Of a DNA stretch of 64,000 bases, positions 1 to 64,000 are shown in pieces. The DNA comes from Apostichopus japonicus. Taxonomy: Eukaryota; Echinodermata; Holothuroidea; Aspidochirotida; Stichopodidae. Position numbers and translations under genes: made by a program. The stretch spans positions 1,709,501 to 1,773,500 of the forward strand of contig NC_092572.1 of assembly GCF_037975245.1 (NCBI RefSeq), written 5' to 3'. Each line of letters opens with the position of its first letter. The stretch's first letter is position 1. The notes under the pieces are model-generated. The model searched no databases, had not been told where the DNA came from, and saw only the letters and a list, made by a program, of their open reading frames with translations.

Positions 1-600
1 ATCAAAAGGGGAGGGAGACACCCCCATATACCCCTCCCCCAGGACGGCAATTCGTGGTATGGACCAGCATTTGCCTTCTCAAGAGTTGGGAGCTATGCAA
101 CCATACCATTAACGACATGTCTCTCTAGGGGATTGAATCCTTAGGTTGCCGTCCTATGCTAGTGCGAATCAGCAGAGAGAGTTTGTGGATGCTACGCCTT
201 CGCACCATTCAACCTCATGGGCTCAACATTCAGGAAGGACATGACTAACTTTTCTTCATTCCCCCTCCTTCTCCCCTTGCCCCCCCCCCCCCCCCCATTA
301 CTCCTCTTCTCATAGCTTTTTCCACCTTTTTTTCTCCACACTTTTCTGTCTTTGTCCTTATCCCGGTTTATTCCCTACCCCTTCCCTTAATCCTCTCTTT
401 GTCCCTCCACTGTTTATCTCCTACCTCTCCTCTTCCCCTGTTGGTTTTTATCTTTCATTCTTCTCTCCATCCCTTGTCTACTAATCCCCTTACATCTATC
501 TCTTTGTGTTCACCATGCTCATTAACCTGTCTGTATTATGTGCGTGTTTTTTTTCTACACAGGCTCTCTAATGGATAAGCTGTTTGCTCACAGTTTTATT
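1..600 (+). mobile_element. 3' fragment of a Penelope-like retroelement (copy 1)
   Basis: About 85-600 matches the reverse complement of the element at 59955-61250: the end of its GIY-YIG coding region (around 85-145), a long pyrimidine-rich 3' UTR (about 240-530) and a shared end near 570-600. Compared with that copy it lacks about 100 nt just before the 3' end, so the hammerhead-like segment is missing here. The 5' part runs off the window, so the type of truncation cannot be judged. It lies outside any recognised gene. Seen: the sequence match between the two copies. Known: GIY-YIG endonucleases are typical of Penelope-like elements. Confidence 0.7.
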
Positions 601-3600
601 TTATTTTGAACTCAAGTATTGAAGAACGTTAGGCCAGAAGCAAGTCGTTTCGTCAAATAACAGTACATAAGCAGCACACATTCAGTCACATGTTTATAGA
701 GAATTACACGACGAAACTATTCGCATTTTATTTCTTCAGCAATTTCTCCAACAACAATCGGCAGCACGAGATCATACGGCCCATATGACTCCTTCCATAA
801 CAACTACCTGCTCCCACGAGCTGGAATAGCGTTTTCCCAGCAGTACAATATGCACTGTTCCATATAGCCAATAGAAAAATTGCGTAACTTGCATAGCACA
901 CAGTACAATTACACAGTATGCCTATAGGTTACGCAACACTGAGAGGCAGATTAGAATCTCGGACACCTGATACCTTCGCGGTAACGGTACCCATTTGCGT
1001 ATGCTGTTTATAGCTAAGGATGAGAATGCCATATTAAAGAAATGAATATGTTGCCGCTGTGAGAAGAGGGCAGCATTGTTTTTACTTTTTAATCGGGGAA
1101 TACGTTGAGACAAGATTTTTGATTTTAGCAATTTCCTAGCTGAGAGTGTGCCTTTAACAAAATGGTATTTGACGCAACAATGTATTGTAGCTTAATAAAT
1201 GTTATCAAATATAAATTTAATTAATGAACTGCATGTGTAGTTTACATAGTGAATTGTAAGGAAACTAAAGTATTATTAATCGAAATAAAACTAGAAGATG
1301 TAAGCTGATGAAGTATTTGGACTGATTTGGAAGATAATGAAACACCCTTCAAATTAAATTAAGTGGGAGTTTCCTTTCATGCACCTGTTAGCTTAATGTA
1401 CAGCGTTACATAGTTTTGAAGGAGGAATTAACTTGAATTTATTATTCTAGCTACATAAAGCAAGTTAGAATGTTCAAGGTGAGAATAAAAATACACAATT
1501 AAGTCTAACAGAATCTACGACAATAGTAATAAGGTCATTCGTGATAGCGATGGTATTTTTTGTTTATTAGAAATAGGAAAAATATAGGAACGTTCCACAT
1601 AGAAGGAATTTGCTCGTAATAAAGAAAAGATAAAAATATCTATCCAAATGTTGGTGAACTGTTTGGCACAATATTTCAGAACCTTTATTGAAAGTTGGTC
1701 TAGACCGGTCGCTTTCGAAACATCGTAAACATCATCTCATGTTAGTGATCGACAGGTTTGGCATTCATAACATTAAGCATATGTTAGGATTTTTGGTGAT
1801 GTTCAACCTGCTTCCAGCAATCATAGCAACCAATTCGATTGTAGATATAAATGAGCTAAACAACCATCAATATTATGTCCTATACCTAATGATATGGGTG
1901 ATTGCAGAATGACATTTATAAAAAATGCAATGTATTTTCAACTCACTTGCTGTGATTACATCAATTATGCTGATGATACCAGATGCATACAAAAAAATAT
2001 CACAAAAAAAGAAATATATATCTGTGGTTCGAAATATAGATGTTAGATTCAAGACTGGTTGACTTTGACAAACGTTGCTCTTTAATTTACGTTAAAAGTA
2101 ATCTGAAGTGTTTTTCAAAAGAAACATAACTAACTGGGTAAAGCTTCAAACTCTGGAAAACTGTGACTGGTTTTCCTTCTTTTTATCCAAGTACCATGTT
2201 CAAAGTTATAGATCGTCTGGGTGTCAATATTCTTCCAACAACCGCCTATTGAGTATACAACTGCAAAATATAATAAATACCAACACTTGATTAGCTATCA
2301 CATTCTTCGACTAACATTTCAACGGACTGAGTTGTTACTGAACGACGACAGCAAACTATATGATATTATGTTTCAGCTCATGCAAGAAGAAATTCAGCTT
2401 TACGAAGCTGAGTGGGTTGACAGCTATTAGATTGATAGAGAATATAATATAACTGAAAGTAAATATTCTCTTGTCTGAAAAAAAACTATTAACCTTTCAA
2501 TTTTAAATTAAACTTGATTTTTGATACTTACTTGTAAACCTTTTCTGCCTCTTTACAATTTTACCAAGCTGTGTAATATTTTCTTGAGAAAGTGTATTCA
2601 TAGCGCAATTGTGAAACCTAAGAAAAGGTAGGAAAACACATTTATTCATTTGGCACATTATCTGTCTCACTTTCATGTTTTAATCTTCATATCTGAAAAT
2701 GAGGAAACAATTACGTTATAGTTAACCAGCTTACACATGAATTCATGAATCAGGCGTTAGCCGTTCAAAAAAGGTAAACTAGAACATCAGTGATATTTCA
2801 GATCAATTGTATTTCCCAAAGTGAATTGCACAGCCTGTTTCGAACAAGGAAATATTACACTGTGTATGTTTGTTTAGCGACAGAGAATAACTCAAGTTAA
2901 TTAACAGTCACTTGTCGAAACACTTGTCGTCCACTTGCAACTAATTGGAAACTTTGGAGTATTACGTCCATGTATCACCTGAGAGACACATTCTAAGACT
3001 TTTTTTGGTTCTGATTTTATCTGACAAGCCCTTATTTACCGTATGTGACATGAGCATGTTTGGACCCGGCATCATCTCAAACGACATGCAATCTTTATCT
3101 CGTGTGAATCATAAAAGAAGCCCTAACATGGGCAACAATGTGTACAACTTTCTTCGTGATCAAGCATATATTGTAAGAGCATAACCTTTGGAACTAATGT
3201 TGACAAACATATTGATAGATACATAAACATTTTGCTGTGGCGTTAGCATTTACAAGCATTTTCTATCGTATGTTCTAATCTCGGCATCGAGTCCACGCAG
3301 TAATTAGCTAACTGTTACTTAAAAAGGGGCAAGCCCTTGTTCCTGGATACGGCTGTTCCCCCCAAACACAACTGCAAACACAACAGACCGGTGAAATGAC
3401 TTGCAGCACAAATTTTAGCGCTATCTTAACAGCTGTACACTCCGTATGACAATTAGCGTGTAACGTGAACGACAATAATCGACTATTACAGTCTTATCAC
3501 ATGCCGTAGTGTTTACTTCTGACGTAATTTGAATTGTCCGGCAAAACATCAGATATTTAGACGGCTTTTAACTTTCCTTTCCGTAAAATTTTGCCTTTAA

Positions 3601-4375
3601 GCACAACACCTATATCAAGCATGTACAATAACTTCAAATACTATGTTCAAACCTTCTACGAATCTAAGTACACTGTTATATATAAGATACACAATAACTT
3701 ACTGGAGCAGTACGTTAATCTTTTTAGCGATGTAAGTTACGATCACAAGTATGACGTTGTCTTCAAGTTTATTCTTACTAATCACAACTCGTTCAGCATT
3801 TGGTAATGATAAGTTCGTGAGAAACTGTACAGAGAAGTCCCCCTCAAAAACGAATGTCCCATTAGGAAACTATTGAAAAATTAAGAGAAAACAATACTTA
3901 AGTATGATTCTATTCAATAAGTATGAACACGAGTAGCATCAAGTGTGAAGTCGACTCCATATTATCGTGGCAACCTACGGTATCTCCGATTAAGTCAGAC
4001 CAATCCACCTAGTTTCAGTTCAATGCCCCAAGGGTGTGAGGTGGGCAGCAATTGTAGCACAACATTTAGTAAAAGTGTTCGATAGAGTACAGTATATAAT
4101 GCCCAGTACGCTTTGTATTGGATGAGATCAGTTTAACCATAGTTACTACTACTACGTATTAAATAGAATAGAGACAACGTTCATCGGTGCAGTTATATCT
4201 ATGGAATATTTATGTGAAGCACTCATTTAACAAGTTGATGTTGTTTATGTCTTAAAGGTAAATACGTATTTTTAGTTGATTTGGACAGTGGATGAATTTG
4301 TTTCATTATTTTACCATATATGCAACTCTTAAAACACGTAAAACAAAACAATCTAAGTCTTACATTTTCCTTTCT
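601..4375. other. intergenic stretch with no supported gene
   Basis: Only short scattered ORFs of up to about 80 codons occur here, on both strands. None shows a recognisable domain, a signal peptide exon with a fitting donor, or a link by phase to the receptor genes. The stretch is AT-rich and follows the 3' end of the minus-strand NACHT receptor gene. Confidence 0.5.
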
Positions 4376-6111
4376 TCAGAAAGTGAGAAAGTCTTCAATA
4401 GCATGTTGATGATATGGGATCTCCGTCTTTGTAATAGTAATATCCGCCTTCTTCTTTATAATATTAATCGTTCGCTGTTTTACTAGAAGGTCAACTTCAT
4501 GAAAGCAATCAATAAAGACATTCCACATTCCTTGCTTTTGAAGTGCATCAAGAATTTGTGTTTGCTGAGTGTTATCGTCGCTTAAACCAGTAACGAACAT
4601 TAAGGCAGAATTGAAATCATAATTTGTCAATTTAGTTTGGCAGGATAACATATTTCTCGGTAGATTCTGCAGGAAATAATGTCCCAAAAAGAATTCCTTA
4701 AAAAATGGATACGCAGCATCGACACAATTGTCAGGACTCACTGTACTAAGAGTCGTCTTTGAATGGTGTGAGTCTAAATTGTTTGAATCTACTTTAAGGA
4801 GTCCTATTAACAAAGCCGCTTGAAGTGAATCGTTCCGACTTTCTTCTTGCCAATACTCGATTGATCTCTTTCCTTTACAGAACGCTTCTCCAATGGTTCT
4901 TCTTAGTGCTGAAAACTCAGACTTTTCGCAATGTTTGTTGTTTCCCTTTGTGACATAATGTCTTTCCATACTATTGACGTGTGCTTCCATGATATGTGAT
5001 ATACGACAATGATCGCAATGTTCATTGCCCTGTTTCGTTACTTCCACGGCGTTTAAATACAACCTTGTTGTAACGAATAATGGAACCTTATACAACTCTT
5101 TCAAGAATTCTTTTGAATAACTGAAGGAATAAATCATTTTCTTTACGATGTTTTCATCTACCATTCTATCGTGTTCCTTCTGAAACGAGTATGACTGCAT
5201 ACTCAAGATTGGCTTGTCAAGATCCCCGGTACAACTTTCATCATTTATAGGTTTACTTTTGATAATATAGTCCTCAGGATCAGTGCTTCCCTCTGAGCTA
5301 GCTAAAAGAGAACTATTTTCCGTTATTGGTTGCTTAATTTCTTCCTCGTGGTCTACAGTTCTAGATCGATCATGGTATAAATACATTTTTGCACATAAGT
5401 CTTTAATTTGGTTCTCATTGAATCCCCTCAACTCAATCGTGAGGAATTTATCGGGATATGAGAAATTTAAGTTACGCGATGCTACCCACATTCTCATTTT
5501 GTGATTTTGCTGTACTGTTGTTGTTAATTGAGCAAGATGCTTATAATTATTTTCTTTAGTGTCCAATTGAGTCCCAAAAGTGCTTGCTTTAGTAAGGTGT
5601 TCTTCCTTTTGCGTTTCCTTCCATTCGTGGACATTTATCGTACTGCACAAGTCACTCAATCCGTCAATGAGAACAATTACAGGTTGATCTGACAAGATTT
5701 TCTTCACGTCGTTGGTTTCTATTCCTGAGTCATCGGGAACGTCAGTCATTATTAAATCAATGAGATTCATCTGATAATTACTGTCGGTCAGATGTATGTA
5801 AATCAAAACGTAAGTTTTTTCGTCTTGTTGGATCCATTGGCTTAACATCTTCAGAATCAATGTTGTTTTCCCAAATCCTAGACCAGCCGTCAAAGCCACC
5901 CATTTTTCTGTTGGTGGGTTTGAATACAGTGTTTCTGTAGATACTTCGTATTGTCTCTTGTCTTTCGGTCTTTTAACTATGCACTGGCTGTCCACGTAGA
6001 TGGTATCAATATCAACAGAGACCGTTTCATGGTGAAAGAGGTTGATATAAAGGTATTTAGCGTAACTATCACAGAGACAAGAAATGAACCTTGATAGACT
6101 CTTATCTTTTT
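4376..6111 (-). other. NACHT exon of gene 1
   Basis: A single 1736-nt exon encodes the whole cytoplasmic NACHT part. The acceptor TTTTGCAG is at 6112-6113, and the first two bases complete a codon begun by the TM exon. The segment before the P-loop (...VDIDTIYVD...) resembles the linker that precedes the NACHT in echinoderm-type NLRs. Gene 2 splits its C-terminus over three further exons, whereas here the reading frame stops about 10 residues after HQHAIEDFL. Confidence 0.85.
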
Positions 6112-9100
6112 CTGCAAAATGAGAAGATAAAAAAAAAATTGCCTAATCAAAAAGGTCAATTTGTAACTTTATAGAGAATAAGCTCTTGTCAAAATATTCT
6201 ACAATGCCTTTCATTCTTTTAGAAAAATCAGGTTTTTCTTCTTATTCCCTTTATTCCCCAAATTCCCAAAATGACTAACCATTTTCACATCATGCACACC
6301 TCAGATTGTTTCAAAGGGCTATTCTTGACAAGCCAACACCTACCTAAAGACACTCACATAACCTGCCGGATTTGATGGTTTATGCTGCTATACCAGCGTT
6401 AACGTCAAACTCCGCCTCTGCCCAGCATGGTACTTACAAGGTAGATTGTCTGCAAGATCCACCTTTCGGAATCGGATTCTTTCACCAGTCACAGTATACA
6501 CGCAAACAAAGTGTTAAATCACTCAAACTATATCAATGTTTTCCTTCCTAATCTTCTTTATCACCTACATTACTAAGTACCTCATTTTGCTACTCCCGTC
6601 AGATTTGATATCCACATCCCTGAGTCCTCTAATTGCCTTTTCCTATCATATTTGACGTTTCTATTTTGTTATAGTCTTTGCTCACTTCCCGAGTTTATCT
6701 ATATGTCCATCTGCGTGTCTTGATTTGTTGTCAGTTTGTATTCGTTTCACTTAGCTCTGAATATCCTGCTGGTATCAAAACGTCAGACCCTCTAAATTTG
6801 ACACGTTCATATACATGTTTTGGCCTTGTTTTAGCAGTAAACAACAGTTTGCTAAAACGTTTGCAATATGTTTTAAAAATTTGATATCAATAAATCAACG
6901 AACTTACTATTAAGTGATCTCTGTTTCCGCGATCTGGTGTTGAATATTTCAACTTTTTTATGCGACCCTTCCTGAAAAGTTAAGCATAATAAATTCTCAC
7001 ATTATTATTTTATAAGTTTCTACATTACTATCTTTGATCGAACATTTTCGAAATTTTCAAGAATATATTACATTAAAATAAATGTACAGTTAGCTCTCTC
7101 AAATACCAATGTCAAGTACTACAATTATAATGAGGACATCATAAAGGCTTTATTAACAAACTTTACCAAAAAAAATATTGCTGTTAAAAATTATGGGGAC
7201 CTTACCTGTTCATTCATTGCAATGGTAACTTCTTCGCTTTTCGCTCTCTCACCTGTTAATAAACGGTATAAAAACTTACTTGGTAATATTTTCAATTAAA
7301 GTGCGTTAGTCATGTTTGGAGCCTATTTTCTCAGCCTTAACGTCGCAGATTTGCTTGTTCCTACACATTTCAGTTAAAGTGACACTTCTTTTTTTCTCAC
7401 TTTTTGTGACTAAGTGTGAAGGATGTATATTGAAGTGTATATTATGATATTTATCATCAAACATAAAAAGTATCTTACCAGACTTTTTCGTTTCTTGCCT
7501 TCCATTAGTCTTCTTTCGTACACAAAAAGTCAGAAGAATTAGAGTAACTACTAAGATCACCCCGACGAGAGATATCACCACCCACAATAACCATGATGGA
7601 CTATGCAATTGTGGAGAAACTGTAGAAGTAATTTCAACAGCTGGCTCTCCTGCTGGACAGGGATCTATATACATAGATGAAATTAAACAGTTTAAACGGA
7701 AAACGTTCTGTAATCAACTAAACATGTAACAACACAACAAGTGTACAATCTAGACAATACTTGCATCACGTGTACTTGAGTGAGTACCTATGTTTATCAT
7801 TCGCGTGCATTTTGAACCGTTTGTTTGACTTACATACCCTACGTAGACTGTTAGACACTTAGTATTTCTCGAATAATCCTAACCGCACGTTATCGCCCTC
7901 AGAATGTACCATTTTGTGTGTGTTTGATTTCTTATTATTATCACTTGTTTTGCAAATTGCTGTGTATAAGTTACATGCTTTAAAAGAACATTTCCGTTTT
8001 CTATTACTAAAATAGAAGTCAATTACTATCACGTCGAACCATTAAAATTCAATAATTCATGCTCTAGAAGGAATCTAATTGACCCTAGTCGGTCAACATC
8101 AACATAGGCATGTATATTACAAACGCTGTCACAATTACATAGATAGATCTATTGGATAGACGCGTTCACTGACACTTAATTTGGACTAACCAGAGGTTAC
8201 CCTGACGTAACTGTCTTTACGGTGCAAAAGGTTGATATCATCTTGTGCCAGACATATTATATCAGCAAAACCTCCGCATGTGTCGAACGAGTATTTGGCA
8301 GATGTAGATGTGTCCCATGTGCCCAGCTTTTCATTTTTCTGTGAAATTGATTCGCCTGTAGTAAACTGAAGATGCTCGCTACGTCTAATCTCCAATCGAA
8401 GCGGTACTTTTGGTCGAGATTCAGTTACTATACACTGTAACTGGCTCGTTCGGTTTATTTGTAGGGTACAATTCAAACATGACGAACACTTAGCAATCAG
8501 TGGACATCCCTGTCGTGGACTGACTGGAAAAAAATATATGCAATTCATATTGGCTGTTTTTTAAAGAAAATGAAAACTTGCATCCCAAATTCTATGTCTT
8601 AATCAACTATTGCTCTCAGTGCTGTTTGAACGCGTTCTTCTTTTAGGCGAACAACAGAGGCACCAATATGGCACGTACGAATTATTTACAACAGAATATA
8701 ATGTTTATATTACAGGAAGAATTTATAAGTGAACAATACTTTAAATAATGTCATTGTCTATTGGCTTAACCACTAACAAAATAATCAGATAAGGGGACAT
8801 ACTGAAAATCAATTTCAGACTTTGAACCAAGACATACACTAATACGAGAAGCAAATCTACATTCACCAAAAATGTTCATCAAATGCTTCTCGTTTAAGTA
8901 TTTGGCTGGATTTCGTATATATTTGTCGTTGTATCTACAAGTGATAATTAACTGTAACAGTGACAAGTGAAAGAATATGAAGTACCTTTTATGCTAACGT
9001 TAATATTTTCTACTTCGTAATTTCCTGTTGCAAAGAATGCTGCAACGGTATAAACAGCCTCATCCTCAATTTGGGCGTTCGAAATAATTACATCGCCGTT

Positions 9101-10121
9101 TGATGTGATGTCAAATCTACTGCTGCTATACATAGTTCCTGATTTGAGGTTGTTCTCCAAAGAAAGGATAGGACTTGTCCTGGATGGCGATCCATTGTAC
9201 CAAAACACATCTGTTGGAGGGTCAGATGTATTGCATCCGATCGTTGCATTGTGTCCTTTCTCGATGACAATATTTGACGGACAGCTAAGCTGTTCACCTA
9301 TAATCAATTAAAGATCATTAATGTTGTGTAACCTGTTGGCAGGCAACCATTTATTGGTATATAATTGGTAAATAATATTATAGTTAATATTGCGCAGTGA
9401 TTATACATTACTAGATTTCATTTCAATATTTCAGTGGTTGCCAAAAACGAAAACAAAATTGAAATCATCTAGTTTCCCTGTTTTTTGGATAAACTGCTCA
9501 CATAAGTAGGAACTGTTTTATATGGTGGTGATCGTTATCCATGGGTGGATTTGTTTCACATGTTTTGAACGTTTAATGCAGCGTTGATCAACGGAGATCC
9601 CACAAACGAAAAATGGTATGGCATACTATGTATTTTGACGACTCGTTTGCTAATACAGTTGCGTGAGAGTTTACATTTTGTTGTTATGTGTTAAAATGAT
9701 GTGTTTTTTATATTTTCTTTCCATTTCCCTTTCCCTTTCTTCTCCTCACCTCCCCTTCCCCTCTTGAGTTAGAATTCGATATGCAAATATATTTCAACAA
9801 TTATCCAATTTGCTTCCACATCATATCACTCCCAATATCTTTCACATCATAGCCCCCCTTTTTTGTGATTAAGAAAATCAGTTAGGTGCTTTCATATACT
9901 GTTAGTAAATTTCCTCAGTGATGACGTTGTCTTATTTTAAATTTTGTGGATCATATTTATTACGCTACTGATTAACCAATAAAACAGTTAGCGTGTAAAA
10001 GCCCTGGCCAATGCTTATTACCAATGTTACGGAGTATATTTTAACAATTTTACTTACCTGTGAAAGCACTAGGTGCAAAAACGAGGACAAGCCAAGCCGA
10101 GGTTATTACAGGCACCACCAT
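4376..10121 (-). CDS. Ig-Ig-TM-NACHT receptor, gene 1 (876 aa, 5 exons)
   Basis: Predicted type I membrane receptor with a cytoplasmic NACHT NTPase. Exons on the minus strand: 10058-10121 (signal peptide, MVVPVITSAWLVLVFAPSAF), 8986-9297 (Ig1), 8191-8523 (Ig2), 7479-7664 (stalk, TM about residues 261-283, basic stop-transfer) and 4376-6111 (NACHT to stop). All internal junctions are phase 1 with GT-AG sites, so the spliced frame is open for 877 codons. The NACHT part shows Walker A GLGFGKTT (about 375-382), Walker B VIVLIDGL (about 443-450) and a C-terminal helical region with YPFFKEFFLGHYFL, then HQHAIEDFL just before the stop. The start was chosen because the 64-nt exon gives a hydrophobic leader and a phase-1 donor. 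It faces a plus-strand receptor pseudogene across about 670 nt. The architecture is seen in the sequence; a signalling role is inferred from the NACHT family. An extra small exon near 7198-7247 was rejected because it breaks the frame. Confidence 0.85.
6560..6885 (+). mobile_element. degenerate Penelope-like 3' end in an intron of gene 1
   Basis: In the last intron of gene 1, opposite to the gene. Positions 6752-6820 align with the minus-strand 3' region of the Penelope-like element at 60010-60075: TATCCTGCTGG followed by AAAACGTCAGACC, against CATCCTGCTAGG and GAAACGTCAGGCC. The upstream stretch is pyrimidine-rich, as in the other copies. It is heavily diverged and its 5' boundary is unclear. 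Confidence 0.45.
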
Positions 10122-10789
10122 GATGCATGTGCGCTATGACAAAACAAAAACAATGTGAGATAACATGCATGGTTTGCTGAAGTAGGCTGATGCACGTTAC
10201 ACGTGAGCATCCCATACACATGATAAAAAATAGTTTTCTCTTTCGATGTCAATAGTGTGCTTACTACTAGACAAAGGGAATATATTAAGTATGGAGGAAG
10301 GCGTGGATTAAACAAGAAGTATATATTATGTCTTAGCATTGCAATGAGAAGTTAGAATATGTTTGCTAAAAGTTGGTCCTATGAACATCTTGGAGCGATC
10401 ATATTTATGAACACGTTTGAGCTATCAGTTTAGTTTACCAAAATGAAACGTTCAACGTTGGTTAGATTGAGAGCCTTATGTAAAATGAGTTGAGATATCA
10501 CCGTTCATTCAAAACGTCACATATAAAGCAGTATCAATACGTTAGTTCTAGTTGTGATCGTCAAAATTACCTAACTAAATTATTGTCCTACAGTTGATGA
10601 ATGCTAAGGCATTTTAAGTTGCCGTACTCCCTTACACAGTTTTTAAACATTCCCTCTAGGTAACCGTATACGAATGATGCTTTTACCTAGACTATCAGCA
10701 GAGTAAAACTCAATTAACCTTCCTGTTCAACTTTCATTCATATATCTGTTTGTGTTTTCTCAGTAGGAGCTAAATAATAATCAAGTGAG
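10122..10789. promoter_or_regulatory. shared divergent promoter region of gene 1 and pseudogene A
   Basis: 668 nt separate the start codon of the minus-strand NACHT receptor from the lost start codon of the plus-strand receptor A. No other coding exon is seen. The A-proximal part is similar to 22205-22789, which separates the relic minus-strand leader exon from receptor B. Shared regulation of each pair is inferred from this geometry; I did not identify specific transcription factor sites. Confidence 0.45.
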
Positions 10790-13700
10790 ATTTTTCTGTG
10801 GTTTCAGATTCATTGTTCTCTGTGTTTACAAGTGATCTTCTTGCCAAAGGTATACATTAAATTTTAACTTACAGATAGCCCCAGTTTGTTGTGTACTGAT
10901 ATCAATTTTGGTATATGATTCCTTCCCGTGTTTCAGAAAAGCGACAATTCGACCGTGAGTGTAACAATGGGAACAGGTCGACCAGAAATCATCATGTGAA
11001 CTACCTATGCTCGCGTAAATCATCGATGTGTTTAATTTTCAATGTATCGACAAATAGCAGCAGTCTTAATTGGTACAACGACATCAACCTTACCCTCGCC
11101 AGACAAAATATTCAAGAAATTAACTAATGAAAATGTCGCAGTAGATCAATTGCCGTCATCAAATTATTCAATTATGGTCTTTACGCCTTGCGTAAAAAGA
11201 AAGCCAGCAAAGACTAAGCTTATCATCCTCACATTACAAGGTACATTTCTCAATATTACGATAAGAGAAAACTACCATATGAACATATTTTAATTATGAT
11301 ACATTTGACATGTAGACAAGCTTATATGCATATATTAAAGACTTCAAGTACTGACTTGGAGTTGAAGTCCAGTTATACGTTATATTGTAACTTTATCTTT
11401 TACTAATTTCGTTTCTTTAATAACGGCACAAGTAAAAACAATGTATAAATATAAATAAATTTGTGTGAAAATGTGTTAATTATTATAACTCAACTTAGTT
11501 GTCCGTTGTTCTGCTCTTTTCTGGTTAACAATTATTTACTTTTCTCCAATATATTAGTGACGCCAATTGTTATTATAAATGGAAGCAAATTGAACACAGA
11601 GAATTCGTTAACTGTTAAGTCAGATAAGAATATAAAATTTGAATGTATTGTGATCGAAGCAGTTTTACCAATAACAACTAGATGATACACAGACAATGTA
11701 ATGAAAACGGACAATTTCACAGAAGTCTTCAAAAACGCAACAGTGGCAATTTCATATTATACGGAGCATGTCACCTCATATTTTAAACTGAATGTTGTTC
11801 GGAAGGTCTTTATATATCGAAGCGAACGACGTCCGTATCGATAACTGTTTAACAGACCGTAGGTAAGTTGATCATATATACACCAATTAAAGCTTCATTT
11901 TGAATTGAGAATATAATTAAGATAATGCTAATGAAAAGATACATTTCTTTAAAAAAAAGGCTATTACCGTTAATTAGGGATACAACATTTTTTGTATTGG
12001 ATAATTTTTTTTTTTCAAAGCAGATATCAGCACATTGTTTTGACACATTTTAATGAATGTTGTTACATTATGGTGATGAAATAATAAAGTATGTACAATG
12101 ATATAATCGTAAACACAAAACGTGGAAAAGCTAACAATCAATCATATCCATTCACAGTGCACCTAAGTGATCTTATGTTCGAATATGAAATATTTGTTGA
12201 GACAATTTGCGTTTCTCCGTCACCAAACGAATGAAAGAGTTCGCAGGTTTGGATTAATGTTGTAAGGGGTTTCCCACCGTCTGCACGCAAATACGAATAG
12301 GCAGTATAGTCTACGCAAAGTCCCTCTAAAGGTAGTTTCCCTAATTTTTGGTTTTTATATATGCCCAAAAAAGGGTTACCTGTATGCCAATGATCTTTCA
12401 CGCATCAAGTTTCTGGTCAGTAAGAATCTGCTAACTTTGACATCAAATTTCTTTGAATTACCGTCTCTTTCGACTAAACGGGCTTACAGTATCGTTTTTG
12501 CACTAAAATACTTTCGGATGCGCATCCAAAAAAAATTCTCCTCAAGCTATGCATTTAAAGTTGATCGCAATTATATTGACGTATTGGAATTCTACTTAAG
12601 GCGCAGAGTTAGTGAACTGTCATTTTACAAACTTGTAATTGTCGAAAACAGATACTCTTACGTATGGGTTCCAAACAGAAATGATATGTATTTCATTAAA
12701 CATAAATAGAAACATGGAAGCTATCTTGCAAATAGCACTTAACATTCATCTTAGCTGGATATGCGCATACAGTTTACGGTTATGCTTACTAAATTTTCAT
12801 TTGAAATTTTAATATGAGTTTTAGGTGTGTTGTTTAAGTTGTTAGGTCGATATATTTGCACTTGTAATTCGAAAATTTCTGACACATACCAGTATTCCAT
12901 TCCGAGCTTCACCATTGCAAATATTTATAGTTCAAATTAATTAGAATTCACAGAAATATACAACTGTTCGTTTGAAGAAAATAAATCGGTGGTCAGGAAA
13001 GGATTACCGATTGCTTTAGCTATTATATCTACTCTCCTTGGGATATTAATGATTTTGTTTCTTCTCCGCAACATGAAGATAATAAGTGAGTATCAGCAGT
13101 AGAGCGGTTTTAAATGTATCATTTAAATGAAATTAAAGTGTTGGATCACAACATTACACTTAGACTGGCAAACTTTTATACCTTAATGCCTCTACAGGGA
13201 TCGATCGCGTACAAAATTAAATACAATTATGCAAATAGTATTTGCTTTGTATATCTTATACATTGATGCACCTCCATTGAAAATCAAATTAACACTAATT
13301 GGAAACGGTGTGAAACTCTGTTGGTTTCTTTCAGCATTAATGCAGCAACGGTTTGCAAGAAGGTAAGCTCCCATGCAGTGACCGAAAATAAAGGCTTTTT
13401 TTTAGTAGATTGGATAATATACAAATGCATAAATCGTTCCATGCTTTATTATACAGAGAAACTTGTTTTGGATAAAACTTGAAACGTTTTGTAGAGATTG
13501 TGCTCAACGTTAAGGAATTGTTTCTAGAAATTTGGACTATAAAGTACCCTTTCAGTTTAAAACATTGGTTGGTGTATTTCTCAATGACCTCTATTCAGAA
13601 TTGAACCATATTATGAAACCGTAACACAACGAATATTGTATTTTAAGTATCACCTAAAATGAATGTAACTGGTATTGGTTAACGTACAAGGGATGGTCAT

Positions 13701-14421
13701 ATATATAACTGTAATTGAGGGCGGATTACCCAAGTGTTATGATTGTACAGAGTGCACCCTTGGTACTTTGAATCTGACAATTTACACAGAATAACCACTC
13801 TTTATAGGCAAGCCAAGCCGTAAATGATAAATGAATGTGTAGCAAGCTATATAAAGCTAATTTATACGCATTCACACCAGTAGAAATACTGTGGTCGAGT
13901 GGTACGGACTTCGGTTTGTGACATAATATTCGGGGGTTCGATTCCTACCTTCGCCTGGTGAGTCCCAAAAGGATGAAACTGGTCGTAAAGTGGAATTTTT
14001 ATGGTGTGTTATTCTTTATTGATTTACTATATATCTGTCATACCACTTGCTATACATTCAATTCTTATATAGATCAATATATATGTATATATACATCGCA
14101 GCAGAGAACACTACCCTGCTTTCGGGTCCTTAAATAGCAAACCTTACAAAATACTTCCATTTTAAATAGTTTTGTGTAGTCATGATGAAACAGTCTAATA
14201 AACCAATTAAATGTAATTCAATTTCATTACAAGACACGCAAGAATGATGATTTATATGTATGGCCCTTTTGACAACTATTTTGTTTATAATTAGCGCATT
14301 ATAAATATTAGTTATTATTATTTATTATTATAGAGCTGGTTCACCAACTACTGACGAAAATACCTACAAAGTTTTTTTTTATGAAAGCAGCGACCCCGGA
14401 TACGCTTCAATACCTGGCTAA
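10790..14421 (+). pseudogene. Ig-Ig-TM receptor with short tyrosine tail, pseudogene A
   Basis: Exons recognised: leader 10790-10849, Ig1 10937-11240, Ig2 from 11558, TM 12954-13085, a 28-nt juxtamembrane exon 13335-13362 and a tail exon 14334-14421. Disabling changes: the start codon reads ATT where copy B has ATG, the leader has lost one base, Ig1 is frameshifted around 11090-11130, and Ig2 carries TGA at 11683-11685 exactly where the Ig-fold tryptophan codon TGG is expected. From the TM exon on, frame and phases (1, 2) remain intact: VVRKG, a hydrophobic segment ending LLRNMKII, then a tail ending YESSDPGYASIPG and TAA at 14419-14421. The 3' half may therefore have decayed later, or may still be used by another transcript. 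It is transcribed divergently from gene 1. Confidence 0.75.
13684..14085 (+). mobile_element. tRNA-derived SINE or composite repeat (copy 1)
   Basis: A tRNA-like head lies at about 13889-13960: GTGGTCGAGTGGTACGG resembles an A box of the tRNA-Ser/Leu type, and GGGGTTCGATTCCTACC is a good B box. The 5' flank 13690-13850 matches 20140-20310 in direct orientation, and 14010-14085 matches 20344-20420. The tRNA-like head is in the opposite orientation in the second copy, so the modules have been rearranged. It sits in the last intron of pseudogene A and is absent from copy B. Confidence 0.65.
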
Positions 14422-15344
14422 CTTGACGAAAACCACGAAATCAAAGTAGCACCAGCTTGATTGCTGTCTTTTTAGTTACCTGTTTGGAGTATACATATTC
14501 GTTTTGGTTATAAAATATCGTCCTGATGTCGCAATATTGAACTTAGTCTATGATTTAACTATTTGTATTTAGACTATGAATCGACATAAACACTTTAATA
14601 AGTCAAGGTTTGTATATAACAGCTATAATGAACTATTTACATGATAGGTATATTTAACGGGATGTTCTACCTGAAACGAAACCATAAGTTCAGTATAGTC
14701 TCTAACACTATTGACTTGTGTTTATTGTTCTTTATGGAGTGGCGCACGGTCAGGCTTCTGCCTTTTAACTTTCATTGTCTTTTTTAACTGCTAAATGGAA
14801 ACAAGTTTTTCAAAGCGAATGAGGAACTTGGTAATTGATTTCATTAAAATTGGGACTGCAGTCAAACTTACTTATTAGATCTTTGATTCATATTGTTATC
14901 ACTTTTACACTAAGTCTTATTTATATACTAAAATGTTTTGCTTTCTTTTTCGATGTTATCTCATTTCAATTTGTACAGGGAAGTAATCAAAGTTTCTGTG
15001 TATGTAATGTGTTGATCGACATATTCAAGGTATACATTTACAAGGACGATCTGGCTAAAACTGAATGATTATTGCTATGCTTACCTTATTTCCAATATAA
15101 CTTTTTGCAGTCTTTTAACACCTTTATGTCAAATTCTTATATGAACTAAATGTATGTTTACCAAGATACTTCACGGACTATAAGCAACAGAAGAATATGC
15201 AATCGAAAAAAAGATATTTGGCTCGTTCGTCATCTTTGTTTTATCATATAGACATGTTAAACAATCAGGCAACGTCCATAACTGTTATTAATACCGAATT
15301 TTATGGAGAGGGAGGGTCATATAGCTGCTGTCAGAGTAATCATT
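14422..15344. other. no gene; duplication flank
   Basis: The sequence is similar to 24051-25030 (for example around 14480-14520 and 14830-15060) but has no domain or exon that I can support on either strand. Confidence 0.5.
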
Positions 15345-15485
15345 CGTACCTGTTGTGATCAATCTAACTTATTCTGTTCTCAAGGAAAAGGACAACGAAA
15401 TTCATGACTGGAACGAGATAGGAGGCCGTGACCTCTGGATTACACACCCAGCGCTCTACAACATGAGCTGCTTAGTCCTTTGTTC
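15345..15485 (-). mobile_element. tRNA-Thr-like SINE head
   Basis: On the minus strand, GTAGAGCGCTGGGTGTGTAA followed by TCCAGAGGTCACGGCC has the D-arm and anticodon arm of a tRNA. The 7-nt loop TGTGTAA gives anticodon TGT (Thr-like). The B box (GTTCCAGTC) is degraded and there is no acceptor stem, so this is a SINE relic and not a tRNA gene. It is present in both copies of the duplication, so it inserted before duplication. Confidence 0.6.
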
Positions 15486-15789
15486 GTGGCGATCCCTATA
15501 TGCAAGTATACCTTGTTATAAACACTGTGTACCCTTTATACATTGTAACCGGTGATCACGTCCTTGTTTACTTCGATACAATCCAGAAAGCGGATTGGAA
15601 GTTATTTCAAGATAACACATTTTTATGCATTTAAAAACATATTATCAATGTTTCTGCTATCACAGACTTACGTACATTCTTTCAACACGAAAATCACCTG
15701 ACAGTAACTGATCTTCAATAAACGATATAAACCTTGCGATAGGTTAATATACGTTTTACGTAGCTGTGTGTTGTAAACTTGTATCGCAA

Positions 15790-16330
15790 CATCAGGAATA
15801 ATAATAATAAACAGTTCTTATTAAGCGCCCGTAACAAAAGTCTCAGGGCGCTTTACATATATAAAAGTCATAAGATACAAAAAAGAATACAAGCCAAACA
15901 CACAGCAAAAGAAGCAAATGACCGCAGACCAGACAAGGAACAAGCAACGAAAGAGCAAACCAATAAGAAAAGCAGTGTCTGGCCATCGATCCTGACCTAT
16001 TCTAAAAATATACCATACCAATTTGATATAAAATCAAACATGTATAAACAAGAGAAAAGTGTCCAATAAAAAATGTCTCACAATATGTACATAGACAATG
16101 AATTACTAAGTAAAGATATGAGTTTTCAGTTTTGTTTTAAAATTGTCAACAGAAGATGCAGTCCTGATATGTTGTGGCAAATTGTTCCATTCTGTATGAG
16201 CGGCTTCTACGAATAATCGGCGTCCATAGGCGGTGCGTGATTGGTAAGAAGGGGGTTTGATTAGGTTCTGGGATGAAGGGCGAAGTGACCGACAAGGATT
16301 GTATCAATGAATATAACGTATACATCACCC
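15790..16330 (-). mobile_element. 3' tail of a non-LTR retrotransposon (CR1/L2-like)
   Basis: On the minus strand the frame reads GRRLFVEAAHTEWNNLPQHI, then FKTKLKTHIFT and a stop at about 16107-16111. This is the usual end of CR1/L2-type ORF2 proteins. The 3' UTR carries GGGCGCTTAATAAGAACTG and ends in a (TTA)n run at 15797-15811. It is a 5'-truncated fragment, absent from the second copy of the duplication, so it inserted after duplication. Confidence 0.65.
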
Positions 16331-19300
16331 ATTATGTCAGTTAAATAATGTTATATAGTGTTATTATACTGAAGTATCATTCTCTGTATAAATACTTCTT
16401 ATACAACTGTTCTTATTTGCACAGACAAGATAAACCGATACATATTTTAACTTCTATTAAGATAAGGTTGTAGCTGCAACGTCAAGGAATTTTGGTGTAG
16501 ATTACCAATAAGCTCGACATCGGGATTGGGTATGAACTTGAAATATAATGTTTCAATGTTTAACAACAGATTTTCTAAAGACCCAATACTGTTGAATGTT
16601 CAGTCAACACTAAACATGGAATTATAAATCGTGCATTGACCAGACATGTTAGTGATTGTCACAAGGCAATGATATTTCTGAACTGAATTCAGAGTCAAAT
16701 CTTTCAGAATGATAGTAACTCCAAAAAGAACATCTCTATAACTTCATGGTCATAATTCAAGTTGGAGGGCCACTTTACGGCTTTATAATTCTAGAACTAT
16801 AAAACAGTTCAAATGCAAGGCTGGTTTTCAGTTTGACCGGTCTGTTTGGTCGAAGACTACTTTAGCCATTTGTTGTCTTTCGAAGAAAATTGCAATCATT
16901 CTCTTATATCGGTGAATGGTCACCACAGAATTAATGAAGGCATGACATTCGAAAGATCATTTAACCTTAAAGTATTCTTTTTGTTTATTAGATATCACTT
17001 GAACTAAGATAACAATGATAACATTGTGACACACAACACAGCCGCAGGCTATGAACGTTTACAACAATGTACACATGTTCCCATTCCATTTCGCGTTCAC
17101 ATGCATATACGTCAATGGATGAACTATATGTAAGGTATCAAACGTTTACAGTATATGTCGTAACCCTGTATCAACCTCGAGAGAGTTTCAATACAATACA
17201 AAGGCCATGTAATTTACATAGACCTAGCTATATGAACAGTTGTTTTCCAGCCATACGTTCACCGTAGGACTTCCCACGCTAAGTTGAAACCTAAATCAGA
17301 AGGTAATTAATCTTAACCTTGTGCCACAAACCAGAATAAATAAGCAGAAAGAGTTGGCAATTTGCAAAGTAAAGTATTATCCGCTGTTTTTAGTGAACAC
17401 ATGATACTATAAAAAGCAAAGAAAATGCTGTTGGCAATATTGAGTCAGATTGGCTAATTAACCACCATGTTACGTGCCGGCAGTATTATATGATTTGTCC
17501 ATTTCACCTTGAAAGGTAGAATACAACATATTTATTATCAAAAACATGCTTTACATCAAGTAAAATTGTTCAAATCATATCACTGGAACATATGATTTGT
17601 CCAAATACAAATTAAACATAAGTAATTTCTCTTGATGACTGGATCAATCGAAGGGCACATTAGTTCGTGCTACCGATAAGTAGTGCTACCTTTGCATTCA
17701 CATGTTTATAAAAGAACATTGTCGGGTAATTGATGTCAAATTCAGTTATTAAAAATTAAGAAATATTATAGTTAACCTATACAAAGACTGATGTCTTAGT
17801 TATATATCGGAGCAGTTCACGTATTACTAAGACCATGTGGAATATCAAATCAATAAATTAGAATGAAGCAGATGTTATACTTACATATGGTCTCACCGAA
17901 TTGTCCACAACTGAGTTTGGTATTCTTTTTAACTTTGGTTATTTTTGTTATTGATTAAACCAAATGTAAACTAGATTCAATTAACTCTAACTCTTGGTTG
18001 TTATTGTAGGTTACGTACTAATGTTGAATCATAGGGCTAAACGCTCGTTATATATAGCATTGGGTAATTCCAGACACGTCGTAGCGAATTTCAACTCAAT
18101 AGAACTACACATGTCAATTTGTATATCTATAAGCAGGTACTGTAGCATATGAACGGTGAACAATGGATGAATACAGCGGTTCTACATATACAGTAAGTTT
18201 ACATGTACAACACTCGTCAAAATCAGAACAGATATGCATATACACAATACAATGGAACTATATCTCTTTTGTTAGAAACGAAGAAACGTGACAAAACTCA
18301 CATGAATGGCGACAATCGGTTATTCAGTTGGAAAGCTGACCCAGGGGTGACTTGAATATAATAAGCTTTGTTCACGTCACAGATTTTAGATTTGAAGAGG
18401 TAATCGTTCACTGAGACACGAGAGATAAATATGTGTTGTTTTCTGTAAAATCTCATTCTAAGGTCTACTTTACCAGAAAACTAAGATATAAAGGTTTCTG
18501 ACTTATCACTAGCTATACAAAATTTTGAATTTTAGGAAAGGTGTAATTGTATCAATGTTTGTCAATGTGAATTGCCACATGATGTAGGACAATGAATGTC
18601 GTTATGTACAAAGCAGCTGGTCAATTACTCTCGCCACTTAAGACATTCAGTCCGAAATCAGAGTGCTCCTTTTTTTCCCGTTATTGTACAATCTTTAAAC
18701 ACTTGGCAAAAGCGGTGTAATGCACTCTGGAAGCTCAAATCAGTACCCGAGTTCAGTACACCGCAGCTTGTATATCCTCTGAAATCCGTTATAATACATA
18801 TTCATAAGGCAGAAATTAAATTGCCTGTAATAAAAGAAAATACGTTTAATATTTAACTATCTTTTTGCGACAATGTCGGACTTGAGATGTGAAATGAAAT
18901 TTTGAAAATTGTTTACCTTGGGCTGAAAAATACAAACGAAACGTGATTACAAACCTTTAGTATTTCGAATTGCACATTTAACGTTTTCAAGAAAGTACAG
19001 CACTACCTCCATCGTTCGACAGATGGTATAAAATAAATTAAACAATGATATGGGGCTAAACTCGAAGTTGTTTTATCATTCTGGGTGGAATTAAAGTGAC
19101 AGTTTTGAGGGTGCCATTGGTGACCGTCATCAACGTATCCATCGGTAGTTAAGGACATATGTACTTGTGCATGTATATTGCCATAACGAGTAGCCTATGG
19201 CTATATACAAAAGTATTCTACCGTGTAGGGTATGAAGAATTACGAGACCTGGTGTTTATGATTTTAGCTTTCAAGATGTAGACAATTGTTTACGAATGCA

Positions 19301-20015
19301 ATGTCGTTTCATTGAATTTTGGAAAGAAGTTTTTCAAAGTAGGGTAGTGCTAGTACAACTACACAGTACTAGGCCTATGTTGATGTTAGTTTTACTACTG
19401 ACTTCTGCAACTGGTGGGTGTCAGCACTGATAATACCCCCACTAGCCAGAACCCCGGTATATATAATAGTACTTGAAAATTAGTTAAGCTTTTTAAACAA
19501 GGTACTGTCTTGGTCTGTAGGCTTTATTTAGTACTGAGTAGTTTAACCCCTGTTGATTTAATCCGGTGTACCTATCTATATACGTTGGTCCACCTGCTAA
19601 TTCTGGATCAAGTTTCTGTAGGCTACAGATAGATCGAGTCATTGACAAATCAAGATTGTCTCTTTACTTTGTGGCAAGAGCAGCGCCCCCGTTTTCGTAG
19701 GTGAAGAGATAGTTCATGAAAAGCTTTTGTACCATAACTATCTTTTTTTTTAATGAATATCAGAAAAAACGCTTATTTCAACTAGCTGTGTAATGTTTTT
19801 CCAGCAAAATACTCCCTCTCAATGACGCAACACTATCATAATTTGTATAGACTTATCATCATTCCAATACTTGAGCTGAAAAAGAAGTCAATATTTTTTT
19901 TTTAAACTTATTATTTTGATCAGATATGTTTTCTACCTACAAACTCGCAAATACATACCAAATACAGATGCTGAAACAAGTATTGAAGCAGACAAGTTCC
20001 TCTTCACGACCAGTT
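16331..20015. other. no gene; duplication flank then unique sequence
   Basis: 16440-18275 is colinear with 26190-28225. The similarity includes short ORF-like stretches, but I recognise no conserved protein or splice pattern. 18276-20015 is unique within the window and holds only short ORFs. Confidence 0.45.
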
Positions 20016-20345
20016 TCTTCCTTTTGGGACTCATCAGGCGAAGGTAGGAATCGAAACCCGGATCTCCGTGTCACGAACCTAAGCCCGTAACACTCGACCA
20101 CAGTTATTCTACTGGTGTGTTAAGCGTAAAGATTGGCTTTGAATAACTGTCATATGGGCGTATTACCCAAGTATTATAATTGTATAGAGTGCATCCCTGG
20201 CGCTTTGAATCTGACAGTATTTTACACAATTGTAAATGCATAAAATAACCACTCTTAATAGGCAAGCCAAGCCGTATATAACAATTGAATGTGTAGCAAG
20301 TGGCATCACAGATATATAGTAAATCAATAAAGAATAACACAACTG
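20016..20345 (-). mobile_element. tRNA-derived SINE or composite repeat (copy 2)
   Basis: On the minus strand at about 20035-20115 the tRNA-like head reads GTGGTCGAGTGTTACGG with B box GGGTTTCGATTCCTACC. It is joined to the same flanking module as at 13690-13850. Within copy 1 the head is on the plus strand, so the order and orientation of modules differ between the copies. Confidence 0.6.
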
Positions 20346-20402
20346 TTGTTATTCTTTATTGATTTAATATATATCTGGCATACCACTTGCTGCACATTCA
20401 AT
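20284..20402. repeat. near-perfect palindrome, about 58-bp arms
   Basis: Left arm 20284-20342 and right arm 20345-20402 are reverse complements with few mismatches, around a loop of about 2-3 nt. Both contain TTCTTTATTGATTTA on one strand or the other. The right arm alone matches 14015-14075 of the other SINE copy, so the palindrome was made by an inverted duplication of that module. Confidence 0.75.
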
Positions 20403-20411
20403 ATAAATATG

Positions 20412-20469
<58 letters not shown>

Positions 20470-20518
20470 TATAGATATATATTTATATATTTCAATATAT
20501 ATGTATATATATATATAA

Positions 20519-20604
<86 letters not shown>

Positions 20605-20606
20605 GT
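20403..20606. repeat. AT dinucleotide microsatellite
   Basis: About 200 nt of (AT)n, with occasional interruptions such as TATTTATA. Apparent tyrosine/isoleucine ORFs across it are artefacts of the repeat. Confidence 0.95.
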
Positions 20607-21571
20607 AATATTTAATACATAACGCGAATTCAAAGTATTATTCAAACTAATAACGAAGAAGACTATCTCAGACAGATTGCAAATGTATAATAAAACATGA
20701 TGAAATAAAACTATACCATTGTTGTTATATAAATTATATTCAGATACTATAATAACATTAAAATAGGTTTAACTATCACTTTACTGTGAACCCTTTTACA
20801 ATCAGACAAAAAGTGAGGTTGTTCTTTTCTGCGAAAAACAATAGTGTCCCCAATGTCGACGTATGATGTTACATTTGGCATAAGCAATATTTAACAAAAA
20901 GTATATCCATCACATTTATCTATAACTTGCACAGTAAAACCGTAAAAGTTGATTTTTGTTTTTTACATCGTTTCAAACGTTACAAAATATAACACCGTGC
21001 TTATATAACCCTCATTTACCAAAGTGTCTCATATGTGAGAGGAAACACCCTACTCCTTCACTATCAGTCCCAGGACTACATTAATATATAACACCCGACT
21101 TCACGTTGAAGGAAAACATAAACAAATGGTCGAGCATGAAATGGTATATATTGAAAACAGCTCAAAACATGATAGTTGATGTGACACTAATAAGAATCAT
21201 GACATAATCAATGTATCTACTGGTCGAGATGATGTGTTGGACACTAAACTTGTTAGCACGTCAAGAAACACGACATGTGTTAACATATCAAGTAACACTG
21301 ACATGTGTTAAATTATCAAGTAACACTGACATGGCAGCTTAGCACAATGTATAAATTAGTCGTCATGCCGTGTCGCATATACTAAGACGGTAAATCAACT
21401 ACTCCCTTTGCCCTTCAGAGCCTCTGTTAATTTCCATTGACATCGATGTGTAAGGAGTTACTATTAGGATGGAGCGACATATGTTTTTTTTTTTTTTTTA
21501 AATGCAATAAATTGAACTCGAATACATTTTCGAAGTTAATAAGGACAACTTAATAAGGAAAACTAATTTAC

Positions 21572-22040
21572 CTGTACTTTTCTGCTCATCATGTCGTCGA
21601 TGTAGCAAAATACGGCGATGCTAAGAGATAATATCCCTGAAGCATACGTTAATATTACTAGCATTGTATAGCTGATCGACTTTGTCTTGTTTTCATTACA
21701 ACTCTCTGATATAGATATATAATAAATATTGATTGTAGGGATGCATTACTTTGATGATTACAAACGCCATATAGTCAACAGGTGTATCTGATTAGTACAA
21801 CATCCACATCTCAGTTTTGTATTAAACAAATGTGACTAACTGATCTACATTTTTCTCTCTAAAGTCAAGGAGAACGAATCCAACCAGGCAAAACTTCTGA
21901 TGTGTTTTACGGATTGACATTGACTTAAATGTAAGCGTGTACTCACGAACGTACGTACGTACCTTGTCCAACTCACCGCTTAATATGAATAGTTTAGGGA
22001 TGAAGCAGAAATGTTTACTAAGTATGCTTTGCAGCTGCAT
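21572..22040 (-). pseudogene. relic of a third minus-strand receptor: leader plus TM exons
   Basis: Minus-strand 21977-22040 is an exon of exactly 64 nt, the same length as exon 1 of both NACHT receptors. It begins ATG (MQLQSILSKHFCF...) and ends at a phase-1 donor GTGAGT. 270 nt downstream, 21572-21705 is an open phase-1 exon with a hydrophobic stretch (YTMLVILTYASGILSLSIAV) followed by a short charged end, then donor GTAAAT. The exon leaves in phase 0, unlike the intact genes. No Ig or NACHT exon was found near it. It lies 750 nt upstream of receptor B in divergent orientation, mirroring gene 1 and receptor A. Whether it is expressed is unknown. Confidence 0.45.
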
Positions 22041-22789
22041 TTTATTCTCTCAGATGGTTCTGACAAAATGCGCCATGTTTTATAGAAATACCACTTGTCT
22101 TGTGTGCATGTGGTATTCCTTTTGCATAGCGTTTTCTGTTATACACTTGCTTGTATTTTGAACCATTGTTTTGACTAAAACGCATCACCTATACTATTAG
22201 ACACCTAGTGTTCTCTTAAGATCTGAAACGAACGAACTGCTAAACAAAGAGGAGGCACTATGCACTGAGGAAGGCGTGGATGAAATATAAAGCATATGTT
22301 ATGCAGTATTATTAAGTTAGAGTACAACTATTTCTGTAAATGTATTTAATAAAAGGAACCTCTATGAACAGCGTGGAGCAAAGATGTTTATGAACACGTC
22401 TGAGCTACATAGCCAACATGAATTGTTCAACCGATACGTAAATTAAAATGAATAAAGCGTACGTATCATGACGTGGTATTACTTCAAAAAGTCTCACATA
22501 AAGTTGCATCAATGTGTTTGTTCCAATTGTGATCGTCCGCCAAAGATTCCAAAGTACCGTTTTGAGACGTACAAACGATCATAATAAGTGCATTACAGTT
22601 CGTGAACATTAACGTCTTTGTAGTTGCCGTACTGCCCGAAACGAGTTGTCGAACGTTCCTTCTAGGTAGCCGTAGAAATATGATGCTTCACCTCGACCCA
22701 CAACAGAGTAAATCCGATCAACCTTACTGTGCAACTTTCATTTCTATTTTTGTTTTCTCTCAATAGGAGCTGCATAGTTACTAAATAAG

Positions 22790-24050
22790 ATGTGTGTGTG
22801 GTTTCAGATCGTTTTGTTCTCTTTGTTAACATTTGATCTTCTTGTAAAAGGTAAATATTTTATATTAACCTACGTATCAACGGCGGTATGGCGTGTACTG
22901 ATATTAATGTTGATATATATATATTCCTTCCATCTTTCAGGAGAGCGGCGATTTGACCGTGAGTGTAGCTATGTGAATAGTTCGACCAGAAATCAGCATG
23001 GGAACTGCATATGCTCGCGGAGTTCATCGATGTGTTTAATTTGTAATGTGTCGAAAAGAATTGGCAATCTTAATTGGTACAACGACATCAGCAACCTTAC
23101 CCTAGCCAGACAATCATTCAAGATACAAAATACTGAAAGCTTTGAGGTAGATCTATGTCATTCTTCAAATTATTCCATTCTGCTCTTTACGCCTTGTATG
23201 AAAGAAAATCAAGCGAAATACTCATGTCGTCAAGGAGAGACCATGCTTATGACATTCATCTTGACATTACAAGGTAAATCTCTCAGATGTTACGTTAATA
23301 TTTTGTACCATATGAGCATGTCATAAGTTAATACACATTTAACATGTAGAAAAGTCTTTTATACATATATCGAAAACTCCCATTACTTAATTTGAGTTCA
23401 GTTAAACCCCGAACCTATTTTTTATTTTACTTTTAATTTGTTTCTTCAATAATGATTATATGTTTGCTGTTTTTAAATATATTGCTTAGTACTCCACTTA
23501 GCTGTTCGTTGTTCACTACTTTTCTTTTATAAATCATTAGTAAATATTTACTTTATTCCAATATATCAGTGATGATAATTGTTATTATAAATGGAAGCAA
23601 ATTTAACAAAGAGAATTCCGTATGTGTTAAACGTCGTTAACAACTCAACAATCCTCATTTCATATTATACTGTAATATTGTCAGTTGTATTGTTCTGTGC
23701 AATGTCCTCATATATCGAAGCGAACAACGCTCTTATCGATAATTGTTGTAAAGAACGATGGTAAATTTGGTCACTTATACTTCAATTAAAGCTGCAGTTT
23801 GAAACTGACTTAGTTAATACAATGCTAAATCAAAGATACAGTTCTTCAAAACAAAACCATTAATATTTTTTATTACCTTAAATAAGTAATGCAACATGTC
23901 TTGGATAATAGGTTATTTAAGGCAGCCATCAGCACATTGTGTGAATATGTTTTTGAATGAATTTTGTATTATTAACGTACATACAACGTGTGTTATGAAA
24001 GCAGCGACCACGGATATGCTTCGATATCTCGCAAATTTTCCGAAGACTAA
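22790..24050 (+). pseudogene. Ig receptor B, truncated paralogue of A
   Basis: Leader exon 22790-22850 (MCVWFQIVLFSLLTFDLLVK) and Ig1 exon 22941-23273 (333 nt, phase 1 to 1) are intact. Ig1 carries eight or more cysteines and the W of the Ig fold in LNWYND. The Ig2 exon near 23570-23640 has lost about 100 nt relative to A and soon stops. The TM and juxtamembrane exons are deleted. A remnant of the tail exon remains at 23994-24050, reading YESSDHGYASISRKFSED then TAA. The intact leader and Ig1 exons could instead be spliced to the TM exon of the pseudokinase gene at 28919-35087, whose own ectodomain I could not find. The phases would fit, but this is conjecture. Confidence 0.6.
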
Positions 24051-25059
24051 AATCAAAGTAAAACCAATTCATTTGCTTTCTTCATTTAGTTACTTGTTTG
24101 GAGTATACATATTCATTGTGGTTAATAAATTTCGTCCTTACGTTTCAAGATCATTAATCCGATGGAATCTATGAATTGAATCTTTCATTTAACTATCTAC
24201 ATTTGTGATTATGAATATACATAAATACCTAAAGCAAACTCTTGCTTTTCGCTGTGTGATAATTATTTATTTATGTCAGAAAGCATATTTTATGTTACAA
24301 ATGTCTATATTGTGTTACGAATCATTGACATCCCTCATGCTTTGGAAAATTCTTAAAACTATGATAAAATGTTCGAAAATGTTGATATGCATCAGCAAAG
24401 GTCAATGTCAGTATTATTTCAAAACGAATGAGGAAGTTGGTGATTGATTCAATTCAAATGAAGACTCTCAGTTAAAGCGTGCTTATTAACGGTGTGTTGT
24501 ATACTGTTGTCATTTACACACTTATTGATATACTCAAAGGTTTTGCTTTCTATTTCGATGTTATTTCATTTCTATTTGTGCAGGGCAGTAATCAAGGTTT
24601 TTGTATATCATGTTAATTTAAATATTTCCGGGAATAGGGGTTTACATTTACAGGGATGATCTGGCTAAAACTGAATGATTAGTGATATGTTCGATTCAAT
24701 TCCAACATCAATTATTTGGTACCCTATGGAACATTCAAGCTTTTAATATTAGTCAATACAATTCATTTTCTTATGTTATGTCAACTTATGTGTTTAAAGA
24801 TACTTTAAGGAATATACGCAAACGAAGAATATGCAATCAGGAAATGGTAATTCACTGGTTCGCCAACATTTTTTAAATCAAATGAACAGATTGAGCAATC
24901 GAGCAACGTTTATGACTGTTATTATTACTGAATTGTAGGGCGAAGGAGGGTAATATATTGTATTCAGCTCATTTTATGCTGTCAGTAAACATTCGTACTA
25001 CGCCCCTGTACCTGTCGTCATAAATTAAACTTGTTTACAGGCAAAGAACAATGCAATTC

Positions 25060-25160
25060 ACTGGAACGATCATAGAAGGCTGTGACCTTTGGATAACACA
25101 CCACGCGCTCTAAAAACTTAGCTTCTCAGTGCTTTGTTCGTGGCCGTTTCCTATATACAC
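25060..25160 (-). mobile_element. tRNA-like SINE relic, duplicate of 15345-15485
   Basis: More decayed copy of the tRNA-Thr-like head. It is recognised through its colinear position in the duplication and a shared GCGTGGTGTGTTATCCA-type core on the minus strand. Confidence 0.45.
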
Positions 25161-25319
25161 GTTTGCTTTGTCAGAAACCAATGTATACCCTGTTTACTTT
25201 GAAACCGGTGACCACGTCCAGGTTTCCTTTGATACAATGTAGAAAGCAACATGGAAGTTATGTTAAATAACCTTGTCATGTTGGGCCTTTACAAAAATAT
25301 ATAAATGTTTCTGTTACCA

Positions 25320-25803
25320 TAGTCCTAGAGAAGGTTGTAAGGGCTGCCAGCCGTACTATTGGGAGGGATATTGGTTTAAAAACTATTTATGAACTCTACA
25401 TTGATATGGTGCACCAGAAAACCCATGGAATATTAAAAGACCATACACATCCTCTTTTCGAAAACTATGTATTCTGCCGTTCAGGCAGCAGACTTCGCAT
25501 GCCACGGTCTAAGCATAACAGATTCAGGTTTTCTTTTGTACCCAATTCTGTTTCTTTTTTCAACCTGAGGGCTGTTAGATAGGTTTCTTTTGTTTTATCA
25601 TCTTGTTTATATATGTATATATGTGTATATTTTTCTCACATGTATAGATATTGTTGTTGTTGATATTCTTACCTTTTCATTCAACTTCTCTGTGTTTTGT
25701 TTATACTAATATTTTACTGTATTCTGTATGTATCTTTATAACTTTAATTTTTATGTATTTTGCTGCAGGGCGACAAATTTCCATATCTTATGGACGAAAT
25801 AAA

Positions 25804-25846
<43 letters not shown>

Positions 25847-25850
25847 GTGC
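25320..25850 (+). mobile_element. 3' tail of a non-LTR retrotransposon with (ATCT)n end
   Basis: 25330-25580 reads in one frame RAASRTIGRDIGLKTIYELY, KTHGILKDHTHPLF and SGSRLRMPRSKHNRFRFSF, then PNSVSFFNLRAVR and a stop, the usual C-terminus of CR1/L2-type ORF2. A 3' UTR follows and ends in GACGAAATAAAT plus ten or so ATCT units (25802-25846). It is 5'-truncated and present only in duplication copy 2. Confidence 0.75.
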
Positions 25851-28225
25851 ATTCTACCCAGTGAATGGATAAATCATATGTAATAACCAGCAAGAGAAAG
25901 CTTATCAAATTTGGCAACATATTGTACTATTATTTGTTTAATCTTAAGTTGTTGCCGCAAGCTCACTTGAGAGTAACTGACCTTGGATAAGCGATGTAAA
26001 CGATGTGAACCGGCAATATATTATTATAATATGTACGTAGCTGTGTGACCTAAACATGCTTCACAACAACAGGAACATACCGTACAGAGTGCCCAGTATA
26101 CCAGTTACGTAAGGTTATATCGTATGATTGGACTTTGAAAAATAATTCACTGTACAAAGAGTATTTATATCACTGTTCTTTATTGCACAAAGACGATAAA
26201 CCGATAAATATTTTAACTTCCCTTCAGATAATCTTATAGCTGTGACGTCTAAGTTAAATATTGCTTTAGATAAAGAACAACCTCGACATGGTATTGGATT
26301 CCAACTTGAAATGGAAGGTCTACTGTCCAATAAATGGTGTCTGTGATACCTTCATTCCATTGAAAGTTCAGTCCACATGAGACATGCCGGTAAAAAAATC
26401 ATGCCCCGGCTAGACATGTTTGTAATTGTCACAAGGTAATGACATTTCAGAGCTGAATTCATGGTGAAATCTGTTTATATGTAAGATACTCCAGAAAAAC
26501 ATATTGATTACCTCATTACAGGTTAGAATTCGAGTTGAAGAATTATTTTACGGCTTAATAATGTTTGAACAATAAATAAGTTAATATGTAGGACTAGTTT
26601 TCAGTTTCATCGGACTGTTTTTTCGAAGGAAACTGTTTTGATACTCGTTCAGTTGCTTAGTTTTACCATACTTTGTTACATGCACCCTCCAATATTCTTG
26701 TGCTCTACTCCACCTCTTACTTAGAATAACACCAAGTTAAATCATTTGTATCATACGCCTGTTGTCAGTATTTCTTGAGTCAGAATACAACAAAAACTAC
26801 TTTAGCAATATCGGTACATGGTCATCACAACATTAATTTGGGCGTGGTATTTGAATGATGTTTTAACTAAAACGATTTTATATTTTACTATATATCACGT
26901 GAACTAATATTACAAGATCAAAGCGTGACACTACACAACCGCAAGTTATGAACTAACAATTAACAGTACTATACATACATTTCCATTTAGCGTTCACATG
27001 CAGAAACGTCAACAACACCAGCTATGTATAAAGTATACAATGCTTATATGATATTTCGTTTTCCTGGGTCAATGTCGAGGGAGTTCACAATACTATACAA
27101 AGGCCGTGTTATTTACATAGACCTAGCCGTAAACAGATATGAACTGCGAACAAACTGTATTGTTTTCAGGTCATAAGATTACCGTAAGACTATCTACACT
27201 TAGGTTGGAACCTTAAGGCAGAAGGTAATTTGTCTTAAACTTGAGCCAAAACAAGGATAAATACGCCAATAAAGTTGACAGTTCGCATAGTAAAGTGTCA
27301 AAAACTAGTTGCAGTTAACAATTATACTATAAAAATCAAGGAAAATGCTGAAAAGAGAATACTTTTCTCCCTCAAAATGTCAACAAAATGGTGGCTATTG
27401 GCAATATTGAGTCAGACTGGCTAGTCGACCACCATGTCGTGTGTTGGTTTATGTACATGAAGGATTTGTCAATTTCCCTTTAAAAGGTAGACAACAACAT
27501 GTTTACTATCAAACCGAGATTTTCATCAAGTAACATTGTCCAAATCATATCACTCTAAGGTATTATTTGGCCAGTTACAAGTGAAGCATAGGGCATTATA
27601 CGTTTAATCAGCTAAGTTCACTTGATTACTGGAACGATCGAAGGACACATTAGTAAATTCTACATTTCCATCCACAATATATTGAAAACACATGTTTATA
27701 AATGAACGTTGTCGGTGTTTTGCTTTCACATTCAGCCATAAAAAAATCAGAAATGTGATAGCTAATGTACAAAGACTAAAGAATATCGAATCAATCAATT
27801 AGAATGAAACAGATTATAACGTAGACTATATTGTACTTACATATGGTTTCACCGTATTGTCCACAACTGAGTTTGGTATTCATCTTAACTTTGGTTATTT
27901 TGTTATTGATTAAACCGAATTGAAATTTGATTCGATTAACTGTTACTCTTGATTGTTATTTTAGGCTATGAACTAATCTTTAACGTATTGAATCAAATGG
28001 CTACACGCTCGTTATATATATATAGCATTGTGAATTCCAGACACGTCACAGGGAATTCCAACTCAATAGAGCTACATTTATGTCAGTTGTTAGCATTTCC
28101 ACGTGTACAAGGAATGAATACAGCGTTTCTGTATTAACAGTAAGTTTGCCTATACAGCAATCGTCGCAATCATAACATATGTGCATATGTACAATACAAT
28201 ACAATGTAGCTCTTTTGTTAGTAAT

Positions 28226-28918
28226 AAAATAAATTGGCTATGAAACATTTTATGCTGTATTCCATAGACGCCATAGCCACGTATTTATTGATTGAGGTAG
28301 GTGAGTGGTTTTATTTCTTATGCAGCTGCGTTGCTAGGCGGGGGAGGGGGGGGGCAGGATCCCAGTCAAATTTCCTACCCCTGTTTGTCCTCACCACCCA
28401 AATGAAATTTGGGGTAAAACAGTTCGGAAGACAATTAAAAATGCATTTATGGTCTCATTTAAACCAGCTCTCGGTTGACGTTAATCATGCAGTAATGGAA
28501 GAAAACTATCAAATTAATACCAGACAATTGCGTTTACTCAAATATTAGGCTTATGTCTGATATCACTACGATGTTTGGTCCCGGTATGAATATTTATTTT
28601 TTATAATGTTAATAATTCGTATAATATTCTGATGAGAAGATTAGTATTTCACTGATATTGATACAAGGAAAATCAACTAGTCCATCAAATGTGTGACAGA
28701 TAGAAATCATCCACAGAATATGATATTTGTTTTTACATGTAGTAAAACTTCATCGTAGTTCTTATCATGTGCTTCTTACACATTTCAAGGTCAATTCATT
28801 TTTCCAAGAAAAATTTAAGGCAAGCAAATATCATTAGCCTGACTAATCAATTGGTGAAAATTTACAATGGAGACCCAAGTAACTAGAACAAATATATATT
28901 ATTTTTCTTTCTTGACAG
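28226..28918. other. no supported exon between duplication end and gene C
   Basis: Contains a G-rich tract at 28338-28358 and a short open frame (28234-28548) with no recognisable domain. I looked here for a leader or Ig exon for the downstream pseudokinase receptor and found none with fitting splice sites. Confidence 0.45.
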
Positions 28919-31900
28919 ATGCAGTGCCTGTAACCAGTGGTAAACAAAATTGTTTATTTCCTTTCAAGTTTGTCTACATAGTGATACAATTCCAAGCTTA
29001 ACAAGAAAGTAATATTAACAATCTGATTCTACATATTTCATGTACATAAGTTTGCGGAAGCTTTTGATCCAGTTCCAACTTTGAATAAATAGATTTGAGT
29101 AAAGTGACTTCATACAATTTCGTATTTCTACCCTTAATTGGTGACATAAGGTCAGTATTACATCGTTTCCTCTGTTACGAGAACAATAAGAATGAAGTAA
29201 TCAAACTCGGTAAATGAGACATAAGTTCATGATATCTTCATAACGGTATGGCAGACGATAACTAGGCATGCAGTCGTAATACCAATAAGTCACACATTTA
29301 ACAGCCATTGACGAAATGGGCACTTGTATCTCCAATGGTTTTTTGCAGGTCGTTTTCTTTCCTTGTCTACCGACACTCTACATACAACAAGAAAATCAGA
29401 AGGGCGACAACCACGGGAATTCACGAACACATGGGTGATAGTGGCTGGTGCATTCGTGTTGATTTCCAGTTGCCTGTTGGTCTGTGTTTGTATCACAGTC
29501 AAGAAATGTAGATGTATGTAAAACTGTTGTATAAACGTTTAATATTTGAAGTTAAGGAGCAGAAATATTAAAGTAATTTGTATTAAATATACTTACGATG
29601 CCAATAATATCGTACTGTATCAAATACGGTACAAAAACGATATTAATACCAAAGCGTGGAGCATTTTCGAAGGGTCGCTATGATTTAGTCAATGAGAGAT
29701 GATTTATTTTTTATTTTTGGTAAACACTTATCTTCTCATCCGTACTTTTAACAAATTACATTAAAGGTAATAGTATAATACTGCAGGGTTTATTGATTAC
29801 CCATAAGCAATAAACTTTTCAATCGCTACATTAAAATACATTCACTTGGCCTCTCAATGACTTGAGACCATTACAATAGGGGTGTATAACACAAGTAGGT
29901 TTTCTAATTTGATTAATAATTATGTCCACAAGAACGTAATAGTAATCAACTTTGGGTTACTTACCCTCATTTTGGACGGATTAAACCAAATATCCATTTC
30001 TTCTCTTTCCGTTTACAGTTTCAGTAACAAGAAACCGCCAAGGGTGAGTATTATTAAAAACATTTTTAACGTTAATAATACAATCCAAAAGTTATATGAT
30101 GCTTTAAAGTAATTATTTTCCGTTTGGTTTAGAAATATCAACTCAAGCCATCAAATGAAAGTACTCGATAAAGACGCCTTAGATACCGATCAATCAAGTA
30201 AGATATATTTTCATGTCATGTCAGTTTCTGAATTCGATTAATGGATATTGATAATATTATGCACGTTACTTCAGATACATGTTTCATCGAATAACATAAC
30301 TTGCATTTGGTAAACTGAACATGTGGCTGAATTTCGTTCAATGCAACAATTCAAACAATAAATACTGGTGCACTTCAAAGTAAACAATATATGGTTTCCC
30401 CCGTAAATTGTTAGAAACTTGATTTTTTTCTGGATGTCTTATGTAGATTAGCACATTATTTATATATCATTGATCAAATACTTTATCACCACGACAACAA
30501 TCCAAATACATATCAAATAAAACCAATGCAGTTGTATGAGATGAAATATCGACTTTATTATGTTACAGTTAATCGAAATCAGGGATTGACAGAAGGGAGG
30601 TAAGCTATTTAATTAATGATCTTTACAACTTTATAATGGAACCGCCAAGCTTTAATTTACGTAGTAAATATTACAGTTTATGATAGTTACAATAGTAACA
30701 GATAATTCGCATTGATATATTTATAGGTCATGGCATGTGTTATTGTGATACGGGAAGAGTATTCGTGTAACTTCACAGGTTATCGTTATTGATTTATATA
30801 GCAGGAAAGAATTACCAAATATACATGTTGACGAGGAAAACTCACAAAACTCGCACAATTCTGGAGGAAGTGAACGTAGTAAGTTTACTCAATACAACGA
30901 TAAGTTATTTTAATGAATCAATTAAGACGTGAAACAGATTCATATTATGTATTACAGACTGCCAGCACTAAGGAGAGATGCAGATAAGATTTGCCATTGA
31001 TAATGAAGTCATCAATATAAATAAATTGTTACTGTGGAGCATATGGAGCCACTGTGTATTCAATAATACTGAGTAGTGACAAGAGACAAGCTCAAATAGG
31101 TTATTTGTAGTACTATTTCGTATGTAATTTGCATGTTTTTCTCTTTCGCAGATTATTATTCTACAACAGATGTAATTTCAGGAAAAGATCCCCGGATTTT
31201 GAATGAGAATGATATTTCCATCATCATGAAAATCAAGATAGGAAAAATCTACAAAAGATGGATGGGATCTCTTCATCTTTCAAATGAGACCGATAAGTGT
31301 GTTGTAGTAACAACTCTAACAGGCTAGTAACATTATGATATACAATTATTGTACTTATTGAGTTTAAAGCCAAAGTCAGATATTATATCATACAATGTCT
31401 GTATCGATTTTTTGTGCAACAACGGTAAACTGTTGGTAATGGTGTCCCTTATCACTTCATTTAAAGATGAGAGGGGATCAATCGAATTTTGCAACCAACC
31501 GCACTATATATTAATTCGTGACTATTTTTGGTTCTGTTTTTAGAACAACTATTTAGAAAGAAAGAAATTCATTGGGAGGCTTACATCAGAAAATGTCTCG
31601 AATTGCCAGCATCGAACCATCTAGCGAAAATCGAGGCTATATCTATCCACAGCGGTGAGTTATTTTGTCCATATTTTATATATTAAGTGTTAGTATATTG
31701 TTAACCTATGTTTAGCTTTTAAAGAAACGAAATGAAGTCCATTCACCCATATTTTCAGATTTTAGCACCACGCCTTCATGAAACTCCGAGTGTGACTATG
31801 TCCGCCAAATGGAAAAGAAAGGAATGGAAAAGACCAAGGAGCATATTAATGTTCTGGTCATCATAAATATATGACCAAGAACCTGAAATAGTTATAACCA

Positions 31901-34900
31901 TCTCAATTAACTGCTGAGCGATTCCAGAATTGTAGTAATTATATATTATAATGATAAAGTTTCTTACGCTACAATAAGTATCATATGCAGGTCATTTCAA
32001 CATTTGTTCATGTATTTTATTATAAACATGTTTTCTTTAACGTAGTTTCTTCTATGTTGTTTCTTGTAGTGTTTCAGACAAACTGTTTCTTATCAGTGAA
32101 CACCTCGTTTGTGAAAACTTGCACAAAGTATTGTCACGTGACACTAAATATGAGAAGGACTACTATTGTTGTAGTTCATTGTCAGTTCCTGACGTCATCA
32201 AACATATAGCAGGTGTTTTGGAAGGAATGGACATTCTCAATACGTTCGGGGTAAGTGATGATATAATCCTTTGCACTCAATACGTAACAACATTTATTAC
32301 GTATTTTTATATAGCTGTCTGATTATTGAGTATTATCGTAACTGTTTTTTTTTTTTTATAAACTTATCTTGATTTCGTAATTCATTTCTAAGTGAACAAC
32401 GTGTTAACACTTTGTCTCATATTACCCATTCGAGCTTCTCCACACATTAATCCCACTAATTGTTTTTCATCTTCGTTTAGTTCCTTCACCCTGGCTTAAC
32501 AACTAAAAAGGTTTTGCTAACCAAAGAAGGACAGGTCAAATTATTTGATTTCTGTCTGGCTCGCGATGCACCAAAAATAGCTGCTCTTAAGAAAGAAAAG
32601 GTAGAATAAAAATGTATAATTTGAATATTAATTACAAGTTAAGGATAAATACTTTCTTTAATCAACTAATTCGTTGTTCCGTAATAAATCTTCCAAACAC
32701 TCATTGAATTAATTTACCCAAATATAAAATCAGCATAATCTTCCACTGAAACAATATCTGGAACCTAGAAACCTGTAAAAAAATGGTACACGTGTTGGTG
32801 GGTATAATGCTACACTTTAGACTTGTATGGTTAAAGTTGATATCGATATTTTTTTTGTAAACATTTAACAGTTTTTATGTGTCAAATTAAATTATTAAAG
32901 AAATAACTAGTTCTAGGATATATCTATTTAATAGAGAGCAACATAAACACATTAATTAAACCTTCAGTGGGAGTACTTTTTATTTCAAAATGTTCCAATT
33001 ATGTTGTATAATAGTTTACAATAACATGCATGACTTGTTTGCATTTTTTAACTAATGCAGTCAGAGCAACTTCCTCTTTTATTATGCCTTTACCTAATGA
33101 GATGAAGTGCTCCACACATTGGATTTAAAATGTTAACTTGTCATTGATAATCTCAGAACAATATACACAGTCGCCCCAATGCAGCACCAATGTTCACCGT
33201 ACAGCTAATTTAACTGTGGTTTAATACAACATTTATATTCATATAAATATTTGCTTTTCCCTTCAGATTCGTTCCGTGACTTTGAATCAATTTCCACCTG
33301 AAATGTTAATGTTGAATCAATATACGGAATCCAGTGACGTATGGTCTACAGCAGTAGTAACATGGGAGATTATGAAAGCTGGTAAGTTAAACTAAATTCC
33401 TATCAAAACTTGAGGCAGTTGCATAAAGAGAAAATGTTGACACTTATTTGACTTTTTTTAGCATTACATTTAATTAAATATACCTATTTCACATGTGCGA
33501 CAAAATGTGCGGTGATGTTCTTAATGTAAATATACATATAAAGACAACTAGCGATTTATCATAAGGAATACCATCGATTTACTACCGATTGTAATATTTG
33601 ACAAGTTTCTCTCAATGTTTTTCCAGCAATGTAGTGACATCGGTAAATATAACAAAATATTATAGTAGAGAAGTTAATTGAAAAGTTTATAAAAAAAAAA
33701 ACAGAAAAGACTGATTCTTAAGGTACTCATCAAGAAATATTTTGGTACTAGTTCTCTGTTTGAGATATCCTCTTAACCAACTAATCACAATAATACCATG
33801 CCAGTAGTTTGATTTTTATCGGAAGCTCGTGAGTTTTATTGACATAATGCAAACGTGTATGTAAACAGTAGATGTTTAACATGGTTAGAATATATCTAGC
33901 CCGTTCAACGTTCTACCTGTAATTTTGGGGCATGGTAGCTCTGATGTTACCTCAGTATTTGAAGTTATATACCAGTATTAATGAATCTAAAATCTTAACT
34001 TTGTTAGGAATCCCACCATTTCCGGTTGACCGTGAAGTTAGATTTGACGAGGATATTATCAAACCATCAGTACCCTGGCCCGAGAAGTTCTTACAGATAA
34101 GGTAAGAAAGTATATTATTCTTCCATAATCTAGATTATTGCCAACAGGACACTTTTAATATGTTATTTGAACACAACAATATTGTAATCGCATAGTGTAC
34201 AACCCTTACGTAACGGGTGCGAGGTTTGTATCTGGATGTATAACTGGGAACATTTGGACAATGGACTTTGGAATATAGGGGAAAGTTATTCTGTTATGTT
34301 CTTACATTTTTGTTTTACTATGTGTATAATGCAATGCAGACAACATAATACTTTTAAAGAACACTGACTCTTCTCTTCACACAAACTCCTGATAAGTGAA
34401 TGTTTTCATTGTTGATTATGAAACAGCTATGTAATCCTCATTTCAGTTGTTAAATTTAACGTTTAACTTAACCAATTGATAGCGCAAGAAGCTCTCATTA
34501 TGCCTTCATATGTTTCACGCATCGTGTACTTAACATAACATTAATATCTACAAAGTAGATCAACATCTTGTTGATGAAGTATTTGTAGTATATTTCTCAA
34601 TTACTTACAGGGATAAAATCCTGTTCGATTGTTGGAATTATATCTGTTCTCTTCGACCTTCCATTCATCAATTGAGAGCAACATTCGTAGCTGTAAGTAA
34701 TGCATTACTCATGTTTAGAACATAATTTATCAATCAGTCTATAGTAAGATGAGAGTTAACAACAGCATGCGGTACCGCCATACTTTGCTAAATAGTCTGC
34801 TTTGCTCTTTGAAGTATTTCAGCTCACCATTTTTGAGGGCAAAAACGGATAATGGACAAAGAAGGCCCTTTAGCTAAAAGTTACTTCAAACTTGATGCTA

Positions 34901-35087
34901 ATTCCACTTTTCATACCCTGATTTTATATCCTACATTTAGTATTCATATTTCCCTCAACAGATATTTGAGAAATTAATCACGGACAGTTCTTACGAGATA
35001 CCGATACCTACGACGTATTTACCTATGAGAACCCCTGATACCGCTCAACCTACCTATGCAGAACAAATCTACCATGCTGGAATGTGA
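28919..35087 (+). CDS. TM receptor tyrosine-kinase-like pseudokinase, gene C (5' end unresolved)
   Basis: Exons, all phase-consistent: 28919-28939, 29349-29513 (TM, WVIVAGAFVLISSCLLVCVC), 30025-30043, 30133-30197, 30569-30599, 30805-30878, 31152-31322, 31544-31654, 32078-32250, 32481-32600, 33267-33381, 34008-34101, 34611-34692, 34962-35087. Together they read 454 residues to TGA. The kinase fold is clear from FDFCLAR, SDVWSTAVVTWEI, DCWNYICSLRPS and RATF. Catalytic residues are lost: the VAIK lysine is replaced (CVVVTTLT), HRD-x4-N reads LHPGLTTKK, and DFG reads DFC. The tail has SYEIPIPTTYLPM (a YxxM motif) and further tyrosines. One donor is GC (31323-31324). No leader or Ig exon was found upstream; those of receptor B are the nearest. 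Likely role: catalytically dead membrane scaffold (inference). Confidence 0.8.
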
Positions 35088-35420
35088 ACTGTCTGTGGCA
35101 GGCATATGATATCGGATGTCATTGCTGGATGGTACGGTATCTGGAGATCCCCGGATGCTGTTGGAGTTACCTACTGCGTCTGTTCTAACATGCTGGAATG
35201 TATATGGTACGCCAAAAGGGTCAACAATATTGATGTTTAAACTTACAATGATGATGATGTTAAAACTTAACATGATGATGTAAGACCTAACATGATGTGA
35301 AATTTACGATGATGACGTAAGACCTAACAAAGATGTTGTAAAATATACGATAATGAGATATGAACTTAAGACGATAATTTAAAAATATACAATGATGATT
35401 AAATAATGTTAATAAAAACG
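35088..35420 (+). other. 3' UTR of gene C with polyadenylation signal
   Basis: Follows the TGA of gene C without another exon. It contains loosely repeated GATGATG/ACCTAACA units (35243-35330) and AATAAA at 35411-35416, a plausible polyadenylation signal. Confidence 0.5.
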
Positions 35421-37126
35421 TTTCTTTTAACTTTATTTTGACAGCTTTATATATCATGATGTCTTTTGTATATAAACGCTGTTCATGTGAAAGCTTTATG
35501 TTAATCAGGTACGGAATATTTATGGTCGTTGGCATAATTCAGTACGATATGCAAACAAGTTTATTACAGCAGACATGAGTACAATTTTGTAGCCATTCAG
35601 CAATGTTGTATGATGCGAGCCACACATTTAAAAATATTTACAGCTTAATTGATGTGCTCGTGATTAGTAAACCGAAACAGTGTGGTCGGATATTAGGCCA
35701 GCTTGTAGAGAAATAATGTTTTATTCTGTTAAACATTCAATTTTGCTTCAGATAAGTACTAGCATATTTCTCCTCTATATCCCTCGAGACAAACATTAAA
35801 TGAACAACTGAATTTGCGACAGTGGTAGATAGTTGGACTGCTAACACATAAAAGCACGTGCCTGCTAAACTTTGGAAATCTCCATTACAAACTGTCAAGT
35901 TTATATTTATCGTAGAAAATATTATTGCCTTACAGAGGATAGACTTACACAGTAACAGCTGAAAAGTATTTAGGAAATAAAAATCAATCTTTTGGGGATA
36001 TAAAACTAGTCATTATTCATTATTATAAAGTCTGAGACGTTATTTGTCATTCGAAATCGAATTGAAACCAATCTGCCTGTGCATGACGTACGGTACACCG
36101 TTAGATGAACTTATCCAACAAAATAGACAGCTGCGATTAGTTCATTCACCGTAAAGTTAATAATCGAAATGTATCCTATGCAAATGTATCCTATTGGAGT
36201 GGTAGATCGGCCATTCACTAGGTGGGTTTTCACTCTCTCATGGGAGAGAAGGATTACGGTTTAGCGAAGCTTTGGACAAGCGTAGGCTATTTTGAATATA
36301 TGTATGTATCTATGTATGTATTTAAGATCCCGTAAGCAGGAACTCTCGAAGAAGCCTCATGGGCTTATCAAAGCCGCAAGCTGACCGAAGTCAGTCTCTT
36401 ACATTCACATTTAACGTCCATGATTATGAATTGTTAATTGTCAACAACTCTGTAACTGGACGACATACATTAATCTGGGATTAAATATACTTTAATTGGT
36501 TGTTGAATGAAAAGATAGACGAACTTAATATTGTTATACAGGATCAACAGGTATCTGAAGCTGCTTGGAATAAACAGCACGAGTAATATAATATGAAATG
36601 TAACATGTAAACGACCAGTAAATGGATTCTGTGTCTGATTAAACATAAATCTTTCACATACAAAGCGTTCATACCTAAAAGGCTATCAGAGAAAAACCTG
36701 TCATTCTGAAAAGAGATCGTGATCAAAAGCGACCTTTCAAGACATCATTGTTATGAAAGCTCTCACAATAACAATTAACGAACCAAAATGTGTAGTTTAT
36801 ATTTGTTTGGGGTCAATCTACTTTCATACGAAATCAAATTTATCTGATTACTCCAAATAAACAAGAGAATTGCTTATCCTTAATCAGACGCAATTACTAA
36901 CATGAAAATTACCAAGGGTCTGTTAGTTCTTACAGTAATACTAATACTTAAGAAGAACGTTATATTTAGTACAGCTGCTACTCGGTGTTCATTCTCTCAA
37001 TACAACAACAACTTATACTAATGCTCGGCTATGCTACATTTTATCAACAGACTAGAAACTAATAACAGTTTGCGGGAAATTAAGATGTTAATGATAATAA
37101 TCGTAAATAGCCACAGAAAAAAAAAA
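35421..37126. other. intergenic space between convergent genes C and 2
   Basis: No gene supported. 36297-36420 (TATGTATG units followed by TTTAAGATCCCGTAAGCAGG and CAAAGCCGCAAGCTGACCGA) looks like the 3' end of a dispersed retroelement, judged by its microsatellite-like edge; its family was not determined. Confidence 0.4.
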
Positions 37127-40100
37127 TTACACAACGGTGCTTTGAACTAAAGACGTCGTTTCGTCCTGTTTACTCTTTATCCAATTTCCTTCTTCAAAGT
37201 GTAGGTTGAAGGCCTCCTCATCTTGTTTGCGATTGACTGCGAAAGAAATGACAACCATGTTTACATTTATTATTATCCTCTCATCATGTACATATTGAAT
37301 TTGAAGTTCCAGTCGTGAATATATTAGCCTATTTACCATCGGCTAATTTAAAAATGTGTCTTTGGTGTCATTTTAACCTTACACGGTTTACTTTGAAGTT
37401 AGGTGTCAGGCACATATGTGGTGACGGTCGTAATGAATACGAGAGTGTCTGAGTATTTTGTCTTCTCTAATTAGAACAATATCCTTGGTCTCACAAACCA
37501 TCATGATCTTGAAATGGCCTGCTAGAATAAATTAATCAGTAACAAAACAAACAGATGAATAACCCATATGTAGACTTATCGTGCTTAACGTACGTTATTA
37601 GTCATCCTTAGTTGAGATATCCTTACCCATATAAGAAAAAAAAGGCAAAGTGCACGCTTCTTTTGAAGCTGTGGTTACATGGGTAACATACTGCTACTAT
37701 AATTATGGTGACCATTACAATTAAGTATTTGGGGCTATGGATCTATTTATATTTAAGCCTAATGGTAATTTAAATAAATCATTTTAGACATATCTCTGAT
37801 TGCACTGTCTATTACGTGACTTACTAGTAAGCTTTATTTCTCCTTCAGATGTCTGACGAATTAAGTTCAATTGATCTTCGGAAACTGTCTGTGGCACAAC
37901 GCTGTTAATGCAACTAGTATAAAATGAAAATCAAGATAGAGGACTTATTATCTGAAATGACTGTATTGTTCAAGTGATAATTTAAGAAACTATCAATTCA
38001 TATATTCAAATTTTAGTAACCAAGGGCTCGACCTGTTTGGCCAAGAGAATCTAAGAGAAATTAATGTGGCATCATTATTTTCAACTAATAATTAACTTTG
38101 TTAACGAGAAAATAAACTAATTTTGAATTAATATATTGTATTCCAAGTGCTACTAGTAATGATATACTATAGGAATCATTGTTCAACAACAGTGATTGTG
38201 TAATAATCAGGAATAGATATGTGTAGAAATTTGTATTTTCATTTCATCGTCAGTGCTTCTACTGTATTGAAATGTTAAGTGTGCATTGCATTAATGGTTC
38301 TAAACGCACTATTCGAATATAAAGTTGTATATGATGAAGTGAGGTATGTGAATAAATGAGCTATGTTAGATAGAAATCTCTATCCAGTAGGAAGTTGTAA
38401 CAGAACGGTTTTCCTGTTTTTTTTATTTTTTATTATGCAGTCTTTTAACGTGTTTCAGATTCGGCTTACATTCAGATATTGAGTTTCCATACTCCAATCT
38501 ATTACATACACAAAGGTACCGTTGGCCAAAAAGGACCAATAAAGTTAATAGTTCGATATCACTTTGAATATGCGAGTGCATGCTGATGTAAACCAGCTCT
38601 CCATTGATGACCATCGGTATCGTACTAGCTAAATTGTTAGGGGACAGCGTTTATCATGTAATGCTACTATCAGCATAAGACTAGTACAGTACGAAATATA
38701 ACAAGTTGTATTACTTTCAATTACAGACATGTTACAATAAACACATGCTAAGGTCACAAAAACATTGAAACAAACGTATAGCCCGGTCAAACGTCCAACC
38801 TTAAGCTATCAGGAATGTTAACATTTTAACTTGAAGGCCTAGATCATGAGAAATGCTTACTTTTAAACTTACTTTATTGTTATAGTTTGGGTTGAAAATC
38901 TTCTGATGAGACTGGTGAATTGTTTATCTTCTAGCCTAACATTCTGGAACGTCAGCTCCTTCTCCACGTTTGGTAACTTACAGCTATCCAATGACGGTGG
39001 GTAACCATCACGGAATGTCAATGTACTGACCGTAATCTGCATTAACAATGAAAAAAATTATTGTTCAGAAATGTTTCTTTGACAAATTTATTTCGTTTAA
39101 GCGACCGTAGCGTAAAGGTGATATGTTTATGAATTTACCAGAATAGAAAATGTATTCCACGTTATTGTTCTGTGCCGTGGCAATATTCAGATTGGAGTAA
39201 TATTTTAAGATCTCTTCAAACAGGCTTCTATATATTTTGAGTTGTCATTGTCACTTTATTCAGAGGTCATGAACACATCTAGTGCGAACCATTTCCGAAG
39301 TTATCTCTATCTCAGTATGTACAATGTGATATTTGAATCTAATCTGTGCTTGAATTTACGCTGATAAATTGGAATTGTAGTATTATTTTGCAAAAGACTT
39401 TTCTTATTCTCGACTTGTGTTACTTTGTATTGAATTTTGCGATAGTGGTCTAGATAATTCTCTTTTCGCTTACTGAACAATACATAATATCAATATTGAT
39501 ATACTTACGTTTGCTCCCATGTACCTGGTACACACATCTTTCACTAAGCTCATATTGTCTTCATCGTTGACATTCGTAAACAACAGGTCCTTTCCTTCAA
39601 AAATATTTCGTATTTGTTTACTTTTCTCTTCATCCTTACACAATTCGAATAATGCCCACAAGAGCTGGAAGTGTTTAGTGTGACTCAAGTGTATTTGATT
39701 ATTATCATTGTGTAAAAGACTTCCCATCAAATTTGCTATCATAATTGTTGAATCTGTCTTTGCTTGCAACTTATTTTGGTATTTCGGTATCAAATAATTT
39801 AATGCGAATGCATAAAACACTAGAGGACATTCTGTAATAACATCAATGGATTCCGGTAAGGTTGAATCCTGAGAAAGCAGACGGCTCTCCTCACCGCTAT
39901 CTTTAGTTTCTTCGAATTCATTGACGTTCAACTTTACCATCTGCTGCAATAAAGTTTTTCTTTGATCCTCGTTGAAGCCTTTCAAAATAACTTTCTTATA
40001 CCTTCTACTGAATTCGATGGTATTTAGTTGACGACACGTTACCCAGACTTTTAACTTCTTGAAGTTATCTAAATTACTTAGCTTGTAAATGTCTGCAGGT

Positions 40101-43100
40101 AAACTGTTGGTTTTGCTTTGTGTGTCACTTTTGGAGCCTTTTTCTAAATCCTTGTTTTCCAAAGTCAAGTTAGTAAGGCCATCAAGAAGCAATAGACACT
40201 CACGCTCTTGCAAAATATTGGAAATAGCTTCAACTGATTGGAACTGTCCATCCATAGATTTCACGACCTCTTCTAAAATACAAGCTTTCTTACAGAAAGG
40301 TTTCAGTTTGATATATATCACGATTGCATTCTGCAGAATTTCCCCTTTGGCCCACAGTCTTGCCACATGTTGAAATAAATACGTCTTGCCATATCCTACT
40401 TTACCGGTAAATATTACACAATCACTGTTGTTGAAGAATGATTCCTTAAGTATATCGTCACTGGTAGCAGTTTCCGCATCCTCCTCCGAAGTCCTAATCA
40501 CGCAATCACACGTCGCGTAAGTGGATTCAGCAAAAGCATTGAATTTCGTCAAATAATATTTAATCAATTCGTCCTTCAATGGATCTGCGCAAACTAAGAA
40601 AAACCAGCAGTGATTACGAATTTATTATGAAAGCTGCTTCAGTCATTTTTTATGGAACTTTTAAGACAATATAATGTGTCATATGTGCATCAAATGTTGT
40701 TGTTGGTGATAAAACTGCTTTCTAAATTTTATTTATACTATTGGAGCAATGGAACTTCCTACTCGACATGCGATTTTAACCCGAGTTGTTTGGAGATACG
40801 TAATTTTTATGTTATTGTTGTTGTTTACCATTACTTGAAGCATATAGGAACATTAAGTTTACAACGTCATTCGTCAAATTGATATATCTGACAGAAATCT
40901 TCATGTCATGCGACAAACATATGAACATCAGTTCTATAGTCATTATTAAACGTATTTTGGGCATTTTCTAGTAGATATCTTTACAACAAACTACGTTCCT
41001 TTACCTTTCCTTTTGCGAGATGTTGTGTAACTTCTAGTGAGGCAAATATATATGACAATACAGATAATCGCAACAATGATCACCCAGATGAAAATGCATG
41101 GTATGAGATCGAGTTTGAAGCATCCTTTCTTCGGAACATTCGACGGTGTCTCGGTAGACATGGCATGACACCTTTCTAATTGAAAGAACAAATAAAACAA
41201 AAATTATATAATGTTTTAAACATATTCAACAACTTATCTGAAACTATTAATCCATGTATATTCTTAGTCAACTCACGGGCATTTGGAAACAGGTAGGTTA
41301 ATAACAGTTCTTCTTTAACATGGTTGTCCATTGAACTCTCATTCATTGTATAATGTTTACTCCAACGAATTAACATTAAATGATCGTCCCTTTCAGCTTT
41401 TATCGGCATTTCAATCTTTGCTGCGTTGTTACAATTCTACCACCATGCGCTTGCTTAACATCACTAATTAGAAACCTAGGAAACTAATTTGGATATTTCA
41501 GTAAGTCACAGGTTTTTTAAAAGCTCATTTTAACACTAAACTTACGTTAACCATTTCCGAGTTTTCCTACACATTTTTAGAGGAAAGTTTTCACAGACAT
41601 AACTTGCAATGCATATTTTCACAACTAGGGCAAACTGTGAACTATTCTTAAAACATAAGGAAAACTCCAAAACATGTGTATTTGTAAGTGGAGATGGGCG
41701 TAAGTTCTCGTAGAGATCTTTCCATAACATTTGTTTAATTCCATTGTTTTAAACAGGAAGGGGTCTACTAAAACGAAATAATGCATTCGTTGATATTTGT
41801 TAATGACTTACAATAGAAAAAGTCTCATTGCTACTTTCAGCCTCAATGAAAGCATACCTGAATTCACTTCTACTTTTGCAGTTAATGAAACATTCAACAG
41901 CCACCCGTCGCTATAAATATAGCAATTAAAGACTGTTGTTTCTCCACATGGCATTTCGTAGAAGATTATAGTCGACACAGTCCATGTATCTCTGGTATGG
42001 TTCGTTAGTTCAGAATGCGACTCGTTCTTTGTAACATTAGCGACTCCTTCATATGTCCAGTACATGACAGGTTGTGGACGAACTCCCTCAATGAAACAAG
42101 TCAAGTTAGCAGTTTCGTTCTCAGGCAAAATGACTTTACATTTTTCACACTCGGCACAAGCTCGGATTTGAGGACACAGGTGTGTTGGTGTATCTTGAGA
42201 ATAAGGAAGAAACAAAACTTAGGCTATTCTTTTACTTGACAAGTCTGCTATTGTTTCAGTGAAACCGTTGTTTGTTCCATCTATGACTTTGATTTATTCA
42301 CATGATTCTATGAGTAATGATGGAAGAATCCTCTTAAAATAGACAAGGTCAATGTTGTTTCTTTTATTTTACTTCTTAATACCTAAAACAAAATATTTCA
42401 TCAAGAAAGTATATCCTGACTTGACGCTCTTCTCTCTGAGGTCACTGTTGTAAACGATACCGTAATTGGCAACACAACCTTAGCCTAATCTACGAGTAAC
42501 ATAGTAAGATGTGAGGGCGTCTGTTGTTCAAACATACAAACTAGTGTATAGGCCAAATTAAATAATGTTTCTTATGATACTGCACTATAATAAATAAAGA
42601 CATGCGTACTTGTAATGATCACTGATATATCCCGTGTCCAGACAGAGTCGTTGGTAAAGAACGCAACAAATGTATAGATAGCTTCATGCTCCAGCTGTGC
42701 ATTCTTTATCGTCATGTCACCATTCGGAGTAATATCATAATGTCCATCGTTGTACTTAGAGCCGCCCATTTTACCGTTTACCAATTTAAGAATTGGATCA
42801 GTCTCTGACGTTGAACCCACATACCAGTAGTACCGGTTGATTTCAGCATGATCATCACATCGTATCTTGTTAGTACCCATTATTTCGATAAATTGAATCG
42901 AAGGACATGTATCGGAAAACCCTGTAGTTAAGAAGAAAGTCTTTATTATATATGTTTCGTTGGGGTCTACCGGTGACTACGAAATACGTAGTAACAATAG
43001 GTTATCAACAATGCCATGTAACGTTTATTTTTAACAATGCCATGTAACGTTTATTTTTTTTCTCTTCAAGACGTTGGTGAAGAATAATTTTTCTTTATTC

Positions 43101-43288
43101 AAAAGTGGCTGTGTCTACAAAAAATGCAGTAGATTAATCATGACCCTATAAAATTACATAGTGTTTTCTTAAGAATGATATTTGTTTAATAAATATTTTA
43201 AACATTATAAGCAAAGATAGATACCTCCGACAAGAACGCTGGACAAAATTATCATAACCCAAAGCATCTTAAACGTGTTAGCATTCAT
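37127..43288 (-). CDS. Ig-Ig-TM-NACHT receptor with LRR-like C-terminus, gene 2 (769 aa, 8 exons)
   Basis: Minus-strand exons: 43225-43288 leader (MNANTFKMLWVMIILSSVLV), 42610-42921 Ig1, 41858-42193 Ig2, 41005-41175 stalk and TM (about residues 261-283), 39509-40584 NACHT, 38873-39036, 37825-37901 and 37127-37236 to TAA. Junction phases 1,1,1,1,0,2,1 keep one frame for 770 codons. The first two exons are 64 and 312 nt, identical in length to gene 1. Walker A GKVGYGKT lies at about 355-362, followed by Walker B LLLLDGL. The NACHT exon is shorter than in gene 1 and lacks its FFKEFF region. Exon 6 (STLTFRDGYPPSLDSCKLP, LTFQNVRL) resembles leucine-rich repeat edges of NLRs. The last exons are charged and polar. 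It converges with gene C and diverges from receptor D. The role is inferred: surface ligand binding coupled to NTP-driven assembly. Confidence 0.88.
39509..40584 (-). other. NACHT exon of gene 2
   Basis: 1076 nt; acceptor TTTGCGCAG and donor GTAAGT, phase 1 in and phase 0 out. It directly follows the TM exon, so the NACHT begins within about 60 residues of the membrane, as in gene 1. Sequence identity with gene 1 is low outside the P-loop, Walker B and the KVWVTCRQLN / RMWVASRNLN sensor-like strand, so the two genes are old paralogues and not a recent duplication. Confidence 0.85.
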
Positions 43289-46200
43289 GCAAAACTTGAT
43301 TCTGGAAAAGAAAACAAATACAACTATAATAGCTTATTTAAATAAATGTATCGCAAGATCTGCAAATACCTTAAACTTACTTACAACACACATACCATAG
43401 GACATTGAGCTGAAGACGATAATTTCCATATAACCTCTCCCAACATTTGTTAGTTCCATACATAATACCTTGTACGGCAATTCTTAAGACAATGGAAATT
43501 GTACGGGATATATGATGGTAGAACTAATCTAAATTTCAATTCGAATAAATAACACACCAGTCATGAAATTTGTTAGGATTCCGTTTGTTGATTGTCTCTC
43601 GTGATAGCCGATGCACAGGTGTTCCAAGCATGACGGTTAGAAAACATCCACTGAGGCATTATACCACAATATTTGTAATAATAATCCGTACGACTATATG
43701 GGATAGGAGAACACCGAATGCAGAAGATTACAATAAATAATAGCGAACTAAGAGGGAACACAACATTTTAGCAAACTACATATCTACTGAATAAAACTGC
43801 ACAGGCAAATATGTAAGATAAAAAGCAAGAAAGATGGAAGAATTAGGAGCTGTAGAGATTAACTATGTAACTTATGACAATGGAAGGTCAATAGTATTAA
43901 AGGTGAAAAGAAAGGAAGTGGGATTAGAAAATAAACCTTCTGAATGTGCAGTAAAATGATAACAAGGCGTTGAGTCCACAAGCTATCTTTGCCGAGAAGA
44001 ACTGTATCGGGTGATTCCAAGAAAAACAATGCCTTTAAGAAACAAATACGAAATAGTGTGGTTATAGGAATTGCAAAATGTATTCAAAATGGATTTGTTG
44101 TCTTAGCAACGGTTCTTGAGATTAGTCTTGGTCTCACCGATCAATATTCAGTTACAGTAGGTTAAAAATGTTCGGTATACTGTAACTAAAATGTGTAACG
44201 TGGAAAGACTGATAGGAAAGCGACAAAGCCTGTCGTGTATTTGCTAAACAACTAGATAAATTTCGAAATTTCGGAAAGTCTATGTGTTAATTACGTCCTG
44301 TCCGGGATAGCCCAACCGAGTTTTTGAAGTAAAGTTTTTGCTAGAGGTATGTCATTAGAATGAGAACAAATTATTCATTACGCTATGTTTGGTTAAATTC
44401 ATTATTGATACCTGGTCCAGGACTCTAGCTCTTTGTTTCTTATTGGCAAACCTGTTGTAACTTGTTTAAAAGAACGGCTGCTTTAACATGTACAATGATG
44501 AATTTATTTTGTGTTTCATATCGACCTCCAGTCTAACAACATTATCCCTGAATTCTGCAAAGTTTTCGGTGAAATACTTTTTGTGTCCCACTCAATATTC
44601 TTCGAACAAGGACCCAGTGCTGCAGTGCATCGCACTGAGCGTAATTGTTTGGACACTGAAGTGACTGAATGAAACCAAGCAAGGACAGACATTGATTTAC
44701 TTTTGAAAAATTCTCAGGTGGTTTATTTTTTACTCTCTCAACACTCTTAAAATACAAGACGTTAAGTCTTGAACGCAATGTTTGTCTTCAATACTCCTAC
44801 AAGCATTTAAGCTGTGTTTTCTAACACGCAACATTGAAAAACATTGTTCTCTTTTAGACTGTGTTTTTCGATCAAGTGAACTTCACCTAAACCGACAGTC
44901 AATCAGACAGACAGACAGACAGTCTCCTGACTGTATACAAATGTTAACAGTTAAAAGGACTTACCGAAAATTTTGCGTAACCTCCTAACGACCAACAATT
45001 CCCTAGGTGTATTATACAAAGATTCGTTTTATTTCAGTAATGTATGTAGATATCTGTTTGGTACATGGCTGTACGTATAGCTGCTTGTAACAGAATATGA
45101 TCATGCCATTTGGACAGTGTGGTGTAAGGAGCAACTACCGGCAGATTACAAAGTTCAAGTGGATTGATAAACAACTGTTTTTCCTTATCGCTAAACAGGA
45201 TTGCAAGTGCAGGTCAACACGATGAACCAGGCATGATCTAGTCATCATCGAGTCATCAATGACAAACATAAATGAACTATCATTTCCTGCAAGATGTACT
45301 GAACAAGATTACGTATTGATACTTCTATGCACATAAATAGGTAAAACTAGTGTATGAAAAGAATCACGCGCTTGTTCTTAAAATGAAAGATCTTTTACAG
45401 AACGTTTTCATACATAACACGCGTATTGGTTAAAATGTGGCCGATCGTTATATCGTATTTGAGAACTAATTTCATTCTTTTGTTTTGGATTAGGCAAGAA
45501 TGAGACCCCTGACAGGTGAAAAGGTCGCTTGAAATGAACAAGGACTTGGTTGTAAGTATGACAAATAAATGTCGATTAGACATGCACGTTGACAATATAA
45601 GTTGTGTCAAATTGGTGAGAATGATCAAAAAGGACAAAATTCAAGTAAGGAAGGTACAGCTGGTGTTTCGATCAGTGCGTTGTTTATTAATAAGGTCTTC
45701 ATGCTTAGGTCTTCATTAAAGGTGTTTTGAGATGAGAGATTCTACCGTGGATTGCCATCTTTCTGTTTTATGTTTTGTTTGCTGATCCTGAAGGTCCAAA
45801 AGACATATCACATCACTTTATCAAGTTCATATACCATTCGCTCTGAAAACATTGGAACCAAAGTTATTGATAGTGTACAGTCCTGCAGTATTTGCTCATG
45901 TAGTGGTATCAGGCGGTACAGAATAATAACAAAATTCTGGGGCACTGAGTTTGTGACACAGAATGACATAGGTAATGATATGTAATGGTGTAGTATTTCG
46001 ATGCATTTCTAAATGCTGTTGATTTCATATCAAACTAAATATAACAAAACCGTATCCCATTACCTCTGTTGACAATCTAACAGCTCACATGATATGCTGT
46101 GTTTCTCTATACCCACATATTAGAGAAAAAACAAACTGTTTGAAGTAGAAAATTGTTCTATTACTTCAGTACACATGTCATAATAAGAACTTTTTTTTTC

Positions 46201-46959
46201 AAAAGTATTTCCAAACCAGACAAAATATGTAAGAAAAAGAATAATGTAATGACAGAACTTTGAAACAAACAAATATAAAGTTGTCCATCTCCTTACTTTG
46301 TAGATGTACATCACAATAATAGTTTGAAAACGATGAAGAATCTCATACAACTAAACATTTGTTGTAGCGTAAAAGGAAGCAACTTAATACTAAGAATATC
46401 TGTTTATGTTCACATAATCTAAGATACTATTGAGTAAACGTCATGTGAGTGCAGAGGCTTGAAGAATTTTGGTATGAGAGGGGCGGTTTTCAAAGCTTCC
46501 CCGACGTATGGATCTTAATTGTTGTGGGCGATCTAAAAGCAAATGAAGTATTTTATAAAGGTGATTGCACATCGGTCATTGTAGCCGAACACTATGTAGA
46601 AGGGCGTGGGGTCTACATTGAGATTTAATAACTTTCAAACGAGAAATCAGTGTGTTCTGAGACATAAGTTCAGGTATATACTAGTAGCTCTTAACTCAAG
46701 ATACCCCTAACAAATGCCTTATCAGTAAAGTGTCTTTGAAACATAGAAGTAACATGTTACTACATGGTGCTGTGCACTGCACCATGTTGCCTTGCAACAA
46801 GATACCTATTTCTTCCAAAATTGATATGTTTCAATGAATTGTTTAAGCTTTAGGTTATTGTAGAAAATGTGCTGGAACCAGCATATAAGGAAATAGAGAA
46901 AAAAGTCACATTAATTTATATATAATTTAAAGGCAGTGAAGACTCGTGCACACAGAAAC
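43289..46959. other. intergenic, no supported gene
   Basis: Upstream of gene 2. Short ORFs on both strands show no domains or phase-consistent exons. A (ACAG)n run lies at 44910-44923. By analogy with the other receptor pairs, the proximal part should hold the gene 2 promoter, but I see no specific motif. Confidence 0.45.
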
Positions 46960-47470
46960 GTCTGGTGTCGGTAATCTGACCTAGTTTCGAATGAGGTGAA
47001 ACAGAAGTGTTAGACACCACCGTCGATCCCAGAAAATAGAAGACCCATTTTCAAAGGAGTCAAATGACACCAATATAGGTATCAAGAGACACCTTTAAGG
47101 TGTAAATTTATAAATTTCGGGTGAGCCCACAAAGGTGTCTATGTGACACCTTTAAGGTGTATTTTCAGACTACTTTGGGGTGTCCAGTACCAACGACACC
47201 TTTAGGTGCTTGCCTGAAGACCAATTTTCAAAGGAGTCAAATGACACCAATATAGGTATCAAGAGACACCTTTAAGATGACTAGTATGTATCTTACAGGA
47301 GAGCACACAAAGGTGTTTAGGATGAAGAAGTGATCCCTTTTGAGTGTCCAGTAACTTTTGACAAGCTTACCTGAATACCCATTATCGGGATGTCTAATGA
47401 CACCAAAATGGTATTGATGCACTGTCTTCCAATAAGCACACATTAGGGACACCTTTAATGTGTTGAAGCA
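46960..47470. repeat. GTGTC/GACAC-rich repeat, left block
   Basis: A segment beginning TTTTCAAAGGAGTCAAATGA occurs at about 47049 and again at about 47225 (period about 175 nt), each with GACACC and GGTGTC words in both orientations (for example GTGACACCTTTAAGGTGT). Similar wording occurs at 55700-56125, about 9 kb away. Not recognised as a named family. Confidence 0.6.
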
Positions 47471-48385
47471 ATTATATATTAAAAGGAAGCACTACTAAAG
47501 CATATCAGCATGGGAAGTTTGTAAAAAGTGTGATGCAAACTAAAACAAGAAAGTCACTTTTGATTTTGTCTTAAATTTATTACTGAGCTTGGAACATCAA
47601 GCTGCTTAATGTCTAATTATCTATAATTAGTTCATGAACAGTTATAAAACTAATGCACAAGTTTAGTAAATGTATTTATTAACCAAGGGGTATCAGCTTT
47701 CTTATGCTATTGACAATACTCTGTCGACATTCACATATTACTGTACCAAGTACACAGTGAAGTTTTATAGAATATATATACAATTTAAAAGCTCCTTTCA
47801 TTTGTAAGCAATTAACAAAGCGTTTAATTAAAATGTTTTATGATTCATTTTCTATTTGTTAATCACTGAATTTAGTTTCCCCGTTCTAATTTTTACTGTA
47901 TGTCCCACAAGTTTAAAACTGTAACATTTGTACACAGATAAAGTATGATTATTCAAATGGTAACTTGAAGTTCTGGATTTCCTTTTAAAAACAAAATAAA
48001 ATTGTGAAAACAACAACAAAACTAACTTTCCATAGATGTAAACCTTAATTCTTCTATAGTCAGGTGGCTTAGCAACTTTAACGTTACCGGCCGGACAAAA
48101 GTACCAAATTTGGCATGGAGTTTCTTTTCGACCTATCTATTGATTTTATCCGTGGAACCCACTTAATCGGCTCCGATTTTTCAAGATGGCGGCCAAAATA
48201 CAAGATGGCCGCCAGAAAAAACGAAATGTCATATATCTGGCTGTAAAAATCAGAAATGAACAAATGAGGGGTCAATTCAGGTGTTTCCGGGGTCACTAAA
48301 ACAGATGATGGTCATAACACGTTGCTTGGGTCACCCATTTCCAAGATGGCGGCTAATATAACAGAAAATGCACTTGTTGTCACTA

Positions 48386-48937
48386 TTAAAGGTCAGTGGA
48401 AGTGTAGACTTGACTTTGAAGATTCTGATTCCTTCTGATTAGTATTGGAAATCCAATTACCAGACTGACTTTTAGTCGATGCAGTGTGAAAATTAGACAG
48501 ATTTACTATTACGTAATGTTTTTGTGACGTCGAGGGGGGAAGCAAAGGATAATGCAAAATTTACATTTTCAAAACTCTGCCACTTAAGAACGGCGAATCT
48601 GATTTGAATGAAAAGTTACATAATTTTGAAGAATATATAGATGCAAGCATTCAATGACTTTGAAGAAAACATTAACTTGAACTTTTCACCTATGGAGGAA
48701 GAAAAAATCAGCAATTACTGTGTAAACTCAATAGCGACATTCACTTCGTTTCCCTCTTGACGTCAACGGACCCGGATATTTAATTTAGGTAACACGAAAA
48801 CGAAATGAGTTTGAAACTCAAAATTAGATATTTGGGGTTATGAAATACACTCTTTTCATCTACGTAAGTTTCAAATCAATCTGCTGCACTTAAAGTGACC
48901 TTCAAAAATGTAAGTTTACACTTCCACTGACCTTTAA
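48386..48937. mobile_element. MITE with 22-bp inverted ends and TTAA flanks
   Basis: The two ends are inverted repeats with one mismatch, starting AGGTCAGTGGAAGTGT just inside TTAA on each side (48386-48389 and 48934-48937). TTAA target duplications are typical of piggyBac-type elements, which is the suggested source. No coding capacity. It lies just inside the left arm of the foldback element. Confidence 0.75.
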
Positions 48938-49229
48938 GTACATACTGGAAGTATTCGAGAATTCTGTCTACAATGTTTCAATACGATGTTTCTTTACCAG
49001 ACAGTTCACAGTCGATGTACACTATTTGGATGAACATGTGCATCGACAAAGAGATCTGCAAGGCATTTGGCCCACCCTCCTCTTTGATTCTACGGAGTGA
49101 GTCACCAATCTGTGTATACACCCCCGAAGGGCGTGTCGCCTTTGGACGGTTATTGGAAAAGGATCCGGGTCGGTGGTGGCGAAAAAGAAACCCACCCAGA
49201 ACCTAACAAAAAAGGCAAAGGGAAACGAA

Positions 49230-50560
49230 GGATTCTCAAACGCAACGAAAACACCTTTCAAAGGAAAATGTGCAGTTTAGATGGAAGGTGGACCAAATCA
49301 AGCCCACCGCTCAAGGTTATCTTTTACAAAACGGTCCTTTTGACAAGATTTGGTTTGAGCTTTCCCCAAATGAAATAAAAAATGATCCTCTCCAATCTCA
49401 CCAAGGAATGATCCGGTGCAGCGATCACCGTACCCAGGATACCAAAGGAGAGGAACAATAAAACGATTAACAACTGTAACCTTCCCAGGGAGAGAGAGCC
49501 ACCTCCGACTGAATGTGTCGAGCCTTGCCTCCACCTGATCAGCCTTCTCGGCCCAAGTGGTGGCCTCCGGGGCACCATAACCTAGCCAGATGCCATTTAC
49601 CCTGATCATGACATCTAACCAAGTAGCATCAAATGGGAGGGATTGGCCGCGCCAACCTCCTTAACGCAGCCTTTTGGTCTTGGACTTGTTAAGTCTGGCA
49701 CCAGTAGCCTCTTGGAAGGTGGCCAAAACCTTCGATAAAGACTTGAAGGAGGCGAGGTCCTACGCAATACAAGTGACGTCATCGGCATATTGCACGCTTG
49801 TAACTCTAGCCTTACCCGGTACATTGAAGGGGTTGAAACCCAAGCATCTGTCCAGCGAGGTACTGAGCGTTTCGCTGAAGAGAACATACAACAACGGGGA
49901 GAGGGGACAACCCTGACGGACTCCCCTATGAACCGGGAAGAGACCAGAAGTTAATCCGTTAACATTGACCATGCTCGAGACGTCCTTATATAGTAACGAG
50001 ACCCAACGAATAAACACTGAGTTCAATCCGAAGGACTCTAAGGTTCTGAACAGAAAGTCGTGATCTACCATGTCAAAGGCCTTCTCCTGGTCCAAGGAGA
50101 CCAGTACACATGGCAAATCACGAACTTTAACAAACTCGATCAAGTCTCTCATCAACCAGAGGTTATGTTGAGTACAAGTCTGGAGAGGACCTACAATATC
50201 CGGCATCACATCCGCTAAGCGATTTCCTAATGCTTTGGCCAGGATTTTGTAGTCCACAGTTGACAGCGTTATTGGACGCCTATTTGGGTCCAAAGGGTCT
50301 CCCGACTTTGGGAGGAGAACAATATTTCCAACCCGCTGTGTTTGGCCTTATGTGATTCAACTGGAAAGAGGTAGCGAACACGTCTCTCAAGTCCCCACGA
50401 GAACCTCCCAGAAGGTCCTATAGAAGTCAGCAGGGAGGCCATCGGGACCGGGGGACTTTCCCTTCTTCATCGCTGCTACCGCTGTCCAGAGCTCACCAAC
50501 GGAGAGATTCGAACCCAAGCTATCGTTTTTACTCTGAGAGGGGGGGGGGGGGGTTGTCGA
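49230..50560 (-). mobile_element. fragment of an L1/Tx1-like LINE ORF2 (reverse transcriptase)
   Basis: The longest open part, 49760-50293, holds reverse transcriptase blocks: RPITLSTVDYKILAKALGNR, LVSLDQEKAFDMVDH, RGVRQGCPLSPLLYVLFSE and the catalytic QYADD. Upstream, KKGKSPGPDGLPADFY is seen in another frame. Downstream, WLSLPGKVTVVNRFIVPLLW and FHFIWGK-like blocks (49298-49609) are in further frames. Frameshifts and stops show it is dead. It lies inside the foldback element, so it is a nested insertion or was captured by it. Confidence 0.85.
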
Positions 50561-51179
50561 TACCAGACAACAAGTCTTCCTGGAGATCCTCGCTAACAGC
50601 AGCCCTGGAGTACAGGTTTGAAACGAACGATCTAAATACTTCAGATGACTAGTGACCTGACTTAGCGTGTGTTGTTCGCAGAATTGACGTTGTGTTTATG
50701 AAGGGTGCACAATCGTACAAAATCTCCCAATGAGTCGGTATTCACATCTGGTCGGTTTTCCCTCAAGTTACCCTATTATATAGTTGACTCAATGTAATTG
50801 CCCCCTCATTTGTTCATTTCTGATTTTTACAGCCAGATATATGACATTTCCTTTTTTGCTGGCAGCCATCTTGGATGTTGGCCGCCATCTTTGAAATGGG
50901 TTGCCCAAGCAACATGCCATGACCATCATCTGTTTCAGTGAACCCGGAAACACCTGAATTGACCCCTCATTTGTTCATCTCCGATTTTTACAGCCAGATA
51001 TATGACGTTTCCTTTTTTTCTGGTGGCCATCTTGCATTTTGGCCGCCATCTTGGAAAATCGGAGCCGATCAAGTGGGTTCCACTGATAAAATTAATAGAT
51101 AGGTCGAAAAGAAACTCCATGCCAAATTTGGTACTTTTGTCCGGCCGGTAACGTTAAAGTTGCTAAAGCCACCTAACTA

Positions 51180-54100
51180 CTAGTGATCACAGTTCAGACT
51201 ATTAGAAAACTCTAGTTTTATGGGTTCCAGTCTAATGTTTGTTGATTGATACGAATTAATGGAAACAAAACACATTCTCCCAACTTGATCTTTGTCAATT
51301 ATGTGCATCTTTGACTAACCCAACTGTAACAAGCAGTTTCTCTATCTATATAGGTTTTTTGCCTTTAGTTCTCCTTTAAGTGACGATCGTTTGACGCTTC
51401 GATGCTAAAACGTGACATGCTTCCTATGCCACTTGAGACCAAAAGTTGAGCACTACATCTGGTGTTTTCACAGAGTCCTCCATCTTACAAAAACATTTTT
51501 TTTACAAACGTCAGTGTTTTGTTGCATTTTGGGGGATACTGAAGATCAAAAATGTAATGTACAGCGAAGAGGCCCATGAATGCCATCCACATCAAAGAAC
51601 ACTCTCCCGCCAGTTCTTTCTCTACATATAGCTGAAATGATTCGCTCTCCACTCCCATATCGCACACAATGAAAGCAGTTAACGGTAACTGTAGGCTACA
51701 TGTCCTGGACAGTGGTTCTTTATCAAGACATCAACACTCTCCTGTAGATGAGCAGGGATGTACAGCAAGGCTTTGGCTGTTAAATAGGCAAAGAAACATA
51801 TTCTGTTACATAATGAGTATATAAGGCTCGGACAAAAGCAGACCACTATCTATACCCACTATCGACCAACAAATGTACCAAGTTTGCAGAGTTACAGCAA
51901 TTTGACAAGTTTGACCTTTGACCCCTTAAATTAATTTAAATGAACACATTGGTTATCCATTATAACAACCAACAGGGTCATTCCATGCTAAATGATCAAA
52001 TCTTCAGAAACATCCCCATGTCACCCCCTTACATTTCACTGAAACTGATTACTTGAAACAGTATGTTTCAAACTAATTCACAGAACTTTTTAGCTCTATA
52101 GCCAGAGTGGTTCAGAAGTTATGGCCCTCTGAAAACAGCAAAACATATCATAATTTCAGAGACCTAGCCCAACAACATTGACCAGAGTTCCCTGGAAATG
52201 TAGCCTATATGTGGGTTTTTTTTTGGTAACGTATTAGGACTAAAGTGATAATTTGCTTTCGTTGAGAGCTATAACTTATTAACCTTTGATATTTTGACAT
52301 TCCAGAGAAACTTTTCAACTCATATTTGATTTGATTTCGGTTTTTTTTATATGAAGTGATGATAAGCCAAACCGCAACCCTGACACATCTCTGATAGCAA
52401 GGTGTCTGGATACAGAAGGCTCGATATGTAAAGATCAATACAGATCTAAATATTCAATTGTTCATTACAAGTATCAACTTTGGGCATAGGCTAAACTAAG
52501 ACAGGAATTTTCTGTTTTCTAAAAATAAAGTTTTGTCAAAATACCATATTTTAATCCATATTGATGAGTCTTTGAGACTGCCTACATCTAGCCTTGGATC
52601 ACAATTACATTTGAGATAATACTTGTTTTAAATTCAAATAAAAAATATTCATTTTGACAATTTTATAAAATGACAAATTCCAAGATGTTTCTCTGGTGAA
52701 AATTCCGCCTTAAGTTTAGGCTATACCTCATGTGCAGTATGTACGTGTTGTGTAAGTACAGTACTGCTCACAGTATTTATTGTTTATTGTGACCTTGAGG
52801 GAGTTTATGGCATAAGTAGCTGATGAGGGATCACTTATTCAATCCCTGGCAATTAGATGATCCCAATAATTAAATTTTATGATCAACAGGTGAATAAATT
52901 AACCAGAGCGATTATTTCTAAAGCTTTTCATTAAACTTTCGTCCTCGTGTGTACTGTATCTAGTGCTACTTTAGAGGTAAGGGCAAAAAGGCATTACTAT
53001 TGTTTTTGGTATAGGTCACCTGAGGTCACAGAGGTCACTCACCAAACCCCTCACTGTTACCTGAGTTCCCGAGTAGAGATATCTAGGTATATGGGTCTAA
53101 TTTTCCTACCTGCTGCAATCACAAGTTGGGATCCAACTTTTTTTACTGGGGAGGGGACTTACTTACCATACTTATTGCCCTGGGTGTCTTCTGGAATAAT
53201 ATTTACCCATTCTGCAATTTTCTTGGGGTCTTCATCTTCAACAGCATAGGGATGATATTTGATATTCCAGTGACAAACTTCACCTGTAAGTTCACTTCAG
53301 TCACTCGAAAGAACTCTGCTATAATCTGTAAAGTATTGTACAGCACTGGTGTTAAAACAAAATTCTGTACAATACATGAAATAATGGATAATCTTAAATC
53401 TGATTATTCTAGGATTCACACTCTTGAAAATATGAAGATTTGTATTTAGTTTTTTAAAACTATAGAATCAATAATGCCATAGCTCAACCACAGTACAATG
53501 CTTGATATAATTGAACATTGTAGATGCTGTTCAAATCAAGTTTCTATTGGACACTTGCAGTCACAATACCATATCATAAGTGTTAGTTATTATGAGTGAA
53601 TACTACTGTTTGTGGTGCTCATGAATATTAATCAGTCATGGGATCAGAGATCTAAATCTTGATAATGACACACATGATTTTCACTGTTTGACCTTCTGTG
53701 ATTCAAAATGACCTTTAACCTTCAGTGTTAGAACACTATTTTTTAAGCCAGTAACTTTTTTTGGGAGGCAACTACATCCTGATTTTTTTTTGTCGACAGG
53801 GTTCTATATCTCTTCTACAAAAAAATAATCAGATTATTTCAACATGACGCGATTTGAGTTATTGGCTGTCAAAGACGACCTCTTTTGTACATCGGAGCAA
53901 CTTAACAACTTCATAAATTAATATTGAGAAAGCTAGAACCCTGAAATTTGTTTAGGTGTAAGGAATTAATACTTATATTTGAAGTATATAACCCTGGCAG
54001 CTCTAACATGATTACTTTAGTAAACAATTTGCATCAAAGACCCTTCCTCATGCTGAATCGCAGCATGAAATAGCAACTTTAGAAATGCACAACTTGCAAA

Positions 54101-55094
54101 TATATTATAGTAATAGCATTGTAATCATTATTTCGTAGTTTTTGGACTAGACACAATAAACATTGAAAGATTAAGTACCGTGAAGAAAGGGTTTAGGAGC
54201 ACTTTAAAAATTAAAAATAGCACACTTTTAGTGAAACATACAAAAAATTGAATATTTTGACACTTTTATGTTGACCTAACTCCACAAGACAATGTTTATG
54301 TAGCCTAATGTTTTATATTCCTGAACTATGTGATAGACTCTATAAGCATATGTAATATCAAGAAAATGCCAAATGCCACGGTGGCGACAGATTGAGGAAT
54401 TTCAGTGAGAAAAATCAGCCAATTGTGAATTAATGTAACTGAAATTTTCAGAATTTGCTTATTTTATGATTATGGTGTTCTAATCATACACAAAATTTGA
54501 AAATTTTTGGAGAGGGTGCAGCAACAGCCATCTGTGATTTGACAGGGAATGTCCCTTTACCATACATTCAGGAGTTAAAGTCCTGTAGGGCCTAGCCTAT
54601 TGACTCAATTTAGAAAATTCCTAATGACTGTTTATTTTGTACAGTCGGTCTGCTCACTCTGTTGCAGAGGTATGTGTAGCCTACCGTAACATTAGGGTCT
54701 ACAATTGCAAAGTAGTTAAACTAGGCCTAGCGTAGGCTATCTACTATCTTTTATTGGCCTAACACCGTATCATACTATTGGACACCTACTACTAGGCTAG
54801 TACTTAACTATGCTAGGCTAACGGCCTTTGGCGTAGCCTACTAGTACTACCTGCTTTCGTTTGTTTAAACGTTTCAGGTGGTAGGTCTATTAGATTAATG
54901 AATGTGAATGATACTTATTTATATACAATACACATAATATATGTTTATGATAACATATATTTGTAATCTGAGATTACCTCTTTATCTATCACGGTGACGA
55001 TCAGTATACTGTAACTAGCTGGCTAATAACGTATGTTGTGTGTGAAGCTGCTGTTTATCACATAACATCATATCCATGTGCAACCGGCTAGCAC
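51180..55094. other. intergenic, no supported gene
   Basis: Only short ORFs with no recognisable domain or exon structure. The composition is similar to the surrounding repeats. Confidence 0.45.
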
Positions 55095-55541
55095 CAGCGT
55101 TACCAGCGACAGTTGAACAAAAAACGCTAGATTTGCGAAAATAAAACCACCCTAGAAAACGCTAAATGGTAGTTTCCCTAAATTTCGTGTTGTTTCGAGT
55201 CAATTTAGCACAGATTCGTTGGATGAATGGTCACCAATCACAAAATATATTTTGAATAGTTGATATGAGTGATAGTCTGACCCAGAAAATCTGAAAAAAA
55301 CAATGAAAATTTTCGGTAGGAAATTCCGAAGATTGGGCAAAAATACTCAAAATATATTTGGATGGGTCTCCAAGTAAGAATTTTGTTTAAAAAATCTGAA
55401 AAATGGTCTATTTTTGGTTAATTTAACTAGTTTTAGGCAAAAAAAGCTAGAATTACACAATTAGAAAAAGCGTACTTTACAACCCCAGAAATGACTAAAA
55501 ACGCTAGATCTAGTGTAAAAACGCTAACGCTGGTAACACTG
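55095..55541. mobile_element. hAT-like MITE with 8-bp target site duplication
   Basis: The ends are CAGCGTTACCAGCG and CGCTGGTAACACTG, inverted with one mismatch and fitting the hAT pattern CAGNG...CNCTG. The exact 8-bp direct repeat GCTAGCAC flanks both ends (55087-55094 and 55542-55549). 447 nt, non-coding, with several internal AACGCTA words. Confidence 0.85.
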
Positions 55542-55699
55542 GCTAGCACTACTATTATACTGTACTTATCAACGCGTATAAACGTTGAACGCACGTAAGA
55601 AAAATATACAGACTGTACTGTAACATGCCCAAGAAGTCTGTTTTCGTGCTTTGCTTTTGGCGGGAACATAGTAACGGACGGTCACTACGGTACATGTCA

Positions 55700-56125
55700 G
55701 TATGTAAGGCATATGAGTACCAAAGGGTGTCACGCTGATTCCAACCTTTCAAAGATGTCATCTGACCCCTTACTACCTTAGTCTGACCCCCGTAATGATT
55801 ATCTACAGGTGCCAGTTGTAAATGAGTATCAAAGAGTGTCACGCTGATTCCAAAGGTGTCAACTGACCCCGTCAAATTGTTTTGACTCCACTAGCCGGCT
55901 TATTGCTGGACACCACAGTGGTGTATTTTGACACCTCTATCGAGGTAAAATTGATGATAACACCCAAATGGTGTCAACATAAGAATGTGCATTCTCGGAG
56001 CGATGCAAGAATGACACTCTTGAAGGGGTCATTGTGAGTAACGTACTGTGGGTGTAAAATGCGTAAAAATGGTGTCTATAATACATATACCCTTGAAAAG
56101 TGTCAATTGACACCTAATTTTATTT
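55700..56125. repeat. GTGTC/GACACC-rich repeat, right block
   Basis: A segment ATGAGTAYCAAAGRGTGTCA followed by CGCTGATTCCAA is repeated at about 55710 and 55823. Inverted words such as CACCACAGTGGTG and GTGTCAATTGACACC follow. It resembles 46960-47470 in word content, and the two blocks bracket about 8.2 kb that contains only mobile elements. Confidence 0.55.
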
Positions 56126-57545
56126 TCAGTGTATCGTCGGTATAAAACACTATTGTACAGTCAAAATGTGCAGCTAAGGTCAATACCCACAACTCAGTGT
56201 GCATAGCAGCGATGGTCCAACTAAAGATAACAATGAATCACATTTCATTACTGTCTGCATTTTGTAGCGACAAGAAAAATAACTTTACTTGCAAGCAACG
56301 AAAAAAAAAAAATTCAGAGGACGGTACGCGATTTGAGGCTAGTCTTCAATGCCTTTTATAAAGAATATTCAACGTAGTTGTTAAAGAGAAAATGTTTTAA
56401 ACGTCCTTAAATGATTTCAAAAAGCTTTAAAAAATCAATTTATTAGCGGTGGCATTGAACTTAGTGAATACAGCTAGCTCTTTAGAAAATAAATATGGGG
56501 ATAGTTAAAAGGATGTTCCTCCTCGACAGAGCCAAGCTGAGATACCTGGAATGAACAATTGACCAGTGGGCATTAATTACGAGCAGGAATATAATTTGGT
56601 AGCATATAAATAGTTTATTTATTTCAGTATAAAGGGTTGAATAGTTTTCAGTTCGGGGATACAGTAACCTTCAGGTTTAGCAAGAATATAATCAATATTT
56701 ATTTTTCCTATAACTATGACTTTAATTTCCGATAAAAGGTGAGGTGATGCTTCAAATGAGATGCTTGTTCACATATCAAAGAACCGATTTTTTTTTTAAA
56801 TATGATTCTAAGCTTCGTCAAAGTGGAATGTACCATAAACATAACAATTGCCTGCAAAAGAACAAGTGACCGTTGGTTGCCTTAATATTGCCAGAAAAAT
56901 TAAGTTACTTTTCACTAGGGTAATTGCAAGACAAGAAATTCTTCAAATAGTGTGACTCTTGCCGTAACGTTTTGCTATAAGATTATTTGGAAATGATGAA
57001 GTGAAAGTCGTTACCTGATAAAACAAAATAACTGAAAATCTGCAACTTCTAAGGAATTATATTTGACCACAATAGGACCTTGCTTCTTTCGCATATCGCC
57101 GGACCAGTGACCCTTTAAGCATATTCAAAGAACAACATACGCATTCTCGTTGCTCAAAAGTGGTTGTTACAAAGTAATTTACAATTCATTATCGGAGAGG
57201 TTAAGAACATCATTAACACTTAAGACTGAGCTATAAATACCATTACGCTTTATAAACAAATCTCAATTATTCAATTTCTAGGTTTCGTAGCCTAATGTTT
57301 AATCAACCTGCTGGAAATATCCGCATGTCTGCCCTCTTCATTACGCTACCGTGCGTCCTTCCCCGTAAAACAACAGTATATTGATTAGGTTTCCATTTTT
57401 TAATGGTGACATATTAACAGATATGACTCCATTTCAGCCAATCAGATGAATTTAATATCGATAGACAAGGGTTATAAAATCCAATATTACATCACGTATA
57501 ATATGCACATAACTTGTAACGGCAATACATACATAGGTAGAAATT
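56126..57545. promoter_or_regulatory. upstream region of receptor D
   Basis: No gene supported. About 1.4 kb between the GTGTC repeat block and the leader exon of receptor D. It must hold at least part of the D promoter by position; no specific motif identified. Confidence 0.35.
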
Positions 57546-60500
57546 ATGAAGATATCAAACTTGTGCAGGCTGCTATTTTTGATTTACATTGTGTTCTGCT
57601 TTTGCGGTAAGTAAATCCCTACTCTATCGACCTTGTAATGCTTAAATGTGAAACTGCTGTGTTTATGTTTATGTTTTTGTTATTGTTTTATATTCACAGA
57701 TGCTCAGGAAAGAGCTGTTGCTGTGTGTCATGCAGGAAAAGGAGTTTCACCAGGACAAGTTACTACGTGCGAGAGCTCACATTGTGAACCCGTTTGCCTC
57801 GTTTGTGGTGACTATCTACTCAAAGGAGTAAAATGGATAATGGGTGATGCTTTAATAGCTCAGGGCGAGTTCACTTTTGGAGTTATCAGTGGCTCAAAAG
57901 TAAACAAGTGCCACGGGAATAGTTCCTCGTTAAGTTTTAGTTCATGTCACCAGCGAATAAATACTACCATTCGATGTGTGCTTGATGAAAACGTCTTGGC
58001 CGAATTTAGGCTGGAAGGTCCATCGAAAGGTAAGAACATATTTATTAAGGTAGAGTTCCCTCTTGTACGTCTCCCATTAGGGTTCGAATAAACAGTTGCT
58101 ATGGTAAAAGTTCCTCTTTAAGTTTGAATTCAAATAAATCAAACCACTCGATGCTATTTCGATGGCACAACATTGGCAGAGTTAAAAAAAGATTGTACAA
58201 AAGTAAGCACGATGTTTTGTAAGCCTATAGCAAATTTATTTAAACTATTTACAGTCCATGAATTGAAGTTGTTAATAACTAGACGAAAATAGGCGTCTTC
58301 ATTTACCACATATTTAATACGACAGGCTATATATTTGCCCTTCTTAAATATCGCTAATAAAATAAAGTAATTGAATATCAAAATTAATTCATGTGATATT
58401 TCACTAGTGTTATAGAGAGTCACTGTCAACGCATTTAAATTCCATTTTGCCAGACTTAAACGTATTGACGACATACTTAAATGAGTAAAGAAAGAAGTAA
58501 ATGATGGAGCAGAATTTGGCTCTTCAAAATCCGAATTAAACACTATCATCTGAATTTCAATAACTGATATTCGATTTACCTGTAAAGTCAATATAATGTA
58601 CGATTGGTTTTCATTCGACATGATCTAGTGGGTTTTCTTACTTAAAACAAATTTGTCTTAACACTCAGCCATTTTGAAAGGTTGATCTTGCGTATGATCT
58701 GACAACAATATAGACTATTACGTCAAAAAAGGACTAATCAGTTCAATAGGAGTTTAAACAAATGTAATATTTAGAGGTCATCAGAATAAATGATGCCTTT
58801 TTTCTTCTTTGCTTCAGAAATAGTAACCATATTTGTAGATGGCTATGCATACAGTGATCACATGGACATCAATGAAGTAGGGGGCCCTGTAGTGCTCCAT
58901 TGTATTATACAATATGCCTTGCCACCCGTTACAATGGAATGGTTTGTTGATGAGAAGAAAGTATATACAGAAACCTTTTTAGATTATACGGATGGTACGA
59001 CAAATTTTTCGATACCATTGGTTATAGATGCAAATAGCGTTCAACACTCTATCACCTGCGCAAGTTATGGAAATCATATGGAAAATATGAATCAACATAT
59101 AAATGTTTCAAGTAGCAGGACAATACCAGGTGAGATACGTAGATCAATTCCTGTAAAATATATATCATGACTATTTAGTAAGTCCATGGGATATCCATCC
59201 CATGGTTTATACTTCTCGTATCGTACATATAATACTTACAGCAGTCGTTCGCTATGAATATACAATATCTGGCGACTGATATTCAATTTGCCAGGGTATT
59301 AACATTTAGGAGCTGTGAAATGTTTAACTAGTCGACGGTTTCATTGCCAATCGATTAAATTTATGGTATGGAATGGATACCATCATAATACCAAGTATAG
59401 TAATTAAATAGTCTAGAGCAGTTAGATCTCAAGTAATCCTCATCATAATACAGATTGCGTCTTTTTACAATAAAAAGTCTATAACAAATATCTCTTAAAA
59501 CTTAGTTGATACCGTTATTTTATATAACTTAAATAATACCATGCCAACTAATCATGAAATAAAACTGAACAAAACTGCTGCTATTTGTATCATCCTCTGA
59601 TTCTGGAAAGAAATATGTTCAAACAATGAATGCCGAATTGAGAGCCTCTCGGTTATAGTCAAGTGGGTAGATGCAGTTTTGTTAGCGTCCTTTCGCTTTA
59701 CAGTAATTCAAAATATCAAATAATATGTTCAAACGATGCATGGAGAGCCTTTCAGTTATTGTCAAATGGTTAGTTGCAGTTTCGTAAGCTTCCTGCCTCT
59801 TTATTAGTAAATTAGAAATCAAATTGAAGTGTTTCCTTGTCAGAGAAGCAATAGACATAAGCGTTTGACACCCGGATATGTACAAACAATGTTAATCGTA
59901 TGTTAATGACTTTGGGTATGACAGATATCGTGGTATCATCTGACGAGTGTTAAAAGGAAAATAAAATATAACTGTTAGCAGACTGCTTATCCACTAGAGA
60001 GCCTGTGTAATAGAATGTGTAAACGTAAGTTGGCCTGACGTTTCGATCCTAGCAGGATGTTCTTCTGAGACTAAATGACAACTAACAGTAACAGAAGGGA
60101 CAACAACACACACATAATAAAGACAGGTTAATGAGCATGGTGAACACAAAGAGATATATGTAAGGAGATTAGTAGACAAGGGATGGACAAAAGAAAGCAA
60201 CAGGGGAAGAGGAGAGGTGGGAGATAAACAGTGGAGGGACAAAGAGAGGATTAAGGGAAGGGGCAGGGAATAAACTGGAGAAGGACAAAGACAGATAGGT
60301 GTGGAGAAAAAAGAAAGAAGAAAAAGGAAGAGAGCTGTGAGAAGAGGAATGAGGGGGGGGGGGGATGGGACAAGGGGATATGGAGGAGGAACAGAAGAAA
60401 AGAAGAAAAAAATGTCCTTCCTGAATGTTGAGCCCATGAGGTTGAATGTTGCGAAGGCGTTGCATCCACAGCCTCTCTCTGCTGATTCGTACTAAGTCAG

Positions 60501-63500
60501 GGCGGCTACCTTAGGATTCAATCCCCTGTAGGGACATGTCGTTAATGGTATGGTTGGGAAGGTTAAATTGTTCTCCAACTGGAGTCTCAGTCTTCATGGT
60601 GTTGACTGTGGATCTATGACCATAGAATCGCTTCTTGAAGGTGGTTTTGGTTGCGCCAACATACTGTATGCTGCAAACTCTACAAGAGATCAGATAGATG
60701 ACATTAATGGTTGTGCAAGTGGTGCGACCCTTAGTCTTGTGTGTGAGTTGCGTGCTGTGGCTGGTGATGGAATTAGATTCAGCAACGTGGTGGCAGCAGT
60801 TAATGCATCTCGAATTACGATCACACTTGAAATTACCATGCTGAATGGGTGAAGGGTTAGAAGTTAGAGGTGGAACAGCAGCACGCACAAGAATGTCTCG
60901 TAGGTTGCGTGGACGTCTGTAGGCGATGGTTGGTTTTTCAGGGACGGCTCGTTGGAGTCTATCTGAAGTGAGGAGAATGTTGTAGGTTGTTAGATGTGAT
61001 TTGCTGAAGAGGAGGAAGATTTGGGTGGAAAGTAACAACCAGGGGGAGCTTGTAGTTGCAATCTTGTCCCTTTTTTCCCTTCACTGCCAAAGTAGATGAT
61101 CTGGATAGGGAACGGACTCTCTGAATGGCTTCACGCACCCTTCTGGCACTATGGCCCCTGGCAGTAATGTGTGTTTGTCCAAGCATCTGCATGGCGAATG
61201 AAAGAGGAATTGTTAGAGCAAATGCCACGAAGACGAAGTGCTTGACTGAGTGTTAAAATGGTTAAACATATATTAGCGATGTAATTAATTTCTTGCTTTG
61301 CACTGAAATGTCCATCAGCCTTCTTTATCGTTCGTTTAATTACTTTCAAAATGCTCATATTTTCATATTTAAGTGGATAATTATGTAGCATGAACCCACT
61401 TCAACTTATCGTTAATGGTTTTTAACATTACTTTCAGACATTTTATAATATTAGTAGTTAAATACATATTGCCGCATTTTGTGCAGTATATATGTAACAA
61501 ACAAAGGTTCAATATACAATGATAAAGGATATGCTTTAGTTTAGTTTCTATGTTCATGAAATCACTTTTCAAGAATAACTTACACACTTTCTGATTCATT
61601 ATTGAAAAGTAAAGTTGAGGGATGATTATCTTCCGGCTACTCGTTTTAATCTGTTTCTTTAAGTAAGAGTGTCATGACGTATGTTAATGTTTAACATGAG
61701 AGCAATAACCTTCATAGGTTGGTGTCAGTTACAAAACACTCTCTTTGCTTGATTTTTACAGAACCTGTGCAGGCCACAAATAAAGGGGTGATTTTTGCTG
61801 GTGGAGCTGTGTTCATTTTGGGTTGCCTCTTAGTCTGTGCTTGTTTCACAATCAAGAAATTTAGATGTACGTAAGCATACGCCGTAGACCTCTTAAGTTA
61901 ATGGACATAAATATGAAAACATGTTAATAATATAAACTAACAACGCTAAATGGTCATTGTATTCTATAAAAGAAAACGTCAATTGAAGGTGAATGTATAG
62001 CATTAAACAATAGAAGTGTTGGTATTATTTTGCTCAATGAACACTGTGCAAATACTAATGATCGATACCTATCATGTGTAATCGTAGCTTTGTAACGACT
62101 TACAAATAACCGTGAGGTGAAACAGTATCCGTATACAAGCAAGGGATGGGTCTAAAAGCTTATAATGCAGAATATGGATTGGTTGTTACTTAATGCTATC
62201 TTATTGTCATTTTGGAAGGACTGAACAAAACAAGAACATTCCTTCTTTCTATTTCTATTTTCAGTAACAAGAAATTTGCAAGGGTAGGTCGCACAAAACA
62301 TGGTGAAAAGTTTGTTCATTTTCTAGCAATAATATTCCACCAATTTAAGATTATTTATGGTTCGTTATCTATGTTTTGATAAACAGTGCAGATACATTAC
62401 ATCATTGTATCCTCGTTGGTTTTCATATTTTTATTTGTTTTAGAAATCAAAACATCTCATCAAGTTGTCAAATGAACGTACTAGATAAACAAGTCTTTGA
62501 TACCGATCAATCAAGTAAGATGTTTTTCAAATTTTTCGTTTTTGAATTCGAGTTATGGAGTTCAATGGTTAACTTATACTAATCATGTTATTAAGTAGTA
62601 ACTTGACGTGATGGTAACTACAACTTCGTACAAAACAATCAATACACAGTAATAGCATTATTTGAAGTACATGTTTGGTCGTATTTGATCATAGCTTGGT
62701 GCATTTGGTTACCTTTACACCAGGCTGAAAACACGTTCAATGCATGCATATGCATTCCTTTCTAAATATTATTAAATATACATGTCTCGTGTAGGTTATT
62801 ACACAATTTGTTTATACTGACGTATCAAATCCTACATCACCTTACAACGATATAAATGAATAGAAGCGAGAGCAAAGCAGTCCTATAACATAGAATATCG
62901 ACTTTATCATTAACAGTTAAACGACAAGATCTACTGACAGAAGGAAGGTAAGCTGTTTGTTAGTGTCCAATATCGTGTAAAAATCCGAACATATTTACAT
63001 ACTGAATGTTACATTTATTATGATAATAACAGATACTAATCGTTGGTATAGTTCATTTATAATTCACTGTATGCCGCATTATGACTGCATGTGTTACATT
63101 TCATGCTAGTCCAAGCGGTGTCGTCTCTGATTTCTGTAGCAGAAAAGAATTACCAAAGATACCTGGGGACGAGGAAAACTCACAAAACTCGCACAATTCT
63201 GGAGAAAGTGAACCTAGTAAGTTAAAATCAAAATAACGATTAGTAATTTGAATACATCAAATAAGACTTGTAAGAATATATTTGATATTGTCAGAATCCC
63301 TTTTATAACATTTGCCAATAAAAATGAAATAACAAATATTATTTATTTTAATCAACCGCCAAGAAGTAATTTTTTTTATGTAGCAACTGTCCATTTGTTA
63401 CAACTGAGAACTTTAAATGCTAATATTTATAAATACTAATAAATACTAGTTTAGGTTATTTGTTGCTCCTGTTTACGTAGTTTGCATATTCCTTAGTTTT

Positions 63501-64000
63501 AAAATCTTTCTTGGCAGATTATTATTCTACAACAGATGTCATATCAGAAAAAGATTCCAGGATGTTGAATGAGAATGACATCTCCATCATCATGAATATG
63601 AAGATGGGAAAAATCTACAAACGATGGATGGGATCTGTCAATCTTGCCAAGGAGACCAACAAATGTGTTGTAATAACAACACTGACAGGTTATGCACATC
63701 ATAATAAGAAATTATTATATCAGATATTATTTTATGTCAGATATTAATATAAATCAGTATATAACGTTCGCATCGTCTTGTTGTGTGCTAAAGTAAAGGA
63801 ATTGTTAACAAAGATATCCACATTTTATTTCAGGATATGAGGATATTAAGTGGCTTTGTGTAACAGTTCCTGCTATATATTAGGTAATTTGTTTGGTTTC
63901 ACTTTGTAGATAAACTGATTAGAAAGAAGCAAATTCATTGGGAGGCTTTCATCAGAAAATGTCTTGATTTGCCAGCGTCGAACCATCTAGTGAAGATCGA
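57546..64000 (+). CDS. Ig-Ig-TM pseudokinase receptor, gene D (3' end beyond window)
   Basis: Exons: 57546-57606 leader (MKISNLCRLLFLIYIVFCFC), 57700-58029 Ig1, 58818-59129 Ig2, 61762-61866 TM (IFAGGAVFILGCLLVCACF), 62265-62283, 62444-62514, 62917-62947, 63143-63216, 63518-63688 and 63910 to the edge. Phases 1,1,1,1,2,1,2,1,1 match gene C exon by exon, and several exons are the same length (19, 31, 74 and 171 nt). Ig1 is cysteine-rich (HCEPVCLVCGDY, VKWIMGD); Ig2 has the canonical C, W and C (LHCIIQ, MEWFVD, ITCASY). The kinase N-lobe starts like C (KIYKRWMGSVNLAKETNKC) and also lacks the VAIK lysine (VVITTLT); the catalytic loop lies outside the window. The transmembrane-proximal tail is rich in Asn/Ser with NYYSTTD. 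The third intron contains a Penelope-like insertion. Confidence 0.85.
58093..58205 (+). pseudogene. partial duplicate of the end of the Ig1 exon of gene D
   Basis: AGTTCCTCTTTAAGTTT and then ACCACTCGATGCTATTTCGA, GCAGAGTT and ACAAAAGTAAGCA follow the order of the last about 110 nt of the Ig1 exon and its donor (57920-58035) with many differences and an indel. It lies 65 nt downstream of the true exon, so it is a decayed tandem exon copy. Confidence 0.5.
59955..61250 (-). mobile_element. Penelope-like retroelement, 5'-truncated, with GIY-YIG endonuclease
   Basis: The minus-strand coding region is spread over three frames: SQALRLRGIC and RREAIQRV-like segments, LPLVVTFHPNLPPLQQI (60959-61228), then 60511-61038 with AYRRPRNLRDILVRA, CRTC-like CINCC and the GIY-YIG core NVIYLISCRVCSIQYVGATK, FKKRFYGHRS. 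The 3' UTR has a long polypyrimidine stretch (60110-60420) and a hammerhead-like motif. The reverse transcriptase part is missing and two frameshifts are present, so it is dead. It lies in the TM-proximal intron of gene D in antisense orientation. Penelope-like elements normally carry an N-terminal reverse transcriptase and a C-terminal GIY-YIG domain. Confidence 0.85.
60037..60069 (-). ncRNA. hammerhead-ribozyme-like motif in the Penelope-like 3' region
   Basis: Minus-strand order: CTCAGAAGAAC, then a perfect hairpin ATCCT-GCT-AGGAT, then CGAAACGTC. This is the layout of the minimal hammerheads reported in Penelope-like elements (CUGANGA, stem II, GAAAC-GUC with almost no stem III). The first box departs from consensus at U4 (CAGAAGA), so self-cleavage may be lost. 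Confidence 0.45.
61260..61761. other. intron of gene D, no feature
   Basis: AT-rich intron between the truncated end of the Penelope-like insertion and the TM exon. Open frames here show no conserved content. Confidence 0.5.

Follow-up and report, generated by a model that had tools for sequence, protein, structure and literature searches.

Predicted immunoglobulin-transmembrane-NACHT receptor genes of the AjNLRC4 type in the sea cucumber Apostichopus japonicus: two gene models and a clustered family

The window described here is a stretch of 64,000 nucleotides from the sea cucumber Apostichopus japonicus (contig NC_092572.1, positions 1,709,501 to 1,773,500). The contig carrying it is called C12, so that the window is C12:1709501-1773500. 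Two genes of the same layout lie on its minus strand. The first, gene 1, is designated W when it is compared with its close paralogues A, B and C. Its exons, in window coordinates, are the following, Ig1 and Ig2 denoting the first and second immunoglobulin (Ig) domains and TM a transmembrane segment.

10058..10121, minus strand: exon 1, signal-type peptide (64 nt, phase 0 to 1; A and B retain the ATG)
8986..9297, minus strand: exon 2, Ig1, V-set (312 nt, phase 1-1; Pfam V-set)
8191..8523, minus strand: exon 3, Ig2 (333 nt, phase 1-1; Ig by homology to the gene 2 exon)
7479..7664, minus strand: exon 4, stalk and single transmembrane helix (186 nt; by hydropathy)
7206..7252, minus strand: exon 5 (47 nt, phase 1 to 0; by conservation, absent from the earlier model)
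6908..6971, minus strand: exon 6 (64 nt, phase 0 to 1; by conservation, absent from the earlier model)
4364..6111, minus strand: exon 7, NACHT NTPase and helical region (by Pfam and fold; in-frame TGA at 4378-4376)
3703..3869, minus strand: exon 8, tail past the apparent early stop (open in W, A, B and C)
2532..2617, minus strand: exon 9, tail past the apparent early stop (open, with splice sites, in W and A)
2130..2260, minus strand: exon 10, tail past the apparent early stop, with the terminal TAG in W (in A the frame is shifted)

A preliminary description of this DNA had proposed five minus-strand exons (10121-10058, 9297-8986, 8523-8191, 7664-7479 and 6111-4376), and all of them are borne out by GT/AG splice sites and four phase-1 junctions. 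They do translate into the 876 amino acids proposed plus a stop, but two conserved exons, 7252-7206 and 6971-6908, sit inside the intron assumed between 7479 and 6111, and the direct junction of these two positions is not borne out as proposed; exons 5 and 6 add 37 codons in frame, giving 913 amino acids. Both are kept without indels in four of four copies, the flanking introns having indels, and exon 6 is bounded by a CAG acceptor and a GTAAGT donor in all four, the acceptor of exon 5 having to sit 3 nt earlier in copy A. Among W, A and B their dN/dS values are 0.20-0.42 (exon 5) and 0.62-0.82 (exon 6), from few sites. Including or omitting the pair leaves the frame intact, so these two exons may be optional. 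Conservation is the one line of evidence behind the models of exons 5-6 and 8-10, and by these models the 876-amino-acid product probably falls short of the full gene model and probably differs from the typical product of the family.

Gene 2 has the following structure.

37127..43288, minus strand: gene 2, same layout as gene 1 (773 amino acids, no internal stop)
43288-43225, minus strand: signal-type peptide exon
42921-42610, minus strand: Ig1 exon
42193-41858, minus strand: Ig2 exon
41175-41005, minus strand: TM exon
40584-39509, minus strand: NACHT exon
39036-38873, 37913-37825 and 37236-37127, minus strand: three tail exons

The lengths of its first exons (64, 312, 336 and 171 nt, then NACHT) are nearly equal to those of gene 1. 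The two genes share only 21% identity in NACHT, and gene 2 is of a different NACHT subfamily. The window also contains other features, as listed below.

57639-58091 and 58790-59170, plus strand: open reading frames in opposite orientation to the two genes, possibly another Ig receptor gene (the second matches Ig_3 at a sub-threshold 17.4 bits; the first has no Ig match)
10900-11127 and 22778-23326, plus strand: cysteine-rich open reading frames similar to each other, resembling by eye two copies of one exon (no Pfam match for 22778-23326)
49298-50695, minus strand: open reading frame pieces, resembling by eye a LINE-type reverse transcriptase split over frames
60511-61080, minus strand: open reading frame of 189 amino acids, resembling by eye the terminal part of a retroelement polyprotein and including a GIY-YIG-like stretch

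The preliminary description had read gene 1 as a leader, two Ig domains, a TM segment and a NACHT domain, and a Pfam search of the product supports this in part. The Ig1 exon matches V-set well above threshold (36.7 bits against a cut-off of 26), and profile searches match it to CEACAM, Robo and antigen-receptor V domains, that is, to Ig-superfamily receptors which, like gene 1, combine V- or I-type domains with a single TM. NACHT is marginal (27.9 bits for the exon alone, 26.7 for the whole product, cut-off 26.7), and Ig2 of gene 1 has no Pfam match. Gene 1 Ig2 is called an Ig domain because the homologous exon of gene 2 (30% identity, cysteine pattern in common) reaches Pfam "ig" with 22.2 against 21.8 bits. 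The AlphaFold model of gene 1 Ig2 (mean pLDDT 67, six strands and one short helix) is weakly Ig-like; in Foldseek it matches mainly Ig domains and a few others such as DsbD, the best E value being 0.0058 with no match below 0.001. As to the NACHT exon, its structure model (pLDDT 69, pTM 0.70) resembles NLRC4, NOD2 and NLRP3, with a best E of 4e-12 (NLRC4), and a profile search finds NLRC4 at 4e-8 and also NLRP3. The Walker B motif, usually DGLDEL in NACHT domains, is DGLSDL in gene 1, and G78, G80, K81 and D149 are invariant in an alignment of 12 NACHT sequences including both window genes, from which copy L014 was excluded as it contains a stop. Gene 1 has the V-set domain of Ig-superfamily receptors and a NACHT that reaches the Pfam cut-off marginally. 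The remaining features of the NLR family, a C-terminal LRR and a CARD or PYD, were not found in gene 1 by Pfam or, for LRR, by PDB profiles: the Pfam listing for the 876-amino-acid product has no CARD, PYD or other death-fold effector domain, and Pfam gives no CARD or recognised LRR on this product or on the tail.

Gene 1 is accompanied by close relatives on the same contig, namely A (C12:1674145), B (C12:1223399) and C (C12:1256239), whose Ig1 exons are 83-91% identical to that of gene 1 as against 40% in gene 2. When the TM and small exons were used as queries, five matches were obtained: the TM exons of W and of these three NACHT relatives and the small-exon region of W. Copies A and B have the signal-type peptide, Ig1, Ig2, TM, two small exons and NACHT in order. 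Copy C keeps the exon order, but Ig2 is missing, a start codon was not found at the expected place and the NACHT frame is broken. Furthermore, a distant fourth copy near C12:2026122 has Ig1, Ig2 and the TM exon in order upstream of NACHT. The order of signal peptide, two Ig domains, TM and NACHT in one gene, as first described for gene 1, is shared by A, B and gene 2, by the distant copy from Ig1 onwards and by C minus Ig2, and as a pattern of genomic exons it is far beyond chance.

Among W, A and B, dN/dS is 0.36-0.52 for Ig1, 0.29-0.37 for Ig2, 0.52-0.78 for NACHT and 0.49-1.02 for the TM exon (copy C was excluded for Ig2 and NACHT, the one missing and the other broken in frame, and kept for the other exons). 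These genes look constrained by this measure, the Ig part more than NACHT. Diversifying selection on the Ig domains was considered and is not seen, dN/dS being below 1 for Ig1 and Ig2 in this small set of W/A/B pairs.

A genome search with both NACHT exons gave at least 71 merged NACHT relatives, at least 64 of them on C12, where the listed relatives lie at 0.7-2.3 Mb (36), 7.5-8.2 Mb (13), 13.2-13.6 Mb (7), 18.1-18.4 Mb (7) and elsewhere (1). Among the 71 listed, at least 49 have an Ig1 or Ig2 relative upstream on the same strand within 12 kb and at least 32 have both Ig types upstream, whereas Ig matches lie downstream in 8 and on the opposite strand in none within this distance; these counts use all 150 Ig1 and 46 Ig2 matches, are to be read as lower bounds and were the same with 56 Ig1 matches. 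The contrast between upstream and downstream is the stronger control because neighbours in arrays share a strand bias; in addition, 12 of the 14 downstream Ig matches sit upstream of another NACHT gene. Conversely, 42 of the 46 Ig2 relatives listed are followed within 12 kb by a NACHT relative on the same strand. No Ig match was found within 12 kb of 22 of the 71 listed, and some of these may have diverged Ig exons and others none. Matches to PF05729 (n = 106) are mostly other NACHT genes, their union with 43 matches of the NACHT-exon search amounting to 147 genes; an Ig2 relative lies within 12 kb of 0 of the 106, and an Ig1 relative lies upstream within 15 kb of 8. Gene 1 belongs, by these sequence matches, to a large family that is mainly clustered on one chromosome, and no count of an Ig-TM-NACHT family was found in the open-licence literature of PubMed Central. 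Members L014 (C12:1818197) and L041 (C12:1257667-1263400) carry stops or have lost exons, which suggests that the family is under birth-and-death evolution. A separate cluster of Ig1 and NACHT relatives at C7:15.54-15.82 Mb may be a further Ig-NACHT subfamily.

The preliminary description ended gene 1 at the in-frame TGA at 4378-4376, which is probably an early stop and not the natural end of the gene. The TGA is located 12 nt upstream of a splice donor conserved in the alignment, its position is a sense codon in five of five paralogue copies compared (A, B, C, L015 and L016), and three more exons lie downstream. Exon-8 relatives are found directly downstream of seven NACHT genes, W included. 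W and A both have exons 9 and 10, copy A ending slightly earlier after a frame shift; the two exons were not found in the approximately 4 kb examined downstream of copy B, and relatives of them lie behind copy C and, behind B, near C12:1207181-1207698, about 15 kb past its exon 8. The tail of gene 2 also consists of three exons, with phases equal to those of the gene 1 tail and 22% identity to the tail of A. The tail has no domain recognised by Pfam or by PDB profile search. Leucine-rich repeats were considered for it, since exons 8-9 look repeat-like by eye and one exon is 86 nt long, and were rejected: Pfam gives no LRR, and the PDB profile search returns no LRR chain, its best matches looking unrelated.

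From the alignment, the TGA of gene 1 looks like an early stop that has shortened this copy. By the usual rule, a message whose stop lies 265 nt ahead of the last junction should be subject to nonsense-mediated decay. Because the stop precedes three exon junctions and such decay is expected, the gene 1 copy probably yields either a product lacking the tail or little protein. It may even be a dying pseudogene, whose tail was removed by the stop, whose message is decayed and which supplies no receptor though its siblings make one, and we give this reading a little less than an even chance. It agrees with the confinement of the TGA to W among the copies compared and with tail exons still open behind the stop, and sibling C, without a recognisable start codon or Ig2 and with its broken NACHT frame, looks broken. 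However, no other lesion is seen in gene 1 and its NACHT region is whole, and the nonsynonymous/synonymous counts by lineage (W 76/40, A 88/29, B 82/43) show no relaxation in W; therefore, the stop arose recently, is tolerated, is polymorphic or reflects an error. The pseudogene reading concerns W only and is compatible with the explanation of the family preferred below.

The preliminary description knew of no named family with this domain order, and in this respect it was mistaken, the kind of receptor being already published in the same species. AjNLRC4 (MN607598) is described as a receptor in the membrane that has two Ig domains, a TM and NACHT on the intracellular side (PMC8699970, 2021), and AjNLR-new (PIK48001.1) combines the same domains (PMC13133943, 2026). 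AjNLRC4 is reported to be located on the cell surface, to bind microbes including Vibrio through Ig with Ca-dependent agglutination, to dimerise through Ig and be internalised, and to bind actin by its intracellular part, leading to Arp2/3-driven phagocytosis (PMC8699970); a complex of its Ig domains with caspase-1 is reported to lead to MLKL cleavage and lytic death (PMC11932488). In these accounts, both dimerisation and caspase-1 binding are attributed to the Ig domains and not to NACHT (PMC8699970, PMC11932488). AjNLRC4 and gene 1 are alike in having, by prediction in the case of gene 1, an Ig-like and an Ig domain outside, TM and an intracellular NACHT, with no CARD and no recognised LRR, and the genomic exons of gene 1 have the layout of this type (two N-terminal Ig domains, TM and NACHT in one gene), Ig2 being assigned by homology. 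They differ in that TM and NACHT are reported at 483-503 and 600-757 in AjNLRC4, whereas TM of gene 1 is at 262-280 and its P-loop near 412, so that the ectodomain of AjNLRC4 is the longer one by the reported positions. They differ also in that two TMs are reported for AjNLRC4 while gene 1 has one TM and a signal-type N-terminus by hydropathy; the two-TM count is treated here as a prediction about AjNLRC4 and not as a defining feature of its type. AjNLRC4 and gene 1 are probably separate genes of one kind, the comparison being made with its published description.

Vertebrate NLRs are cytosolic proteins with CARD or PYD and LRR. Gene 1 resembles NLRC4, NOD2 and NLRP3, by profile and fold, in NACHT and the helical region following it, and is unlike them in its N-terminal Ig domains and TM and in a tail in which no LRR was detected. 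We know of no V-set receptor with a cytoplasmic NACHT outside sea cucumbers, and none was found in the open-licence literature of PubMed Central.

With regard to topology, the Kyte-Doolittle hydropathy of gene 1 has an N-terminal signal-type segment (1.98) and one TM (3.09, residues 262-280) with RKK soon after, and that of gene 2 has a signal-type N-terminus (1.82) and one TM (3.38); the signal-peptide call for both is by hydropathy only. Basic residues follow TM in both genes, gene 2 having in addition three lysines within the 15 residues before it. N-glycosylation sequons number six in gene 1 and seven in gene 2 before TM, and 3 and 4, respectively, after it, which makes them weak evidence of topology. 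Because each window gene has a signal-type N-terminus and one TM, NACHT would be cytosolic in both. AjNLR-new is similar to gene 1 in having Ig, TM and a C-terminal NACHT in one protein, and differs in its length (1197 amino acids) and in being published as inverted, with NACHT outside and Ig inside (PMC13133943). The inverted claim is based on TMHMM, on cell-surface binding of injected recombinant NACHT and its blocking by an antibody, and on membrane colocalisation of a TM-NACHT fragment in 293T cells (PMC13133943). That the product of gene 1 is likewise inverted is very unlikely, as the structure of gene 1 points the opposite way with its signal-type segment, its one TM, the sequons in the Ig part and the basic residues after TM. 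TMHMM can score a signal peptide as a TM, and an error of this kind would give rise to the inverted prediction for AjNLR-new; this suggests that the published topology is worth retesting.

The joining of Ig, TM and NACHT in gene 1 was read from genomic exons, and the open reading frame of the NACHT exon is open upstream of its acceptor, so that a pair of neighbouring genes was considered, one for an Ig-TM receptor and another for a cytosolic NACHT protein with a start of its own. Such an arrangement is highly improbable in view of the phase-matched junctions, the linking exons in four of four copies, the way in which Ig and NACHT occur together throughout the family and the publication of AjNLRC4 as one protein (PMC8699970). 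Read-through of the TGA, for example as selenocysteine, to make the full tail is the least probable of all, since, in spite of the cysteine codon opposite the TGA in relatives and the open frame of the tail, no Rfam match up to E 1 and thus no SECIS was found in window 1-10600 and a one-step nonsense change is simpler.

A membrane-anchored NLR-like receptor with extracellular Ig domains and cytoplasmic NACHT, as the preliminary description proposed, is the best reading of gene 1. We consider it very probable that gene 1 is a sea-cucumber transmembrane NLR of the AjNLRC4 type, composed of a signal peptide, a V-set Ig domain, a second Ig domain, one TM, a short basic cytoplasmic linker, NACHT with helical domains and, in relatives, a three-exon tail, and likely acting by ligand clustering. 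By such a mechanism, the Ig ectodomain on coelomocytes would bind microbial surface ligands and dimerise or cluster, the clustering would gather the tethered NACHT domains inside, and the cytoplasmic part would recruit effectors for uptake and lytic death. Surface location, binding, dimerisation and actin-dependent phagocytosis, as well as caspase-1 activation, are published for AjNLRC4; the first four may extend by homology to the family of gene 1. NTP-driven oligomerisation of NACHT, which the preliminary description had coupled to extracellular recognition, is plausible from the fold; nucleotide binding is likely to matter because the P-loop positions are invariant, and NACHT clustering may be nucleotide-driven.

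What is added here to the published receptor is a large clustered family with a shared exon plan around the AjNLRC4 kind, exact and testable gene models with a tail absent from the earlier model, and a simple account, a signal peptide read as a TM, of the puzzling topology of AjNLR-new. The remaining interest lies in the family size, the clustering, the tail, the early stop in W and the topology. As a wider and rather doubtful proposal, sea cucumbers may possess a germline-diversified repertoire of dozens of surface NLRs, encoded mostly in clusters on a single chromosome. Their V-set ectodomains would directly clamp NACHT switches together inside the cell, NACHT would be cytosolic in all members, and the published inverted member would be misassigned. 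If this is true, the repertoire would represent inflammasome-type sensing of microbes that are outside the cell.
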